From the NCBI GenBank assembly GCA_028277985.1, contig JANQFG010000047.1, positions 1-64,000 of the forward strand: a stretch of 64,000 nucleotides of DNA, read 5' to 3'. The translations under genes were made by a program, and so were the position numbers. This document shows, in pieces, positions 1 through 64,000 of the stretch. How positions within the stretch are numbered: position 1 is the first letter of the stretch; each line of letters opens with the position of its first letter. The notes beneath the pieces were generated by a model. That model did no database searches. It saw only the letters and a list, made by a program, of their open reading frames with translations, and was not told where the DNA came from. This stretch comes from a bacterium (lineage in GTDB: Bacteria > Desulfobacterota > DSWW01).

Positions 1-19
1 TGGGCGGAACGCACGAAAT

Positions 20-57
20 CAGGGGGCAGGGGTCGGGGGTCCGGGGCAAGGGGTTAA
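20..57. repeat. G-rich intergenic repeat fragment
   Basis: Short G-rich stretch with repeated 'ggggtc/caggggtc' units just after thiE. Related C-rich or G-rich pieces lie at about 5849-5875, 10579-10607 and 12580-12618, so it looks like a member of a dispersed intergenic repeat family. No function is evident. Confidence 0.4.
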
Positions 58-674
58 AGAGTGCCTAGGCTTCTGCGAAAGGACTCCACGGCTGCGGGCA
101 CATCCTCGGCCGAGAGGATGGCGGAGATCACGCCGACGCCCGCAGCACCCTTTTCAAGACACAGGTGCGCGTTCTCCGGAGTGATCCCTCCGATGGCGAA
201 CACAGGTACGCCCGCCTCGCCCGCAACAACTGCAAGAGCATCCAGACCCTGGGGTTCGCCGTACTTGGCCTTCGACGGGGTGGGAAAGACCGGCCCGAAA
301 AGCACGAAATCCGCACCGGCCGCTCCTGCCTCGGCCGCCCGCTCCAGGGAGTGTGAGCTCGCGCCGATCAGGGCCTTCGGACAGAGCCGCCTTACCGAGC
401 CGACAGGAAGACCATTCTCGGGGCAGTGAACTCCGTCGGCCCCGACCTCCAGGGCAATATCCGCCCTGTCGTTGATGATTAACCTCGCTTTGGAACGTCT
501 CGTGACTTCCCGCATTGTCGCCGCCAGACTGTATAGCTCCCTTGCGCAAAGATCCTTCTCGCGAAGCTGCACAGCCCGAACGCCTGCCGCGCAAGCCTGA
601 TCCACGACCGTTTCAAGGGGGCCGGCCGTACACAGGGTTCTGTTCGTGACGAGATAGAGCTTGAAATCAATCAT
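54..674 (-). CDS. thiE: Thiamine phosphate synthase
   Basis: Cytoplasmic TIM-barrel enzyme that joins HMP-pyrophosphate and thiazole phosphate to give thiamine phosphate. The 206-residue protein has the family length. Visible family motifs are QLREKD near residue 37, the INDRADIA segment near 68, GVHCP near 82, and the phosphate-binding [10 protein letters not shown] and AIGGI segments in the C-terminal half. It is the last gene of a minus-strand thiamine operon; its ATG overlaps the 3' end of thiG by 8 bp, implying translational coupling. Nothing unusual is seen. Confidence 0.96.
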
Positions 675-1458
675 TCGGTTCGGTGCCGATCAGTCCTTCC
701 AGGGGGCTCGACGCGGTGGCATAGAGCCTTCTAGGAATACGCCCTGCCCGGTAGGCGAGCCGCCCCGCCTCGATGGCGAGCTTCATGGCCCGTGCCATCT
801 CGACCGGATGCTTGGCCTGGGCAACGGCCGTGTTCAGCAGAACACCGTCCACGCCGAGCTCCATCGCCACCGCCGCGTCCGAGGCGGTCCCGACGCCGGC
901 ATCCACGATGAGGGGCACGTCGATCAGATCGCGGATGATCATCAGATTATAGGGATTTCGAATGCCCATCCCGGAGCCGATCGGGGCTCCGAGTGGCATG
1001 ACGGCGGCACAGCCCATATCGGCCAGCTTCTTGCACGTGATCGGGTCGTCGTTCGAATAGGGCATGACCACAAAACCCTCATGGATCAATTCCTCAGCGG
1101 CCTTGAGGAGCTCCGGCACATCCGGGAAGAGTGTCTCGTCGTCCCCGATCACCTCGAGCTTGATCCAGTGGGTGCCCAGTGCCTCTCTGGCAAGATGGGC
1201 GGTGAGCACGGCCTCCTTGGCCGTGTAGCAGCCCGCCGTATTCGGCAGGATCTGATACTTCTTGCGGTCGATCAGGCCGAGGGGGCTTTCATCATCCGGA
1301 TCCTCGAGGTTCACCCTGCGGATCGCAACGGTGATGAGCTCGGCGCCGCCCGCCTCGAGCGAATCCAGCAGTGTCTGCGGGTCCGGGTAGCGGGATGTTC
1401 CCATGATCAGCCTGGAGTTGAACGTTCGATCCGCAATCTTCAACACATCCATCTTCAC
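667..1458 (-). CDS. thiG: Thiazole synthase
   Basis: Forms the thiazole phosphate ring of thiamine from deoxyxylulose phosphate, ThiS-thiocarboxylate and an imine (dehydroglycine). The 263-residue TIM-barrel protein carries the family hallmarks: an N-terminal [11 protein letters not shown], then [22 protein letters not shown], an [10 protein letters not shown] loop, and [11 protein letters not shown] followed by [14 protein letters not shown]. It lies between thiS (55-bp gap) and thiE (8-bp overlap). The neighbouring thiO supplies the imine, so the operon encodes the complete glycine-oxidase version of the thiazole branch except ThiF and deoxyxylulose-phosphate supply. Confidence 0.97.
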
Positions 1459-1513
1459 GTCTCCCTCACTTGCTCAGATTTCCCGGCGCAGGCTGCACTA
1501 CCGGCCCTCCGCA

Positions 1514-1726
1514 TCAGCCTCCCTGGACCGCCCGGATGATCTCCACCGTGTCGTCCGCCTGCAGGACCCGGTCGCTCCACAGCCCTTTCGGAACGACCTC
1601 CCCGTTCACGGCCACGGCAATCCCGTCACGCTCGTCCGTATCCAGGGATTGGTCGAGCAGAGCCTCAACCGTGCTGCCGGGCTCTATCTCGATTTCCTTG
1701 CCGTTCACCATCAGATTCATTCTCAA
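1514..1726 (-). CDS. thiS: Sulfur carrier protein ThiS
   Basis: Small ubiquitin-fold sulfur carrier of 70 residues ending in the diagnostic Gly-Gly, whose C-terminus is adenylated and thiocarboxylated before sulfur is passed to ThiG. The sequence shows MVNGKEIEIEPGSTVEALL and AVAVNGEVVPKG, as expected for ThiS. The first ATG (1726) is preceded by GGAGG six bases upstream; a second ATG follows two codons later, so the exact start could shift slightly. It lies 29 bp after thiO. Confidence 0.95.
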   Translation of the reverse strand: MRMNLMVNGKEIEIEPGSTVEALLDQSLDTDERDGIAVAVNGEVVPKGLWSDRVLQADDTVEIIRAVQGG

Positions 1727-1755
1727 CCTCCGAAAAGGAAACGGCCCTCTTCACC

Positions 1756-2922
1756 CTACCATCCGACTGTCCGCTCTCCCGCCGGAAGAAACCGGGTCGG
1801 CCCGAAGGGGGCAAAGAAATCGGACGATCTCCCCTCCAGGATAAGGGCCGAAACCTCGAATGCGGTGGCGGGCGCAAGCAGAATCCCGTGGCGATAGTGG
1901 CCCGTCGCGTAATAGAGCCCTTCCATCGTCGTCTTGCCGACGATCGGATCGTGGTCCCGGCTCCCCGGCCGGAGCCCAGCGACGATCTCCTGAATCGGCA
2001 TGTCGTAAATCGACGGGATCGCCTCCCATCCCCGCTCGAGGAGCTTGTAGACCGCCCCGGCCGTGATGGTCGTGTCAAATCCCATGTCTTCCTCCGAGGC
2101 CCCCAGGATGATCCGCCCATCCCCCTTGGGGACGAGATAGGCATCCGGGGCCCGGATGACGTGAGTCAGGGAGTAGAGCGGGTCTTCCTGCAGAGTGATG
2201 ATCTGACCCTTCACGGGCCGGACCGGTGGGAGCAAACCCTTGGGAATCCCGCCGATCTGCTTTGACCGGCACCCGGCGGCGATCACGACACCAGCCGCAT
2301 CGACCACCCCTTCCTCGGTCCTGACGCCCTTCACCCTGCCCTCTTCGCTCAGGACCTCCTCGACAGGACGATTCTCATGAAGCTTCCCGCCACACTTCAC
2401 TATGGCTGTCTTCAGAGCCTCCACCAGACCGCGATTGTCCACCTGGTGATCGTCCGGTATCCAGATCGCAGAGGACGTTCTGGGAGACACGAGCGGCTCG
2501 ATTTCCCTTGCCTCGGTGCCGGAAAGCCACTTCACCGGCAGGCCGAGATGTTCCCGGAACTCGCAGAGCCGCCGAAGCCGCTCCGCGTCGTCCCTGTCCA
2601 GGCCGATGATCAGCGTACCCTTTGTGTCGAGCCGGACCTCGACCCCTGCATCTTCTTTCAACTCGTGCACAAACTGGGGGTAGAGGCGCAGGCTCTCCCG
2701 CCCGAGTTCGAGAAAGCCCTCGTCCTCGAACCCGACCTCGGAGAGGGGCGCGAGCATACCGGCTGCGACCCAGCTTGCCCCCCTGCCCGCGGTCTCTCGA
2801 TCGAAGACCTCTACGGCCGCGCCCTTCCTGGCAAGGCGCCACGCGATCCCGAGCCCGATAACTCCCCCTCCTACGACACAAATCGGGCGGTCGGCAGAGT
2901 CTTTTCGGTTCTGTTGCGTCAC
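1756..2922 (-). CDS. thiO: Glycine oxidase ThiO (FAD-dependent)
   Basis: FAD-dependent amine oxidase that converts glycine to the imine used by ThiG. Of 388 residues, the N-terminus has the Rossmann dinucleotide motif VVGGGVIGLGIAWRLARKG (about 16-34), followed by ASWVAAGMLAPLSE, typical of the DAO/ThiO family, and a C-terminal GLRPGSRDHDPIVG plus YYATGHYRHGILLAPATA. The start is a GTG at 2922 with GGGGAG eight bases upstream. It is the first gene of the operon; a sigma70-like promoter lies just upstream. An oxygen-dependent oxidase is unexpected in a strict anaerobe, so the physiological acceptor may differ. Confidence 0.93.
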   Translation of the reverse strand: MTQQNRKDSADRPICVVGGGVIGLGIAWRLARKGAAVEVFDRETAGRGASWVAAGMLAPLSEVGFEDEGFLELGRESLRLYPQFVHELKEDAGVEVRLDTKGTLIIGLDRDDAERLRRLCEFREHLGLPVKWLSGTEAREIEPLVSPRTSSAIWIPDDHQVDNRGLVEALKTAIVKCGGKLHENRPVEEVLSEEGRVKGVRTEEGVVDAAGVVIAAGCRSKQIGGIPKGLLPPVRPVKGQIITLQEDPLYSLTHVIRAPDAYLVPKGDGRIILGASEEDMGFDTTITAGAVYKLLERGWEAIPSIYDMPIQEIVAGLRPGSRDHDPIVGKTTMEGLYYATGHYRHGILLAPATAFEVSALILEGRSSDFFAPFGPTRFLPAGERTVGW

Positions 2923-2958
2923 TTCGGTGCTCCCCTATCCACTTGACGACCTATTTAG

Positions 2959-2987
2959 AGGATAGACCTTACCCGGTGGATTCACAA
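2959..2987 (-). promoter_or_regulatory. Predicted sigma70-type promoter of thiO-thiS-thiG-thiE
   Basis: On the minus strand, TTGTGA (2982-2987) and TATCCT (2959-2964) are separated by 17 bp and lie about 40 bp upstream of the thiO start codon. I looked for a TPP riboswitch in this short leader and found none; the leader is too short to hold one. Confidence 0.45.
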
Positions 2988-3014
2988 GCGCGGCGGCCCG
3001 CAGGCAGAAGGCGG

Positions 3015-3105
3015 GGGGACGTTGTTTAATTCGTTAACTTTAGCGGAGTTCGAGGATGATCACCGATCTCCGTTCGCTAGAGTTAACGAATTAAACAACG
3101 TCCCC
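3015..3105. repeat. Long palindromic element, copy 1 (25-bp arms)
   Basis: Two perfect 25-bp inverted arms (3015-3039 and 3081-3105) begin with GGGGACGTTG and contain the half-palindromes of TTCGTTAAC. The centre differs from copy 2 (12465-12535), whose arms are the same. It lies between thiO and the DUF1846 gene, which are co-oriented. Such elements resemble REP/RAYT-mobilised palindromes; no transposase is nearby. Confidence 0.85.
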
Positions 3106-3115
3106 TCTTTTGCGG

Positions 3116-4624
3116 CTAGGAAAGAAAGAGGCGCTTTGTCGAAAAGTTCGGATCGCTCGTCAGGTTCACCCCAAGCCTTCTCAAGCCCGCCTCGTCGCCC
3201 GGGGTCGGCATGTGGGTGGTGTGAATCTCACAACCCGAGAGCTCCTTGAGCTTCTCCATGGCCAGCTGGGCGGTCGGGTTGGTCGTGGCGCTGATGCTCA
3301 GCGCGATCAGCGTCTCTTCCAGGTTCAGGCTCACGGTTTTCCGGTTCATGATGTTCTTCTTCAGGTTTGTAATCGACTCGATCACATTCGGCGCCAGCAG
3401 ATGGATCTTATCCGGGATCTCGGCCAACTCTTTGATCGCATTCAGGATCAGGCTCGACGCCGCGTGCATCAGGCTGGAGTTCTTGCCCTTCACAACGGTT
3501 CCGTCCTTCAGTTCGACGGCCGCTCCGCAGAAGACATCCTCGTTTCCCTTGCCCGAGCTTTCCGCTTCCTGGGCCGCTTCCATGGCCGGGCCCACCACTT
3601 TTCTGTAGTCCGGCTCCAGATTGAGCTCCTTCATGAGAAGCTCGGCCTTCTGGCACGTCTCCTTGACCGCAAAGCCCATCGCATACTCACACCTGTACCG
3701 GAAAAACCTCCTGACGATCTCCTGCTTTGCCGCCTCCCGGACCGCTTCATCGTCGATGATGCCGAATCCCGCCCGGTTCACGCCCATGTCGGTGGGGGAA
3801 TGGTAGGGTGTGGCCCCGGTGATCTTCTCCAGGATCCTCTTCAGGACCGGGAAGGCATCCACGTCGCGGTTGTAGTTGATGGCCGCCTCTCCGTACCGCT
3901 CCAGATGGAATGGATCGATCAGATTGAAGTCAAGAATATCGGCCGTGGCCGCCTCGTAGGCGATGTTGACGGGGTGTTTGAGGGGCAGGCTCCAGATGGG
4001 AAAGGTCTCGAACTTGGCATAGCCTGCACGTGTCCCGCGCCTGTGGTCGTGATAGAACTGGGACAGGCAGGTCGCGAGCTTGCCGCTGCCCGGCCCCGGG
4101 CCGGTGACGACCACCAGGGGCTTCTCGGTCTCGATGTATTCATTGGCGCCGTAACCCATGTCGCTGACGATCAGGTCCACATCGGTGGGGTAGCCCTTGG
4201 TGAAGCTGTGCGTGTAGACCCTCACGTTCCGCCGTTCCAGCCTGTTCTTGAAGAGCTTGGCCCCGGGCTGGTTCTCGAAACGGGTGATCACCACGCCCAC
4301 GACCTCCAGCCCCCACTCCCGCAGATCGTCGATCAGCTTGAGCGCGTCCGAATCATAGGTAATGCCGAAATCCGCTCTCACCTTCTTTCTTTCGATATCC
4401 CCGGCATAGATGCACAAGAGGATATCCGCCTTGTCCTTGAGCTGCTGCAGAAGCTTCATCTTGACGTTCGGGTCGAACCCGGGCAGGACGCGGGATGCGT
4501 GGTAGTCGAAGAGCAGCTTTCCCCCGAACTCGAGATACAGCTTGTTGTCGAACTGCCCGACCCGTTCCAAGATGGCGGAGGTCTGCTCTTTCAGATACTT
4601 CTCATTGTCGAATCCGATACGCAT
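3116..4624 (-). CDS. DUF1846 family protein
   Basis: A 502-residue cytoplasmic protein of the DUF1846 family, recognised by the N-terminal [14 protein letters not shown], the [20 protein letters not shown] segment and the [19 protein letters not shown] loop near residue 180, which resembles a nucleotide-binding loop. Members have unknown function. An ATG four codons upstream (4636) is possible, but the run of six G just before the ATG at 4624 is a better ribosome binding site, so I prefer 4624. It stands alone, transcribed toward the palindromic element at 3015-3105. Confidence 0.9.
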
Positions 4625-4831
4625 GTAGCCCCCCATAATTTTGCCTGAGAAACGTACAGGAATAGGCGGACAGGAGTCAACACCAGCGGAAGAGCCTGCG
4701 GCCCTTCGAAGCGAGCACCAGGGTATGCTCTTCAGCCGACCATTCGAGGCTTGATAAGTGCAGAGACTTGTTGTATGGAAAAGCTCAGTCCGGATGCGGA
4801 TTTCGAGTGCCGAACAGAAGAGGGGCCAGGG

Positions 4832-5848
4832 ATGCGGAAAGGACGGTTCTACATATCTCAGGCATGCACACTGATGCTGGTTACCCTGGCGGCCACGATC
4901 TGCTGGGCGGCAGGGGCCATCTCTGAATCACAGACCGACTCCGCTGTTCTCGCGTCAGCAGATCCTGGGTTCGATCGACGGTCGGCAATTGCGGCGGGCC
5001 GACCTGTCTCTCACGCTGTTATCGCACTCCGCCTCGGAAAAGCAAAGGACGAGGACGGCGATGGTATCCGCGACCGCGATGATGAATGCCCGCAAACGCC
5101 GATGGGGGCGCTCGTCGACCCGCGAGGGTGCCCCGCGGACCCTGACCAGGACGGGATCTTCGATGGGATCGATCAGTGCGCCGACACGGCCCGTGGGGCC
5201 ACGGTGGACGCTGCGGGCTGCCCGAGAGACACGGATGCAGACGGCGTTCTCGACGGGCTGGACAAGTGCCCGGAAACCGACCCCCGAGCCCTGGTCCGTG
5301 GGGACGGTTGCCCCTATGATTCGGACGGGGACGGCCTGCTGGACGGCATCGATCAGTGTCCTGCCACCCCGACGGGGGCGGAGGTGGACGAACGGGGCTG
5401 CCGGATCGATGCGGACGAAGACGGGGTGGCGGACGGGCTGGACAAATGCCCGGGCACCAGCCTCGGCAGCGAAGCGGACGAATCCGGCTGTTCGCGGGCC
5501 CAGAGGGGAGAGATCCTGCTGCCCACGGTACGATTCAACTTCGGCAGCGCACGACTCGCCCCCGGCTCTTCACCGGCCCTCAACCGAGTCGCCGATATTC
5601 TGAAGCAAAATCCGAACCTCACGGTCGAGGTCGGCGGGCACACGGACAACACCGGCCCGGCACAACGGAACCGCCAGATCTCGCTCGATCGGGCGAATGA
5701 GGTGAAACGGTACCTGGCCGCCCGGGGTGTGCCGAAAGACCGGATGGTCACGAAGGGCTACGGGGAGGTCCATCCGATCGCGAGCAACCGGGACGCAGCC
5801 GGCCGTGCGGAAAACCGCAGAATCGAATTCAAGATTCTCTCTCCCTGA
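4832..5848 (+). CDS. OmpA-family envelope protein with TSP3-type calcium repeats
   Basis: Predicted exported, peptidoglycan-associated envelope protein of 338 residues. An N-terminal signal-like segment (MRKG.. followed by hydrophobic [15 protein letters not shown]) precedes five thrombospondin type-3-like repeats rich in DxDxDG and ending in GC (about residues 75-215), which usually bind calcium. The C-terminal OmpA domain (about 225-338) has [16 protein letters not shown] and NRRIEF, the diaminopimelate-binding fold. There is no beta-barrel domain, so it is not a classical OmpA porin. The ATG at 4832 has AGGGGCCAGGG just upstream; the frame is open 27 codons further upstream. Confidence 0.9.
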
Positions 5849-5927
5849 TCCCTTGCCCCTGACCCCTTCCCTATTCTTGACCAAGGTGAAAGCTTCTCCT
5901 AGGATGTAAGATTCTGTACTTTTCGGG

Positions 5928-6926
5928 GTGAAGCGTCAGAGAACGCAACAGAGCCGGACCAGGAGCGGTACAAGGCCGGAACGGAACCGGGTAGAACAGG
6001 TGAATGCTGGATCCTTCGCGCAGATCTTGACCGGTAGCGAGAGACCCCTCCTGGTACTCGCGCACCCGACCGACGAGCTGGCCTGCTCCGGGATCCTCCA
6101 GCGGCTCAGGGACCGGATTCGGGTGGTCTTCATGACCAACGGGGACGGGCGGGCCCGGAGCGAGCATCTGGACCCTGCAAGGTACGCGGCCGTACGGAAG
6201 GTCGAGGCCCTGGAGAGCCTCGGGACGGCCGGCCTGCAGCCAGACCAGATCCGATTCTGCGGATACTCGGAAAGCGAGATCTACCGGAACATGGCCAGGC
6301 TGAAGAAGGACCCCCTGCGCTTGTCCGAGGTCGTGGCTTTCTTCGAGCCCATCCGAGGGGCCCTGGCCGAGACCGTCTACGAATTCAGGCCGGACGTGGC
6401 CTTTGCGGTTGGCTTTCAAGGGGGCCACCCGGAGCACAGCCTGGCCCATTTCTTCGGGGCCCTGGCGATTCGCAGCTTTGCAAAAGAGGTGGAGGGCCAC
6501 ATTCCCCTCTACCAGTTTCCGGAGTATGTGCTCACCGCCCTTCTGTCCGGACGGTCGCGTCAGGGAACGGAGGAGGAGAAATACTGGATGGTGCTCGACA
6601 GGCAGGAATTGGAGACGAAGAAGAGGATGGCCGACTGCTACCTGTCGCGGCGTTTCGCCTTCAAGAAGTTTCGTCGCATGGTCGGGCTCCTCAACCTTCC
6701 CCAGGCCATCCGCCGGCGCGAGAACCCCTCCGACGGGTTCTTCAGTCGTGAACAGGCGAGTCTCGTGCCCGAGGATTATGACTATCGCAGGGCTCCGTAT
6801 CGGCCCGGCTTCATGGACTATCTCCTCGAGGACTTCGAGGGAACTCCGATCACGTTCCAGGGCTGCGTCCGCCCGATCGTGGTCGCGTTTCAGGAAGAAT
6901 CCGTCAGACGGGACCTACCCGGATGA
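5928..6926 (+). CDS. PIG-L/LmbE-like deacetylase family protein
   Basis: A 332-residue protein related to PIG-L/LmbE Zn-dependent N-acyl hydrolases. It has VLAHPTDELACSGIL near residue 44, corresponding to the family AHPDDE motif, a FMTNGDG turn, and GFQGGHPEHSLAH matching the distal His motif. In the first motif Thr replaces the Asp believed to be the general base, while His and the second Asp (zinc ligands) remain, so hydrolase activity is doubtful. The start is uncertain: GTG at 5928 gives 332 residues; GTG at 6000 would remove 24 basic residues. It lies 22 bp before an acyl-CoA dehydrogenase gene. Confidence 0.72.
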   Translation: MKRQRTQQSRTRSGTRPERNRVEQVNAGSFAQILTGSERPLLVLAHPTDELACSGILQRLRDRIRVVFMTNGDGRARSEHLDPARYAAVRKVEALESLGTAGLQPDQIRFCGYSESEIYRNMARLKKDPLRLSEVVAFFEPIRGALAETVYEFRPDVAFAVGFQGGHPEHSLAHFFGALAIRSFAKEVEGHIPLYQFPEYVLTALLSGRSRQGTEEEKYWMVLDRQELETKKRMADCYLSRRFAFKKFRRMVGLLNLPQAIRRRENPSDGFFSREQASLVPEDYDYRRAPYRPGFMDYLLEDFEGTPITFQGCVRPIVVAFQEESVRRDLPG

Positions 6927-6948
6927 TGCAAGAGAATTCGAGGGAAAA

Positions 6949-8100
6949 GTGGACTTCGAGATCAACCCGAAACAGCGGGTCATTCGCAGGACGGTAAGAG
7001 AGTTTGCCACGAGCCGTATCGGCCCCATCGCCCACGAGCTCGATCAGCAGGCACGCTTCCCCTGGGAATTGATGGACGACATGAAGGCGATGAACCTGTT
7101 CGGCCTTCAGGCCTCCCCGGATTGGGGAGGGGCCGGGCTGGACACGATCAGCTATGCGATCACGATCGAGGAGCTCGCCCGGGTGTGCGCGGGCATCGCC
7201 CTGGCCGTTACCGTGCACAACAGCGTATCCCTGTACCCGATCGAGGCGTACGGGACCGAAGACCAGAAACAGCGCATCCTACCGAGCATGTGTTCCGGCG
7301 AGCGTGTAGGCTCGTTCTGTGTGACCGAGCCGAACGCCGGATCGGACGCCTCTGCCACCGAGGCGACCGCCATCCTGGACAGCGATCGATACATCGTGAA
7401 CGGGAACAAGATCTGGGTCACGAACGGAGCGATCGCCGGTGTGGCGGTCATCCTGGCCCGCACCGATCCGGAGGACAGGAAGCGGGGCATGAGCACCCTC
7501 ATCGTGGAGCGGGGCATGAAAGGCTTCGCGGTGGGTCCCCTGGAGGACCTTTGCGGCATGCGGTCCAACCCGGTCTCCTCCCTGATCATGACCGACTGCC
7601 CGGTCCCGAAGGAAAACCTGCTCGGCAGGCCCGGGGATGGGGTAAGGATCGCCCTGCAAACCCTGGATGTGGGCCGAATCGGTATCGCATCGCAGGCCCT
7701 TGGCATCGCCCAGGCGAGCCTCGACGTCTCGCTCGAGTACGCCCAGCAGCGGATCCAGTTCAAGGCCCCGTTGACCCAGTTTCAATCCATACAGAACATG
7801 CTCGCGGACACGGCCACCGATGTGGAGGCGGCCCGTCTGCTCGTCTATCAGGCAGGATGGTTGAGGGACAACGGGCGGCCATTCTCCTCCGCATCGGCCA
7901 TGGCCAAGCTCTACGCCAGCGAAGCAGCGAGCCGCACCGCTTCCCGGGGGGTACAGATCCACGGAGGATACGGCTATTCGAAGAGCTATCCGATCGAGCG
8001 CTACTGGCGGGATGCCCGCGTTACCGAGATCTACGAAGGTACATCAGAGATCCAGCGCATGGTGATCGCCAGAAACCTCAAGGAGACCTCCAAGCCATGA
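6949..8100 (+). CDS. Acyl-CoA dehydrogenase
   Basis: FAD-dependent alpha,beta-dehydrogenation of an acyl-CoA with electron transfer to ETF. The 383-residue length matches the family. Visible motifs are CVTEPNAGSDA (near residue 125), KIWVTNGAIA, the substrate-loop segment, and the C-terminal IYEGTSEIQRMVIAR that supplies the catalytic glutamate. The start is GTG 6949 with GAGGG four bases upstream; the frame is open further 5' but overlaps the preceding gene. The last base pairs overlap the etfB start (ATGA), so it is coupled to the ETF genes and probably uses that ETF. Confidence 0.93.
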   Translation: MDFEINPKQRVIRRTVREFATSRIGPIAHELDQQARFPWELMDDMKAMNLFGLQASPDWGGAGLDTISYAITIEELARVCAGIALAVTVHNSVSLYPIEAYGTEDQKQRILPSMCSGERVGSFCVTEPNAGSDASATEATAILDSDRYIVNGNKIWVTNGAIAGVAVILARTDPEDRKRGMSTLIVERGMKGFAVGPLEDLCGMRSNPVSSLIMTDCPVPKENLLGRPGDGVRIALQTLDVGRIGIASQALGIAQASLDVSLEYAQQRIQFKAPLTQFQSIQNMLADTATDVEAARLLVYQAGWLRDNGRPFSSASAMAKLYASEAASRTASRGVQIHGGYGYSKSYPIERYWRDARVTEIYEGTSEIQRMVIARNLKETSKP

Positions 8101-8894
8101 AACCGACCTGGGTCGCTCTCATCAAACAGGTCCCGCGGGAGCCGGTCTTCAAGAAGACGGGAGACGCCATCCAGATCGACCGGGCGAAGACCGAAGGGAT
8201 CATGAACCCCTATGATCGCCGGGTCCTCGAATTTGCCGTGGCCTTGAAGCAGAAGCACGGCGGGGCCGTGGTGGTCATGTCCATGGGCCCTCTCCAGGCG
8301 GAGGAGGCCCTGAGGGAAGCCCTGGCCTTTGGGGTGGACCGGGCGATTCTCCTCTCCGACAAGGCATTCGCAGGTGCGGACACGCTGGCTACGGCACACA
8401 CCCTGGCTGCGGGCGTCCGGAAGCTCGGCAGCTTCTCTCTGATCCTTTGCGGCGCAAGGACCCTGGACAGCGATACGGCTCAGGTGGGGCCGCAGATAGC
8501 AGAGATCCTCGATCTGCCCATGGCCGCCCACGTGGGCAAGGCGGTCCGCAAGGAAGCAACTATTCGCGTGGAAAGGACCCTGGACGGGATCCGGGAAAGG
8601 CTGGTCCTGCCCCTGCCGGCGCTGATCACCGTTGCCGGACAGATGCACACCGCGAGACCCCTTTCCCTCGGATCGGTGGAGGGGGCCTTCGGAGAACCGG
8701 AGGTTGAGCTCTGGGGAAAACGGGACCTCGACGTGGATCCCGGCCTGATCGGGTGGGAGGGGTCTGCCACCGTGGCGGACGACTACGCGGTCTGGAAGCA
8801 TTCCCGCTCCGGGGAGATCCTCCAGACCAAGCCGGCAGAGGCCGCGGATCGGATCCTCGACATCCTCATGAAACACAATGTGCTCGGAGGCTGA
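8097..8894 (+). CDS. etfB: Electron transfer flavoprotein beta subunit
   Basis: A 265-residue EtfB: N-terminal WVALIKQVP, IMNPYDRRVLEFAVAL, ADTLATAHTLAAGVRK, LILCGARTLDSDTAQVGPQIAEIL, and VERTLDGIRERLVLPLPALITV, in family order. It binds AMP or a second FAD and pairs with EtfA to carry electrons from acyl-CoA dehydrogenase toward the quinone pool or, in bifurcating forms, ferredoxin; which type this is cannot be decided by eye. Its ATG overlaps the dehydrogenase stop codon, and a fused etfA follows 7 bp downstream. Confidence 0.94.
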   Translation: MKPTWVALIKQVPREPVFKKTGDAIQIDRAKTEGIMNPYDRRVLEFAVALKQKHGGAVVVMSMGPLQAEEALREALAFGVDRAILLSDKAFAGADTLATAHTLAAGVRKLGSFSLILCGARTLDSDTAQVGPQIAEILDLPMAAHVGKAVRKEATIRVERTLDGIRERLVLPLPALITVAGQMHTARPLSLGSVEGAFGEPEVELWGKRDLDVDPGLIGWEGSATVADDYAVWKHSRSGEILQTKPAEAADRILDILMKHNVLGG

Positions 8895-8901
8895 GGGCAC
8901 C

Positions 8902-10539
8902 GTGGGAAGACCGGGAAAGAAGACAAGAGCGGCCGACCGGCCGGGCATCGAAGACGGGGGTGTCTGGGTATTCGGCGACCTTCGAACCGAAGCGCTCAAG
9001 AAGGCCACCGGCTCCCTACTGGACATTGCCTCGGGTCTTGCAGCAAAGCGGTCCCTCCCTCTCTCGCTCGTGCTTCTGGGACGAAACCTCGACCCTCATC
9101 TGGAGTTCTTCAGGCAGGGCCCGGCCGATAGAATCCTCTTCATGGACCACCCACGCCTCGAGAACTACCGTCAGGAGACCTACACCGGTGCACTGGCTCA
9201 CCTCTGTGGTGAGGGTCGCCCTGAGATCTTCCTCTTCCTTTCGAACGACTGCGGACGAGAGCTGGCCCCCCGGCTGGCGGCCCGGCTGAACACGGGCCTG
9301 TGCGCGGACTGCATCCGCCTGGGCATCGACCCGGAGAACGACCTTCTGGTCCAGACGGTGTCTGCCTTCGGCGACCAGATCTACGGAAAGATCCTGACCC
9401 CGGAGAGAAGACCGCAGATGGCCACGGTGCGGCCGGACGCAACCCTGGACAACTCCGACGATCTGCAGGCCGGGCAGAAGAAGACCGCTGAACTCCGGAA
9501 GGTTCCCTTCCCCGGAGCATCGATCAAAGAGCGGGTCAAGCGCCTCGGGGCGGAAAAGGATCCGGATATGGATCGCACGCTCGAGGATGCGCGCGTCGTT
9601 GTTTGCGGAGGGCGGGGTGTCGGAAGCGAAGCCCGTTTCCAGACTCTCTGGGATCTGGCAAGGCTGCTCGAGGGCGAGGTCGGAGCGACGAGACCCGCCG
9701 TCCATGCCCACTGGATCGAGGAAGACAGGATGGTCGGGCAGACGGGCAGAACGGTCACCCCTGAAGTGCTGCTCACCTTCGGCATCTCGGGAGCCACCCA
9801 GTTCACGGCGGCTATCCAGCAGTCCCGCTATGTAGTGGGGGTCAACCGGGACCCGAAAGCATCGATCTTCGCCTACTCCGACCTCGGAATCGTAGGGGAC
9901 GTCAAGCAGATCCTGCCCGAGCTGATCCGCAAGCTCCGGACACTTCTGATCGAGCAATACGGGAAATCTCCGGAGGAGGTCTACCCGGAGGGGCTCGGCA
10001 AACCGATCCTGGGGCTCGGCAAGCGGCTCAAAGACCTGCGCGAACACCAAGGACTCGAGATATCAGACACCGCCCGTGCTCTCGAAGTGCCCACCCGGGA
10101 TGTGGAGGACATCGAGGAGAATCGGGCTACGCCCTCGGTCTCCCTGCTCCTGCGGTTCGCACAGCTCTACAGGGTGGATCCCGCCCCGTTCCTGACGATG
10201 GCGGACGGGTCCCGCGCGGACCGGCGGCGCGTGGAGGGATTCAAGAAGAGAACAGAGAACTACTCCTACCGAACGCTCACACCAGGGGCGGAGCAGAAGC
10301 ACCTCCGGGCCTTCCGCATCACGATCGACCCCAGAAGAGATCACAAGATGATCGAATACAAGCACGAGGGGGAGGAGTTCGTGTATGTGCTCCGGGGCGA
10401 GGTGGAGATCAAAGTGGGAGAAGATCTCCATGCGATGAAGAGGGGCGAGAGCCTTCACTTCGAGGCGTCCATTCCCCATCATCTGCGAAACCCGTCCGCA
10501 CAGAAAACCGAGCTCATCGTCGTGTTGTATACGCCCTAG
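8902..10539 (+). CDS. etfA: EtfA fused to an XRE-type HTH and a cupin domain
   Basis: A continuous frame of 545 residues. Residues ~1-350 are EtfA: a divergent N-terminal half, then the FAD domain with VVCGGRGVGSE, SGATQFTAAIQQS (about 296) and VGVNRDPKASIFAYSDLG (about 312) followed by GIVGDV. A short linker leads to a helix-turn-helix of the XRE/Cro type (about 372-427, LGKRLKDLREHQGL.., PSVSLLLRFAQLY) and a C-terminal cupin (about 470-544, EGEEFVYVLRGEVEIKVG, HFEASIPHHLRNPS). HTH-cupin is a common regulator architecture; its attachment to EtfA is unusual. The start is GTG 8902 with GAGGG four bases upstream; an ATG at 8878 overlaps etfB. It may sense a metabolite and couple ETF abundance to transcription (inference). 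Confidence 0.9.
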   Translation: MGRPGKKTRAADRPGIEDGGVWVFGDLRTEALKKATGSLLDIASGLAAKRSLPLSLVLLGRNLDPHLEFFRQGPADRILFMDHPRLENYRQETYTGALAHLCGEGRPEIFLFLSNDCGRELAPRLAARLNTGLCADCIRLGIDPENDLLVQTVSAFGDQIYGKILTPERRPQMATVRPDATLDNSDDLQAGQKKTAELRKVPFPGASIKERVKRLGAEKDPDMDRTLEDARVVVCGGRGVGSEARFQTLWDLARLLEGEVGATRPAVHAHWIEEDRMVGQTGRTVTPEVLLTFGISGATQFTAAIQQSRYVVGVNRDPKASIFAYSDLGIVGDVKQILPELIRKLRTLLIEQYGKSPEEVYPEGLGKPILGLGKRLKDLREHQGLEISDTARALEVPTRDVEDIEENRATPSVSLLLRFAQLYRVDPAPFLTMADGSRADRRRVEGFKKRTENYSYRTLTPGAEQKHLRAFRITIDPRRDHKMIEYKHEGEEFVYVLRGEVEIKVGEDLHAMKRGESLHFEASIPHHLRNPSAQKTELIVVLYTP

Positions 10540-10572
10540 ATAGGCGAAAGGCGAAAGGGAAAGGGCGAAAGG

Positions 10573-11607
10573 ATGCAGGGGTCAGGGATCAGGGATCAGG
10601 GATCGGGACCCCCAACTCCTCGTCGTCGTCCTCGTCCTCGAATCGACCGGAGAAATGGAATCCTGAAAACGATTCTGGTCGCCTTGCTGGCTCTTCCAAG
10701 CCTTCCCTTGCACGCACAGACCCAATCCGTCGCCACTTCCCGATGCGGACCGTTCCGGCAAGTCGGCAATTTCGCCTCGTCGAAGATACTGGAATGCTCC
10801 GGGCTGGCCGTAAGCAGAAAGAACCCCGGGGTGCTCTGGGTGCACAATGACTCCGGCGGCGAGGCAAGGCTGTTTGCAGTCACCGAGGACGGAAGACTGA
10901 GGGGCATTTTCCCTCTCGCACACGCGGATTCGGTGGACTGGGAAGATATGGCCCTCGGCCCGTGCCGGAACCCGAATGAGGATTGCCTCTACGTGGGCGA
11001 CATCGGTGACAATTTTCGAGAGCGCCCGCAGATTCAGGTTTACAGGACCAGGGAACCCGCCGTCCCTCTTGGCGGGGCGCCCGTGCGCGCGACCCTCGTG
11101 GGCACCGAGAGGTTCGAGTGCGGCTACCCGGACGGGCCACATGACGCGGAGACCTTGTTCGTGGACCCCGCCACGGGTACCCCTTACATCGTCACGAAAG
11201 AGCCGGAGGGATCGGGGGGGGGTGTCTACCGGTTTCCCGGCGGGCTCGACTCCGGGAGGGTCGCCACTCTGGAGAAGGTATCGACCCTTCCAGGCCGCTC
11301 CTCCCTGACCGGGGGAGATATCACGCGGGATGGATCGCTGATCCTGCTTCGGGACTACTTCTCCGCCTATGCATATGTCCGGCCCGAGCGGGGAGAGATC
11401 CCCGAGGCCTTTGCTACTCAGGCCGGTCGGATCCCTCTGCCCTGGGAAGAGCAGGGAGAGGCCCTTGGGCTGTCATCCTCCGGAGACAGAGTCTACACGG
11501 CCAGCGAAGGCCGGAATGGGCCGATCCACAGGGCCGAGTGCACGCACCGTGTCCCCCGAGGAACAACGGCCCGCTCATCCGCCCCAGACAGGAACGGGTT
11601 CGAGTAG
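10573..11607 (+). CDS. Secreted beta-propeller-like protein of unknown function
   Basis: Up to 344 residues. The 5' 80 bases of this frame lie in an intergenic repeat (10579-10646), so the true start is probably a CTG at 10663 (GGAGAAA upstream), giving an N-terminal signal peptide, LKTILVALLALPSLPLHAQ. The mature part has GLAVSRKNPGVLWVHNDSGG, VDWEDMA, CLYVGDIGDN and IVTKEPEG segments, typical of a secreted six-bladed-propeller-like family of unknown function. It sits 3 bp before a metallophosphoesterase gene and probably shares its transcript. Function is not known. Confidence 0.7.
   Translation: MQGSGIRDQGSGPPTPRRRPRPRIDRRNGILKTILVALLALPSLPLHAQTQSVATSRCGPFRQVGNFASSKILECSGLAVSRKNPGVLWVHNDSGGEARLFAVTEDGRLRGIFPLAHADSVDWEDMALGPCRNPNEDCLYVGDIGDNFRERPQIQVYRTREPAVPLGGAPVRATLVGTERFECGYPDGPHDAETLFVDPATGTPYIVTKEPEGSGGGVYRFPGGLDSGRVATLEKVSTLPGRSSLTGGDITRDGSLILLRDYFSAYAYVRPERGEIPEAFATQAGRIPLPWEEQGEALGLSSSGDRVYTASEGRNGPIHRAECTHRVPRGTTARSSAPDRNGFE
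10579..10646. repeat. Dispersed intergenic repeat, inverted partner of 12541-12618
   Basis: Three copies of the heptamer GGGATCA followed by a GTCGTCGTCCTCGTCC block. The reverse complement closely matches 12541-12618 in the same element order. The pair flanks the secreted-protein and metallophosphoesterase genes. Confidence 0.7.
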
Positions 11608-11610
11608 ATC

Positions 11611-12429
11611 ATGAAGATATTCGCAATCGGAGATCTGCACCTGGGGCATGCCGTGGACAAGCCCATGGATATCTTCGGCCCGCAGTGGAAGGACCATGTG
11701 CGACGGATTGCTGAGAACTGGGGGGAACGGGTCCGGGATCAGGACCTCGTCCTCGTTCCCGGCGACCTCTCCTGGGCCATGCATTTCGAGGAGGCGGAAG
11801 AGGATCTGGAGTGGCTGGATCGGCTGCCGGGAAGGAAAGTGCTGATCAAAGGGAATCACGACTACTGGTGGCCGAGCATATCGAAGCTCCGGGACCGCCT
11901 CCGGGGAACCTCCCTGTTCGCGCTCCAGTACGACGCGATCGACATCGGTGGGGCTGCGATCGGCGGCACGCGGCTCTGGACCATGCCGGACCTGGACATC
12001 CCCTATGAAGATCCGCTCGAGATCCCGTCCGAGCAAGGCCGGGACTCCCAGGGGCCCAACCCGTCCGAGATGTCCCACGACGAGAAGATCTTCCGGAGGG
12101 AATTGGGCCGGCTGGAGCTTTCGCTGGGATCGATTTCTCCGGATGCCCGCCTTCGCATCGTGATGACCCATTTTCCGCCGACCGACGAATCCGGCAGGGA
12201 CACGGCCTTGACGAGACTCCTCGAGAAGTACGGGGCCGATCTCTGCGTGTTCGGCCATCTTCACAACCTGGGATTGCCTCGGGACAAGACCTGGGACTTC
12301 GTGAAGAGGGGCGTTCGTTTCGTCCTGGTGTCCTGTGACTCCGTGGACTTCGCGCCGTATTTTCTTACGGAAGTAGGGGACGCTCCCATCCACCGCTCCA
12401 CTCCTGGATCCCCGCCTTCGCGGGGATGA
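11611..12429 (+). CDS. Calcineurin-like metallophosphoesterase
   Basis: A 272-residue cytoplasmic phosphoesterase with all signature blocks for a dinuclear metal centre: GDLHLGH (residues ~7-13), VPGDLSWAM (~49), IKGNHDYWW (~79), MTHFPPT (~177) and FGHLHN (~210). Family members cleave phosphomono- or diesters; the substrate is not predictable. The last ten codons lie in an imported repeat hairpin (12408-12427), which probably replaced the original C-terminus or stop codon. It starts 3 bp after the secreted-protein gene. Confidence 0.9.
   Translation: MKIFAIGDLHLGHAVDKPMDIFGPQWKDHVRRIAENWGERVRDQDLVLVPGDLSWAMHFEEAEEDLEWLDRLPGRKVLIKGNHDYWWPSISKLRDRLRGTSLFALQYDAIDIGGAAIGGTRLWTMPDLDIPYEDPLEIPSEQGRDSQGPNPSEMSHDEKIFRRELGRLELSLGSISPDARLRIVMTHFPPTDESGRDTALTRLLEKYGADLCVFGHLHNLGLPRDKTWDFVKRGVRFVLVSCDSVDFAPYFLTEVGDAPIHRSTPGSPPSRG
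12408..12427. repeat. ATCCCCGC hairpin repeat
   Basis: Perfect 8-bp stem (ATCCCCGC/GCGGGGAT) with a CTTC loop. This is a frequent dispersed hairpin in Desulfobacterota genomes; here it forms the last codons and stop of the metallophosphoesterase gene. A related CCCGCG-AATG-CGGG hairpin lies at 21901-21915. Confidence 0.6.
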
Positions 12430-12464
12430 CAGCTTATTGCGGGAGCAACTTTGGGAGCAACTTT

Positions 12465-12535
12465 GGGGACGTTGTTTAATTCGTTAACTTATTTCGAACG
12501 TAGGCACATAAGTTAACGAATTAAACAACGTCCCC
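12465..12535. repeat. Long palindromic element, copy 2 (28-bp arms)
   Basis: Inverted arms at 12465-12492 and 12508-12535 are perfectly complementary and share their outer 25 bp exactly with the element at 3015-3105. The 15-bp centre differs between copies. It lies between the convergent metallophosphoesterase and M48 protease genes. Sequence conservation confined to the arms suggests a mobilised palindrome rather than a terminator. Confidence 0.85.
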
Positions 12536-12540
12536 TAAAT

Positions 12541-12618
12541 TCGTTTCGAGGACGAGGACGACGACGAGGAGGGGTTGGGCGGCCCGACCCCTGATCCCCG
12601 ACCCCTGACCCCTGTACT
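12541..12618. repeat. Dispersed intergenic repeat, inverted partner of 10579-10646
   Basis: GAGGACGAGGACGACGACGA block followed by CCCCTGA/CCCCGA units. The reverse complement matches 10579-10646. Confidence 0.7.
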
Positions 12619-14051
12619 TATTCCTCTATCCCCATCCACTCGAGCTCGGCCTGGACCAGCTTCGCCTCCCTACCGTCCTTATCCAGATGCTTCAGCGCCT
12701 TCTGAAAGTAGTACACGGCCTTCAGGTACCGGCCGGCGCACTTGTCGGAAAGGGCCAGCTCGTAATAGGACTTGCCCCTTTCCTGTATACGTTCATACGC
12801 CTTGGCCAGGCTGGCATGGGCGATACAGGACCGCGGGTTCAGGATGGCCGCCCTCTGATAATGGTGCAGGGCTTCCAGCCAACCCTCCCCCTGCGACATG
12901 AGGTCCCCGTAGAAGATCTCCACCAGGTAATTTTGCGGCTCGATTTCGTAGGCCGACTCGAGCAGTTGTTTGGCCCGCACCAGGTTTCCGTGGAGATGAT
13001 ACGCCCGTGCCAGGTAGATGTAGTGCTCGACAATGGAACTGTCCATGTCGAATGCCTTCTGGAGATGCTCCACCGCAAGAGGCAGATTCCCTCGCTTCAG
13101 GTGGAGGTAGCCGAGCAGGAACTTCTCCCTGGCGCTTCCGGGATTCTCGTCCACTCTCTCCTTCTGCCAGGCCGCGAGCGCGTCGAACCTCTCGGTCCTC
13201 AGGCGGGCCGTGATGCGTGCCAGCTCGAACTGGGTCTCCAGCTGCGGTCTCGACCGGCGAATCTTTCCCATGGCCTTTGCCCAGCCCTCCACCTCATAGA
13301 TACGTTCCGCAGGCAGGGGGTGCGTATAGAAATAGGGAGGGACATCCGCGGCGTTTAGGCGCGCCAGGGCATGGAACTTCTTGAAGATGGACACCATGCC
13401 GTTCGGGTCGAAGCCGGCCGACGCGAGCAGCTCGACGCCCTCCCGGTCAGCCTCCCTTTCGAACTCCCGGCTGTAGTGGAGCTGTGCGGTCTGCTGCGCG
13501 GCCTGGGCCAGGGTCACCCCTGCCGCCGCCCCCTGCCCGCCACCCAGGGCCGCCGCCAGGATCGTCGCCGCGAGGCTTGCAATGTTCGCCACGTCCATCT
13601 TCTGCTGGCCCCGTATGAAGTGGTTTCCCTCCACGTGGGAGATCTCGTGGGCCATCACCCCGGCCAGCCCGTCGACGGTGTCCGCCTGGGCGATCAGGCC
13701 CGCGAAGAAGCAGATGTACCCCCCGGGAACCGCAAAGGCGTTCATCGTGGGGTCGCGAATGACGTAGAACCGGTATTCGTAGGGGGTTCCCACGATATGC
13801 GCCGAGAGCCGATGCCCGATGTCCTTGATGAAGTCGAGCACCTCCGGCTCGTCCATCCAGCGGAAATACGTGGATGCCTCGAGAGCGAATTGCTGTCCGA
13901 CCTTCTCCTCATATCGTATGCTCTCTCCCGGGCTGCGGGTCTTCATGTAAGTGCACCCGGAAGTGCCGAGGAGCCACACGAGGAGGACGACCAGGAGAAC
14001 GGCGGGGCCCGATGATGCCCTGCTCATAACAATGGCATGAATTCGCTGCAT
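12618..14051 (-). CDS. M48 family metalloprotease lipoprotein with TPR repeats (BepA-like)
   Basis: A predicted envelope Zn-metallopeptidase of about 477 residues. A signal peptide with lipobox-like LLGTSGC precedes the M48 domain with MNAFAVPGGYICFFAGL and the catalytic HEISH motif, then a downstream EREADREG that supplies the third zinc ligand. The C-terminal ~200 residues form several tetratricopeptide repeats. This is the domain order of BepA/YfgC, which quality-controls outer-membrane proteins in the periplasm. The start at 14051 lies only a few bases after the predicted promoter, so the start may instead be the ATG at 14027. Confidence 0.87.
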   Translation of the reverse strand: MQRIHAIVMSRASSGPAVLLVVLLVWLLGTSGCTYMKTRSPGESIRYEEKVGQQFALEASTYFRWMDEPEVLDFIKDIGHRLSAHIVGTPYEYRFYVIRDPTMNAFAVPGGYICFFAGLIAQADTVDGLAGVMAHEISHVEGNHFIRGQQKMDVANIASLAATILAAALGGGQGAAAGVTLAQAAQQTAQLHYSREFEREADREGVELLASAGFDPNGMVSIFKKFHALARLNAADVPPYFYTHPLPAERIYEVEGWAKAMGKIRRSRPQLETQFELARITARLRTERFDALAAWQKERVDENPGSAREKFLLGYLHLKRGNLPLAVEHLQKAFDMDSSIVEHYIYLARAYHLHGNLVRAKQLLESAYEIEPQNYLVEIFYGDLMSQGEGWLEALHHYQRAAILNPRSCIAHASLAKAYERIQERGKSYYELALSDKCAGRYLKAVYYFQKALKHLDKDGREAKLVQAELEWMGIEE

Positions 14052-14060
14052 AGTGTCTTC

Positions 14061-14088
14061 ATTATAGCCAAGATGCTGGATTTCACAA
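14061..14088 (-). promoter_or_regulatory. Predicted promoter of the M48 protease gene
   Basis: On the minus strand, TTGTGA (14083-14088) and a perfect TATAAT (14061-14066) are 16 bp apart, directly upstream of the protease start. Confidence 0.5.
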
Positions 14089-14129
14089 CATTTCATAGCA
14101 AGATAGGGGGCTTTCCACAGGCTCGGACG

Positions 14130-14158
14130 TTGACAATTCCGCCCAAAAAATATATACG
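14130..14158 (+). promoter_or_regulatory. Predicted promoter of the V/A-ATPase operon
   Basis: TTGACA (14130-14135) and TATACG (14153-14158) are 17 bp apart. The roughly 205-nt leader that follows contains an 8-bp hairpin (CATTCGCA/TGCGAATG near 14196-14221) and no recognisable riboswitch. It is divergent from the protease promoter. Confidence 0.55.
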
Positions 14159-14370
14159 TACTTGAATTGTTCGATCCCGTATCACCATCTGTTTCTCATT
14201 CGCATCTTTCTCCGTGCGAATGTTCTCAGAGAGCCACCACACTCAATACGCCGGTATCGAACCCCTCAAAGGCTCGGTCAATCTCTCTCGGTCATCAATA
14301 GCGGGCAGGCTGAGGTACGTTTTCCCATATTAGACCCTGCCGCAGCAGAAACGTTACAAGGAGCATTGTT

Positions 14371-15024
14371 ATGTCGGACAGCAAACTCCAGGAACTCATC
14401 GACACCCTGAAAAAGCAGGCCGTCGAGAGCGGAGAGGCTTCTTCCCGGGAGATCATCGAACAAGCGCAGAAAGAAGCCCAGGAAATCGTGGATCGGGCAA
14501 AGGGCGAGGCGGACGGGATCGTCCGTCAGGCCCAGGACGAGGCGGACAAGAAGCTCAAGCAGCTCGAGTCCTCGATGGTGATCGCAGGGTCACAGTTCGT
14601 GACGAGTCTGAAGAGGGATATCGAACAGAACCTGCTCACCGTTCCTCTGAAGGAGAAGGTGACCGGGGCCCTCGGCGAAACCGAGTATCTGAAGGAACTC
14701 ATCCGTACGGTGGTGCTGGAATACACCGGGGAACACGACAGCAGCGACCTGCAGGTACTCGTTCCCAAGGACCAGCAGGAGAAGATCATTGATTTCATGA
14801 TCGAGCTGGTGAGGGCACAGAGTGATACCGGAGATCCGGATCACAAGGGACTGACCCTCAATACGGGGAACATCTCCTTTGGGTTCATGATCGACAGGAT
14901 GGAGGACAACGTTACTCTGGACTTCACCGACGAAGCCTTCCTGAATCTGTTCCTCCAGTTCCTGACGCCCCGATTCCGGGAATTGTTCAAAGACATCAAG
15001 CTAGGGGAGAGCGCTGGGAAATGA
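14371..15024 (+). CDS. atpE: V/A-type ATPase subunit E
   Basis: Peripheral-stalk subunit of 217 residues. The first ~70 residues form a charged, Ala/Glu/Lys-rich coiled coil (EIIEQAQKEAQEIVDRAKGEADGI), followed by a globular C-terminal half, as in archaeal and bacterial subunit E. It is preceded by an AAGGAG ribosome binding site and is the first gene of a seven-gene operon; the stop overlaps the next start by 4 bp. The symbol follows the V/A-ATPase convention and not the F-type one. Confidence 0.88.
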   Translation: MSDSKLQELIDTLKKQAVESGEASSREIIEQAQKEAQEIVDRAKGEADGIVRQAQDEADKKLKQLESSMVIAGSQFVTSLKRDIEQNLLTVPLKEKVTGALGETEYLKELIRTVVLEYTGEHDSSDLQVLVPKDQQEKIIDFMIELVRAQSDTGDPDHKGLTLNTGNISFGFMIDRMEDNVTLDFTDEAFLNLFLQFLTPRFRELFKDIKLGESAGK

Positions 15025-15782
15025 AGTACTATTTTCTGGTGACCTATCTTCCCGAGATCCAGCGGGATGACAAGAAGGTGAAGCTCCGCTTCGCGGATCT
15101 ACTTGCCGAGCGTGAATACATGGCGCCCGAGGACTGGCGACAGATCGAGCTCGTGCTGCTGAACCGCGACTTCCTCCTGCTGGAGAAGCTCCTCGCCGGG
15201 AAGGAAGCGAACGTGGAGCACTCGGTATACGATATGGAGTTCTGGAAGGAGCAGGTCAAGGCCCCCAAGGAGGTTCCGGAATATCTCGAGGTGTTCCTCC
15301 AGACGATCGTGGAAGAGGGCTCCTTCGGGCCGGACCAGGTCAACCTGCTGCACGAGATCTACTACGATCACGCGATCCAGACTTCCTCCAACCCCTTCCT
15401 GAAGGAGTACCTGGCCTTTGAGAAACTCCTTCGAAACGTGCTGGCAGCGATCCGGGCCCGCAGGAAGGGACTGCCCCCCGCCGATCACGTCCTGGGCGAG
15501 GGGGAGATCGTGGAACAATTGGGCCGGTCGAGCGCAGAGGACTTCGGCCTCAGTCAGGACATCCCCTGGATCGAACGTCTCATCGAAGCCAAGGACCCTC
15601 TTCAACTCGAAGATACCATCGAGCAGATCCTCTGGGACTACCTCGATGAACAAACCACGCAGGTCTACTTCGATTTCGAGGTAATTCTCGCCTATTTGCT
15701 CAAACTTCAACTCCTGGAAAAGCGCCTGGCTCTCAGCGAGGAGCGAGGCATGGAGATTGTTCGTCATCTGGAGGGCGTCTGA
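15021..15782 (+). CDS. DUF2764 family protein, V/A-ATPase associated
   Basis: A 253-residue protein of the DUF2764 family, which occurs in bacterial V-ATPase operons of the Chlamydia/spirochete gene order, between subunits E and A. The position and alpha-helical composition suggest it takes the place of the central-stalk subunit C, which otherwise has no candidate in this operon; this is inference. The N-terminus MKYYFLVTYLPEI is characteristic. It overlaps subunit E by 4 bp; the subunit A start follows 1 bp after its stop. Confidence 0.82.
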   Translation: MKYYFLVTYLPEIQRDDKKVKLRFADLLAEREYMAPEDWRQIELVLLNRDFLLLEKLLAGKEANVEHSVYDMEFWKEQVKAPKEVPEYLEVFLQTIVEEGSFGPDQVNLLHEIYYDHAIQTSSNPFLKEYLAFEKLLRNVLAAIRARRKGLPPADHVLGEGEIVEQLGRSSAEDFGLSQDIPWIERLIEAKDPLQLEDTIEQILWDYLDEQTTQVYFDFEVILAYLLKLQLLEKRLALSEERGMEIVRHLEGV

Positions 15783-15783
15783 A

Positions 15784-17529
15784 ATGTCTGTCAGCGGAAA
15801 GGTCGTCGCAGCCTACGGAAACATGGTCACAGCCTCCTTTGAGACCGATGTTCAGCAGAACGAGGTGGCCTACGTGATCACCGGGGACCGCAAGCTGAAG
15901 AGCGAGGTGATCCGGGTACGAAGCACGGTCTGCGACATGCAGGTCTTCGAGGACACCGGGGACATCAAGGTGGGCGATTCGGTGGAATTCACCGGAAACC
16001 TGCTCGTCGTCGAGCTCGGCCCGGGTATCCTGGAACAGATCTACGATGGTCTCCAGAATCCCCTCCCGCAGCTCGCCGAGAAGAGCGGCCTCTTCCTCAA
16101 GCGCGGCGTCTACCTCGACTGTCTCGATCGTTCGAGGCAGTGGGAGTTCACTCCCGTGGCCAAGGTGGGCGACACGGTCCAGGCGGGCGACGTCCTGGGT
16201 ACGGTCCCGGAGGGAATCTTCACCCATCAGATCTTCGTTCCTTTTGATTTCATCGGAAAGGCCGAACTGAAGAAGATCGCCGACAAGGGAAGCTACACGG
16301 TCGCCGAAACCGTTGCCGAGGTGGAGAACGAGCGGGGTGAGATGCAGAACCTCACCATGATTCAGGAATGGCCCATCAAGGTCGCACTCGACAAGTACAA
16401 GGAACGAAACCTGCCGAACGAGCCTCTCGTCACGGGTTGCCGGATCATCGACACCTTCTACCCGGTGGCCAAGGGCGGAACGGCCTGCATCCCCGGCCCC
16501 TTCGGATCAGGCAAGACGGTTCTGCAGCAGCTCATCTCCCGTTACGCCAGCGTGGACATCATCATCGTTGCGGCCTGCGGGGAGCGCGCCGGTGAGGTGG
16601 TCGAGACCCTGAGAGAGTTTCCGCACCTGAAAGACCCTTACACGGGCAAGACCCTGATGGAGCGAACGATCATCATCTGCAACACCTCCTCCATGCCCGT
16701 TGCAGCCCGTGAGGCCTCGATCTACACGGCCGTCACCCTGGGCGAATACTACCGCCAGATGGGCCTGAACGTTCTCCTGCTTGCAGACTCCACGTCCCGA
16801 TGGGCCCAGGCACTTCGCGAGATGAGCGGTCGGCTGGAGGAAATCCCGGGCGAGGAGGCCTTCCCGGCCTACCTGCAGACCCGGATCGCAGAGTTCTACG
16901 AGCGCGCCGGCTACGTGACCCTCGAAGACGGATCCACGGGCTCGGTCAGCATCATCGGCACCGTGTCCCCGGCGGGCGGTAACTTCGAGGAGCCGGTCAC
17001 GCAAGGCACTCTGGCCGTGGTGGGCGCATTCCTTGGCCTCACCTGGGCGCGGTCGAACGCGCGCCGCTTCCCGGCCATCGACCCGCTGATCTCCTGGTCC
17101 AAGTACGTGGAGCAGATGAAAGAGACCCTGGACAAGATCGACCCGGGCTGGGTGGACATGGTCAAGGACGCCCAGAAGATGATCTTCACCGGCGACGAGA
17201 TCAAGAAGAGGATGGACGTGGTCGGCGAGGAGGGAACCAGCCTGCCCGACTTCATCACGTCTCTGAAGGCCGAGTTCATCGATGCGGTCTATCTCCAGCA
17301 GAATGCCTTCGACGACGTGGATGCCTATAACACGATGGAACGTCAGGTGTACGTCTTCAAGAAGGTCACCGAAATCCTCGAGAAGGAGATCACCGCGCAG
17401 GACAAGGACGATGCACGGCAAATCTTCTTCCGGCTGACCGCCCTCGTCAAGAACTGGAACTCCTCCGAGTGGGAAGGCGAGGATTTCAAGAAATACGAAG
17501 AGCAGATCAACGAATTCTTAGGGAGCTAA
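15784..17529 (+). CDS. atpA: V/A-type ATPase catalytic subunit A
   Basis: Catalytic subunit of 581 residues. It begins [14 protein letters not shown], has the Walker A motif GPFGSGKT near residue 240 and the family's [17 protein letters not shown] and [21 protein letters not shown] segments, and a long insertion relative to F-type beta subunits. It couples ATP hydrolysis or synthesis to ion movement at the membrane. The ATG at 15784 has GGAGGG about ten bases upstream. The next gene, B, follows after 4 bp. Confidence 0.97.
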
Positions 17530-17533
17530 TACC

Positions 17534-18850
17534 GTGAGAGAGATCGTAACGCGGATCACAGAGATCACGGGCAGTATCGCCTCGCTGCACGCCAACGGAG
17601 TCGGGCTTGGTGAGTTGGCGGAAATCCAGTCTCCCGGCCGGACGACGCTCGGACAGGTCATCCGCGTGTCCGGAGACATGGTCACCCTGCAGGTGTTCGG
17701 CGGGACCAAGGGACTTTCCACGAACGACCGCGTCCGCTTCCTCGGGCACCCGATGCAGGTCAAGTACGGTGAGTCGATGATGGGCCGTATCTTCAACGGA
17801 AGCGGCGTGCCGATCGACGGCGGCCCGGAGCCGGTGGAGGAAGACATCCCGATCGGCGGGCCTTCGTTCAATCCGGCCAACCGCATCATTGCCGAGCAGA
17901 TGATCCGGACGAACATCCCGATGATCGACGTGTTCAACTCCCTGGTGGTGAGCCAGAAGCTGCCCATCTTCTCGATACCGGGCGAGCCGTACAACCAGGT
18001 CCTGGCCCGTGTCGGGATGCAGGCCGAGGCGGACATCATCATCCTCGGAGGTATGGGGCTCAAGTTCGACGACTACACCTTCTTCAAAGAGACCTTCGAG
18101 GCGAGCGGCGTGATGAACCGCGTCATCATGTTCATCCACCAGGCCTCGGACCCGGTCGTGGAATGCCTCCTGGTTCCGGACATGGCCCTTGCCGTGGCGG
18201 AGCGGTTTGCCGAAGCGGGCAAGCGCGTGCTCACGTTGCTGACGGACATGACGAGCTTCTCGGACGCCCTGAAAGAGATCTCCATCTCCATGGAGCAGAT
18301 CCCGTCCAACCGCGGCTACCCCGGCGATCTCTACTCCCAGCTCGCCGCCCGCTACGAGAAGGCGGTGGACATCGAGGGGATGGGCGACATCACCATCCTG
18401 GCCGTCACGACCATGCCGGGCGACGACGTCACCCATCCGGTGCCGGACAACACGGGATACATCACCGAGGGGCAGTTCTACCTGAAGAATGGCGTGATCG
18501 ACCCCTTCGGGTCGCTGAGCCGTCTGAAACAGAATGTGGTCTCCAAGGTCACCCGGGACGATCACAACGACATCATGAACGTCATGATCCGGCTCTACTC
18601 GGACTGCCGCGAGTCGAGGAACAAGATCGCCATGGGGTTCAAGCTCTCCAAGTGGGACGAGACCCTGCTCGCCTACGGCGAGGACTTCGAAAAGGAATTG
18701 ATGGATCTCGAAGTGAACATCCCGATCGAGGAGGCCCTGGACCTTTGCTGGGACATCCTCTCGAGGCACTTCGATGCGGTCCAGACCGGCCTGAAGGACC
18801 ACCTGGTGAAGGAATACTGGCCGAAGAAGGACTCGAACGAAGCAGCGTAA
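17534..18850 (+). CDS. atpB: V/A-type ATPase regulatory subunit B
   Basis: Non-catalytic nucleotide-binding subunit of 438 residues. It carries [36 protein letters not shown] in place of a Walker A loop (no GxGKT), [16 protein letters not shown], and [18 protein letters not shown], all diagnostic of subunit B. The start is GTG 17534 with GGGAGC upstream. It is followed by a 76-bp gap containing a repeat (18878-18911) before subunit D. Confidence 0.97.
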
Positions 18851-18877
18851 AATACCGGGGGCGGGTGTCAGGACACC

Positions 18878-18911
18878 CTCACCCTAACCCTCTCCCTCAA
18901 GGGAGAGGGAA
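18878..18911. repeat. Dispersed CCCTCTCCC/GGGAGAGGG repeat
   Basis: An imperfect palindrome, CCCTAACCCTCTCCCT followed by AGGGAGAGGG. This is a very common bacterial intergenic repeat, here inserted inside the V/A-ATPase operon between subunits B and D. It could form an RNA hairpin that tunes 3' expression (inference). Confidence 0.7.
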
Positions 18912-18926
18912 CGACGAGTGAGCTGA

Positions 18927-19538
18927 ATGGCCGTTGAAAAAGTTAAATACAACAAGACCGCTCTGAAGGCCCAGCGCGACGGGCTGGCCAAGTACGAGAA
19001 GTTCCTTCCGATCCTGCAGCTCAAGAAGATGCAGCTGCAGATCGTTCTTCGCCAGCTGGAGCCTCAGATCGAGGCGAAGGTGCAGGAGCTCTCCCAGGCC
19101 GCCGAGGGCATCCGCCCCTGGTCGCAGCTTCTGTCGGACCCGGGCGTGGACATCAACGACTTCCTGAATATCCAGGAGGTCCGGGTGGAGATGGACAACA
19201 TCGCAGGGGTCGAGGTTCCCGAGTTCGAAGAGGTGGTGTTCCAGGAGACTCCGTACTCCCTCTTCGCCACCCCGAGCTGGCTCGACCCGGCCATCGATAC
19301 GATGCGCAGCCTCATCGCCGTTCGCGAGGAGATCCGGGTGCTGCGGGAGAAAGAGGCCCTGATCCGCGAAGAGCTTCGCACCACCACCCAGCGCTGCAAC
19401 CTCTTTGAGAAGAAGCTCATTCCTGAGCTGAAAGAGAATATCCGGAAGATCAAGATCTTCCTCGGCGACCAGGAAACGGCCGCCGTGGGACGCGCCAAGA
19501 TCGCGAAAGTGAAGACGCAGGAACGGGGAGTCATCTAG
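18927..19538 (+). CDS. atpD: V/A-type ATPase subunit D
   Basis: Central rotor-stalk subunit of 203 residues. It begins KVKYNKTALKAQRDGLAKYEKFLPILQLKKMQLQ-like coiled coil and ends with a second long helix (ELRTTTQRCNLFEKKLIPELKENIRKIKIFLGDQE), the antiparallel coiled coil typical of subunit D. Its stop codon overlaps the GTG start of subunit I (TAGTG). Confidence 0.93.
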   Translation: MAVEKVKYNKTALKAQRDGLAKYEKFLPILQLKKMQLQIVLRQLEPQIEAKVQELSQAAEGIRPWSQLLSDPGVDINDFLNIQEVRVEMDNIAGVEVPEFEEVVFQETPYSLFATPSWLDPAIDTMRSLIAVREEIRVLREKEALIREELRTTTQRCNLFEKKLIPELKENIRKIKIFLGDQETAAVGRAKIAKVKTQERGVI

Positions 19539-21307
19539 TGGCGATTGTGCCCATGAAGAAGATCACCTTTGTGGGGATCGAATCCGAGAAGGATCGATTC
19601 CTCGAGCGCCTGCAGGACGTGGGCCTCACCCACATCATTCTGCCCAAAGAGCCGGTCGAGCCTTCGGAGGTCGCCCGGGAGCTTCAACGTATCATCGATA
19701 CGAAGAAGTTCCTCGCGAGAAGGGGAACCCCGGGGAACCCGGAAACCGAGCTCGATGCGAAAGCGATCTGCGAGAAGCGGGAAGCACTCGGCCGCGAAGA
19801 GGCGGGCCTGAATTCCGAGATCGTGGCTATAAGGAAGCTGCGGGCCTCGATCGAGGCCTGGGGGTACTTTTCGGTCGAGGATGTGAGGAACCTGCGCGCA
19901 AAGGGTCTTCAGATCCAGCTCTTCCGGGTCAACCGAAGGACTTTTGAAACCCTCCCGCTGGACGACGTCTTCCATCAGGTCGTCAGCGACCGTGGAGGGG
20001 AAATCTGCTTCGCCACATTTTCCGGCGAGAACGTCGACCTCGGCGTTGCCGAAGAAAAGCTCCCTCCCAAGAGCCTCTCGCTGGTGGACGAGGAGATCGA
20101 GGCGAAGGTCGCTCGACTCCAGGAAATCGAGGACGAGTACGCAAGCCTTGCCGAGCATCTGGAAACGCTCGAGAAAGCGGAAGGCGAGATCACGGACCTG
20201 CTGGAGTACCAGCGGACCCTGATGAATGCAAAACCGGAGCTGGACGATCGTATCTTCATCCTCCAGTGCTGGTCTCCCATTCCGGAAGAGGAGCTCGTCG
20301 GAAAGCTCGGCAGCGAATTCACGTACTACCAATACAGCGAAGAGCCGGAAGAGTGGGACCGTATGCCGGTTCTCATGAAGAACCCGCCCGCCTTCCAGTC
20401 CGGGGAAGATCTGGTCAGGATCTACAGCTACCCGAGCCACAATGATTTCGATCCGAGCCCTTTTGTCCTCTACTGCTTCGCCGTCTTCTTCGGCATGATC
20501 ATCGGCGACCTTGGCTACGGGCTCATTCTGCTCGGCATGACTTTCTGGATCACGCGAAAGGTGAAGAGCCGCTCCCCTCTGGCGGTCCGCATGTTCAGGC
20601 TCATGTACCTTCTGTGCGGCTCTGTGATCTTCTTCGGCATCATAGGCGCAAGCTTCTTCGGGATCGTGTTCGACCCGGAGAACCCATGGGTCAAGCACGC
20701 CTGGTTCGACTACAGCACCATGGAAGGCCAGAACCATGTCATGGTGGTTTCGATCCTTATGGGTATGGTCCATATTTCGCTCTCCATGCTCATCAAGTGT
20801 TACAACGCGCGGGACTACGGGGCCCCGGGCTGGGTCATCGCCATCTGGTCCGCCTACTTCCTGCTCAACAGCAAGATGGCCCATGGCGCGGACAACCCGG
20901 CGGCCATGTACGGGTTGATCACCGGCCTGGCCATCGTCCTGCTCTTCTCCTCGAAGAACAAGAATATTCTGCTTCGGCTCGTCGAAGGGGTGCAGGCCCT
21001 GCTGGGCATCATCCAGGTCTTCGGCGACGTGCTTTCCTATCTACGGCTTTTTGCCCTCGGGGTCGCAACGGTCTACATCGCTCAGACCTTCAATATCCTG
21101 GGTGGGGCCGTGGCCGACAGCATCCCTGTAATCGGCATGGTCTTCGCCGGCCTGATCCTGTTGCTCGGCCACGTTCTGAACATCGGCCTTGCGATCATGG
21201 GCGGCGTGATCCACGGCCTGAGGCTCAACTTTCTGGAATGGTATCGCTGGTGTTTTGAGGGTGACGGCTTGGAGTACAAGCCGTTCCAGCGGATAAGCGA
21301 ACAATAG
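19538..21307 (+). CDS. atpI: V/A-type ATPase subunit I
   Basis: Membrane stator subunit of 589 residues. The N-terminal ~300 residues are soluble with coiled-coil stretches; the C-terminal half contains about seven hydrophobic segments, including GMIIGDLGYGLILLGM, VFGDVLSYLRLFALGVATVYIA and GHVLNIGLAIMGGVIHGLRL. The conserved Arg in SYLRLFALG faces the K ring and is needed for ion translocation. It starts with GTG at 19538, overlapping the subunit D stop by one base. Subunit K follows after 24 bp. Confidence 0.94.
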   Translation: MAIVPMKKITFVGIESEKDRFLERLQDVGLTHIILPKEPVEPSEVARELQRIIDTKKFLARRGTPGNPETELDAKAICEKREALGREEAGLNSEIVAIRKLRASIEAWGYFSVEDVRNLRAKGLQIQLFRVNRRTFETLPLDDVFHQVVSDRGGEICFATFSGENVDLGVAEEKLPPKSLSLVDEEIEAKVARLQEIEDEYASLAEHLETLEKAEGEITDLLEYQRTLMNAKPELDDRIFILQCWSPIPEEELVGKLGSEFTYYQYSEEPEEWDRMPVLMKNPPAFQSGEDLVRIYSYPSHNDFDPSPFVLYCFAVFFGMIIGDLGYGLILLGMTFWITRKVKSRSPLAVRMFRLMYLLCGSVIFFGIIGASFFGIVFDPENPWVKHAWFDYSTMEGQNHVMVVSILMGMVHISLSMLIKCYNARDYGAPGWVIAIWSAYFLLNSKMAHGADNPAAMYGLITGLAIVLLFSSKNKNILLRLVEGVQALLGIIQVFGDVLSYLRLFALGVATVYIAQTFNILGGAVADSIPVIGMVFAGLILLLGHVLNIGLAIMGGVIHGLRLNFLEWYRWCFEGDGLEYKPFQRISEQ

Positions 21308-21331
21308 AAAAAGGACGGGAGGAAGAAACTG

Positions 21332-21769
21332 ATGGACGCTTCTCTAGGCTATGCGGGATGTGCGGCCTGTTTGGGCCTCGCCGCTATCGGCAGTTCGATC
21401 GGATGCTACGTGGCGGGGGCGGCCTCGCACGGGGCGATGGCAAAGGTGGACGAGGGACACGGGAAGTTCATCGGAATGTCCGCTGCGCCTTCCTCGCAGA
21501 CGATTTACGGAATCGTGTTGATGTTCGTTCTGATCGGCAAGGTCAACGCGGGCGCCGGGCTGGGCCTGCTCGCCATCGGCATTTTCTGCGGGCTCGCCAT
21601 GATGACCTCCGCGATTCTTCAAGGCCGCGTCGCCGGAACGGGCATTCAGGCCTCCACGAAGAAACCGGAGATCTTCGGTAAATGTTTCGCCGCCGTCGGT
21701 ATCGTCGAGAGCTTCGCGCTCTTCGCGATGGTCGGCGGGCTGATCATCACAGGCGGCATCGGCGTCTGA
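21332..21769 (+). CDS. atpK: V/A-type ATPase subunit K (proteolipid)
   Basis: Ring-forming proteolipid of 145 residues with four hydrophobic helices in two related hairpins (AACLGLAAIGSSIGCYVAGAAS... and GLLAIGIFCGLAMMTSAILQGRVAG...). Acidic residues are sparse in the helices; a carboxylate appears in the last hairpin (VGIVESFALFAMVGG), the expected ion site. Whether it carries H+ or Na+ cannot be told reliably by eye. It is the last gene of the operon; a strong terminator follows 94 bp downstream. Confidence 0.93.
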   Translation: MDASLGYAGCAACLGLAAIGSSIGCYVAGAASHGAMAKVDEGHGKFIGMSAAPSSQTIYGIVLMFVLIGKVNAGAGLGLLAIGIFCGLAMMTSAILQGRVAGTGIQASTKKPEIFGKCFAAVGIVESFALFAMVGGLIITGGIGV

Positions 21770-21862
21770 CGCAAGAGGCTCCTTCTCTTGCCACCGACCG
21801 GGCTGCCCGGCACTTTTTCGAAGTGCAACAGCACCGGAATGCCGCACTGAGTCATCCATTCC

Positions 21863-21897
21863 AAGGGCCAGGGGTTCAAGACCTCTGGCCCTTTTCT
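21863..21897 (+). terminator. Rho-independent terminator of the V/A-ATPase operon
   Basis: A 12-bp stem (AAGGGCCAGGGG with CCTCTGGCCCTT, one G-T pair), a 7-base loop, then TTTCTT. It lies downstream of subunit K. Confidence 0.8.
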
Positions 21898-22031
21898 TGT
21901 CCCCGCGAATGCGGGAATCACTCAGCGTCCCATCCAACGGAGCCGCCCCCTGGCATCTCTTCCCCTTTTGTCATCTCATAAACCCATGCGGTAGTATAGA
22001 AGTAGACGCCTCCACTGCCGGGAGAGTACCG

Positions 22032-25000
22032 ATGCATGATGCGAGGAAGACAAAATCCCAGCTCATCGACGAACTGGAAAACCTGCGTCGGCGTGTTGCC
22101 GCCCTGGAGACACCGCAGACAGAAGCGGGTCGGGCAGGGAGCACGCCCCACGAGAGTGAGGATCGATTCCGACCCTTGTTCGAAGGCTCCCTGGATCCGA
22201 TCTTCCTCTTCGATCCGGAATCCGGCGAAATCCTCGATGCGAACCCGGCCGCCTCGGAAGTGCTCTCCAGGCCTTTGCGGGACATCGTCGGCATGCACTT
22301 CATCCACCTGGTCCCCTCTCGAATGGAAGCGTCGACCCGACAGCTCTTCAAGAGACAGGTTGCGGAGTCCGACCATGGACGCCCCGTGGAGACGACCCTC
22401 GTGACTGCCAACGGAAAGGAGATCGCCACCGAACTCCTGGCCCAGATCATCCAGGTGACCGGCGTCCCGGTTCTCCTCGCAACCTTCCGCGACATCACGG
22501 ATCGCAAACGAACCGAAGAAACGCTGCGCAACAGTGAAGAGAGGTTTCGACTCCTCATCCAGAATGCCTCGGACATTACGGTCATGTTCGACGAGGACGG
22601 AACGATCCGCTACGTCAGTCCTCCTCTCGAACGGATTCTCGGGTACAGGCCGGAGGAACTGGTCGGCAAAGCGGGAACCGACCTTCTCCATCCGGAAGAC
22701 AGGGCCACCATGCTCACGGACCTCGCCAAATCTCTGACATCCGACGATGAACCTGTAACGGCACAATACCGCTTCCGCCACAAAGACGGCTCCTGGAGAA
22801 CCCTCGAGTCGGTAGCGAACAACTGCCTGGAGCATCCTGCGATTCGAGCCGTCATCGTAAACTCCCGTGACGTGACCGAGCGGAACGAGCTCGAGGAGCA
22901 ACTCCAGAAGAGCGAAGAACGATACCGGCTGATTGCCCAGAATTCTCCTGACATCATCACCATCATCAACCCGGACGATTCCTTCCGGTACATCAGCCCG
23001 GCGGCGGAACGAATCCTCGGATACACCCCGGAAGAAGTGATCGAACATATGGGCTTCGACCACGTTCATCCGGAGGACAGGCCGGCCGCCTACGGCGCTT
23101 ACACCCGGCTTCTGGAAAACCCGGGGGAGTTGTTGAACGTTCGGTACCGTCTCCGGCGAAAGGATGGATCCTGGAGGTACGTGGAGGCGCTGGGCAACAA
23201 CGTTCTCGCCAACCCGGCCCTGCGCGCGATCATTCTGAACATCCGGGACATCACGCACCAGAAGGAGCTGGAGGACGCTCTCAGAAGCAGCGAAGAAAGA
23301 CATCGGCTGCTGGTACAGAATTCAACGGATATCATCTCAATCCTCAACGCAGACGGCACGCTACGCTACGTCAGCCCTTCGGTCGAATGGACGCTCGGGT
23401 TTACACCCGAGGAGGCCATAGAGGAAGCTACTTTCAACAATATCCATCCTGAAGACAGAAGAGCCACAAGGGCTATCCTCACGGAATGCATGAAAAAGCC
23501 CGGGTCCTTCGCGACCGCCCAGTATCGCTTGCTCCACAAGAACGGCTCCTGGAGGGATGTCGAGGCCGTGGCCAACAACCAGCTCGACAACCCGACGCTG
23601 CACGCAGTCATCGTCAATCTCAGGGACATCACGGACCGGAAGGAGCTGGAGGACGCCCTCAGAAGCAGCGAGGAGAGACATCGACTGCTCGTTCAGAACT
23701 CATCGGACATCATCGGAATCATGGCGGAAGACGGAACCCCTCTCTACGTCAGCCCCTCGATCGAGAAAGTATTGGGCTACAGTTGGCAGGAGGCGGTCCG
23801 GAGGTTTCCTCTCGAAGAGGTCCATCCCGAGGACCAGCAAAACGTGCGGGACGCATTGTCACACTGCTTGAAGAACCCGGATGAGTTGACGACCGTACAC
23901 TTCCGCCTGCGCCACCAGGATGGCTCCTGGCGATATATCGAGTCGGTCGCCAACAACCAGCTCGCCAACCCCGTGCTCAAAGGAGTCGTACTCAACAGCC
24001 GGGACATCACGGAACGGAAGGAGGCGGAAAGGACGCTTGCGCGATCGGAGTATAAGTACCGCTTCTTGCACGAGAACCTGAGAGACGCTTCCGCCACGGT
24101 GAACCTGGAAGGAACCATCGTGGAATTCAATGCCGCCTTCCAGGAGATGCTCGGGTACGATTCGGAGGAGATTCCCCGACTCACCTATCGAGACATCACC
24201 CCCCAAAAGTGGCACGCCATGGAGGAGAAGATCCTCTGGGAACAGATCATGAAGCGGGGGTATTCCGACATCTACGAGAAGGAGTACATTCGAAAAGACG
24301 GAACCATCATTCCGGTGGAATTGCGAAGCCACATAGTCCTCGACGAGGACGGCAGAGAAATTGGACGCTGGGCAATTGTCCGGAACATCTCGGAACGAAA
24401 ACGCTTGGAGGAAGAGCTTCTCAAGGCGGCGAAACTCGAGTCGCTCGGAGTGCTGTGCGGCGGAATTGCCCACGACTTCAACAACATCCTGACCGCGGTG
24501 ATGACCAACCTCTCGATGGCACAGATGTACGGCGAGCTCGGCGAGGACATCGAGAAGATGCTGGCAGACGCAGAGAAGGCTTCCCTGCGGGCAAAGGGGC
24601 TGACCCAGCAACTGCTCACTTTTGCCAAGGGTGGGGAGCCGATCAAGAAGACGGTGATCCTCTCGAAACTGATCAAGGACACGGTCGACTTCGCCTTGAG
24701 CGGATCGAATGTGAAGTGCGAACACGACTTTACCGCAAACCTCCGGCCCATCGAGGCGGACGAAGGACAGATCGGCCAGGTCATACAGAACGTGATCCTG
24801 AACGCCGACCAGGCCATGCCTGAAGGCGGCGTCATACGGGTGCAGGCGGAGAACGTTTCCATCCCCGAAGCAGATCCCCTGCCCCTGGGGCCGGGGCCCC
24901 ACGTCAGGATCTCGATCCTCGACCAGGGCATCGGGATCCCGGCGGAACACCTGCAGAAGGTATTCGATCCTTTCTTTACTACCAAGCAGAAGGGCAGCGG

Positions 25001-25541
25001 TCTCGGGCTCTCCACTTCCTTCTCGATCGTAAAGCGACACGACGGGGCCCTGCGGGTAGAGTCCCGGTTGGGTGGCGGAACCGAGGTGCTGGTCTATCTG
25101 CCTGCCCTCGCAGAAGGGTATCCGGCAGAGGGAAAGAAGAAGAGCGAATTTTTCAAAGGAACCGGAAGGGTTCTTCTGGTCGATGACGATGACGCCCTGA
25201 GAAGATCGATCGCCACGGCTCTCAATCGGCTCGGATACGAGGTGCAAACGGCTGAAGAGGGCGCAGAAGGGATCCGGATCTATCAGGAGGCTCGCTCATC
25301 CGGCCGGCCCGTCGATGTGGTCGTCATGGACTTGACCATTCCGGGCGGCATGGGCGGCCAGGAAGCCGCGCAGGAGCTTCTGCGTGTCGATCCGGAAGCG
25401 AAGCTCATCGCTTCCAGCGGCTATTCGACCGACCCTGTGATGTCCGATTTCCGGGCGTACGGCTTCCGTGCGGTCATCTCCAAGCCTTACAGGCTCGAGG
25501 ATCTGGGGGAGACGCTGCGTCGCGTGCTGGAGGGGGGATAG
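22032..25541 (+). CDS. Hybrid histidine kinase with six PAS domains
   Basis: A soluble sensor of 1169 residues with no membrane segment. A short coiled coil is followed by six PAS/PAC units starting near residues 42, 168, 294, 420, 546 and 672, each 126 codons (exactly 378 bp) after the last. Next come a dimerisation/phosphoacceptor box with His814 in GGIAHDFNNIL, an ATPase domain with NVILNADQAM, GIGIPAEHL and GSGLGLS, and a C-terminal receiver (VLLVDDDD, phospho-Asp1100 in VVMDLTIPG, Lys in ISKPY). PAS units 3-5 are close copies. The ATG at 22032 has GGGAGAG upstream. No partner regulator is nearby. Confidence 0.93.
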   Translation: MHDARKTKSQLIDELENLRRRVAALETPQTEAGRAGSTPHESEDRFRPLFEGSLDPIFLFDPESGEILDANPAASEVLSRPLRDIVGMHFIHLVPSRMEASTRQLFKRQVAESDHGRPVETTLVTANGKEIATELLAQIIQVTGVPVLLATFRDITDRKRTEETLRNSEERFRLLIQNASDITVMFDEDGTIRYVSPPLERILGYRPEELVGKAGTDLLHPEDRATMLTDLAKSLTSDDEPVTAQYRFRHKDGSWRTLESVANNCLEHPAIRAVIVNSRDVTERNELEEQLQKSEERYRLIAQNSPDIITIINPDDSFRYISPAAERILGYTPEEVIEHMGFDHVHPEDRPAAYGAYTRLLENPGELLNVRYRLRRKDGSWRYVEALGNNVLANPALRAIILNIRDITHQKELEDALRSSEERHRLLVQNSTDIISILNADGTLRYVSPSVEWTLGFTPEEAIEEATFNNIHPEDRRATRAILTECMKKPGSFATAQYRLLHKNGSWRDVEAVANNQLDNPTLHAVIVNLRDITDRKELEDALRSSEERHRLLVQNSSDIIGIMAEDGTPLYVSPSIEKVLGYSWQEAVRRFPLEEVHPEDQQNVRDALSHCLKNPDELTTVHFRLRHQDGSWRYIESVANNQLANPVLKGVVLNSRDITERKEAERTLARSEYKYRFLHENLRDASATVNLEGTIVEFNAAFQEMLGYDSEEIPRLTYRDITPQKWHAMEEKILWEQIMKRGYSDIYEKEYIRKDGTIIPVELRSHIVLDEDGREIGRWAIVRNISERKRLEEELLKAAKLESLGVLCGGIAHDFNNILTAVMTNLSMAQMYGELGEDIEKMLADAEKASLRAKGLTQQLLTFAKGGEPIKKTVILSKLIKDTVDFALSGSNVKCEHDFTANLRPIEADEGQIGQVIQNVILNADQAMPEGGVIRVQAENVSIPEADPLPLGPGPHVRISILDQGIGIPAEHLQKVFDPFFTTKQKGSGLGLSTSFSIVKRHDGALRVESRLGGGTEVLVYLPALAEGYPAEGKKKSEFFKGTGRVLLVDDDDALRRSIATALNRLGYEVQTAEEGAEGIRIYQEARSSGRPVDVVVMDLTIPGGMGGQEAAQELLRVDPEAKLIASSGYSTDPVMSDFRAYGFRAVISKPYRLEDLGETLRRVLEGG

Positions 25542-25549
25542 TACAACTG

Positions 25550-25800
25550 CGGGACATTGCGAGGCGCCGCAGGCGGCGAAGCAACCTCCCAGCACCTCAA
25601 GCTACTGACCAGGGAGATTGCGTCGCTTCGCTCGCAATATCCGAAATGTCGGACACTGCGAGTCTTCACAGTGAAGGTTGCGAGGGCGCAAAGCGCCGGA
25701 AGCAACCCCCCAGCACCCAAGCCTCTGCGCCGGGGGATTGCTTAGCTTCGCTCGCAATATCCACAACCGGGGAACATTGCGAGGGCACGTCGTCGCCCTC
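25550..25800. repeat. Array of 'CATTGCGAGGCGCC..' intergenic repeats
   Basis: Three consecutive, diverged units, each with an arm like GACATTGCGAGGCGCC and an inverted arm like CTTCGCTCGCAATATCC (ends near 25645, 25760 and 25800). This is a known kind of noncoding dispersed palindrome; small open frames within it are not credible genes. A partial copy is at 29389-29478. It fills the gap between the histidine kinase and the first ferredoxin paralogue. Confidence 0.75.
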
Positions 25801-25818
25801 GACAACCCCCGGCACCTT

Positions 25819-26871
25819 CTACGCCACGCCCCTCTCGGTCGCGATCCGGTTCAGCATATCCGAGAAGTCCTTGGGAGGTGCATCCATATCCGGCTTCGGC
25901 TCGAGGGTGATCGCCTCCACCGGGCAGACGTCCACGCACAGCCCGCAACCGATGCACCGTCCATCGACCATTTCGGAGACGTTATCGCCATCCGCGATCG
26001 CATCCATGGGGCAGCGCTCGATACAGTCCCCACAGCCTGTGCATTCGTCCGCATCGATCTTCGCCTCGTAATAGGTCCGGACCAGATCCTGCGGCCGTGG
26101 AGTCGACTTGGCGATCTTCAGACCCGGGCAGCAACAGGAGCAGCAACAGCAGATCCATTCCAACTTCTCGGAGTTGCTCGGCTGAAGAACGAGGCCTGCC
26201 TCTTCCGCCTTTTCCAGGACCTTGAGGCACTCGTCCACACTGATCTGGCGGCCCGCCTTGTTGTCGATCGTGAACTGCGCCATGTCCCCGAAACCGATAC
26301 AGATCTCTTTCGGCTTCTCACACGGATGACCCAGGAGGTCCTGTTCCAGACGACAGATGCAGTTCTGTACGCAGATGGTGGTCTGCTCCTTGACCAGATC
26401 GCGGATCTGGTTGTAGGGCTCGACCGTGCCGCCTTTGCCGACCGCTGACTCCACCGGCACGACACGGAGCTGATTCGTCTGCACGGAGGCCATGTTCATG
26501 CCGATGTAGGGAAGGTATTGCTCGAAGAGCTCGCAGAATTCTTTGTCCAGGCGATTCAGTTGGAACTCGTACACCCCGACGATGAACTGGAAGGCCTGAT
26601 AGAGCTTCTTGTCTCCGTCCCGAACCCTGTAGATCAGACCCTTCTGGGCCATGTCCTCGAGTTTCGCGGCCAGCTCGGCCTCGTCCGCCCCGATCCGTTT
26701 GGCGATGACCGGGACCTCTTCCGGCTCCAGGGCCAGCTTCATCGTGAGCTCCGCCTCTTCCGGCGTGTAAAGCTTCTTCAGGATCTTGATCTCCACGCCG
26801 TCCGGTGTCTCCGGGAATCCTACCGGAGTCTTGTCCAGGAACTCTCTAAGACTTGTGTAGACGTCGCCCAT
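25819..26871 (-). CDS. Winged-helix/Cys-rich 4Fe-4S protein, paralogue 1
   Basis: A 350-residue cytoplasmic iron-sulfur protein. Residues ~20-95 look like a winged helix (EIKILKKLYTPEEAEL..VIAKRIGADEAEL..LEDMAQKGLIYRV). A central part has CICRLEQDLLGHPCEKPKEIC and a run with seven cysteines in eight residues (CCCCSCCC, about 240-247). The C-terminus has two ferredoxin clusters (CTGCGDCIERCP and CIGCGLCVDVCP). It is the 3' gene of three tandem paralogues; each has its own AGGAGG-type ribosome binding site. The function is unknown; an electron carrier or redox-controlled regulator fits the domains. Confidence 0.85.
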   Translation of the reverse strand: MGDVYTSLREFLDKTPVGFPETPDGVEIKILKKLYTPEEAELTMKLALEPEEVPVIAKRIGADEAELAAKLEDMAQKGLIYRVRDGDKKLYQAFQFIVGVYEFQLNRLDKEFCELFEQYLPYIGMNMASVQTNQLRVVPVESAVGKGGTVEPYNQIRDLVKEQTTICVQNCICRLEQDLLGHPCEKPKEICIGFGDMAQFTIDNKAGRQISVDECLKVLEKAEEAGLVLQPSNSEKLEWICCCCSCCCPGLKIAKSTPRPQDLVRTYYEAKIDADECTGCGDCIERCPMDAIADGDNVSEMVDGRCIGCGLCVDVCPVEAITLEPKPDMDAPPKDFSDMLNRIATERGVA

Positions 26872-26973
26872 CGTTTCTCCTCCTCGTGGTTTCGAGTATC
26901 CGTTCTCCCGATCTAAACTGACCGGGGCTGGGAACCTTCTTCCCGAGTACCTTCCTGGTATTGTGGCAGCCGG

Positions 26974-28029
26974 TTACGCCACGCCTCGCTCTTCCGCAAT
27001 CTTGTTCATCATTTCCACGAAGTCCTTGGGAGGCGCTTCCATGCCCGGTTTTTCCACCAGGGAAATCGCCTCCACCGGACAGACCGAAACGCAAAGCCCG
27101 CAACCGATGCACCGGCCATCGATCATAGCGGACACATTGTCACCTTCCTCGATTGCATCCATGGGACAACGTTCGACACAATCCCCGCAGCCCGTGCACT
27201 CATCCGCATCGATCTTTGCCTCGTAGTAAGAATGCAACAGATCCGCCGGTCGTGGAGCCGGCTTGGTGAACCTGAGCAGGGGGCAGCAGCAGGAGCAACA
27301 GCAGCAGATGGCGGAGAGAGCCTCACCGGTGTTGCTCGGCGAAAGCACCATTCCCGCCTCTTCTGCCTTGTCGAGAAGCTTCAGGCATTCATCCACCGTG
27401 ATCTCTTTCGCCATGTTGTTATCGACGTAGAACTGACCAAAATCGTTGAAGCCGAGGCAGAGATCCTTCGGATAGTCGCACGGGTTGTCCAGGAGCCTCT
27501 GCTCCTTCCGGCAGATACAGTCCTGCACCGTGAAGAACTTCTGCCGCTTGACCAACTCACGCACCTGGTTATACGGCGCAACGCCCTTGCCCTTGCCCAC
27601 TGCGGACTCGACCGGAACCACCCGCATCTGTTTCGTCGGCTGGGTCATCAGGTTCATGCCGGCGAAAGGCAGGTACTCCTCGAAGAGCTCTGCAGCCTCC
27701 CTGTCCATATCCTTGAGCTGAAACTCGTAGACGCCGACCACGAACTGATAGGCCTGGTAGAGCTTCTTGTCGCCGGACCGGATTCTGTAGATGATGCCCT
27801 TCTGTGCCATGGCTTCGAGCTTCTCGGCCAGCTCCTTTTCATCCACCCCTATGCGCTTGGCGATGGCCGGGACCTCTTCCGGCTCGTTGGTGAGCTTCAT
27901 GGTGAGCTCCGCCTCGTCCTCCGTCCAGAGCTTCTTCAGGATCTTGATCTCCACACCCGTCGGCGACTCCGGATATCCGCCAGGCAGCTTGTCCATGAAT
28001 TCCCTGAGCCTCGTGTATACGTCGCTCAT
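26974..28029 (-). CDS. Winged-helix/Cys-rich 4Fe-4S protein, paralogue 2
   Basis: A 351-residue paralogue of its neighbours with the same order: LREFMDKLPGGYPESP start, winged-helix-like region, CICRKEQRLLDNPCDYPKDLC, CCCCSCCC run, then CTGCGDCVERCP and CIGCGLCVSVCP. Its upstream gap of about 100 bp resembles those of paralogues 1 and 3 (a shared GGAGG followed by a CGAAACCACGAGG-like stretch), so the duplications included the ribosome binding site. Confidence 0.85.
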   Translation of the reverse strand: MSDVYTRLREFMDKLPGGYPESPTGVEIKILKKLWTEDEAELTMKLTNEPEEVPAIAKRIGVDEKELAEKLEAMAQKGIIYRIRSGDKKLYQAYQFVVGVYEFQLKDMDREAAELFEEYLPFAGMNLMTQPTKQMRVVPVESAVGKGKGVAPYNQVRELVKRQKFFTVQDCICRKEQRLLDNPCDYPKDLCLGFNDFGQFYVDNNMAKEITVDECLKLLDKAEEAGMVLSPSNTGEALSAICCCCSCCCPLLRFTKPAPRPADLLHSYYEAKIDADECTGCGDCVERCPMDAIEEGDNVSAMIDGRCIGCGLCVSVCPVEAISLVEKPGMEAPPKDFVEMMNKIAEERGVA

Positions 28030-28131
28030 CCCTTCACCTCCTCGTGGTTTCGAGTGTTCCTCGTTACCGATCCAGCGGGACCGGGATTTGAGCCGCTCCT
28101 GCAGAAATCACACGCGGTTGGCGCCCCTTTG

Positions 28132-29190
28132 CTATGCCAGGCCGCGTTCGGCGACAATCCTGTCCATCATGTCACGCATATCCTTGGGGGGGGCCTCCAT
28201 GTTCGGTTTCGGCTCAAGGGAAATCGCCTCCACCGGACAGGCAGATACACAGAGACCGCAACCGATACATCTGCCGTCGATGATCTCGGCAAAGTCATCA
28301 CCTTCCGCGATGGCATCCATCGGGCACCGCTCGGTACAGTCCCCGCAGGCAGTGCATTCATCCGGGTCGATCTTTGCCTGATAGTAGGATAGGACGATGT
28401 CCGCGGGCCGGGGTGCAGGCTTGGACAAACCAAGGATCGGACAGCAGCACGCGCAGCAACAGCACATCCCGTAAAGCTCCTCCCCCGTGTTGGAGGGGTT
28501 GAGCACCAGGCCCTCTTCTTCGGCCTTGTCCACAAGTTTCAGGCACTCCTCAACAGTGATCTCTCTGCCCATGTTGTTGTCGATGTAGAACTGCCCGAAA
28601 TCATTGAATGCGAAACATATCTCCGAAGGGTAGTCGCAAGGCTTGTCAAGCAATCCCTTTTCCCTTCGGCAGATGCAGTGCGAAACGGAGACGACCTTCT
28701 GCTTCTTGATCAGCTCCCGAATCTGGTTGTATGGAGCAACCGCCTTCCCGATTCCCACGGCCGACTCCACCGGCACGGTCCGCATGGGGCGGGTCTGCCT
28801 GGCCATTGCGCTCCCGCCGATGTAGAGCATGTATTCCTCCATGAGCTCGCAGAACTCCCTGTCGAGGCGATTCACCTGAAACTCGTAGACTCCCCAGACA
28901 AAATGGAAGGCCTGGTAGAGCTTCTTGTCGCCCGACCGCACCCTGTAGACGATGCCCTTCTGCGCCATGGATTCGAGCTTGTCGGCCAGCTCGGCTTGGT
29001 CCATGCCGACCCGCTTGGCGATCACCGAGACATCTTCCGGATCGTTCGTGAGCTGCATGGTGAGCTCCGCCTCCTCCGGATTCCAGAGCTTCTTCAGGAT
29101 CTTGATCTCCACCCCGTTCGGAGTCTCGGGATAGCCTGCCGGCAGTTTGTCCATGAATTCCCGGAGCCTGGTGTAGACAGCCTCGCTCAT
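28132..29190 (-). CDS. Winged-helix/Cys-rich 4Fe-4S protein, paralogue 3
   Basis: A 352-residue paralogue, first in the tandem triplet. It carries CICRREKGLLDKPCDYPSEIC, CCCCACCC and two ferredoxin motifs (CTACGDCTERCP, CIGCGLCVSACP). The start is the ATG at 29190 with GGGGAGG directly upstream; the frame is open twelve codons further 5' without a ribosome site. All three members keep every cluster cysteine, so all appear functional. Confidence 0.85.
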   Translation of the reverse strand: MSEAVYTRLREFMDKLPAGYPETPNGVEIKILKKLWNPEEAELTMQLTNDPEDVSVIAKRVGMDQAELADKLESMAQKGIVYRVRSGDKKLYQAFHFVWGVYEFQVNRLDREFCELMEEYMLYIGGSAMARQTRPMRTVPVESAVGIGKAVAPYNQIRELIKKQKVVSVSHCICRREKGLLDKPCDYPSEICFAFNDFGQFYIDNNMGREITVEECLKLVDKAEEEGLVLNPSNTGEELYGMCCCCACCCPILGLSKPAPRPADIVLSYYQAKIDPDECTACGDCTERCPMDAIAEGDDFAEIIDGRCIGCGLCVSACPVEAISLEPKPNMEAPPKDMRDMMDRIVAERGLA

Positions 29191-29388
29191 CCTCTCCCCT
29201 CCTTGTGTCTCGAGTCTCCGTTGCATGCAACCCGCATGGGTCGGAAATCACTTCTCAGGGATCTACGAGAATACCCGATCACGCACCGTGGATCAAAAGG
29301 ACCTGCCCTTGTTTTCAGAACATTCGGGTGGATTGTAGAAACAGCAGATTGTCACCCTGCGCGACCGGCTGCATTCCTGCGCACAAGG

Positions 29389-29478
29389 CCGTGGTCCTCG
29401 CGCAGGCGAGGACCCCTCAGGCTCTGCGCGGACATTGCGAGGCCCCGCCAGGGGCCGTGGCAATCCCCCTCGCCTAAG
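29389..29478. repeat. Partial 'CATTGCGAGGCCCCGC' intergenic repeat
   Basis: Contains GACATTGCGAGGCCCCGCC and TGGCAATCCCC arms of the family seen at 25550-25800, plus a TCCTCGCGCAGGCGAGGA hairpin. It fills most of the 360-bp gap between paralogue 3 and the tRNA; no gene is seen there. Confidence 0.6.
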
Positions 29479-29553
29479 CGGCTTTCCCTACCGGTTCTAC
29501 GGCCAAATTTGACCGCCGCAAAGCCCCATGCTATAAGGGTTTATTGTACTTTT

Positions 29554-29628
29554 GCCGGCGTAGCTCAGTGGTAGAGCAGCTGATTCGTAATCAGCAGGTC
29601 GACGGTTCGATCCCGCCCGCCGGCTCCA
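29554..29628 (+). tRNA. tRNA-Thr (anticodon CGT), CCA encoded
   Basis: The acceptor arms GCCGGCG and CGCCGGC pair fully. The D arm has TAGCTCAGTGGTAGAGC. The anticodon stem GCTGA/TCAGC encloses the loop TTCGTAA, giving anticodon CGT (threonine, ACG codons). The T loop is TTCGATC with one A-C mismatch in the stem. The discriminator is T and CCA is encoded. A terminator follows ten bases later. Confidence 0.95.
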
Positions 29629-29637
29629 AGGGAATTC

Positions 29638-29667
29638 AAGGGGTTACGGAGATGCCGTGACCCTTTT
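29638..29667 (+). terminator. Rho-independent terminator after tRNA-Thr
   Basis: Stem AAGGGGTTACGG/CCGTGACCCTTTT with a 5-base loop and a T run; it ends the tRNA transcript. Confidence 0.75.
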
Positions 29668-29764
29668 CTGCTAGTCCGCTGCTAACGCAGGGTGCGATTC
29701 CCGGTTATTTCCTGTGAGCTTGGATCCCTCCTGAGTCCAATGCACCTCTTCACTTTGTCCGACC

Positions 29765-29995
29765 TTGGAGCAATGTTCCGTGACTGAGGCCGGTATTCGG
29801 GCGACCTTAGATTTTATGGCTAAGGTGTCGCCGCGCAGTCTCCTGGCGTTCTCCTACTCTTGCAAGGAGTTTGTAGAGGAAAGCGCCCTCTATGGCCACA
29901 GATACCACTACAAAAGGATGTTCCTGAGGGACAAGAGCTGGCTCTTCGGCATGGACCCCGAGGACATGGATGTCGCCACGTCGAAGATGACATAG
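29765..29995 (+). pseudogene. C-terminal remnant of an LCM-family SAM methyltransferase
   Basis: About 76 codons resembling the C-terminus of TIGR00027/leucine-carboxyl-methyltransferase-like proteins: VTEAGIRATLDFMAKVSPRS, a LAFSY strand, and the characteristic WLFGMDPEDM. The whole SAM-binding N-terminal two-thirds is missing and no ribosome site precedes the TTG at 29765. It is a broken gene directly after the tRNA. Confidence 0.5.
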
Positions 29996-30181
29996 GCAGC
30001 TATTGACCGCTCTTGAAGGGCAATCATCGAGGCCTAAAGAGCACTGTCCGAAATCCTCCGTTATCGGTCACGTCCCTACCCTGGGTGAAGTCTAATAGAA
30101 TAGACAAAGAATGAATCGTGGGGTGGAGCGGACGTGGCAACAACCCTCGAAGATCATGTTTAGGAGGGAAAAACCTCGAAG

Positions 30182-30271
30182 GATGGCTATTCCAGACTCA
30201 GGGAATTCATGCATACATTTCCCAACGGTTACCCCTCCATCCCGACCGGAGTCAAGATAAAGATCTTGAAT
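30182..30271 (+). pseudogene. N-terminal remnant of a fifth winged-helix/Cys-rich ferredoxin paralogue
   Basis: In the frame starting at 30182 the translation YSRLREFMHTFPNGYPSIP then TGVKIKILNILR matches the first ~35 residues of the ferredoxin paralogues (VYTRLREFMDKLPGGYPESPTGVEIK in paralogue 2). Similarity stops at about 30271, where a glycosyltransferase fragment begins in another frame. An AGGAGGGAAAAACC stretch upstream is a relic of the ribosome site. Confidence 0.75.
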
Positions 30272-30843
30272 ATTTTGCGATGGGTAGCTCTGGAAACCCC
30301 AGGCTCGTAGCGGACATCATCGAGGGGTTCAGAGACAAACCGTACCGAGTCATCGCTCCGGTCAAGGACCTCGTGGAAGACATGCGAATCATGGTTCCTC
30401 CCAACGTCATCGCGACCGGGTTCCTTCCTGCGCACACGGTTAATCCCATGGCCGATCTTTTCGTCATTCACGGCGGACAGAACACGGTGATGAACGCCTG
30501 CCTCTCCGGAACGCCTATCGTGGGAATGGGGATGCATCCAGAGCAGGAGGCGAATCTCCAGGCGTGCGTGCGCAAGGTGTTCGCAATCCGCCTGAACCGT
30601 TGGAAGGATGGGACCCCGGACGTTTTGCACGCCATCGATACGCTTCTTCCTGACCCTGTGGCCAATGCACCGGCCCTGGAATTCCAGAAGCAGCTCCAGG
30701 CGTGGGACGGCCCGCAAAACACCCGCAGGTTTCTTATGGAGACATTCGGGAGTCCTGAGAATCGGGATATCATCCGGCATCCTTCGCGGTACCCAGCCAG
30801 GAGCCGCAACCATGTTGAACATTGTGTGCACACCTTGCCATGA
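30271..30843 (+). pseudogene. C-terminal half of a GT1-family (UGT/MGT-like) glycosyltransferase
   Basis: From EYFAMGSSGNP onward this ~190-codon stretch matches the nucleotide-sugar-binding domain of GT1 glycosyltransferases: the strand-loop FAMGSSGNPRLV, then FVIHGGQNTVMNACLSGTP corresponding to the donor-binding motif. The N-terminal acceptor domain is absent, replaced by the ferredoxin remnant in a different frame. It is best read as a broken gene created by a deletion or insertion, although the C-terminal domain is intact. Confidence 0.65.
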
Positions 30844-30872
30844 ATGAAAAACCGTAACAAAGAGATAAACCC

Positions 30873-31286
30873 ATGCCGAACAAGCTTGAAGCATACAATA
30901 GGTGCGCAAAACTCCCCTATGGAAGAAGAGTGTTTTCCGCCTTGCTCGGACGGCAGGCACCCTATTTCAGAACCATCAGGCCCCTGATCGTTGAATTGAG
31001 GCCGGGCTTCTGCGGGCTGGACATGAAGAAGCGCCGTTCCGTAGAGAATCACATCCGGTCCGTCCATGCCATTGCCATGTGCAACATGAGCGAGCTGGCA
31101 GCCGGAGCGGCCCTCGAAACCGCGATCCCGAAACACATGCGGTGGATCCCCAAGAAGATGGAAGTTCACTATTTAGACATCGCCAAAACCGATCTTCGGG
31201 CTGTTTGCGAAATCCCAATAGACGGGTTGGAAAAATTCAAAGAACTTCCGATGACGGTGAATGTCACCGTCTTCCTTCTTATATGA
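30873..31286 (+). CDS. DUF4442/hotdog-fold thioesterase-like protein, possibly truncated
   Basis: 137 residues with features of DUF4442 hotdog proteins: PYFRTIRPLIVELRPGFCGL, NHIRSVHAIAMCNMSELAAG and MRWIPKKMEVHYLDIAKTDLRA. Related proteins act on acyl-CoA or acyl-ACP thioesters. The sequence ends early, lacking the last one or two strands, after VNVTVFLLI, so the gene may be damaged at its 3' end. It lies 29 bp after the glycosyltransferase remnant; the ribosome site is weak. Confidence 0.55.
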   Translation: MPNKLEAYNRCAKLPYGRRVFSALLGRQAPYFRTIRPLIVELRPGFCGLDMKKRRSVENHIRSVHAIAMCNMSELAAGAALETAIPKHMRWIPKKMEVHYLDIAKTDLRAVCEIPIDGLEKFKELPMTVNVTVFLLI

Positions 31287-31368
31287 GAGATATATGCCCC
31301 ACGTTCAAGCGCTCAGAAGATCGACTTTATAAGTATACATTTAGATAGCATAGAAAGGAGAAATTGAA

Positions 31369-31962
31369 ATGAAAGTCGTGACATTGTTCGGCAGTCCAAG
31401 GGTTAACGGGAATACTGCAAGACTGGCAAAAGAATTCAATAATACCGCAGAGTCTTCAGGAGCGGATGTCCAATCTTTCGTGCTAAATAAAATGAATTTC
31501 AAGGGGTGCCAGCACTGTGAGGCCTGTAAAACCAAAATCGACAATTGTGTGCTCAAAGATGACCTAACCGAGGTTCTGGATGCTGTCAAAAAAACAGACA
31601 TTCTGGTTCTGGCGACACCCATTTACTTTGCGGACATTACTGCGCAACTAAAAACATTTGTTGACAGGTGTTATTCTTATTTAGAGCCGTATGAGCATAA
31701 AGGAAGGCCTGATACCAGCAGGATATCAGGAGACAAAAAATTAGTGCTGATTACAGCTCAAAACGCTTCTGATGAGCTATTTCCAGAAGTTTGCGAGAAA
31801 TATCGCATGATTTTTAGACTTCTTGGATTTGAGGAAAGTCATCTGATCAGGGGGTGCGATCTCATGAAAGCAGATGGGCTCAAAACAAAAAACCGTGAAG
31901 ATCTGATCGGCCTGGCAAGGGAAACTGCAAGCAAATTGATAAAGGAGGTAAGATACAATTAG
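31369..31962 (+). CDS. Flavodoxin-fold NAD(P)H-dependent reductase / iron-sulfur-flavoprotein-like
   Basis: A 197-residue FMN-binding protein: LFGSPRVNGNTARLAKEF at the N-terminus binds the FMN phosphate; GCQHCEACKTKIDNCVLKDDL is the cysteine segment of the iron-sulfur flavoprotein family (possible 4Fe-4S site); LATPIYFADITAQLKTFVDR is the second flavin loop. It has an AGAAAGGAG ribosome site seven bases upstream. The base composition is lower in GC than the thi/ATPase region. A role as a small redox carrier or quinone reductase is likely. Confidence 0.85.
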   Translation: MKVVTLFGSPRVNGNTARLAKEFNNTAESSGADVQSFVLNKMNFKGCQHCEACKTKIDNCVLKDDLTEVLDAVKKTDILVLATPIYFADITAQLKTFVDRCYSYLEPYEHKGRPDTSRISGDKKLVLITAQNASDELFPEVCEKYRMIFRLLGFEESHLIRGCDLMKADGLKTKNREDLIGLARETASKLIKEVRYN

Positions 31963-31973
31963 GGGATTGACAG

Positions 31974-32198
31974 ATGGCAGAACAAAAAGAAACCAGTGTG
32001 GATAAAACAAGAATTGTTGGACAGATAGCCGATTCATCTAAATTGCTCGGAATGATTCCAAGCGATGACACTGTTGCGGCCAATGAGCCTGTGACTCATA
32101 GCTCCATGCAGTCATCAGAATGGTTCAGTGAAACCAGAAACTCATTCTTAAAACTATCTCTTCTGCTCAGTAAAGCATTGGATCTCGATCTACAGTAG
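31974..32198 (+). CDS. Hypothetical small protein
   Basis: A 74-residue frame 11 bp after the flavodoxin gene. It is polar, without membrane segment or known motif. It could be a co-transcribed small protein or a chance frame; the family is not recognised. Confidence 0.3.
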   Translation: MAEQKETSVDKTRIVGQIADSSKLLGMIPSDDTVAANEPVTHSSMQSSEWFSETRNSFLKLSLLLSKALDLDLQ

Positions 32199-32246
32199 CC
32201 CTTCTCAATATCCTGTACTTCTATGGCACATGAGAGGGGGTCAATC

Positions 32247-32360
32247 ATGGAAAGCGCAATTGTGCGGAGTCTAGGACTCGAATTCGAACCGATGGCGGTC
32301 GTGTGGAGTAATACCAATCCAGGCGACGCGGTCCATCTCAAGAGGGGCAAGTTTGGCTGA
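32247..32360 (+). pseudogene. N-terminal remnant of a DUF169 gene
   Basis: 37 codons, starting ESAIVRSLGLEFEPMAVVW then KRGKFG, match the N-terminus of DUF169 proteins (LGLKxxPVAV.W and a KxGKWG-like turn); a stop codon follows where the family normally has Cys. The following 150 bp is open in a second frame but shows no clear similarity. Confidence 0.5.
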
Positions 32361-32559
32361 ATTCTCCACCTTTTTGCTGAGACAGCCCGATGTGGAAAAA
32401 TCACCGGACCCAATCGAGAAAATAAGAGTTCCGAGGCCTAATGCGATCGTAGCGGGCGGGCACTGAATCGCATGAAATACACGGCACACGGCTGGCTGAT
32501 CTCATAACGACTGACCTGTGAAGTCACTAACGCTGAATCATCTCAAGGAGTAGGTCAGA

Positions 32560-33567
32560 ATGAACCCAAACGAATTACCACCACCCGCACAGCTCATGCA
32601 GTTCATTGTCGGAAAATGGATAAGCAAGCCTCTTTACGCAGCGGCCGAGCTTGGGATAGCAGACTTGCTGTCTGAGGGCCCGAAGAGCATCCAGGAGCTT
32701 GCCCGCGACAGTCAATCTCATGCACCTTCGCTCTACAGGATGATGAGAGCCCTGGCGAGTGTCGGCATCTTCAGCGAGACAGAAGACAACCGGTTTGAAC
32801 TCACGCCGATGGCAGATTACCTGAAAACGGGCGCAATGAGATCCGTTGCACTGATGTTCAACTCCGACTGGAGCGACCAGGCATGGAGATACTTCCTGGA
32901 TGGCATAAAGACAGGGGACACCCCCTTCGAGAAAGCTCATGGACTTCCGGTCTCGGCCTGGCTCGAAGAAAATGCCCGGGCAGCACAGGTGTTCAACGAG
33001 GCGAATGCAATCAAAGCGGGAAGCTCACACAGTGCGATTGTTGAGGCCTATGATTTTTCAGGCATCCACACATTGACAGATGTTGGTGGAGGGCTCGGCA
33101 TCCTGATGGCAGAGATTTTGACCGTGAACCCTTTCATGGAGGGGGTGCTTGCGGAGATCCCCTCTGTAGTCGAGAAAGCAAAGGAAGTGATCCTGGCCCG
33201 AGGTCTTGAAGATCGCTGCAGGGTAGTAGAATGTGATTTCTTCAGAAGAATACCCTCTGGCAGCGACGCATATCTCATGTCGAATATCCTTCATGACTGG
33301 CCGGATGAACAATGCCTTTCAATCCTGACAAACTGCCACCGAGCCATGAAGCCCGGATCCAAGCTTCTGGTCGTCGAGATGCTGATTCCTCCCGGAAACG
33401 AGCCTTCTGTAGCAAAGCTCTTGGATCTCGAAATGTTTGTCACCACAGGAGGCAGAGAACGGACAGAGGCGGAATTCGACAACCTCTTCAGATCGTCCGG
33501 TTTTGAACTCTCCCGGATCATAGATACTAAAGAGAGCATCTGCATCATTCAAGGGAGTCGCATATAG
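32560..33567 (+). CDS. SAM-dependent O-methyltransferase (CrtF/caffeate OMT-like)
   Basis: A 335-residue enzyme with an N-terminal dimerisation winged helix (LYAAAELGIADLLSEGPKSI, SLYRMMRALASVGIFSE) and a C-terminal Rossmann domain: SAM motif DVGGGLGILMAEIL near residue 170, then DAYLMSNILHDWPDEQ, whose HDW includes the presumptive catalytic His, and a LLVVEMLIPPGNEPS strand. The family methylates hydroxyls of aromatic or polyketide-like compounds. Ribosome site AAGGAG lies nine bases upstream. It is intact although surrounded by gene remnants. Confidence 0.88.
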   Translation: MNPNELPPPAQLMQFIVGKWISKPLYAAAELGIADLLSEGPKSIQELARDSQSHAPSLYRMMRALASVGIFSETEDNRFELTPMADYLKTGAMRSVALMFNSDWSDQAWRYFLDGIKTGDTPFEKAHGLPVSAWLEENARAAQVFNEANAIKAGSSHSAIVEAYDFSGIHTLTDVGGGLGILMAEILTVNPFMEGVLAEIPSVVEKAKEVILARGLEDRCRVVECDFFRRIPSGSDAYLMSNILHDWPDEQCLSILTNCHRAMKPGSKLLVVEMLIPPGNEPSVAKLLDLEMFVTTGGRERTEAEFDNLFRSSGFELSRIIDTKESICIIQGSRI

Positions 33568-33951
33568 GCCGGACAAGGAGGGCGAGAGAAGGAGTCAAAA
33601 TAACGGGTAGCGTGCGCCAAGCGGACACGGCACGTGTAGGGAACGCCGAGGACGGGGTCCCGCTGCTCATGTAAGAGGTCGCGCTTCTTACTCTAACGTG
33701 AGCGAAAAGAAACCCGCGTGCTTTTCGTGACTACTCCATATTAACAAGTTTTTCAAAGCATATCTCTTTGGCGGTTATGTGGCAGAAAAGAAACAATGAA
33801 ACATGACTCGTCAGGTTAACCGCCCCCGGCTACCCGATTGCCTGGTGTCTGCTCTTTGCCCGAATCTTGCCCAGAATTGCCTTTATCCTTCATTAGCCAT
33901 TGATCCCTTGGAATGCCGTGCATGGGGCCGCCGTCCCTGGATCCACCGCCA
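33568..33951. other. Gene-free interval
   Basis: 384 bp between the convergent methyltransferase and TetR genes. I see no credible gene. A copy of the core TGACTCGTCAG of the regulon operator occurs at 33804-33814 but without promoter context. Confidence 0.6.
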
Positions 33952-34628
33952 TCATTTACAGATCAAGCGTAGCAATTGCTTGATCGCGATGTTAGCGTCT
34001 TTTGCCACAGGCTCATGGCCCCTGACAAGTGCGTGCAGAATGATTCCGTCAAGTAGGAGCACGATTATCAATGCCGTGGCTCTTGGCCTGACATTGACAA
34101 ACTCTGCCTTCTTAATACCTCTTTTGGTAATGATCTCGATCTTTTCTATCCATCTGTTGTAGAAATGCTCTCCTATCTTGCGTAGCTCTTTGTCTTCGCC
34201 TGCCATAAGAGCGAACCTAACAGCAACTCTAAAAGGACTGTTCTTCCCTCCCAGAAGCGTAAACAAGGCCTCGCAGATCGCTAGTATCAGTTTCTTGGGC
34301 TGATGGCCATAGTCTTCTATTAGATTATCCACTTCATTTTCAAATTCGCTTGTTAGATAGTCAGCGAGAGCTACAAATAGTTCCTTTTTGGAACTATAGA
34401 AGCGATATATAGTGCCTTTACTCAGTTTAGCTGCCTCGGCAATGTCGTCTATTCTGGCCTCGTGATAGCCCTTTGCTTCAAAAAGACGATGGGCAGTCCT
34501 AAGTATCTGCTCTCTTCTTTCGGCCTTGGGTAGGTGCTTTGAACCCATTCTTCACTCCTCAACTAATCAAGGATAAATTCCGGGCCTGCCAACACGCTCA
34601 CAAAGCTTGACATGTACAGCACTGAACG
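33950..34628 (-). repeat. Inverted duplication, arm 1 (TetR gene plus 5' flank)
   Basis: This arm and 37081-37758 are inverted copies covering the TetR coding sequence and about 80 bp upstream, ending at the shared CAGTGCTGTACATGTCAAGC. Similarity stops at the TetR stop codon on one side and near 34628 on the other. Confidence 0.8.
33952..34548 (-). CDS. TetR-family transcriptional regulator, copy 1
   Basis: A 198-residue repressor-type protein. The helix-turn-helix is at about residues 26-55 (ARIDDIAEAAKLSKGTIYRFYSSKKELF), followed by an all-helical ligand/dimer domain. It is closely related to copy 2 at 37160-37756 over the full length, with few substitutions, and the two are in inverted orientation with nearly identical 5' flanks. 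ACTGACNNGTCAGT palindromes at four promoters in this window are the obvious candidate operators for it and its twin. Confidence 0.9.
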   Translation of the reverse strand: MGSKHLPKAERREQILRTAHRLFEAKGYHEARIDDIAEAAKLSKGTIYRFYSSKKELFVALADYLTSEFENEVDNLIEDYGHQPKKLILAICEALFTLLGGKNSPFRVAVRFALMAGEDKELRKIGEHFYNRWIEKIEIITKRGIKKAEFVNVRPRATALIIVLLLDGIILHALVRGHEPVAKDANIAIKQLLRLICK

Positions 34629-34679
34629 AAACAGGCGGTGCACCCCATCGGCCCGACAGCCTGATGGCGAAGATAAGCT

Positions 34680-34818
34680 CTGAGCCGGCTCTCTTTCTTG
34701 GAGACATCGGGCAGCCTCTGCAAATGGATGATGGAGGTCGTAATAGACCTCTTCCGGGGTTTTGTCGTCAAGGGCCTGGTGAGGCCCCTCTGTGTTGCAG
34801 TCTCTGGCCCATTTGATT
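34680..34818 (-). pseudogene. C-terminal fragment of an IS3-type transposase
   Basis: On the minus strand, NTEGPHQALDDKTPEEVYYD matches the integrase-core C-terminus of IS3-family transposases (YNxxRPHQALxxxTPxEVY). Upstream catalytic residues are missing. It marks past insertion-sequence activity next to the TetR inverted repeat. Confidence 0.7.
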
Positions 34819-34829
34819 TTGCGGGCTCT

Positions 34830-35325
34830 GTATCGCAGCAATTGCGTTTTCTGTTTACAGCAAGAGTCATAACAAATCGTATTTTCCTTCTTCGCGTCAT
34901 CTTTTCGCATTCCATATTCGTACAGAAAAAACGGAAGCTGTCAATAGACTTGCGACATCTTTTCCTGAAGACTGAGCAACATTCTGCCGCTCGCGTACGA
35001 TATCAACCATTGTAGCGCCCGTTTAGTCCCGTTCAGAATCCTCCACTCTGCCGTCTATAGCTCCTTGCGACCGCAACCAGGGCGTCAATGAAATGTCCGG
35101 ATCCACCTCCAGCGAGGCTCCGTGAAACCCACGCCGGCCCCGCAGGCGGACCTCCAAGACACCATCGGTCGGTAGCAACCCCGAGAACCCACAAATCGAG
35201 CGGTCCGGCCGGCCAGAAGCCATCCTGCGTATCCCCAGATCTTGGGAAGTCTCTTGACGTAGGCTATCTGAATGCCGGCCTTTCTACTTTCCAACTGCCC
35301 AGTTTTTCGGTAGGAGGTAAAACCC
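34830..35325. other. Degraded interval without recognisable gene
   Basis: Between the transposase fragment and promoter A. Short frames on both strands (for example minus 35023-35223) have no recognisable family. Probably remnants of mobile DNA. Confidence 0.5.
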
Positions 35326-35373
35326 TTGACAAGCAGATTGGAGTAGGGTATTAATACAGACTGACGCGTCAGT
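35326..35373 (+). promoter_or_regulatory. Promoter A with TetR-type operator ACTGACGCGTCAGT
   Basis: TTGACA (35326-35331), 17-bp spacer and TATTAA (35349-35354) form a strong sigma70-type promoter; a perfect 14-bp palindrome (35360-35373) overlaps the expected transcription start, a position suited to repression. It drives the nifB remnant and ferredoxin paralogue 4. The arrangement is nearly the same at promoters B (43338-43382) and C (59085-59129). Confidence 0.8.
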
Positions 35374-35398
35374 TTGTTTTAATATCAACCTGCAGAGC

Positions 35399-35440
35399 TG
35401 GATAGGGTTTGTTCCCCACTGCTCGAAATAATTAGACATT
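35399..35440 (+). promoter_or_regulatory. Conserved leader block shared with promoter B
   Basis: About 40 bp including TGTTCCCCACTG and ATTAGACAT, 26 bp after operator A, matches minus-strand 43313-43273, 25 bp after operator B, at almost every position. The function is unknown; promoter, operator and leader seem to have been copied as one module. Confidence 0.6.
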
Positions 35441-35472
35441 ATTCAGGCAGTAAACGGTGCGTCCTCCCTTAT

Positions 35473-35768
35473 ACTGGCGAAGAAGAACCGCATGCTGAGT
35501 ACTATCGCTGAAGAAAGGAACACCCTTGCTATGATCCGAAAGCTGCCCATGTTTTCTGCAGGATGCATCTTCCTGTGGCTCCCCAATCCAAAATTCAGTG
35601 CAACTACTGTGTGCGAGAGTTCGACTGTGTCAATGAAAGTCGACCGGGTATTACTAGTAAGGTTTTAGGAGGGGATTTCCAGAATTTATTTCATGCCCTA
35701 GTACACATGGCCTTCTTGTGCCCGAGAAGATGGATACGCTTGCTGATCTCAACGTCAGCAACCGTACC
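35473..35768 (+). pseudogene. nifB remnant with premature stop, lost cluster cysteine and internal deletion
   Basis: In frame, EEEPHAEYYR, a TGA (35509-35511), RKEHPCYDPKAAHVFCRMH, VAPQSKIQCNYC and VNESRPGITSKVL match the intact NifB at 59396-60382. The first Cys of the radical-SAM CxxxCxxC triad is Ser here. After SKVL the sequence jumps; STHGLLVPEKMDTLADLNVS (35700-35763) in another frame matches a segment 60 residues further on in NifB. It is therefore a dead, partly deleted copy directly behind promoter A. Confidence 0.85.
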
Positions 35769-35849
35769 AGACAAGAGAAAGGGGGCCACCTCATCTCCAA
35801 CTGAGGAGATGATTCCTTCAGCATATCGGAAGCGAAAAGGAGATGCACC

Positions 35850-36902
35850 ATGACCGAAGACCTCTATACCCGGCTGCGCGAGTATATGAACAACCTCCCG
35901 GGAGGGTATCCTGCCACAGACACTGGCGTCGAGATTCGCATTCTAAAGAAACTGTTCACGCCCGAGGATGCTGATCTCATCCTGAAGTTGAATCATGAAG
36001 CGGAAGAGGTCCCTGTCATCGCGGCGCGGATCGGCATGGACCCCGCCACGACCGCGGAACGACTCGAGGACATGGCCAAGAGAGGCCTGATCTTTCGAAT
36101 TCGCGAGGGGGACAGGGTAGCGTACCGCCCCATCTCCTTCCTGGTGGGGATCTACGAGTTTCAGCTCGACCGGCTGGACCGGGAGATCGTGGAGATGGCG
36201 GAGGAGTACATGCCCCATCTCGGCCTGAGCTTCGCTCACCTTGAAAATCAACAACAGCGCATAGCCCCGGTGGATTCGGCCATTCAGGACTTGCCGTCCG
36301 TGGAGACATACAATCGGATCCGGGACCTTGTGAAAGAGCAGGAGTTGATCGCCATGACGCCCTGCATCTGCCGCAGGAAGCAAGGTATCCTGGACAATCC
36401 CTGCGACCGGCCGGAGGACCTCTGCTTCTCCTTCGGGCAGTTCGGTCAGTATATTCTTGACAACGAGATGGGAAGGAGGATCAGCAAGGAGGAAGCTCTC
36501 AAGTTCCTCGACCTCGCCGAGGAGTCAGCCCTCGTTCTTCAGCCAAGCAACACGCAGGAGCTGTCCTTTGTCTGCTGCTGCTGTGGCTGTTGTTGCGGTG
36601 TTCTGCAGGGGCTCAAGCAACTCCCGAATCCCGCAGACTTCTGCCGATCCTACTACCTGGCCAAAATCGACCCGGACAGCTGCACGGCTTGCGGCGACTG
36701 CATGCAACGCTGCCAGGTGGACGCCATCAAGGAGGGGGATGTCATGGAGGTCGAACCGGCCCGGTGCATCGGATGTGGGCTCTGTGTGTCGACATGCCCC
36801 ACGGAAGCGATCGAGCTTGTTGCAAAGGAAGATCTTAAGACTCCCCCAAAAGACTTCGACGAGTTACTCGGGAGTCTGGCGCAAGAGCGTGGAGTCGGTT
36901 GA
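35850..36902 (+). CDS. Winged-helix/Cys-rich 4Fe-4S protein, paralogue 4
   Basis: A 350-residue protein with the same layout as paralogues 1-3: LREYMNNLPGGYPATDTG N-terminus, winged-helix-like part, CICRRKQGILDNPCDRPEDLC, cysteine run CCCCGCCC at about 242-249, and two ferredoxin motifs (CTACGDCMQRCQ, CIGCGLCVSTCP). In the first motif Gln replaces the Pro after the fourth Cys; all Cys are kept. Ribosome site AAAGGAG lies seven bases upstream. It is separated from the triplet by the remnant-rich region and is under operator A, unlike the triplet. Confidence 0.86.
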   Translation: MTEDLYTRLREYMNNLPGGYPATDTGVEIRILKKLFTPEDADLILKLNHEAEEVPVIAARIGMDPATTAERLEDMAKRGLIFRIREGDRVAYRPISFLVGIYEFQLDRLDREIVEMAEEYMPHLGLSFAHLENQQQRIAPVDSAIQDLPSVETYNRIRDLVKEQELIAMTPCICRRKQGILDNPCDRPEDLCFSFGQFGQYILDNEMGRRISKEEALKFLDLAEESALVLQPSNTQELSFVCCCCGCCCGVLQGLKQLPNPADFCRSYYLAKIDPDSCTACGDCMQRCQVDAIKEGDVMEVEPARCIGCGLCVSTCPTEAIELVAKEDLKTPPKDFDELLGSLAQERGVG

Positions 36903-37080
36903 ACGGGTTTTCTGCCTTTCATATCCACCACAGGATCCATGACCCACTTATCGCTCCATACCGTTCGGGCCTTCGGTAGCGGACGCCACCTACCATGCCG
37001 CCTGCTGACTCCTGTTGCGCGTTATGGAACCTTGCGATTCCACCGGTCCCGGATTGGGACGGCGGTGGACCCCATCGGTC

Positions 37081-37758
37081 GGACAGTGCTGTACATGTCA
37101 AGCTTCATGAGCGTGTTGGCAGGCCCGGAATTTATCCTTGATTAGTTAAGGACTGAAGAATGGGTTCAAAGCACCTACCCGAGGCCGAGAGAAGAGAGCA
37201 GATACTTAAGACTGCCCGTCATTTTTTTGAAGCAAAGGGCTATCACGAGACCAGAATAGACGACATTGCGGCGGCGGCTAAATTGAGCAAAGGCAGTATC
37301 TATCGCTTCTTTGACTCAAAAAGCGCGCTATTTGTAGCTCTTGCTGACTATCTAACAAGCGAATTTGAAAAAGAAGTGGATAATCTAATAGAAGATTATG
37401 GCAATCAGCCCAAGAAACTAATAATAGCGATCTATGAGGCCTTGTTTACGCTTCTGGGAGGGAAGAACAGTCCTTTTAGAGTTGCTGTTAGATTCGCTCT
37501 TGCGGCAGGCGAAGACAAGGAACTACGTAGGATAGGAGAGCGTTTCTACAAGAGATGGATAGAAAAGATTGAGACCATTACTAAAGCAGGTCTTGAGAAA
37601 GCGGAGTTTGTCAATGTCGGGCCAAGAGCCACGGCATTGATATTCGTACTCCTACTTGACGGAATCATTCTGCACGAACTTGTCAGGGGCCGTGACCCAG
37701 TGATAGAAGACGCTAGCATCGCGATAGAACAATTGCTACGTCTGATCTGCAAATGATC
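37081..37758 (+). repeat. Inverted duplication, arm 2 (TetR gene plus 5' flank)
   Basis: Counterpart of 33950-34628. The two arms bracket the transposase fragment, promoter A, the nifB remnant and ferredoxin paralogue 4. Confidence 0.8.
37160..37756 (+). CDS. TetR-family transcriptional regulator, copy 2
   Basis: A 198-residue twin of copy 1 with HTH TRIDDIAAAAKLSKGSIYRF near residues 26-45 and the same C-terminal domain (LLGGKNSPFRVAVRFAL..). Differences cluster in the HTH recognition helix end (YSSKKE versus FDSKSA) and a few ligand-domain sites, so the two could differ in effector or affinity. It is preceded by a TTAAGGAC ribosome site and downstream of ferredoxin paralogue 4. Confidence 0.9.
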   Translation: MGSKHLPEAERREQILKTARHFFEAKGYHETRIDDIAAAAKLSKGSIYRFFDSKSALFVALADYLTSEFEKEVDNLIEDYGNQPKKLIIAIYEALFTLLGGKNSPFRVAVRFALAAGEDKELRRIGERFYKRWIEKIETITKAGLEKAEFVNVGPRATALIFVLLLDGIILHELVRGRDPVIEDASIAIEQLLRLICK

Positions 37759-37868
37759 CTCGATCCGGTGACTCTTCCTTCAGCAAGCAATTCCAAAGAT
37801 GCATGAGTTTCCTCTGCAGACATCAATAGCAGGCACCCTACAAACGCCAGTCTTCTTCTCCAAGGGCA

Positions 37869-39389
37869 CTACTCGGTGTAGTTTGCTCTCAGGTCTTTCT
37901 TCAGTATTTTGCCTGTTAACAGACGGGGCAAGGCGTCGGTAAACTCTACCTTTTTCGGGACTTTGTATTTTGCCAGCCTGTTCTTACAAAACTCGATTAC
38001 TTCCGCTTCGCTCAGTTTTGTGCCCGGTTTGGCCACGACAATCGCAAGGCCGACTTCTCCCCATCTTTCATCCGGTATCCCGATGACCCCCACATCCGCC
38101 ACTTTTTCGAACGACATGAGGACGTCTTCCACTTCAGCGGGATAGACGTTTTCACCACCGCTGATATACATGTCTTTGCGGCGGTCTACGAGGAAAAGGT
38201 ACCCCTCTTCGTCAAAATATCCCACATCACCGGTGTATAGCCAATCGCCGATGAAGCTTTCGGTCGTCTCTTCAGGCCGTTTCCAGTATTCTTTCATAAC
38301 GTTGGGGCCTTTTACCAGGATCTCTCCCTTTTCGCCGGCGGCAACATCCTGGTTGTCCAGATCGACTATCCTGACGTCGGTGTGCAGCACCGGTTTTCCG
38401 CATGATCCAACCTTGCGCAAGGCGTCTTCAGATCTCAAAGCGGTAATGGCCGTGGCGGTTTCCGTCATGCCATAGCCCTGGTTGAACTTCACGCCTTTCT
38501 TCAGGTAGGTCTGTATCAATGACTTGGGACACGGAGAACCGCCGACCATGAAGAAGCGTATGCTTGACAGGTCCGTCTTCTCAAATTCAGGCGTTTGACT
38601 CATCATCAGAAACATGACCGGTACGCCGAACATGTTGGTGATTCTTTCTTCTTCAATAATCTTAAGAATTCCCGCCGGATCAAAAAAGCGTTGAATAACA
38701 TACCGGCTTCCGGCGTAAAGGCTCGGCGTCGCCGATGCGTTCAAGGCTGCGATATGAAATAGCGGGGCGCAACAGACAGCGGAATCTTCCGAGGAGAATG
38801 AATACATATTCATGGCGTTCACGGCGTTCCATTGCGTGTTGCCCTGGAGGATGACCGCGCCCTTCGGTCTACCGGTCGTGCCCGACGTATACATGATTAC
38901 ATGAGGATCGTCCAAAGTCGGTTCCTCCGCCGGTTGAGGCTCCTCTTCGGATTTGTCCGAAACCCATTCTTCGAATTCGGGATCGTCCGGCATACCGCCG
39001 GTCGCTTCACAGATGTACCGTTTAACGGTGGGTGATTTCCCTCTCAGTTCCTCGACCAGGGATGTGAATTCGGGGGAATAAATCAGAACGCCGGGTTCCG
39101 AATCATTGATGATGTAATCGAGCTCGGGAGCGGCCAATCTGAAATTCAAGGGGACCAGAACGGCCCCGATCTTTGAAAGGGCAAACAAAGCCTCCAGAAA
39201 CACGTTGCTGTTTCCCAATAGTACGGAAACTCTGTCTCCTTTTCGAATACCGGCTTCCAAGAATCCGTTGGCGGCCCTATTGATTCTTGAGTTGAATTCC
39301 TTCCTGGTCAGTTCAAGATCGCCGTACTTGACGCTTGATTCGCTGGGGTATCGTTGTGCCCACCTGGTGGACCATTCACCGATGTTCAT
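37869..39389 (-). CDS. Acyl-CoA synthetase (AMP-forming)
   Basis: An adenylate-forming ligase of 506 residues that activates a carboxylic acid to its CoA thioester. Motifs: MYTSGTTGRPKGAVI (ATP loop), GYGMTETATAIT, and the hinge segment TGDVGYFDEEGYLFLVDRRKDM with YISGGENVYPAEVE, then the catalytic Lys in RLLTGKILKKDLR. ATG 39389 is preceded by AGGTAGAG; ATGs at 39422 and 39539 are in frame but less likely. A medium-chain or aromatic acid substrate is possible; it cannot be told apart by eye. Confidence 0.92.
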   Translation of the reverse strand: MNIGEWSTRWAQRYPSESSVKYGDLELTRKEFNSRINRAANGFLEAGIRKGDRVSVLLGNSNVFLEALFALSKIGAVLVPLNFRLAAPELDYIINDSEPGVLIYSPEFTSLVEELRGKSPTVKRYICEATGGMPDDPEFEEWVSDKSEEEPQPAEEPTLDDPHVIMYTSGTTGRPKGAVILQGNTQWNAVNAMNMYSFSSEDSAVCCAPLFHIAALNASATPSLYAGSRYVIQRFFDPAGILKIIEEERITNMFGVPVMFLMMSQTPEFEKTDLSSIRFFMVGGSPCPKSLIQTYLKKGVKFNQGYGMTETATAITALRSEDALRKVGSCGKPVLHTDVRIVDLDNQDVAAGEKGEILVKGPNVMKEYWKRPEETTESFIGDWLYTGDVGYFDEEGYLFLVDRRKDMYISGGENVYPAEVEDVLMSFEKVADVGVIGIPDERWGEVGLAIVVAKPGTKLSEAEVIEFCKNRLAKYKVPKKVEFTDALPRLLTGKILKKDLRANYTE

Positions 39390-39444
39390 ATTTATCTCTA
39401 CCTTTTGTTTCTTTTTGGACATCCCTTTCCGGGACGTAGATAAA

Positions 39445-39459
39445 GTACAGACGCTGTAC
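39445..39459. promoter_or_regulatory. GTACAG-ACG-CTGTAC palindrome upstream of the acyl-CoA ligase
   Basis: Perfect 6-3-6 inverted repeat about 55 bp upstream of the ligase start codon. It differs from the ACTGACNNGTCAGT operator. A partial match, GCTGTACAT, occurs in both TetR leaders. It could be an operator. Confidence 0.3.
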
Positions 39460-39460
39460 A

Positions 39461-39679
39461 TTACAATTCTGAGAGGTTCGATCTTGGAGTGCCTTTCGGT
39501 CTTATGCTTGGACTCTCCACGCAATTTGGGCACATCCATTCATTGCCTCTGCACTGCCATCGAGACAATCTAGCAACTTTCCGAAGAAGGCCCACATCGA
39601 CATTTTCCATCTTGCGAGTGCAATTCTGACCATCACACTCGATGTAGCAGAACGAACCCATAGTACGGACCAAGCCCAT
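39461..39679 (-). CDS. Small zinc-ribbon-like protein
   Basis: A 72-residue frame with two Cys pairs: CYIECDGQNCTRKMENVD, then GNEWMCPNC. The spacing fits a small zinc ribbon, and similar short proteins of unknown role are common in Desulfobacterota. The chosen ATG (39679) follows GGGG; the frame extends upstream to 39838 without features. It lies upstream of the acyl-CoA ligase on the same strand. Confidence 0.45.
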   Translation of the reverse strand: MGLVRTMGSFCYIECDGQNCTRKMENVDVGLLRKVARLSRWQCRGNEWMCPNCVESPSIRPKGTPRSNLSEL

Positions 39680-39735
39680 ATTGAAACCCCATTGGCACCG
39701 ATGATCTGGATCTTTCAACCTAGAATGTATTTGTT

Positions 39736-39909
39736 TCAAGCCTGACTTCCAAAGCCCAATTGGATGATCCCGTAAAGGATGGTAACCGCGAGAAGGGCCG
39801 AGAAGAGAACGAGGAGTCCTCGCAGAAGTCCCCACCAATCAATTGGGAACTTGCCAAGCTGGTTGGACAGTGTTTCTATAGACTGCCTTACCCAATATTC
39901 TAAGTACAT
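39736..39909 (-). CDS. Candidate small single-span membrane protein
   Basis: 57 codons: an amphipathic start MYLEYWVRQSIETLSNQLGK, then one hydrophobic span (GLLVLFSALLAVTILYGII) and a short polar tail. GGGAGG lies about ten bases upstream of the ATG. The family is not recognised; it may also be a remnant. Confidence 0.35.
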   Translation of the reverse strand: MYLEYWVRQSIETLSNQLGKFPIDWWGLLRGLLVLFSALLAVTILYGIIQLGFGSQA

Positions 39910-39999
39910 GGTCTACTTAACCTCCCACCTTGATCAACCGCAGGACCAGCCATTCGATGGACAGCATCACACCCTTGCCTCGGCGGCTCACGGTCTCTT

Positions 40000-40024
40000 A
40001 AGCCTCCGGCAAGGCCGGAGGCTT
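40000..40024 (-). terminator. Perfect 11-bp hairpin after DUF1329
   Basis: AAGCCTCCGGC/GCCGGAGGCTT with a 3-base loop, 44 bp beyond the DUF1329 stop. There is no strong T run, so termination may be partial. Confidence 0.5.
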
Positions 40025-40067
40025 GGTGCCTCTGAATCATGAAACACGGCACTTCTTCGAGACGGCG

Positions 40068-41366
40068 CTACTTGCAGAATTTCTGGAATCCGGCCAGGGA
40101 GAAGTCATTCAGGTCTAGTACGGCGTTGCATGTGATCACGGCGTCCTGATTCACCTCCGAGATGATGGTGGCATGATTCCTCCGCGAATCTATGATCAGA
40201 CTATCCGCCCAGCCCGTGAACTTTACCTTTTCGTCATCGCTCTTGTACACCGCTGTGGTGACGGACAATAACTTCCAGAAATTGTCCGTTCGGTCATTTA
40301 TCGTTTTGTACGCTGGGCCCCAGATGTCGTCTACAACCCAGATATACTGTATTCCGTAATTGTAGTACTGGTCCTTCGCCTTGGCCTTTAGCACCCATAC
40401 CGGAAGCTTCACATAAGTCGTATTGAGGGGTGCCCACGGAGCCCCCTGCCACTCCTTGTCATGAAAACCATAGCGCACTGGGCGGTCGCATAACGTTGTC
40501 CACTCGCCCTTTTCTGATATGTTTAGCCCCATGGGTTCAGTACTCGCAAAAGGAATCAGGGCCTCCTTCTTCTCGATCAACTCCCATTCGAAATAAGGGA
40601 TTTTTCCGCCATAAGCAAGGATGTCATCCAGTGCAAAATCGGAACCCACGACGCCATCGGAACGGGCGGCCGGGGTTGTCCGTCGCGTCCGGCGAATGGC
40701 AGGCAGATAGCCGAAAGTCACATCCTGCTCGGCGGAGAAATAACGCCACATCAATGTAGACGTGCCGGCTAAATCATACGGCGCACGAACCGACGAGATG
40801 GAGTATCGCTCTATGCCCTTTGGGTTCTCGTGTTTTCTGGCTCCCGGGAATCCTGTCAAGGCGGCATCCTCGTAAAGGATCTCTATCTCCCGCTCAAAGC
40901 CTGTATCACGGCCAATCCACCAGGTGAAATCTGTGAGCCTCTTGAAGCCCAGGATGTAGGTCACGTATTGTTTATTGTATATGATCTTGATCGCTGCCTT
41001 GGGGTCGTTCGGGTCGATCTTGGGGAAGGGAAACCCCATGAGCAGTTTGGCAATCTTGCCCGTTTCCGCTTCGACAACGATATTCTCTGCATCCAGTTCG
41101 TACTTGCCTACATTCCCTGTACGACCCTCTATGACATAGGAGGGGGTGTATTCCGTTATGTCGTAGTTGAGTTCGCCTACTGGGAGGGTGATTTCGCCCT
41201 TCTTCACCCAGTCGAGGAGAGCGTCGGGCACGAGCCCCTCGGCCTTCTTCCAGTTCGTCTTGTCGATGATCTCTACAGACGGCTCATCAGCCGAGAGATC
41301 CGCACCGACTCCCCAAAAAAGGCCGATCATCAGGATGGATATACCGAAGGTTTTCAGGTCTGCCAT
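40068..41366 (-). CDS. DUF1329 family envelope protein
   Basis: A 432-residue exported protein of the DUF1329 (LolA-like fold) family. An N-terminal signal peptide (LKTFGISILMIGLFWGVGADLSA) is followed by YVIEGRTGNVGKYEL, FPFPKIDPNDPKAA and RRTRRTTPAARSDGVVGSDF, all typical of the family. Its gene nearly always sits with DUF1302, as here, and the pair is linked to uptake or export of hydrophobic compounds, often with an RND exporter. The ATG at 41366 has TAGGAGG upstream. It is second in an operon under operator B. Confidence 0.9.
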   Translation of the reverse strand: MADLKTFGISILMIGLFWGVGADLSADEPSVEIIDKTNWKKAEGLVPDALLDWVKKGEITLPVGELNYDITEYTPSYVIEGRTGNVGKYELDAENIVVEAETGKIAKLLMGFPFPKIDPNDPKAAIKIIYNKQYVTYILGFKRLTDFTWWIGRDTGFEREIEILYEDAALTGFPGARKHENPKGIERYSISSVRAPYDLAGTSTLMWRYFSAEQDVTFGYLPAIRRTRRTTPAARSDGVVGSDFALDDILAYGGKIPYFEWELIEKKEALIPFASTEPMGLNISEKGEWTTLCDRPVRYGFHDKEWQGAPWAPLNTTYVKLPVWVLKAKAKDQYYNYGIQYIWVVDDIWGPAYKTINDRTDNFWKLLSVTTAVYKSDDEKVKFTGWADSLIIDSRRNHATIISEVNQDAVITCNAVLDLNDFSLAGFQKFCK

Positions 41367-41398
41367 TTGTTTGTTTCCTCCTAGAAAAGTTTCTTGGT

Positions 41399-42949
41399 CT
41401 AGTTCAGCAGGTAGCTCAAGCTGAAGCTGATCTGGTCCCGGTCCCGAAAGATGCCCATACCGGTGAAATTGCCCGTGATCGCGCTGTACTGGATCATGAG
41501 CCGGAAGGGCTCGCGAAGCAGGCTCACCGAGGGCTGGATCAACCATGCCCCACGAACGTCATAGCCCAGCACCATCTGCGGCGTAACCTTCCCGTTGAGG
41601 TAGGTCGAGTTCACCAACATCGTGAACTGGCCCTCTACCTCTTTTACTGCCGCATAACTGAAATCCGGATACATCGGGACTGACTGCATCATCCGCGAAT
41701 CGTAGTCAGGCACCCACTGAGCAAAATACTGCAGCGATACCACAAAAGTCTGGGACTTGTTCAGGGGCCGGATCCACACATTCTTGTCCAGGCCGATCAT
41801 AGCCCTCAGGAAGTCCTTCTCCGGGATCTGGCCGGTCTGGGGAATCCCCGGTATGCCGGGAATCGGAACCGGCAGCGGCGCGAGCGGGGTATTGATCTCC
41901 GGGATGAAGACCGCCTCGCTCCAGAACCAGGCCGCCTCGGCCCGGACCACCGTGTCCGTCCAGGACTCCCAGAAACTCATCGATGCCCCTGTGATCTGGA
42001 TGTCATCAAAGTGCAATTCCTGGTAGGTCGTCCCGATGGGCGCCGGATCGGGTTCGACCACAAAAAGCGGAGTCGGCAGGTCCATGAACGTCTTGTAATG
42101 GGCCACCGAAAGGTTCATTCCCCAGAGCATGGCCATCACCCGCACCCCCCAGCGGCTGTTCGACATGGTCTTGGCCGGATAGAGGGTCCGTTGCTGCAAC
42201 ATCGGCGACGGGGGCGGGAGCGGAATCGAATAGGCCGTCCCGTAAGGGGACAGCGGCGAGACGTGAGCGTCCCAGTTGCCGGGCACCCAGAAGCCCTCCA
42301 CGGTGAACGAGTCGATCGGGCCCAGCACCCCGAAATTGTAGCTCCCACGGAGCATCCAGAGCGGAATCCGCCGGTCGTCAAGATCCTCGAAGAAGCCCCC
42401 AAAGGTGCCGTCCAGGGGATTGATCTGGTCCAAGAGCCGGAACACGTCCGTCTCGCCCCATGCCAGGTTCTGCTTGCCAAATCGGAAGAACGCCGGTCCC
42501 CGGGAAAGGTCGACATAGAACGCCCACAGGTCGTACTGGTGGCCAAAGCTGGTGATGTTCTCCTTGTCTCGATCCTTGACGTCTCGAAAGGCCTGTGGGC
42601 CAAAGTCATAAATCCCGTCATACATGAAACGGCCCACCAGGTGGTACTTGGCCGACAATTCGAGCCACTCCAGGGGCTTCAAGATGTCGACCTGCCCCTG
42701 AAGCTTCTTCAGATCGTGGTTGATCTCCAGATATGCGATGTTCCGCCACTGCACCAGGTTGCCCACAGAGATCGGAGGAGCCGTGAACCCCTCGGAATCC
42801 TGCAGCCGGATCGAGACTCGACTCTGGACTTTGCCGGTAACCTCGAACGTCCGGTCAGCATCGATGTAGACCGCACGTGCAGAGCCGGCCAACCCTGCGA
42901 TCACAAGGGCACAACACAATGTTCCTAAAACATGCGTTCTCATTCCCAT
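41399..42949 (-). CDS. DUF1302 family outer-membrane protein
   Basis: A 516-residue exported protein with a signal peptide (LGTLCCALVIAGLAGSARA) and many alternating beta strands, ending in a strand with a terminal aromatic/hydrophobic pattern (FSLSYLLN). Family markers are FRFGKQNLAWGETDVFRLLDQINPLD and DDRRIPLWMLRGSYN. DUF1302 proteins are predicted outer-membrane barrels tied to hydrophobic substrates such as aromatics, alkanes or sterols. The start has GGGGGGAG upstream; the leader back to promoter B is about 380 nt. Confidence 0.9.
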   Translation of the reverse strand: MGMRTHVLGTLCCALVIAGLAGSARAVYIDADRTFEVTGKVQSRVSIRLQDSEGFTAPPISVGNLVQWRNIAYLEINHDLKKLQGQVDILKPLEWLELSAKYHLVGRFMYDGIYDFGPQAFRDVKDRDKENITSFGHQYDLWAFYVDLSRGPAFFRFGKQNLAWGETDVFRLLDQINPLDGTFGGFFEDLDDRRIPLWMLRGSYNFGVLGPIDSFTVEGFWVPGNWDAHVSPLSPYGTAYSIPLPPPSPMLQQRTLYPAKTMSNSRWGVRVMAMLWGMNLSVAHYKTFMDLPTPLFVVEPDPAPIGTTYQELHFDDIQITGASMSFWESWTDTVVRAEAAWFWSEAVFIPEINTPLAPLPVPIPGIPGIPQTGQIPEKDFLRAMIGLDKNVWIRPLNKSQTFVVSLQYFAQWVPDYDSRMMQSVPMYPDFSYAAVKEVEGQFTMLVNSTYLNGKVTPQMVLGYDVRGAWLIQPSVSLLREPFRLMIQYSAITGNFTGMGIFRDRDQISFSLSYLLN

Positions 42950-42999
42950 CTTCTCCCCCCATACTTCGTTTCTGCAACGACGTCGCGACCCATGAATCC

Positions 43000-43163
43000 C
43001 TACTCGCTTCCCACTATGACCGCAGCTGCCACAGGCTTCTCTCTGTTATCGAAGACAGGGGCAGCCATCCCGTGCACGTCCAGTTCGCCCTGGTCAAACG
43101 CAACCCCCCGATCTCCTTCAATTGCCCCTTGAGAACTGTTTGCAGCAGTAACGCCAATACCCT
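43000..43163 (-). pseudogene. Remnant of an IclR-family regulator in the DUF1302 leader
   Basis: About 54 codons ending at the TAG at 43000-43002. The segment RGVAFDQGELDVHGMAAPVF followed by REKPVAAAVIVGS matches the effector domain of IclR regulators (GyAxDxEExxxGvxxiAaPVfd.). No HTH or start is present. It sits in the untranslated leader between promoter B and DUF1302. Confidence 0.55.
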
Positions 43164-43272
43164 GCCCTTTCCCTTACTCACGGCCCGAGTGAATCATTAG
43201 CGCAACCAGTAGCTGGTGAAGTCATGAAACCCGAACAGCAGTAGTCGAGGGCGCACTATCTCCGGCCTCAGT

Positions 43273-43313
43273 CATGTCTAATGAGTTCGAACAGTGGGGA
43301 ACAGATCCTATCC
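43273..43313 (-). promoter_or_regulatory. Conserved leader block shared with promoter A
   Basis: Minus-strand GGATAGGATCTGTTCCCCAC and onward to ATTAGACAT, matching 35399-35440 at equal distance from the operator. Confidence 0.6.
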
Positions 43314-43337
43314 GGCTTTTCCGGTTGAAACAAAAAT

Positions 43338-43382
43338 ACTGACTCGTCAGTCTTTTTTACTCTGTTGGAATTCGTCTGTCAA
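43338..43382 (-). promoter_or_regulatory. Promoter B with TetR-type operator
   Basis: On the minus strand, TTGACA (43377-43382), a 17-bp spacer and TAAAAA (43354-43359) are followed two bases later by ACTGACGAGTCAGT (43338-43351), a palindrome except for the central pair. It drives DUF1302-DUF1329. The layout matches promoters A and C. Confidence 0.78.
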
Positions 43383-43496
43383 GGTCTTTCTTTCCCATTG
43401 TAGTAAGCGCGTAAAGTGACTGCTCGGCTTAGCGCATGAAATGTCCGCTTTTGCGGTCCGGAGCGATACAAGCGGTGTCGGAAAGGAGAGACACCG

Positions 43497-43538
43497 ATGA
43501 GAGCCTGTATCCTCCGGCAGCAGTGGAGCAGGCCATGA
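43497..43538 (+). pseudogene. Possible 5' remnant of a zinc alcohol dehydrogenase gene
   Basis: A good GGAGAG ribosome site precedes an ATG whose 13-codon frame begins MRACILRQQ, the typical start of class III-like alcohol dehydrogenases, and then stops. The rest of the gene is gone. Confidence 0.3.
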
Positions 43539-43574
43539 GCGGCGGGATCACGTGGATACGGGTCGCCACAAGGT

Positions 43575-45122
43575 TCAACGTCCTCTCCGCCTGATGGGTA
43601 TCTCCCCTGAAGGTAGCATTTCCCGTAATCTTCGTTTCAGCACCTTTCCCCCTGGATTTCGGGGCAACTCCTCTAAGAAAGTCACCGAAGCAGGGACCTT
43701 GTAATCGGCAATTTGTCTCTCACAGTGTAGAATAATTTCCTCCTCCGAAGGTTCCAAGCCTGGCATAGGCACCACAAACGCATGCACAACCTCACCGAAA
43801 ATAGTATGAGATCTCGGTACAACCGCCGCCTCCAGTACCTTCGGGTTGGTCTGCAGCGCAGACTCCACCTCAATAGAGTAGACATTTTCGCCGCCTCTAT
43901 TGATCATATCCTTCTTCCGATCGACAATATAAACATAGCCCTCCTCATCGATACGTGCGTAGTCCCCGGTGCGAAGCCATCCCTCTCCCAGGTTCTTGGC
44001 GGTGGCTTCCGGTTTCTTCCAGTAGGTTCTCACCACGTTGGGGCCTTTAACCCACAATTCTCCCACTTGACCTGTATTCACATTGTCGCCGTTCTTACCT
44101 ACGATACGGAGTTGTATGCCGCTTACAGGTAGTCCTACAGATGATCCCTTCCGAACTGCATCACAGGGCGGCATTGTGGTGGCAAGAGAACTCGTCTCAG
44201 TGAGGCCATAGGCATTGATGAGATTGACTCCCAATCTTGTGTGCAAGGCTCTTATTGTATCCGGTGCCATAGATGCACCCCCATATGACAGAGTGTGTAG
44301 AGAGGAAATATCGACACTCTCAAGGTCGGGGTTGGTCAACATAAGGGTGTATATGGTGGGAACTGCGATCATGGTAGTTACTTTGTGCGTAGCCAAGAGA
44401 TTGATCATCTCGGCAGTTTTGTAATCACGCATGATGACCGTTGTGCCTCCCACATAAAAGAATGCCAACAGTTGGGTATTCAGCCCAGTAACATGAAAAA
44501 GCGGCACGACAATAAGGGTGGTGTCATCTTCCCGATAACCCATATGTGCCCCGCAATTTCGGACGTTCGTAAAGATGTTAAGGTTCGTCATGACTGCGCC
44601 CTTGGGCAGGCCGGTAGTGCCGGATGTATACATAATGCAGGCAGGATCATCATAGCTAATGCTTGGAGGAGATAACACTTGTGAGCAAGGATCAATCATA
44701 TCTGCAAAATATTCCGCATGCTCTTTGCGCTCCTCGCCGGCATAGATTAGGGTCAGCGGATGGTCCAACCCGTCCCTAAAGGATAGGTATGTATCCCAAA
44801 ATGGATGCCCTATGATGAGAGTGTGAGGATCGGCATCGTTGATGATGTATTGGAACTCCTTAGCCGCCAACCGGTTGTTCAAAGGAACAACGATGGCTCC
44901 CAACCGCATGATCGCAAAATAAGCAATGCAGAATTCGATGCAGTTGGGAAAGAGTAAGGCTATTCGGTCACCCTTGGTCACCCCTAGCTCAGCAAGCCTC
45001 GCGGAAAAGGCCTTTACTCCGCTGTCGATCTGGGCAAAAGTCAGCTTTGCTTCCCCCTCGATCAATGCAGTCTTGTCTGGCAGCCGCCCAGCTGTGTACT
45101 CCAGAATTTCATGCACTAGCAT
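43575..45122 (-). CDS. Acyl-CoA synthetase (AMP-forming)
   Basis: An adenylate-forming ligase of 515 residues with MYTSGTTGLPKGAVM, NAYGLTETSSLA, RTGDYARIDEEGYVYIVDRK and the terminal GKVLKRRLRE Lys motif. It resembles long-chain/aromatic acid-CoA ligases and is only moderately similar to the ligase at 37869-39389. It starts 9 bp after the SDR gene's stop; the two genes form an operon. With the SDR it could activate and oxidise a hydroxy-acid substrate. Confidence 0.92.
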   Translation of the reverse strand: MLVHEILEYTAGRLPDKTALIEGEAKLTFAQIDSGVKAFSARLAELGVTKGDRIALLFPNCIEFCIAYFAIMRLGAIVVPLNNRLAAKEFQYIINDADPHTLIIGHPFWDTYLSFRDGLDHPLTLIYAGEERKEHAEYFADMIDPCSQVLSPPSISYDDPACIMYTSGTTGLPKGAVMTNLNIFTNVRNCGAHMGYREDDTTLIVVPLFHVTGLNTQLLAFFYVGGTTVIMRDYKTAEMINLLATHKVTTMIAVPTIYTLMLTNPDLESVDISSLHTLSYGGASMAPDTIRALHTRLGVNLINAYGLTETSSLATTMPPCDAVRKGSSVGLPVSGIQLRIVGKNGDNVNTGQVGELWVKGPNVVRTYWKKPEATAKNLGEGWLRTGDYARIDEEGYVYIVDRKKDMINRGGENVYSIEVESALQTNPKVLEAAVVPRSHTIFGEVVHAFVVPMPGLEPSEEEIILHCERQIADYKVPASVTFLEELPRNPGGKVLKRRLREMLPSGEIPIRRRGR

Positions 45123-45131
45123 TCTACCCTC

Positions 45132-45896
45132 CTACCAGGCGGTCCAGCCACCGTCTATGTAGATGATTTGTCCGGTAATAAAGTCAGATGCAGGGGCAGA
45201 TAGAAAGATAACGATGCCTTCAATCTCTGACGGGTAACCCCAGCGTCCCATGGGTGTTCGCTCATTGATGAACTCAAAACGCTCCCTGTCTCTTCTGATC
45301 TGAGTCACTAGCTCAGTCTCGAAATAGGTAGGGCCAATGGCGTTAACCCTTACGCCTTGCTTGGCCCATTCCAAGGCCATGACCTTGGTTAATTGGTTTA
45401 CGCCTCCTTTCGAGCAAGCGTATGCTAACTGCATCGGCAATGCCACTGTCCCGAAAATGGATCCCATATTGACCACCTTGCCATATCCTCGTTCCAGCAT
45501 CTGGGGCACTACCGCTTGAGCCACCAGGAAATAGCCTTTTAGGTTTGTATCGAGAACCCGGTCCCACTGTTCCTCTGAGAATTCCAATGTCGGTACTCGG
45601 TGGTTTACACCCGCATTGTTTATTAGAATATCAATCTTTCCGAAATGCTCTATTACCTGGTCTACACCCCTGCGGATCTTCTCCCTAGAAAGAACGTCCA
45701 ACTCAAATCCCTTCACGCTGCAACCCCGGGCATGTAAGTCACCGGATACACGCTCCATGTCTCCTTGACTCCGCCCACATATCGCCACGGCTGCCCCTGC
45801 CTTTGCCAAGGCTTTGGCAGCCGCTTCACCCAGGCCTCTCGTCCCCCCTGTCACCATGGCAACTTTGCCTGTGAGGTCGAACAGATCACACTTCAT
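45132..45896 (-). CDS. Short-chain dehydrogenase/reductase
   Basis: A 254-residue classical SDR: cofactor motif TGGTRGLG near residue 17, NNAGVN near 92, catalytic Ser/Tyr/Lys region with MGSIFG and YACSKGG (YxxxK), and the C-terminal SDFITGQIIYIDGGW. An acidic or basic selector after strand 2 (ICGRSQGD, Arg) suggests NADP(H). The substrate is probably a hydroxyacyl or secondary alcohol. It is the first gene of the SDR-ligase pair. Confidence 0.92.
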   Translation of the reverse strand: MKCDLFDLTGKVAMVTGGTRGLGEAAAKALAKAGAAVAICGRSQGDMERVSGDLHARGCSVKGFELDVLSREKIRRGVDQVIEHFGKIDILINNAGVNHRVPTLEFSEEQWDRVLDTNLKGYFLVAQAVVPQMLERGYGKVVNMGSIFGTVALPMQLAYACSKGGVNQLTKVMALEWAKQGVRVNAIGPTYFETELVTQIRRDRERFEFINERTPMGRWGYPSEIEGIVIFLSAPASDFITGQIIYIDGGWTAW

Positions 45897-46294
45897 TTGT
45901 AGTTCTCCGCCTATTCATCTTTAAGCTGTCTTCTACAATTTCGCAACCACTTACTTTCTTTCCTTTCTGTATCTTTAGGACCGCCTTTTAGAGTCGTAGA
46001 GAGCTTTGCCTCTTCCTCCAGTCTTTTCCATCCTTGCCTGTTAAGAGCTCTAAGCTTTCTAAGCCTTTCTCACTCATGAAAGAGTCGGCGACCCTACTCT
46101 TGTCAGCCACATCCTTGGTGTCGGTGAAACAGGGGCTGTGGATAGAAGTTGTCAGTCCCATAGAATTGCTGACTGTCTTCAGGACGAGGGCAAAGGTCCT
46201 GGCTGTCGTACTAAGACAAGCACTGAATAGATCAGCACAAGAAAAGTTTAATCAAAACCGGCAGTATCGTCTTTCGGGCTTCATATCCTTTTGC
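45897..46294. other. Interval without confident gene
   Basis: 398 bp between the aminotransferase and SDR genes, both on the minus strand. A minus-strand open stretch (about 45985-46200) ends ..LLTGKDGKDWRK but matches no family I recognise; it may be a gene remnant. Confidence 0.45.
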
Positions 46295-47569
46295 TTATTC
46301 ACTGGCCTTGGAGAGGGCCAAGAGTCCCTCCTCCATGATAGCAAGACCTTGCTCCAATTGTTCATCCGAAATCACAAAAGGTGTCAGAACTCGAATGACA
46401 TTGCTGTAGATGCCGCAAGCGCAGATCACCAAACCATTTTCATAGCAGAAATCAACGAGTTCTTTGGCTTCAGCCGCTGCGGGTTCTCGATTCTCTTTCT
46501 TGACGAGTTCCAGGCCCAACATAGCGCCCAGACCTCTGATTTCTCCGGCTATCCTGAATTGTCGTTGCCACTTTTCAAACCGTTCCTTCAGTCTTTGACC
46601 CAAAACCACTGCTTTTAGAATCATATCCTCTTCCTCGAATACTTCCAGGACAGCCAATGCAGCACGACATGAAACCGGGTTTCCGCCGTACGTTCCTCCC
46701 AGACCCCAGGAGTGGACGGAGTCCATGATTTCTTGTTTGCCGATGACTGCTGACAGCGGCATGCCGGCTGCTAAGCTCTTTGCGATAACAATCAGATCGG
46801 GCTCAACATCCCAGTGCTCAATGGCAAACATCTTTCCGGTTCGACCCATACCAGTCTGAATCTCGTCTACCACAAAGAGAATGCCATAGTCCTGACAGAT
46901 CTTAGCCAACTCCTGAAAATAACCAGGCGGTGGCACAATGAAGCCGCCTTCTCCCTGAACCGGCTCAGCAACAACCGCTGCAACCGCTTCAGGATTTACC
47001 TGTTTAATGAAGAAATCGTGAAGTTTGTCGGGTCCCACAACATCGCCGAAAGGCATCCTGTAAACTTCTGGTGCAAAGGGACCAAACCCGAACTTGTAGG
47101 GCTTGACTTTACTGGTCATCGTCATGGTCAGAAGCGTGCGGCCATGATACGCATTCTCGAAAACAATGATTGCGGGTCTTTTGGTATAGTAGCGGGCAAT
47201 CTTAACGGCATTTTCAATTGCTTCCGCACCGGAGTTCAGGAAGATCGCCTTTTTGGGAAAGTTACCTGGCGTAACCAGACAGAGTCTCTCTGCCAGCGTT
47301 ACCGCTGATTCATACGGATTTAGCATAAAGCAGCTATGTGTGAATTTCTCCGCCTGATCCCTTATCGCAGCGATCACCTTTGGATGACTGTGCCCGATGT
47401 TCATGACCGCCAGGCCACCGGCGAAATCGATGTATTCCCTGCCGTCAACATTCTTTAGGATAGCCCCTTTGGCGGACTCTACAAATAGAGGGTTGGCATT
47501 TCCAACACCTTTAGATATGATTCGGTTTCTCTGTTCATGCAAAACTTCATTCTTTGATTGAAGGGTCAT
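46295..47569 (-). CDS. Class III aminotransferase (4-aminobutyrate aminotransferase-like)
   Basis: A PLP-dependent omega-aminotransferase of 424 residues. Markers: DFAGGLAVMNIGHSHPKV, FLNSGAEAIENAVKIAR, YHGRTLLTMTMTSK, FVVDEIQTGMGRTGKMFA with the PLP-binding Asp, and IVIAKSLAAGMPLSAVIG with the Schiff-base Lys. It converts an omega-amino acid (for example GABA) to its semialdehyde, an aldehyde that the nearby AOR could oxidise (inference). ATG 47569 has AGGAGTAGG upstream. Confidence 0.92.
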   Translation of the reverse strand: MTLQSKNEVLHEQRNRIISKGVGNANPLFVESAKGAILKNVDGREYIDFAGGLAVMNIGHSHPKVIAAIRDQAEKFTHSCFMLNPYESAVTLAERLCLVTPGNFPKKAIFLNSGAEAIENAVKIARYYTKRPAIIVFENAYHGRTLLTMTMTSKVKPYKFGFGPFAPEVYRMPFGDVVGPDKLHDFFIKQVNPEAVAAVVAEPVQGEGGFIVPPPGYFQELAKICQDYGILFVVDEIQTGMGRTGKMFAIEHWDVEPDLIVIAKSLAAGMPLSAVIGKQEIMDSVHSWGLGGTYGGNPVSCRAALAVLEVFEEEDMILKAVVLGQRLKERFEKWQRQFRIAGEIRGLGAMLGLELVKKENREPAAAEAKELVDFCYENGLVICACGIYSNVIRVLTPFVISDEQLEQGLAIMEEGLLALSKASE

Positions 47570-47698
47570 AGACCTACTCCTGTTTAGCAAACGATTCTAT
47601 TGCACGCCGCGCACGATGTATGTGCAAACCACTCTTTCAGTTGTTTAGTCTTAGAATCCGACATTGATCTAATCAGAGCCGTGGGTTATGGAATCTGG

Positions 47699-48451
47699 CT
47701 AAATAGCCATTCGTGGACAGGAACCAGAATAAGCGCCGGCCAGGACCCGTATCGGGTGAATCATCCGATTGCCGCTCTGATCGGTGTATCGTGCAATCTG
47801 GATCTGGCATCCGGCGCAATCTGTGGAAATCAGTTGAGGGTTAACCTTTATTATCTCTTCAAACAACTGGGTGCCGACTTTCTCTGAAAGCTCGCTTCGC
47901 TGCCTGGATTCCAGGGCCCATGTGCCCCCCATGCCGCAGCAGCCGCGTTCGACATGTCGCAACTCGACTCCCGGAATCAATGAGAGCATATCCGCGGATG
48001 CGGTCGACAGCTGTTGAGATCGCAGGTGGCAAGGCGTGTGATAGGCTACACGGAGCGACATTCTCTTGAACTCGACGCTCAGTTCGCCTCTCTTATGGAG
48101 ATCCAGAAGGTAGGTGCTGATGAGGCTTGTCTTCTCGGCTACCAATCTTGCTGATTCGGTTTCCAGCAAGACGGGGAAGACCTCCTTAAGGGCATAGCCG
48201 CAAGTGGGGCAACTATAGACGATATCGAATCCCCGCGCCGCAAAGACCGCGAGTGTGTCGGTCAGCCTGGCCGCCCTCTTGCGGGCTTTAGCGAGGTCTC
48301 CGGAGCGCAAAAGGGGGAAACTGCAGCATATGAGCTCCGGCACTTCGACCTTGAAGCCGTTTTTCTCGAGCACATCGACGACGGCCGTTCCCGTCTCATG
48401 TTCGAGGTAATTCACAAAACAGCCATGATAGTATACTACGGTATTGTCCAT
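47699..48451 (-). CDS. CCG-domain Fe-S protein (LutA/HdrB-like)
   Basis: A 250-residue protein with two cysteine-rich CCG domains: YYHGCFVNYLEHETG and ELICCSFPLLRSGD in the first half, YHTPCHLRSQQ, ERGCCGMGGTW and STDCAGCQIQI in the second. Such domains bind noncubane 4Fe-4S clusters in HdrB, GlpC and LutA. Its ATG overlaps the 3' end of the upstream LutB-like gene by 16 bp; the two products should form one electron-transfer unit. Confidence 0.85.
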   Translation of the reverse strand: MDNTVVYYHGCFVNYLEHETGTAVVDVLEKNGFKVEVPELICCSFPLLRSGDLAKARKRAARLTDTLAVFAARGFDIVYSCPTCGYALKEVFPVLLETESARLVAEKTSLISTYLLDLHKRGELSVEFKRMSLRVAYHTPCHLRSQQLSTASADMLSLIPGVELRHVERGCCGMGGTWALESRQRSELSEKVGTQLFEEIIKVNPQLISTDCAGCQIQIARYTDQSGNRMIHPIRVLAGAYSGSCPRMAI

Positions 48452-49770
48452 TGTTTCAGCCCAACTTGTCTCTTCTTGCGGCCATGAACCCGCTGGCTGA
48501 AAGTTCGATGCCGAATATTGGGGACCCACGCGTCTCTTTGAAATCCGAACATCCTCTCCATCGTTGTCCTAACCAGTTTGTTTCCGAGAAAGAGGTTCGC
48601 CAGCGAACTGTAACGGCTGGCCGTGGACATAAAAAGCCAGCCGTCGTGGAGCATCCTGTTTCTCATCAGTCTAGGCCACTTTTTCAGCCCTCTCCCCCTC
48701 GCCACCGCTACCAGGCGGGCAATATCAATATCGAGGGGACATTTCAGGCGGCACATGCCGCACCCCGTGCACAGCTCGATCGATCCATTGCTCTCGGTCA
48801 GGAACGAATAGAGATATTGCCTGGGGTAACTGACGGAGTCGGGACTGAAATACTGATGGGTCGGACAATGCTCAGCGCAGGCCCGGCAACTGATGCAGGT
48901 GAGAAGCTCAGCGAAACAGTCGTCCGTAGCGATTTCGCTTCTCCCGTTGTCGAGGAGAATTATGTGGATTTCCGGAGGCAAATCCTCCCACGGAAGACTC
49001 TCAAGTTCCATGGCCTCCCGGGATTCGCCCGGGCACTTCAGGTCTATGATTACGCTCTCGAGGCCAAAAACGCCCATGGACTTTGTTTGAAAGAGGGCGT
49101 CCTCCCTGCTGCTGACGATCTTCTCGATCCCGACTATAAGAATCAATTGGCGTGCTTCCTGCAGCATTGCGCCGACGTTCGCGATGTGCTGCAAGAAATA
49201 GAGCGAACCGTCTTCGGCTGCTGCCGCGGTCACTCCCAACAAGGCCGTATAATCCTTCCGGCCCTCGGTCGTGCCTAGGTTTTCGACCGCAAATGACTCA
49301 TATGCTGATTCGGCAGGCACAAGCGGGAGCTGCCATTGATGGTTCAGTATCTTCTCGGCATCCTCTCCCCGCGGGTACCCGGCGAGGTACGTGTTGATCA
49401 ACCTGTAGCCGCTTCTCTGGAGCAGGGGCGTTAGTTCTCCAATGACACTCGCCCTGCTAACGGCCAGGATCTTGTTTTGCCCGCCAACTTTTTTTATGTA
49501 GGCCACCGCCTCAGATGCGTCATCGGCCGAGAATATCCCGGCTCCCTCATTCTCGGATGCCCGCCGGACAAACTGTTCTCTGAGGGAGTCCATGTCGACG
49601 AGGGCATCCTTTCTTATGCGTCTCAGCCGGGAAAGGGCCTGATCAAGGTCGAATTGCTCGACCCGTCCTGTCGCCAGGCTTGCATAATGCTGCTGTTTGT
49701 TCCTGGCGTCCAAGCCGACTACTACCACATTCGTACAGTCATGACCCCCATTTCCATCCCATCTACTCAT
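48436..49770 (-). CDS. LutB-like LUD-domain protein with two 4Fe-4S clusters
   Basis: A 444-residue protein. The N-terminal ~300 residues form a LUD (lactate-utilisation) domain including ESFAVENLGTTE, FLQHIANVGAMLQEARQLIL and LLDNGRSEIA; the C-terminus has CISCRACAEHCPTHQYF and CTGCGMCRLKCPLDID. This is the domain order of LutB and related oxidoreductases that pass electrons between a dehydrogenase and CCG partners. The start at 49770 is supported only by a weak GGTGAG. It lies directly downstream of the AOR-ferredoxin pair. Confidence 0.85.
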   Translation of the reverse strand: MSRWDGNGGHDCTNVVVVGLDARNKQQHYASLATGRVEQFDLDQALSRLRRIRKDALVDMDSLREQFVRRASENEGAGIFSADDASEAVAYIKKVGGQNKILAVSRASVIGELTPLLQRSGYRLINTYLAGYPRGEDAEKILNHQWQLPLVPAESAYESFAVENLGTTEGRKDYTALLGVTAAAAEDGSLYFLQHIANVGAMLQEARQLILIVGIEKIVSSREDALFQTKSMGVFGLESVIIDLKCPGESREAMELESLPWEDLPPEIHIILLDNGRSEIATDDCFAELLTCISCRACAEHCPTHQYFSPDSVSYPRQYLYSFLTESNGSIELCTGCGMCRLKCPLDIDIARLVAVARGRGLKKWPRLMRNRMLHDGWLFMSTASRYSSLANLFLGNKLVRTTMERMFGFQRDAWVPNIRHRTFSQRVHGRKKRQVGLKQWTIP

Positions 49771-49888
49771 CCGGCTCACCGAAGCACTTCTCCCCCTCAA
49801 CATTCGCCTTTGTTTCGATCACTATTGGTTCTCTCAAACCATCTCAGGAGCTTCCCAGGTTACAGCTAACCCATTCAATGATGAGAGC

Positions 49889-50392
49889 CTACTCTTTGTG
49901 TAATACTTCCTCTCTGCTCACAGAGTTGAGATGCCTTTCCAGGGCGGACCTGCCTAACCTCATGCTGACCTCCTCGCCCTCCAGGTATTGAACCGTGCCG
50001 GTGGGACAGAACTCGACGCATGCCGGATCGCCCTCGCAGTGGCTGCACGTGAACGAACGGCCAGCCAACCTGTCCACGGCAATCGCGCCGAACGGGCACG
50101 CATACACACAGGCGCTGCAAGCGATGCACTTGTCCTCGTCTATGCGTCTGGCTCCGGTAGCACGGTCGTCTGATATCGCACCCATCGGACAGACGGCCTT
50201 GCAGGCGGGTTCCCCGCACTTCATGCAGACGACGGGAAAGAACAGACTCTCTGTTTCTTCTCCGATCTTGACTATGCGTATCCTTGCCTTCACCGGGTTG
50301 CTCTCTCCGTGGTTGAAGATCGAGCAGGCGAGTTCGCATATGCGACACCCGGTGCATCTATCATAATCGATGGCTATCACACGGTCTGTCAC
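49889..50392 (-). CDS. Four-cluster ferredoxin, AOR partner
   Basis: A 167-residue electron-transfer protein of the HycB/BamC kind with four cysteine motifs: CTGCRICELACS, CMKCGEPACKAVCP, CIACSACVYACP and CSHCEGDPACVEFCP. Its ATG overlaps the AOR stop codon by 4 bp, so it is probably the AOR electron-transfer subunit. Confidence 0.92.
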   Translation of the reverse strand: MTDRVIAIDYDRCTGCRICELACSIFNHGESNPVKARIRIVKIGEETESLFFPVVCMKCGEPACKAVCPMGAISDDRATGARRIDEDKCIACSACVYACPFGAIAVDRLAGRSFTCSHCEGDPACVEFCPTGTVQYLEGEEVSMRLGRSALERHLNSVSREEVLHKE

Positions 50393-52374
50393 TTGGTTGC
50401 CTCCTCATTGATCTGTTTCTTCTGCCCATCTTCTTCTTTCACACCGGCGGGGGGCTTGCGTAGTCTTTTCAAGTCTTCGGCCACCGCGTCGAGCCCGAAT
50501 TCCTTGAGTTTCTCCTCGGTAGGCGTGCCGGTTTCAAGATCCCATCCTCTCAGGGTATAGTAATCGTCTTTCAACTTTTCCAGGGTCTCTAATTCCAGCA
50601 CCATCCCCTTCGCGCTCCCTTTTTCTGCCGGCTTGTGGAACCTCTGGGGAAATTTCTCGATCTCGCGTGTCAGGCCTTCCATGGACTCGTATGCCCGTTC
50701 CAGGTTCCTCACCTTGATGGCATATTCAAAAAGGTCTTCAGGGCTGATTTCCACGCCCAAGCCCGCAGAAAGGATCTTCGCATGGTACTCCGGAACATAC
50801 GGACATGTTATCCACGGAGTCGTGAATTTACAGGTGCTCAACATGTCGGTGATGACTACCATGTCTTCCCCATGAGCAAAAAGGGCCGCCTTTCCTCCGG
50901 TCTCGAGGGCGGCGGTCGCTTTTTCGACATCTATATCCGCACCCGTATACTTCGCATACTCCTCCAGCAACGCCTTGCGGATTTTCGCCTTCTCGGGTTC
51001 CATTGCTATCCACAATTCCGCCAAGGCGCTGAGAGACTTCATCGTTTCTCCTCGCGCACCCGCGACAAAGGCCAGAGCCGATGCCCGGAGAAGGGGCACC
51101 CAATCGGGCGACAGCTCCTCGGACATCGGCATCCCCTTCACCTGGTTGGCATATTCCACGGAACCGCGGCCGATCTTCTCAGCAGCGTGCAAGATGCCTT
51201 CCGCCAAAACATCGCCGATGCCCTCTCGGAATGTTATCTTGTCGAGCATGGAACGCATCGCTTGCGGACTGCCCCACTCCATAGCTATACCGTCGGTATC
51301 TTCCGCCCTGATGACGCCTTCTTCGTGCAGCTCCATCAACCATCTTATGTTTTCCGATACCGAGATGCAGTCAATTCCGTACCGCTGGCTCAAGATGCCG
51401 CACTCCAGAGATGCGGCGCTGTCAAAGCACTTAACGTTGTTGACCCATTCCGCGTATATATGGCAGGAAATGGCGCCGCTGCCGCCTTTGCCAAGCTCCT
51501 TCACCTGATAGCTGTCCATGCATTGTACGGGGCAGCCGAGGCACCCCGAACGCTTCGGCTTGAATTTCTCGTATATAGCGTGTGCCCGCGGCTGGGGCCC
51601 GCGGAACTCGCCTCCCCCTCCCTGCTCTTCTAATTGGTCTTGGAATTTCGATAAGCCCTCTTCGGAATACATCTTGAGCAACGGATCCTCTAGCAGCACC
51701 CGCTCAAGCTCGCCCGAAACCGCAAGGAATTCTACGGGGTCGGCAAGCTTGATACCCCCGGTTCCGCGCACTACAATGGCCTTCAGGTTCTTCGAACCCA
51801 TCACCGCTCCGGTGCCCGTGCGCCCGGCTCCGTGTCCAAGTCCATGCTGCACGGTCGCGAAGCGAACGAGGTTCTCACCGGCGGGGCCGATGCACGCCAC
51901 CTTCGCCTCGGGGTTTCCGACCTCCTTACGCAGAAGGTCCTGGGTTTCATAAGAATCCTTGCCCCATACGCCGGATGCGTCTCTAATCTCGACCTGATCA
52001 TTGTTGCACCAGATATAGACGGGTTTCTCGGCCTTGCCCTTCACCACGACGTGGTCGTAACCCGCGTACTTCAGCTCGCCGCCGAAGGACCCGCCGAAGT
52101 TCGTGCTCGCCAGCAAACCGGTTTCAGGTGACTTGGCCGTAACTTCGGTTCGGCCGGTAAAGACCGATGTTCCCCCCAGCGGGCCGACACCGAAGACGAG
52201 CACATTGCCGGGCGCGAGCGCTTCCACCCCTGGGGAGATATTGTCGTAGAGAAGTTTTATGTTGATACCCCGTCCTCCCAGGAAAGCCCTGGAATACGAG
52301 CTCGTCGGCTCGCTGGTGATCTTGCCCGAACTTAGATCAACCTTCAGAATGTTCCCTGCATATAGATTCGACAT
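50389..52374 (-). CDS. aor: Aldehyde:ferredoxin oxidoreductase family protein (tungstopterin)
   Basis: A 661-residue member of the tungsten AOR family. Markers: an N-terminal VDLSSGKI, FLGGRGIN, GPLGGTSVFTGRTEV and GLLASTNFGGSFGGELKYAGYDHVV, the pterin/cluster motif CLGCPVQCMDSY near residue 280-290, and a C-terminal Cys in STCKFT for the 4Fe-4S cluster. The family oxidises aldehydes to acids with ferredoxin, or the reverse; BamB of benzoyl-CoA reductase also belongs here. ATG 52374 follows AGGAG. It is downstream of the nitrogenase-like genes on the same strand. Confidence 0.93.
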   Translation of the reverse strand: MSNLYAGNILKVDLSSGKITSEPTSSYSRAFLGGRGINIKLLYDNISPGVEALAPGNVLVFGVGPLGGTSVFTGRTEVTAKSPETGLLASTNFGGSFGGELKYAGYDHVVVKGKAEKPVYIWCNNDQVEIRDASGVWGKDSYETQDLLRKEVGNPEAKVACIGPAGENLVRFATVQHGLGHGAGRTGTGAVMGSKNLKAIVVRGTGGIKLADPVEFLAVSGELERVLLEDPLLKMYSEEGLSKFQDQLEEQGGGGEFRGPQPRAHAIYEKFKPKRSGCLGCPVQCMDSYQVKELGKGGSGAISCHIYAEWVNNVKCFDSAASLECGILSQRYGIDCISVSENIRWLMELHEEGVIRAEDTDGIAMEWGSPQAMRSMLDKITFREGIGDVLAEGILHAAEKIGRGSVEYANQVKGMPMSEELSPDWVPLLRASALAFVAGARGETMKSLSALAELWIAMEPEKAKIRKALLEEYAKYTGADIDVEKATAALETGGKAALFAHGEDMVVITDMLSTCKFTTPWITCPYVPEYHAKILSAGLGVEISPEDLFEYAIKVRNLERAYESMEGLTREIEKFPQRFHKPAEKGSAKGMVLELETLEKLKDDYYTLRGWDLETGTPTEEKLKEFGLDAVAEDLKRLRKPPAGVKEEDGQKKQINEEATK

Positions 52375-52610
52375 TGCCACAACTCCTAATTCATGAAAGT
52401 CACGCAAAACTCGGAATACTCAATGGTCGTACATTCCACCTTTCATTGAAGCCTCTATTGAAGCCTTTCTGAAGCTTTCCTACTTAAACGGTGAGCTCTT
52501 TCATTTCGCATTTTTACCCTTTCTGTCAGGAGCTATACACGCCGACTTCACTCATTCCGCATAAACCTCTAATCGAATTCTCAAGTATCTTGGACGGCAA
52601 TCTCCTCAGA

Positions 52611-52910
52611 CTATTCTTCTAGGAGGGGCAAAGCCTGTGCTGCGACTTCCAGACCATAGTTGACGGATGCCACTGGCACTTTGCCACCCACGCCTTCTAT
52701 AATCTTCGCGTTGCCAACAGGTCCAAAGGCCCCACAGAGCTCAATGAGTTGTATACCCTCTTCTTCTACGAGCCTTTTTGCAGTACCTACTGCCTCATCA
52801 AGGTTTCTGTTGCCAACCATTGTGATGCTTACAGTCGCTGTTTCCAGCACTACCTTGTGCTTTTCAGCCTCCATGTCCGGCCAAACAACAAGATGGGCTA
52901 TTCTAAGCAT
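52611..52910 (-). CDS. DUF6506 family protein
   Basis: A 99-residue protein with IQLIELCGAFGPVGNAKIIE and KVPVASVNYG, characteristic of the small DUF6506 family of unknown function. It lies 48 bp after the nitrilase gene and shares its strand; the AGGAGG ribosome site is good. Confidence 0.7.
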   Translation of the reverse strand: MLRIAHLVVWPDMEAEKHKVVLETATVSITMVGNRNLDEAVGTAKRLVEEEGIQLIELCGAFGPVGNAKIIEGVGGKVPVASVNYGLEVAAQALPLLEE

Positions 52911-52958
52911 GATGAACTTACCTCCTTCTTCTTAGGGTTGTAACGTTAGCCTGAATAA

Positions 52959-54050
52959 TCATTGATCAGGTGGTGTGAGGATGCCGGCCTCAATGAGTTT
53001 CCCTGCTACCTCTATCTGCAGCTCTTTCCGTTCTTCAAGAAGATACGTTTTCTCCAAGTGTAGATTCTTGGGGTATTCAGGCCATCGTTCATAGATCTGT
53101 TTCCACAAGCTTGATCGCATGTTTGCCTGCATTAATGGAGCGGCCGAGAACACACGAAATTCTCGAAGCCTCTTCAAGTTTATTTCTGCAGGCACATAAC
53201 CCTCGTTCGGGTGACCGGCTTTGCGAACTATTTGCCCTAGATAATCTACGATCATTGACTGCCCACCAAAAAGGGTAACCGGTGAATCAACATCAGGATG
53301 GGTAAAGTACGGACCAGGGTTGGCAGCAACTACATAACAATGATTGTCGAAGGCTCTTGCTCTATTTATAGTTTCCCAGCATCCATCCATTACCTGCGGC
53401 TGTGGCCAAGACAGCCTCATTACAACCTCGGCTCCCATAAGGGAAAAAGCTCTGAACGTTTCGGGGAAATACGTCTCTGCACATATGGAAACAGCTAGAT
53501 TTCCTATTTCAGTTTTGACAACAGGATAACAAGCTTCCAGAGCATCGCCCACTTTCTCAGCCCATACATCCCAAATATCGTAGGGAGTTGTCATCCCTTC
53601 AATAATAGCGAGAGCGTTCTTTCGATGCTTCAGGATTACTTCTCCTTCAGGAGAAATAATGAATCCCATGTTAAAACACCTGTCGGGCATGATATCGGCC
53701 TCGACTACTTTTGCTTGACCGGCCAAATAGATATTGTATTCCTTTGCCTTCTCTGCTAATACATCGATCTCAGGACCGGGGATTGTGACGGCAACCTCTC
53801 TACAATATTTGACCTGTTCCATATCAGAATATTCGTCCCACATACCCTGAAGACATCCTTCTGTTAAGCTAACCAGCTTAATTTCCCCTAGGATCGGGCA
53901 AACATACATCGATTCATCGATCAACCTCGTTAGGTTATCCAGGTTCCTTCTAACATCATCCTTATTCCTACAACCATAGGTTCTCGGTTGCAGAGCAATC
54001 GCAATATAGGAATCATACGTCTTCTTGAGAGGTGCTGTGCTTTCACCCAT
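52959..54050 (-). CDS. Nitrilase-superfamily C-N hydrolase 1
   Basis: A 363-residue carbon-nitrogen hydrolase with the Glu-Lys-Cys triad: Glu64 (SLTEGCLQ), Lys144 (LKHRKN) and Cys190 (VSICAETYFPE). It is longer than the usual ~270-300 residues, like aliphatic amidases and formamidases, with a C-terminal extension after ~residue 300. The substrate should be an amide, nitrile or carbamoyl compound. It is 77 bp after the second nifH-like gene, in the same presumed operon. Confidence 0.88.
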   Translation of the reverse strand: MGESTAPLKKTYDSYIAIALQPRTYGCRNKDDVRRNLDNLTRLIDESMYVCPILGEIKLVSLTEGCLQGMWDEYSDMEQVKYCREVAVTIPGPEIDVLAEKAKEYNIYLAGQAKVVEADIMPDRCFNMGFIISPEGEVILKHRKNALAIIEGMTTPYDIWDVWAEKVGDALEACYPVVKTEIGNLAVSICAETYFPETFRAFSLMGAEVVMRLSWPQPQVMDGCWETINRARAFDNHCYVVAANPGPYFTHPDVDSPVTLFGGQSMIVDYLGQIVRKAGHPNEGYVPAEINLKRLREFRVFSAAPLMQANMRSSLWKQIYERWPEYPKNLHLEKTYLLEERKELQIEVAGKLIEAGILTPPDQ

Positions 54051-54127
54051 TAGAAAACCTCCTTCGTAAGACCAACAGATCCGGTTTAGACATTATTCTT
54101 TTCGACTCAGATCTTCGTGCCCATCCC

Positions 54128-55075
54128 CTACACCTGCCGATGCATTACTTCACCCTCACCAACCACTGCTGCTTCGCTCGTGAAGTGCCTTACTATCTCC
54201 TTAATTTCCTTCAGCTTGATAGGTTTCGGAACGAAAATGTCCTCATTATTCAATATCTTTTTCGTCATTGATTTATAAATATCTGCCATATCAGAATCAG
54301 GGAATGCCTCAAGCAGACACTGTCCTTTCAACTCCCCTTTCTGTATCAGCTGTGAGCGAGGTATGTGTGCAACGACGGGAACCCCCATTTTTTCCGCTAC
54401 CGCTTCCACGATTTGCTCTTCATTTGGGATTCCCCTCTGATTATTGATGAGGCCTGCCACCCCCACGTCCTGCCCCATCTCTCGTACATTGTTTACTGCT
54501 TTTGCCAAGTTATTCATTTGAAACAGCGTAAGAATCTCACCGCATGTTACTATATACACTTCGCGCGCAAATCCTGAACGTAGAGGCTGAGCAAACCCAC
54601 CGCAAACAGTATCTCCCAATACGTCCAGCAGAAGAAACGATACATCATATTCATCAAACAGCTTGAATCTATCTAACGTTGTTAATGAAAGGTTGACGCC
54701 TCGCCCCGCACATCCCATTCCAGGCTTTGGCCCTCCACTCTCCACGCACAAAACATCTGCAAAACCGTCATGAACACAGCTCTTAAGCAGGTCCTCAGTG
54801 ATTGCGGTCACCCCACTGTCTATCATCGAATGCATAAGTGTTGGCTTCATTCCATGACACAACAGCGCAATGGAATCCCTTTTCGGGTCGCAGCCCACCT
54901 GCATCACCTTTTCACCTAACAAGGCTGCGCTAGCACTGATATTGGCTGAAGTCGTTGACTTGCCGATCCCCCCCTTTCCGTAAATCGCAATGCACTTTCT
55001 TTCTTTTGTATCTTTACCAGCTTCTTTTCTTTTCTTCGGAAGAAAATTTGGAAACTCCTTCTCCAGATCAAACAT
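54128..55075 (-). CDS. NifH-like nitrogenase reductase 1
   Basis: An ATP-dependent Fe protein of 315 residues with a ~27-residue N-terminal extension. It has the Walker A loop YGKGGIGKST (33-41), GCDPKRDS, switch elements DVLGDTVCGGFAQPLR, and both 4Fe-4S cysteines: Cys122 (GGPKPGMGCAGRG) and Cys158. Arg125, the ADP-ribosylation site of NifH, is kept. NifH delivers electrons one at a time to its catalytic partner while hydrolysing ATP. It follows reductase 2 by 28 bp. It is not a close match to MinD/ParA, BchL or BchX by eye. Confidence 0.92.
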   Translation of the reverse strand: MFDLEKEFPNFLPKKRKEAGKDTKERKCIAIYGKGGIGKSTTSANISASAALLGEKVMQVGCDPKRDSIALLCHGMKPTLMHSMIDSGVTAITEDLLKSCVHDGFADVLCVESGGPKPGMGCAGRGVNLSLTTLDRFKLFDEYDVSFLLLDVLGDTVCGGFAQPLRSGFAREVYIVTCGEILTLFQMNNLAKAVNNVREMGQDVGVAGLINNQRGIPNEEQIVEAVAEKMGVPVVAHIPRSQLIQKGELKGQCLLEAFPDSDMADIYKSMTKKILNNEDIFVPKPIKLKEIKEIVRHFTSEAAVVGEGEVMHRQV

Positions 55076-55103
55076 GTTATTGCCTCCTTCCTTAAGTGCT
55101 CAG

Positions 55104-55967
55104 TCAAGCAATTTGGTAGTCCTTTTCCTGGTATTCTCTCAACATATCTACCAAGTCCTCGAGTTCCACCGGTGTCGGCACACAGAAATCCGACTTCTCT
55201 AGTTGCATAATGTTCTTGCCCAAATCCCTGTAACACCGACCCTGCTCTGAATCAGGCCTCTTTTCCAGAACTGTTCCTCCCTCACCCTCAGCAGCCTGAA
55301 CAATGCTATCCCTCGGTATATAAGAAAGGATCGGTAAGCCAAGGGTCTTCCCGAACTGTTCCAGAACTTCCTCTTCCATGGGAACACCCCGCATATTGCC
55401 TATAATTCCACCAATACGAATATCTGATCCCTCTTCTATCGCTGCCTTTATAGCAATGCAGATATTGTTGGCGGAATACAGGGACATCAGCTCTCCACTG
55501 CTTACTATATAGAGTTCTTTTGCAAATCCGGCTCGAATCGGTTGCGCAAAACCACCACAGACAACATCACCAATAACATCGAACAGCACAACATTCGCTC
55601 TCGTCCATTCAAACAAGTTGTATTCCGACAAGAGCTCTATTGCTATCTTGACTCCTTTCCCCGCACACCCTTTGGCTGGCTCAGGGCCTCCGGACTCAGC
55701 GCACAGGATTCCCTTATACCCCTCGCAGATACACTCCTTCACCACGTCCACACTCTGACCGTTATCACGGGTGTGCTCTAGAATGTTCAAGTCCAGCACT
55801 TCACCTCCGTTTAGATAGCTCGTCGAATCTATCTTGGGTGAACAGCCTATCTGGAACACCTTGTTGTCCATTTCTGAGAACGTAATCGCCAAATTCGAAC
55901 AGACGGTAGATTTTCCAATCCCTCCCTTTCCATAGAAGGCCATCGTTCGGGTTTCCTTTTCAGTCAT
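55104..55967 (-). CDS. NifH-like nitrogenase reductase 2, divergent
   Basis: 287 residues with Walker A FYGKGGIGKST (12-21), Cys101 (GGPEPAKGCAGKG) and Cys137 (DVIGDVVCGGF). Two positions normally fixed in NifH are changed: Asp39 in GCDPK is Ser43 (GCSPKIDS), and Arg100 is Lys104. The adjacent second reductase has the usual residues, so the two are specialised, either as alternative homodimers or as a heterodimer. ATG 55967 has AAGGAG seven bases upstream. It follows the beta-subunit gene by 60 bp. Confidence 0.92.
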   Translation of the reverse strand: MTEKETRTMAFYGKGGIGKSTVCSNLAITFSEMDNKVFQIGCSPKIDSTSYLNGGEVLDLNILEHTRDNGQSVDVVKECICEGYKGILCAESGGPEPAKGCAGKGVKIAIELLSEYNLFEWTRANVVLFDVIGDVVCGGFAQPIRAGFAKELYIVSSGELMSLYSANNICIAIKAAIEEGSDIRIGGIIGNMRGVPMEEEVLEQFGKTLGLPILSYIPRDSIVQAAEGEGGTVLEKRPDSEQGRCYRDLGKNIMQLEKSDFCVPTPVELEDLVDMLREYQEKDYQIA

Positions 55968-56027
55968 GACCTGTCTCCTTCCATACTGCAGTATGAGATT
56001 CATATCGATTGTGTAGAAGGTTACCGA

Positions 56028-57434
56028 CTATCCCCACAGACCACCGCCGGCGGCAGCCGTGAGAAAATCCTCGGCGAATGTGAGCCCCCCTCGATAGCCA
56101 AAGTAGTTCCGGTCGATAATTACCCTCTCCACAATAGGATAGAATGCGACCATCGAAGCGAGCCTATTCTTCATGGCATATGCCTTGTCAACGCTTCTGC
56201 CAAGTATTATATTGGGCTGCACCTCATCCAATTTCTCCTGGAGCTCAGGCAAGTTTGGGTCATACAACACCGAGACCTCACCTTCTGGCAAAACGTCCTT
56301 CCACGGCACCAATTCCTTCAACATTTCGTCAACGGCTTCCTTCGTGCCCTCTCCGTACGAGGTGAAAGCAATCAGACTGGGACAGAAACCAAGCGTTCCG
56401 GTCATGAAGCGGAGAATTCCCAGTACATAGTCGCAATCACCTATTAGGGCATATGACTGACTCGTAAAGATCGACCAGAGCTCCGCTATACCCTCCAACT
56501 GTCGATAGAACGTTCTTTCCTCCTCATCCAACTTCTTCTTCACTTCATCCATATCCAGGGACAGTCTTTTCGCAATCTCCGTAAACACTTCTCCACTAGC
56601 CTCCGCCCCTATTGGAGTCCCCTTGTTCAGAGTTACGTAGGGAGTACCGTATTTTTCCTCAAGAATAGCAGCTGCCTCTACCCCAATGTGGTCCGAAATC
56701 ACTACATTCAGGGCTACTTCGGCCATTCTCTTGATCCCCTCAAGGTCGCATTCGCCCGGGAGAATCACATTAATGCTTATCCCCAATAACTCTAGTATTC
56801 GCTTTACTTCGGCCATTTCGCCCCGCCAAAAAGGCTTGAAATGAGGCCAGCCTCCGAGTACGTTAACGGTGTTCTTCAGCTTCTTCTTTGGTGCTTCGAC
56901 TACTTCCTTACAGATCTTGTTGAGTACCAAATTACTGCCATATGAACTTCTGCCCTTAAAACCTCCTACGTCTGCAAACAGGGTGGTCTCGATCCCTGCG
57001 GCGTCAAGTTTAGGCTTAGCCCTCCGGATAGCTCTTTCGAGATCATCTCCGATGATATCTCCCGTACATCCCGTCATCACGAATGCCGCCTCAACACCGT
57101 CATAAATATCCGGGATGGCTTCCAAAGTTGTGTAAATCTTTTCCTCGCCGCCCATGATGACATCTTTTTCCAGCAAATTAGTTGATGGAGTTATATACCC
57201 GCCGTACCGGGAAGCACCCTGATTTCCACTACAACTAACAACAGGGTTTACGAATACAAAATTGCATCCTTTGCTTGCGTGCACGACTGGTATCATGCCA
57301 TCTATATAGTGAGTTATCGTCAATGCACCTTGCAGCGCACATATATCCGAACAAGGATAAACGAGCACCTGTCTGCTAAGAGAATTCTCTTCTCTCTCAC
57401 CTTCTTGCACTTTGGCACTTGTTGCCTTTTCCAT
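56028..57434 (-). CDS. Nitrogenase-like beta (NifK-type) subunit
   Basis: A 468-residue protein of the NifD/K/E/N superfamily. Cys32 (CALQGA), Cys57 (VVHASKGC) and Cys123 (TGCTGDIIGDDL) align with NifK Cys70, Cys95 and Cys153, which bind the P-cluster. It also has STNLLEKDVIMGGEEKI and the C-terminal FGYRGGLTFAEDFL as in NifK. It should form an alpha2beta2 complex with the upstream product. It is 40 bp downstream of the alpha gene; ATG 57434 has AAAGGA upstream. It is shorter than NifK (about 520), mostly at the N-terminus. Confidence 0.88.
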   Translation of the reverse strand: MEKATSAKVQEGEREENSLSRQVLVYPCSDICALQGALTITHYIDGMIPVVHASKGCNFVFVNPVVSCSGNQGASRYGGYITPSTNLLEKDVIMGGEEKIYTTLEAIPDIYDGVEAAFVMTGCTGDIIGDDLERAIRRAKPKLDAAGIETTLFADVGGFKGRSSYGSNLVLNKICKEVVEAPKKKLKNTVNVLGGWPHFKPFWRGEMAEVKRILELLGISINVILPGECDLEGIKRMAEVALNVVISDHIGVEAAAILEEKYGTPYVTLNKGTPIGAEASGEVFTEIAKRLSLDMDEVKKKLDEEERTFYRQLEGIAELWSIFTSQSYALIGDCDYVLGILRFMTGTLGFCPSLIAFTSYGEGTKEAVDEMLKELVPWKDVLPEGEVSVLYDPNLPELQEKLDEVQPNIILGRSVDKAYAMKNRLASMVAFYPIVERVIIDRNYFGYRGGLTFAEDFLTAAAGGGLWG

Positions 57435-57474
57435 AACTATCGTCCTTTCTCCCGATTCTGATTGGTAGCTACCC

Positions 57475-58968
57475 TTAGTATGAGACATTACACTTCGGTG
57501 TTGTTTCGTAAAGATTCTTCTTGTTACCCAGGAAGTCCTTTCTGAAAGTGCGTTCCGAGTGTTTCCATAGCTTCCGCGCAAATTGAGGATAGTCCAGCAG
57601 CATGACCATCTCCTTTGCAAGATTGTACGCACCGGTAAAGAGACTATGTGCCCCCCTGCTTGGATTGGTCTGGATGGGCATTGCCGGGACTCCCATCTTC
57701 AGGGCCAGCTCCATCGATGCGCCGTCTCCAAAATATAGATCGGGTTTGTACTGCTCAATGGCGAGTGGTATATCGTGCGCATTCGTATCGCCAATCACAA
57801 CAGGTACGTCAGGACCAGCAACATCAACAAACCCTTTCAGTATAGGAAGACTCAATTTGTCCCAATGATAGAAATGCAGTGCCACAACCTCCATCCCCAA
57901 ATCAGCGCATAGTCTGGCGATAGCAGGCCCTCTCGCGTGACTGGCGGTTACATAGACTTTCTTCCCTTTCAGCCTTTCCTTCAGGGGCTTCAGCCTCTTC
58001 ATCAAAAGCTCTTCCTCTTCTCCAATAATCTCTTCCGCAACATCCTTCCCGATTCCGGTCAGTTTCGCAGCCGCTCGCAACCAATCTCCCCCAACCTCGA
58101 TGCCAATATTTTGGGTAACCACTTCCTCATAGGGAGTTCCGAATCTGTCTTGCATGTAAGCACACCACGGAAACCCAAAAGTCACGCAATACATCAAGTT
58201 CCCTGCGGCCTCCGGCGCTTTCCTCACGTCTTCTATCGTCGCATTACGAGGATAGAAACGAACCCTTATCCCCAGTCTTGCTATTACCCGCCTCATTTCC
58301 TCCAACTCAACAGCCATACAGGTCCATGGAACGGGAATGTTAAGTAGATCCTGCTCTTTTTTCTGCGGCTCTTCCATTACCTCCGAGACTAGAGCATAGG
58401 ACCCAAAGTCAAAGGCCGAGGCCCAACATTGGGAACGAAAACCACCACAATGCAATGGCAGCATTTTCGCGTTTACTTGATTCTCAATATCGCTGATTAC
58501 CCCTTCAATGTCGTCACCCACCGTCCCTGCCGCGCACGTCGAAAAAATGGGCATCAGTTTGGGTTTATACGTCTTATCCACCCACAAGAGCACCTCTCTC
58601 AGTCGCTCCTCTCCCCCGTACACAACTTCATTCGTAGTCAAATCAGTAGAAACATACTTCAGACCTTCGGGTGCAAGTCCCTCATATGCCTGGCTACTCG
58701 CCGCAATCACATTAAGAAATGTCAACCACTGCGGACATCCCGCGGGCGAGTGGTACACCATGACCGTGTCCCGAAGACCGAAAAAATATTGCGCAATCTC
58801 ATTTCCAGTACATGCACTTCCGCACTGAAATAGTTTTTCACAAATTTCCAGGTCTTCCTTCTCTGTCCGCTCATATAGCTTTCCTACAGTGCCCGAAAAG
58901 GCCACAACACTTCCTAACGAAGCTTCTCTGGGCAACGGTCCTCCAAAGTCCTTTATCTGTCTTTTCAT
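57475..58968 (-). CDS. Nitrogenase-like alpha (NifD-type) subunit
   Basis: A 497-residue NifD/NifE-like protein. Cys49 (FQCGSACTG), Cys78 (YHSPAGC) and Cys145 (STCAAGTVGDDI) align with the NifD P-cluster ligands Cys62, Cys88 and Cys154. Cys261 in NLMYCVTFG aligns with NLVHCYRSM of NifD, whose Cys275 binds FeMo-co. His441 lies in RGAHSLFTGAYN near, but not in register with, NifD His442. STDLTTNEVVYGGEERL is a superfamily block. It is the first gene of the operon behind promoter C; AGGGAG upstream of the ATG. The substrate is unknown. Confidence 0.88.
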   Translation of the reverse strand: MKRQIKDFGGPLPREASLGSVVAFSGTVGKLYERTEKEDLEICEKLFQCGSACTGNEIAQYFFGLRDTVMVYHSPAGCPQWLTFLNVIAASSQAYEGLAPEGLKYVSTDLTTNEVVYGGEERLREVLLWVDKTYKPKLMPIFSTCAAGTVGDDIEGVISDIENQVNAKMLPLHCGGFRSQCWASAFDFGSYALVSEVMEEPQKKEQDLLNIPVPWTCMAVELEEMRRVIARLGIRVRFYPRNATIEDVRKAPEAAGNLMYCVTFGFPWCAYMQDRFGTPYEEVVTQNIGIEVGGDWLRAAAKLTGIGKDVAEEIIGEEEELLMKRLKPLKERLKGKKVYVTASHARGPAIARLCADLGMEVVALHFYHWDKLSLPILKGFVDVAGPDVPVVIGDTNAHDIPLAIEQYKPDLYFGDGASMELALKMGVPAMPIQTNPSRGAHSLFTGAYNLAKEMVMLLDYPQFARKLWKHSERTFRKDFLGNKKNLYETTPKCNVSY

Positions 58969-59084
58969 CTTCTTTTCTCCCTAGTTCAACAACACGTAAT
59001 ATTGGCCGCTAGCCTCCACTTTATTCCCGTTGTTCTATACAGTACCTTCCTCATAAATCATTCCGCGATTCCTGCAATAATTGA
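58969..59084 (-). other. Leader of the nitrogenase-like operon
   Basis: About 115 bp between operator C and the alpha-subunit start. No riboswitch or small gene is seen. The adjoining stretch 59130-59395, between the -35 box and the nifB stop, is also without a credible gene. Confidence 0.5.
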
Positions 59085-59129
59085 CCTGACCAGTCAGTCC
59101 TTTTTGGTCTATTTCGATTCACTTGTCAA
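59085..59129 (-). promoter_or_regulatory. Promoter C with TetR-type operator, nitrogenase-like operon
   Basis: On the minus strand, TTGACA (59124-59129), a 17-bp spacer and CAAAAA (59101-59106), then two bases and ACTGACTGGTCAGG (59085-59098), one mismatch from the palindrome. The -10 is poor; the spacing matches promoters A and B. Confidence 0.75.
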
Positions 59130-59395
59130 CCCTTTTCTGATTTTCCGGTACTCTCAAGTAGCCTTTCTCTTCTTTCTTCGTGGATTTATGCTTCCCTCCT
59201 TCCTGCTCTTTGCACAGAGCTTCTCCTCTTCATATTCCAGTACGTTCGCAGTCTTATATCACCCGCATCCCGGAATCTTCCGACCATTCTCGGCGAACCT
59301 CCCGGATGCTTCGACAAATTAGTAGAGTACAGTCGTTTTTGCCTCATACTCGTGGACCGAATATTCAATATTCACTTGTATTCCCGAAATCAGAA

Positions 59396-60382
59396 TCAAC
59401 CCCTTTGCTCGCCCTCCACAGTATTCCTACAGACGGCGGACCTCGTTCTCTGCAATGAATCCACCATTTCCTCCTGTTTCTCCAGGGACGATGAGCAACC
59501 CTTTTGCTCTGATTGGTAGAATTGCGAGGAGAGATCTTTTCCCAACTTTCCAATTGCATCCGCCCTGCACTGCCGACAGTGGCGCATTTGTCTTATTTCT
59601 CTCTCGCATCTCTTACGAACCGCACCCAGCACCTTGGACGAGGGAGGGGCGACATGAGAAAACCTGTGCTGGGATATCAAGGGGATGGTGTTCTGGACAT
59701 AGGCTCCTAATTCTTTCGCCGTTCTGGCTACATTAACTATATCCTCCCCGTTAACCGTGGGAATCAGGACTGAATTCACCTTCACAACAATCCCAGCTTT
59801 CACCGCGCTATGTATACCATTCACTTGGTTTCTTAGGAGCTGTTCCGCACCATCCCTTCCTTTGAGCATTACTCCCTTATGATCAACATATGAATAGATT
59901 TCCGCTCCTATTTCAGGATCCGTTGTATTCATTGTTACTGTTAGGTTGCTCACGTTGAGATCAACAAGCGTATCCATCTTCTCGGGCAGAAGAAGGCCGT
60001 TTGTGCTAAGGCATAGAATCAAATCTGGAAATTCCTTCTTAATCATCGAGAGGGCGGCAAAGGTCTCATCATTGAAAAGCGGCTCTCCGGGGCCTGCGAC
60101 TCCAACTACTTTTATATTGGGAAGCTTTTCAATTACCTCTCTAACCTTAGCAATAGCCTCTTCAGGACTTAAGACCTTACTGGTAATACCCGGCCGACTT
60201 TCATTGACACAGTCGAATTCCCGCACACAGTAGTTGCACTGAATATTGCATTGGGGAGCCACAGCAAGATGCATCCTGCAGAAAATATGCGCTGCTTTCG
60301 GATCAAAACATGGGTGTTCCTTTATTCTCCGATAGTACTCACCATGCGGCTCTTCTTTGCTTGACAATTTACAGGTATTCAT
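59396..60382 (-). CDS. nifB: NifB-type radical SAM cofactor maturase
   Basis: A 328-residue enzyme that, in nitrogenases, fuses two 4Fe-4S clusters and inserts carbide to make NifB-co. The RS cluster is CxxxCxxC at Cys45, Cys49, Cys52 (APQCNIQCNYC). Additional ligands typical of NifB are present: HPCF (Cys25), FDCVNESRPG (Cys58) and RHCRQCRADAIG (Cys269, Cys272). GVAGPGEPL binds SAM. It has only the NifB core, without a NifX-like domain, plus an odd ~40-residue tail. The start has GAGGA upstream. Genuine NifB implies the neighbouring alpha/beta protein carries an Fe-S-C cofactor. Confidence 0.93.
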   Translation of the reverse strand: MNTCKLSSKEEPHGEYYRRIKEHPCFDPKAAHIFCRMHLAVAPQCNIQCNYCVREFDCVNESRPGITSKVLSPEEAIAKVREVIEKLPNIKVVGVAGPGEPLFNDETFAALSMIKKEFPDLILCLSTNGLLLPEKMDTLVDLNVSNLTVTMNTTDPEIGAEIYSYVDHKGVMLKGRDGAEQLLRNQVNGIHSAVKAGIVVKVNSVLIPTVNGEDIVNVARTAKELGAYVQNTIPLISQHRFSHVAPPSSKVLGAVRKRCEREIRQMRHCRQCRADAIGKLGKDLSSQFYQSEQKGCSSSLEKQEEMVDSLQRTRSAVCRNTVEGEQRG

Positions 60383-60443
60383 TCTGTCCTCTTTCAGTAT
60401 TTTACTTTTTAGATAGAATCTCTATGAATGACTAGAATCCGAT

Positions 60444-60542
60444 TCACAGCACTTCGATTGCTTGCTTGCAGGAAATACATCTCATGAGCTTACCCTCAAC
60501 ACACAATGAATCTCTGAATGACTCTAAAGACTGTTGCTTCAT
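60444..60542 (-). CDS. Candidate 32-residue CxxC peptide in the nifB leader
   Basis: The frame begins MKQQSLESFRDSL and ends GKLMRCISCKQAIEVL. It overlaps the 52-residue frame in another phase. An AGGT lies upstream. It could be a real small metal-binding peptide or chance. Confidence 0.25.
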   Translation of the reverse strand: MKQQSLESFRDSLCVEGKLMRCISCKQAIEVL

Positions 60543-60654
60543 AATACCTACTCAAACGAAGCCCTGCCCTCCTGTCGAATCCCATCCTTAAGAGGCGGCA
60601 GTAAATATGAAGAGGATTAGAGTGATGCTGGATACCTAACTTGAGTGTTTTCAT
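60496..60654 (-). CDS. Candidate 52-residue basic small protein in the nifB leader
   Basis: MKTLKLGIQHHSNPLHIYCR followed by LLRMGFDRRAGLRLSRYYEA and a hydrophobic, basic tail ending VC. It has AGGAAAAG directly upstream of the ATG and lies just after operator D, in the otherwise unexplained ~310-nt nifB leader. The composition looks like a real protein (no low-complexity, good start). The family is not known to me with certainty. Confidence 0.45.
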   Translation of the reverse strand: MKTLKLGIQHHSNPLHIYCRLLRMGFDRRAGLRLSRYYEATVFRVIQRFIVC

Positions 60655-60695
60655 CTTTTCCTGATTCCCAAACCGGCAGTTTCAACCATTGCAGA

Positions 60696-60709
60696 ACTGA
60701 CTGGTCAGT
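60696..60709 (-). promoter_or_regulatory. Operator D, ACTGACTGGTCAGT, upstream of nifB
   Basis: Near-perfect palindrome (reads ACTGACCAGTCAGT on the minus strand) about 40 bp upstream of the small 52-residue gene and 310 bp upstream of nifB. Unlike A-C, I see no TTGACA at the expected place; the core promoter is weak or differently placed. Confidence 0.65.
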
Positions 60710-60752
60710 CTGTTTACAGACAAAAAAAGGGAATCTCCGATTCTAAGCTAAT

Positions 60753-61610
60753 CTACAAATGTCTGAGTTCACTGAGCGCGTCATAGAGCTCCGTTCTGCG
60801 CTTGTTGAAATAATCGGTTTCATTAGCCGCCCTTTTAACAAGTTCCAAATCAATGTCGGCAACCAACACAGCTTCTCTTGTTCCTGCCTCCGCTAAGACG
60901 TTCCCATAGGGATCCACTATAATGCTCCCTCCGAAAAAGTTCATGGAACCGAACATTCCAATGCAATTCGCAATCGCAACGTAAACGCAATTTTCCATTG
61001 CCCTCGCCCGGGCATATACGCGCTGAGATTCTTCCCATGGCCGCATATTGGCCGTACAGACTACAAGCAATTGTGCACCCATAAGACTAAGGACCCGAGC
61101 AACTTCCGGAAATTCCAGATCGTAGCAAATCAGGAATCCCAACAGGCCCGCAGGCCCTTGGCGTACGCTGAACTCTTCTCCCCCTGCAAACACTTTCCCT
61201 TCTGTTCCCCACAGGTGTGTCTTGCTATAGGAAGAGACGACACCGCGATCGGGAAGAATGTGAAGGGCCGAATTATAGACCGAGCCGTTTACGAATGTAG
61301 GAATGCCAACGATGAGCTGGGCCTCAAGATCTTTTGATAGTTTTTCAAGTCTTTGGACAGACACGCCCTTATCGGAACCTTTTACGCTTTCGGCCTGTCT
61401 GGCCATTTCTACAACCGACTCTCCCTCTGCGTATCCTGTCACACAACATTCAGGAAAAATGACCAACCGTGCGCCTCCCAGCACCGCTCGTTGTGCCAGG
61501 TCCTCCATTCTTCCCAAATTGCTTTGTTTGTCGAGGAAAACAGGCTCGAACTGGCATACAGCGATCCTATAGTCTCCACCGATCTCTCGATGTATTTCGG
61601 GCCTTTTCAT
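60753..61610 (-). CDS. Nitrilase-superfamily C-N hydrolase 2
   Basis: A 285-residue carbon-nitrogen hydrolase of standard length. Triad: Glu54 (VIFPECCVTG), Lys130 (SYSKTHLW) and Cys162 (FLICYDLEFPE). It is not a near-duplicate of hydrolase 1. Members cleave amides, carbamoyl groups or nitriles; N-carbamoyl compounds are plausible next to a dihydropyrimidine-dehydrogenase-like enzyme. It is 19 bp downstream of that gene and ends 44 bp before operator D. Confidence 0.9.
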   Translation of the reverse strand: MKRPEIHREIGGDYRIAVCQFEPVFLDKQSNLGRMEDLAQRAVLGGARLVIFPECCVTGYAEGESVVEMARQAESVKGSDKGVSVQRLEKLSKDLEAQLIVGIPTFVNGSVYNSALHILPDRGVVSSYSKTHLWGTEGKVFAGGEEFSVRQGPAGLLGFLICYDLEFPEVARVLSLMGAQLLVVCTANMRPWEESQRVYARARAMENCVYVAIANCIGMFGSMNFFGGSIIVDPYGNVLAEAGTREAVLVADIDLELVKRAANETDYFNKRRTELYDALSELRHL

Positions 61611-61629
61611 ATCAAAAACCCCTCAAAGC

Positions 61630-62793
61630 CTATGCCATTTGCATAGTGATGGCCTCGGCTGGACATAAGTGACTGCAAATGCAGCATCCATAACAAAGCT
61701 CCTTATTCACTTCTGCTGCTTCACCGTGCATTTCAATCGCATTACAATGAGCCGGGACCAAGCACTCCTCACATCCCACACACTCATCCTCATTCACAAC
61801 AGCGCAGCAATCCGCAAAGTCTATTTCGTCGTTTTCTTTAATATATTCATTCGCTAATCCCCTGAAATCAGCGATGGAAGAGAAGTTGTTTTCAGTCATA
61901 TACTCCTCGATTGCTTGACGCATTTCATCGAACATACTCCACCCTTTGACACAAGGGCCGGATGATGAGGCGATGACCGTAGCGCCATAGAGAATCGCCT
62001 CGATTGCTGATTTTCCATCCCAGATTCCCCCGGAGCAGATTATCGGCAGCGTCGTCTCTCGATAGAATTCACTTACTATTCTGTAAATAATCGGTCTCAG
62101 GTACGGCCCTGTAATGAATGCATCCCGAGCCTGAAACTCAATGCTCTGAAACGGATGATAAGGCGGTTTGTCCGTGAACAAACCCGGATAGCCGGCGATC
62201 CCATCAGAGATTTGGATCGCTGCAAGACCGGCATTCTCTATTGCTTTGACAATCTCTGCCGTATCTACGGCAAAACAGGTTTCCGGTTGAAGCTTTAAGA
62301 TAACGGGTATACTTACCGAAGAGCATACCCGGGTCATAATGCTCTCGATCATCTCTATTTCATTCCCGGCAAATTCCTGAATAAAGGTGAAGAACGTTAC
62401 CAGCGCGTCTGCACCCGCTTCTTCCAATTGCGTGGCAAGCGAAACCCATTGCTCACTTTCCCCTGTAAGACCTTTGAAATTTCCAAATACCGGGATACTC
62501 AGCTTTTCCTTTGCATTTCGTAGGAATTCTACCCCGTCTTCTATATAACTGAATTCCTTGCCCCACGATCCCAGCACCCAGCTGAATGCCCTCGACTCTT
62601 GATCCCAAAATGTTCGTTGATAACTCTTGGTGTTTGGATACCTACTTGGAATAGTCGCCTTGGTATCAACTGCGCCCAAGCCTAGCTCCTGTGCTTTCTG
62701 TAAATTCTCCACGTTGATGGTCAGGGGGCCTGCGGCTAGGAAGACCGGGCACTTCAATGGAAGCTTGCCTATTTGAACGGTAAGGTCTTTCAT
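61630..62793 (-). CDS. Dihydropyrimidine/dihydroorotate dehydrogenase-like flavoprotein with 4Fe-4S domain
   Basis: A 387-residue protein. The N-terminal TIM barrel resembles PreA/PydA and DHODH: CPVFLAAGPLT, VFGNFKGL, PVILKLQPE, IICSGGIWDG and GATVIASSS for FMN binding. The C-terminus has two ferredoxin motifs (CVGCEECLVPAHC, CYGCCICSHLCP). The NxSCPH-type catalytic Cys block of dihydropyrimidine dehydrogenase is not visible; the aligned region reads ADALVTFFTF, so the substrate is probably not a normal pyrimidine. It is 97 bp after the ureohydrolase gene. Confidence 0.83.
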   Translation of the reverse strand: MKDLTVQIGKLPLKCPVFLAAGPLTINVENLQKAQELGLGAVDTKATIPSRYPNTKSYQRTFWDQESRAFSWVLGSWGKEFSYIEDGVEFLRNAKEKLSIPVFGNFKGLTGESEQWVSLATQLEEAGADALVTFFTFIQEFAGNEIEMIESIMTRVCSSVSIPVILKLQPETCFAVDTAEIVKAIENAGLAAIQISDGIAGYPGLFTDKPPYHPFQSIEFQARDAFITGPYLRPIIYRIVSEFYRETTLPIICSGGIWDGKSAIEAILYGATVIASSSGPCVKGWSMFDEMRQAIEEYMTENNFSSIADFRGLANEYIKENDEIDFADCCAVVNEDECVGCEECLVPAHCNAIEMHGEAAEVNKELCYGCCICSHLCPAEAITMQMA

Positions 62794-62889
62794 TTTGGCT
62801 ATTTACCTTTTCTTCAAGAGGTTAGAGAATACCCGGCAGATTGCCCAAATCTACCTTGTGGCCAAGGGGGCGAACCGCCGCCGAGAATA

Positions 62890-63855
62890 TCACTCCATTT
62901 TCGTGGCCTTAATGCGGGACGCAAGCAGGTCCAGAATGATACGACATCCCATTCGAGCCGTAATACCTCCAAGATCGTACTGCGGAGCGACTTCCGCAAT
63001 ATCAAACGCCGTATATCCAATTTCTCCCACAATTCTTAATGCTTGCAACAGTTCTCTTCCGGTGAGGCCCCCAGGCTCTGGACAGCAGGTACCCGGTACG
63101 TATGAAGCGTCAAGGCAGTCTAAATCGACAGTCAGATAGACTCCCGTTGTGCCATCCCAAGCTCTCTCCATGGCTTCCCGAGTTACATCCTTTATGCCGC
63201 GGTCCGTCACTTCATCCATCGTATACATACGCACACCGTGCTCCTCGACCCATTGCCGCTCTTCACGAGGATTGGCCGGTCCGTGCATCCCAATAATGAC
63301 CGTATTCTGTGAAGAGTACTTTTCATTTTCCAATGTACGCGTTATAGGAGCAGCGTGGGTAAGGGTCTCGCCGCCCATCTCGGGGGCTGTGTCAATGTGC
63401 GTATCAAACATTACAAGGCCTAATGGTCCCTCTGAGGCGCGGGCAAGCGCCGCTGCCCCCGGTATAGTGGTTGAATGCTCACCTCCGACAACGATAGGCA
63501 CAGCACCCGCTTTGTAGATCTCCTCGAGATCGCTTTCGACGGCAGCAAACGTCTTAGCCGCACTCCCAGGTATTGCTCTGACATCTCCACAATCGACGAG
63601 TGTTATGTATTCTGAAATATCAAGGTCAAAATCAAAATGGTAAGGAAGGTATTGAGAGGATGCGTCCCTTACCGCCCGAGGGCCGTGAGAAGATCCTGGC
63701 CGCGTAAGAGTCGTATGATCAAATGGAAATCCATAAATTGCATGCGTCGCACCGACTGCCTTCAGATCTTCTGCTTTAGGTTTTACAATTGGCGCCTGCA
63801 GAAAACTGGCTATTCCGGCATGCAATACCCCTGTCCATGTAAAACTTTCGCCCAT
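62890..63855 (-). CDS. Arginase/agmatinase-family ureohydrolase
   Basis: A 321-residue dinuclear-metal hydrolase that releases urea or a related product from guanidino or amidino compounds. Metal ligands: GGEHS, FDTHIDTAPE (DxHxD) and VDLDCLDASYVPG (DxDxxD). GFPFDHTTLTRPGSSHGPRAVR is the substrate-region block of agmatinase-type members. Which substrate it prefers (agmatine, guanidinobutyrate, guanidine) is open. ATG 63855 has AAGGAG upstream. It is the first visible gene of a run leading to hydrolase 2. Confidence 0.9.
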   Translation of the reverse strand: MGESFTWTGVLHAGIASFLQAPIVKPKAEDLKAVGATHAIYGFPFDHTTLTRPGSSHGPRAVRDASSQYLPYHFDFDLDISEYITLVDCGDVRAIPGSAAKTFAAVESDLEEIYKAGAVPIVVGGEHSTTIPGAAALARASEGPLGLVMFDTHIDTAPEMGGETLTHAAPITRTLENEKYSSQNTVIIGMHGPANPREERQWVEEHGVRMYTMDEVTDRGIKDVTREAMERAWDGTTGVYLTVDLDCLDASYVPGTCCPEPGGLTGRELLQALRIVGEIGYTAFDIAEVAPQYDLGGITARMGCRIILDLLASRIKATKME

Positions 63856-64000
63856 TTTATGTTTCTCCTTGCTCTAAGGTTCAATCATCACCGCCAATTT
63901 CCCCTCTCTCTCTACTGCATTTCTTGTCTGCATTGCTAACGCGAATACCTTGCTCTTTTCTGCACATACGAATTGAGTAATTCACGTAACCAGCAACTAC
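63856..64000. other. Window-edge flank, no gene seen
   Basis: AT-richer 145 bp upstream of the ureohydrolase; no operator palindrome or clear promoter was found. Confidence 0.5.

Follow-up and report, generated by a model that had tools for sequence, protein, structure and literature searches.

A NifB-linked gene set from a separate deep branch of the group-IV nitrogenase-like reductases

What does a nitrogenase relative reduce when it is encoded together with a NifB and two Fe proteins in a genome where no NifEN is found? The question is raised by a stretch of 64,000 nucleotides of a Desulfobacterota assembly (hereafter the window), in which a sequence-only reading had recognised a catalytic, NifB-linked nitrogenase relative. 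The gene positions it gave for alpha and beta, with a NifB nearby, were borne out by ORF calls and profile matches, and the ORF list and profile scans define a run alpha-beta-NifH1-NifH2-CN hydrolase 1-DUF6506, with NifB upstream of alpha and every gene on the minus strand:

59396..60382, minus strand: NifB-type radical SAM enzyme, 328 aa, without a NifX-like tail (TIGR01290)
57475..58968, minus strand: alpha subunit (D-type), 497 aa (Oxidored_nitro, E 3e-67)
56028..57434, minus strand: beta subunit (K-type), 468 aa (PF00148, E 1e-69)
55104..56003, minus strand: NifH1 (PF00142, E 4e-82)
54128..55075, minus strand: NifH2 (PF00142, E 1e-81)
52959..54050, minus strand: carbon-nitrogen hydrolase 1, weakly formamidase/nitrilase-like (PF00795, E 1e-34; PDB matches of at most 61 bits)
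52611..52910, minus strand: DUF6506 protein (PF20116, 88 bits)

Chance is excluded by the Oxidored_nitro matches of alpha and beta, and a sequence artefact is ruled out by P0002, a 65% identical relative of alpha with an intact frame. As judged from sequence, the window system belongs to the group-IV nitrogenase-like (Nfl) reductases in the broad sense, with B, H, D and K together and H doubled. We propose, with moderate confidence, that it is an ATP-driven group-IV reductase from a separate deep branch. A P-cluster and an [Fe8S9C]-type cluster, the latter made by its own NifB, are predicted for it, and it likely acts on an organic nitrogen substrate and not on N2.

The NifB had been called full, and it does pass the curated cut-off (365.9 bits, cut-off 343.65); against the PDB it scored 348 bits with 6y1x and 250 bits with the named NifB structures 7bi7/7jmb. 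NifX-type carriers gave six matches elsewhere in the assembly and none on the alpha/beta contig.

In the alignment the P-cluster ligands of alpha are Cys53, Cys78 and Cys145. The last two had been named correctly, but the first had been taken to be Cys49, which is Thr in P0002, whereas the Cys53 column is Cys in all 40 aligned alpha-type rows. Cys261, as already supposed, stands in the column of NifD Cys275 and MarD Cys270, where every one of the 27 group-IV rows has Cys (membership taken from a 72-row tree, L066_1904_a falling outside), and the doubt cast on His442 was justified: its column holds Gln433 in alpha and Gln in all four clade members. Trp182 and Phe186 occupy the NifD Gln191 and His195 columns, and Arg346 the Arg359 column. 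At the outer cluster ligand site, where MarD has Arg428-His429, alpha has Gly414-Asp415; Asp415 is clean in 4/4 of the clade alignment and in 3/4 in the wide alignment, P0003 being shifted there by one column. Of the 27 group-IV rows nine have Arg-His at this site, and each of these nine belongs to the Mar-side clade. In beta the three ligands proposed earlier, Cys32, Cys57 and Cys123, are all in their columns.

In the trees the window D and K fall with group-IV rows and away from NifDK/NifEN (support 99/97 for D and 100/96 for K), and form a deep branch of their own nested in neither the Nif nor the Mar rows, a placement that the 72-row tree shares with the careful tree. Seven rows, L005_a739, L066_1904_a, L066_3409_b, P0063, P0009, P0011 and P0064, were kept out of the careful tree because of their branch length, near-identity or unclear type; the D test tree omits the same seven and the K test tree P0063 and L066_3409_b. 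Forced joining to the Mar rows was rejected (AU p 0.016 for D, with nine Mar-side rows, and 0.007 for K, with three), while joining the window clade to NifD/E (AU p 0.058) or NifK/N (p 0.099) was not rejected at 0.05. The remaining group-IV rows fall just short of a single clade in the D test tree; holding them together costs 1.8 log units (p 0.30). The tree placement that the sequence-only reading had called for thus sets alpha and beta outside the Nif and Mar rows, in trees without E. proavitum NfaD, Anf and Vnf sequences, but leaves a joining to NifD/E and NifK/N statistically acceptable.

Could the proteins then be a NifEN-like cofactor scaffold, or an unusual nitrogenase proper? The NifE model is the second best for alpha (137.7 bits) and the top-scoring curated model for beta (103.4 bits), and the tolerated NifD/E joining is in keeping with such a role. 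Like Mo-nitrogenase (NifHDK/NifENB), the window system has the fold, the P-cluster cysteines, the Cys275 equivalent, a NifB and Arg at the Arg359 column. However, the scores stay far under the cut-offs (NifE 505.1; for alpha, NifD 132.2/653.55, VnfD 76.5/823.1 and AnfD 68.2/873.8), alpha is about 19% identical to its Mo-nitrogenase counterpart in structural alignment, and His442, Gln191 and His195 are missing. Against a scaffold stands beta, which keeps C32/C57/C123 where both NifN rows lack two of the three. In the whole assembly PF00148 gave four matches, namely alpha, beta and one odd pair on another contig, none near the NifE/NifEN cut-offs; the D-type part of that pair lacks the cofactor Cys, and no canonical NifDK that a scaffold could serve was found. 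The best homocitrate synthase NifV match in the assembly reached 316.7 bits of the 462.9 needed. The earlier remarks that nifE, nifN and nifV were not seen thus hold assembly-wide, and the suggested look for a normal nif operon elsewhere in the genome found neither NifEN nor canonical NifDK; these absences are not absolute, since the draft is in 291 contigs, with a completeness of 95.69% and a contamination of 7.85%. We consider a scaffold or nitrogenase role very unlikely.

Two further identities were rejected. Isr (IsrBHDK, Rhodobacter capsulatus) has the same B-H-D-K operon layout, but IsrD lacks the equivalents of Cys62, Cys154 and Cys275, all present in alpha, and IsrB resembles NifB in the radical SAM motif only (PMC11423573), whereas the window NifB is above cut-off. 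DPOR, COR and CfbD are excluded by scores far short of every curated cut-off, both for alpha (BchB 73.2/490.35, BchN 29.2/419.95, CfbD 41.1/268.4 bits) and for beta (BchB 96.7/490.35, BchZ 40.6/529, BchY 18.5/425.15 bits).

The closest solved protein is Mar (MarBHDK, Rhodospirillum rubrum), which acts on C-S bonds. MarD is alpha's best match in sequence and in fold, and MarK is beta's best PDB sequence match (172.8 bits, the next at 70.2), the predicted beta model (pLDDT 64.2) having been left out of the fold comparison. Mar holds a P-cluster and an [Fe8S9C] cluster without homocitrate, and is the sole nitrogenase-like enzyme described as sharing the large nitrogenase clusters (PMC12552129); like the window proteins it has the six P-cluster cysteines, the cofactor Cys (Cys270) and Trp/Phe near the cluster, and the B-H-D-K gene set of the window is also that of Mar and Isr (PMC11423573). 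A divergent Mar-like enzyme cleaving C-S bonds, beside which the nitrogen-related neighbours would be incidental, would account for these likenesses, but we regard it as rather unlikely. Arg428-His429 on Loop I, the proposed Mar hallmark (PMC12552129), is replaced by Gly-Asp and the forced Mar grouping is rejected; Mar-side rows have a gap at the His442 column where alpha has Gln, and Mar has one NifH where the window has two. Sulfur-salvage genes are absent among the window neighbours scanned: neither an O-acetylhomoserine sulfhydrylase nor an ABC transporter was found among the scanned proteins of the window and its flanks (window 1-25 kb outside the scan), unlike on the Chlorohelix plasmid, where both lie near the nitrogenase-like genes. 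The other group-IV proteins (Chlorohelix, Treponema, Paenibacillus, clostridial), among which the Nfa subgroup IV-A of the literature falls (its type sequence being outside the comparison), share with the window the group-IV position, the P-cluster cysteines and the Cys275 equivalent, but they are 24-31% identical to alpha, and their outer ligand site has a His, in Gly-His or Arg-His, or else Cys-Pro.

The sequence-only reading was silent on the two NifH genes, which stand in tandem and are very divergent (37-39% identical). In the alignment both cluster cysteines are present in NifH1, whose residues in the Asp39 and Arg100 columns are Ser and Lys, while in NifH2 every checked motif is intact. 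We do not claim them as sisters because in the NifH tree both are long branches that meet, and the program issued a warning.

Our preferred reading, a group-IV reductase of an organic nitrogen compound, takes its substrate from the surrounding genes:

46295..47590, minus strand: 4-aminobutyrate (GABA) transaminase, possible partner (TIGR00700, 556.9 bits, cut-off 506.65)
47699..48529, minus strand: GlpC/LutA-like cysteine-rich protein, possible partner (210.8 bits, cut-off 278)
48436..49803, minus strand: LutB/LdhH-like Fe-S protein, possible partner (far under cut-offs)
49889..50392, minus strand: polyferredoxin adjoining AOR, possible partner
50389..52407, minus strand: tungsten aldehyde:ferredoxin oxidoreductase (AOR) family protein, possible partner (AFOR_N/AFOR_C)
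60753..61610, minus strand: carbon-nitrogen hydrolase 2, amidase/beta-ureidopropionase type (PF00795, 184 bits; PDB amidases 110 bits)
61630..62793, minus strand: PreA/dihydroorotate-dehydrogenase-like flavoprotein with Fe-S domain (PreA 132.7 bits, cut-off 335)
62890..63855, minus strand: ureohydrolase (PF00491, E 6e-76; PDB 8snf 203.9 bits, agmatinase 121 bits)

Among solved structures the ureohydrolase is closest to metformin hydrolase subunits, and the gene neighbourhood points to a guanidino, amide or nitrile compound as the likely substrate class. The AOR protein is not specific, and its position near alpha may mean little, because the assembly holds 25 matches to it, itself counted. The PreA-like protein, CN hydrolases, GABA transaminase, AOR and an acyl-CoA synthetase are encoded on one strand in the same direction, which would also suit the dearomatisation or reduction of a nitrogen heterocycle or other larger substrate, with the PreA-like protein, CN hydrolase and AOR completing ring catabolism. 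We hold this to be quite unlikely: to our knowledge, the [Fe8S9C]-type enzymes described to date act on small substrates. The known ring-reducing relatives, BchNB and CfbD, are without large clusters (PMC12552129).

This neighbourhood was seen in a single genome. For three database relatives of alpha (65, 40 and 41% identical) no context could be read, a single-sequence scan of genome contigs gave no close relative with context, and an alignment search with four rows gave three distant loci (23-24%); no relative was found among viral contigs. Of 395 genomes of the phylum, ten besides the window's own have a D relative, matching at E 1e-44 or better. Contexts were fetched from nine of them (all but G268), at one or two loci per genome and up to 20 kb per locus. 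When 17 window proteins were compared with the ORFs of 15 other loci (E 1e-5), two matches besides NifH, NifB, alpha and beta lay outside the own contig, a 27% identical CN hydrolase in G339, some 8 kb away from alpha, and a 25% identical acyl-CoA synthetase in G240. DUF6506 occurs in 4/118 genomes, its own counted; in two of its contexts, for which only ORF starts were inspected by eye, nothing recognisably nitrogenase-like or CN hydrolase stood out, and the name does not occur in the papers searched. The search for homologous clusters proposed at the outset thus yielded distant D relatives but not shared neighbours, the G339 hydrolase apart, and the reported link to C-N hydrolases, AOR and LutAB stands as the content of one locus that is not repeated in the nine genomes. 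The substrate idea accordingly draws on this one locus, the search having turned up no close relative whose neighbours could be read. The remark that the gene combination was not recognised as a described one agrees with our literature search, which gave no system with the same gene set.

Might the region be a horizontally acquired island in decay, with genes that selection no longer maintains? GC is 0.47-0.48 at 52-64 kb of the window and 0.58-0.63 at 1-28 kb, no alpha homologue was found at E 1e-20 in G001 or G002, two genomes of the same genus, and a second nifB has decayed:

35477..35763, plus strand: nifB fragment without the middle part, its identity to nifB being 89.5% over 191 bp and 85.9% over 99 bp

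Yet the reading frames from alpha to CN hydrolase 1, and that of NifB, are open over their full length, and none of the cluster-ligand cysteines checked in alpha, beta and the two NifH has been lost. We judge decay extremely unlikely.

For the cluster content, outer ligand and substrate of the proposed reductase we infer the following scheme. NifB would make the cluster, which would be inserted directly into alpha without NifEN maturation, as in Mar; such direct use has a precedent, since Mar holds [Fe8S9C] without homocitrate (PMC12552129). The Fe proteins, perhaps in the form of an unusual NifH1/NifH2 heterodimer, would deliver electrons through the P-cluster to the cluster held by Cys261. 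Asp415 (or Gln433) may hold the other cluster end in place of the Mar His, and the product may go on to the C-N hydrolases, ureohydrolase and GABA transaminase encoded nearby. The original notion of a catalytic relative using its cofactor directly is favoured by the catalytic-component ligands, by the lack of a NifN-type Cys loss and by the position outside Nif and Mar; it needs the qualification that the system is not isolated, being a group-IV member with Mar as precedent. It is tempting, though doubtful, to go further and see here a new class, a nitrogen counterpart of Mar in which a Cys/Asp carboxylate-ligated [Fe8S9C] cluster and a NifH1-NifH2 heterodimer would drive reductive C-N cleavage of guanidino or amide compounds.

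The window branch would test what the common ancestor held, and cluster chemistry beyond N2 and C-S bonds; its tandem divergent Fe proteins would test the rule of a homodimeric reductase. Since it shares its cysteines with Mar but lies outside it and has another outer ligand, it would also test the need for a His ligand, a question that is directly testable because four signatures, Arg-His, Gly-His, Cys-Pro and Gly-Asp, occur in four group-IV lineages of one alignment.

The genes considered here all lie on the minus strand of the window and are listed below in order of transcription.

Gene run at the nitrogenase-like locus (coordinates, strand, product)
63855-62890, minus, ureohydrolase
62793-61630, minus, PreA-like flavoprotein
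61610-60753, minus, CN hydrolase 2
60382-59396, minus, NifB
58968-57475, minus, alpha (D-type subunit)
57434-56028, minus, beta (K-type subunit)
56003-55104, minus, NifH1 (Fe protein)
55075-54128, minus, NifH2 (Fe protein)
54050-52959, minus, CN hydrolase 1
52910-52611, minus, DUF6506 protein
52407-50389, minus, AOR
then, minus, in this order: polyferredoxin, LutB-like, GlpC/LutA-like, GABA transaminase, SDR, acyl-CoA synthetase

From alpha to DUF6506 the run reads like one operon, with gaps of 24 to 77 bases by the gene coordinates. Just outside the window, the contig continues with genes for FdhD and a glutamate dehydrogenase. PDB 6y1x is taken by us to be a NifB.

The columns of alpha Cys53, Cys78 and Cys145 hold Cys in 40/40 aligned alpha-type sequences, and that of Cys261 in all 27 rows assigned to group IV by the 72-row tree. 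Cys49, which the sequence-only reading had named as a P-cluster ligand, is the wrong residue and is Thr in P0002, a 65% relative of alpha. In beta, the Cys32, Cys57 and Cys123 columns are all Cys in 29 of the 31 K/N-type rows, the two exceptions being the NifN rows. Since the ligand columns are kept and NifN deviates, alpha/beta carries, as judged from the alignments, the 3+3 cysteine pattern of a P-cluster protein, which differs from that of NifEN.

The outer cluster site sets the window protein apart from Mar, the methylthio-alkane reductase. According to PMC12552129, the second cluster ligand of Mar is His429, adjoining Arg428 on a loop absent from nitrogenases, and its authors put Arg-His forward as a possible Mar hallmark. 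At this site the alpha sequences placed in group IV, 27 in all, read Arg-His (9, the Mar-side clade), Gly-His (11), Cys-Pro (3) or Gly-Asp (4, alpha and its three database relatives), P0003 of the last clade and the Cys-Pro row P0006 being offset by one column in the wide alignment with the same letters beside the site. Asp415 is invariant in the four-row alignment of the window clade. The NifD His442 column of the alpha-type alignment holds Gln in 4/4 window-clade rows, His in 6/6 NifD-type rows, Asn in 5/5 NifE rows and a gap in all 20 Arg-His and Gly-His rows. Asp415 or Gln433 of alpha would bind the cluster. Alpha Trp182 and Phe186 correspond to MarD Trp195 and Phe199 and are not matched by NifD Gln191 and His195. 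Alpha has Arg (346) in the column of NifD Arg359.

The two Fe proteins NifH1 and NifH2 share 39% identity across 279 aligned positions, a value of 37% in the multiple alignment. Compared with 12 further Fe proteins, which are 41-88% identical among themselves, NifH1 reaches at most 46% and NifH2 at most 41%. Each retains the lysines of the P-loop and both Cys of the cluster. At the positions we take to be NifH Asp39 and Arg100, NifH1 has Ser and Lys; Asp occupies the first in the 12 other rows having a letter there, NifH2 included, and Arg the second in the other 13. NifH1 and NifH2 may form a heterodimer, two separate homodimers being a possible arrangement.

By family resemblance (PMC12552129), the reductase would work in a Mar-like manner, with an ATP-driven Fe protein, a P-cluster and a NifB-made cluster, and no NifEN. 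The neighbouring genes encode two CN hydrolases, a ureohydrolase (matching metformin hydrolase subunits best among solved structures, at 203.9 bits, and agmatinase at 121), a GABA transaminase exceeding its model cut-off, a PreA-like flavoprotein and glutamate dehydrogenase, and on this gene neighbourhood we tentatively favour an organic nitrogen compound as substrate. The same neighbourhood was seen in none of the other genomes whose loci were read. PMC12552129, PMC11423573 and PMC9147875 name the group-IV families Cfb, Mar, Isr and Nfa. Among the entries listed by searches of openly accessible papers, none was seen to describe a group-IV system that has such neighbours or a pair of NifH. The Chlorohelix plasmid NZ_CP128401.1 carries two nitrogenase-like clusters, one alpha having Cys-Pro at the outer ligand site and the other Arg-His, with O-acetylhomoserine sulfhydrylase and ABC transporter genes between and beside them.

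The whole assembly, a draft of 8.85 Mb in 291 contigs (completeness 95.69%, contamination 7.85%), contains four PF00148 matches. Two of them are alpha and beta; the others form a second, unlike pair on contig C79 (L005:1-4196), in which a 739-aa NifH-NifD-type fusion is accompanied by a K-type protein truncated at the contig edge, with a radical SAM gene alongside. The D part of the fusion keeps three P-cluster-type Cys and lacks the cofactor Cys. Judged by eye, this set stands beside cobalamin synthesis and uptake genes; there is also a 738-aa relative, P0058. The draft assembly contains no NifV above cut-off, and one intact NifB plus one fragment. In two same-genus genomes no homologue of alpha reaches E 1e-20; because the genome is about twice their size (4.7 and 3.8 Mb), binning errors are possible. 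AOR has 25 matches in the assembly, itself included and some being pieces of one gene: the genome is rich in tungsten oxidoreductase relatives.

GC content is 0.58-0.63 over 1-28 kb of the window and 0.47-0.48 over 52-64 kb, the drop beginning in the 4-kb bin containing tRNA-Thr (29554-29628); 13 other loci of the assembly have 56.6-62.3%. The low-GC segment (28000-64000) is thus probably a horizontally acquired island extending beyond the window end. Pfam detected no integrase or transposase in seven ORFs around 25.8-36.9 kb and the pseudogene ORF. Three tandem paralogous ferredoxin-domain proteins of about 350-364 aa lie at 25819-29226, with a related copy at 35850-36902 (64-73% DNA identity) and a similar-looking protein on the same contig (L068:7416-8504). 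A decayed second nifB fragment (35477-35763), its middle missing, is 86-90% identical to the intact gene, and around it lie two TetR-type regulators (33952-34548 and 37160-37756) in inverted orientation with ~90% DNA identity.
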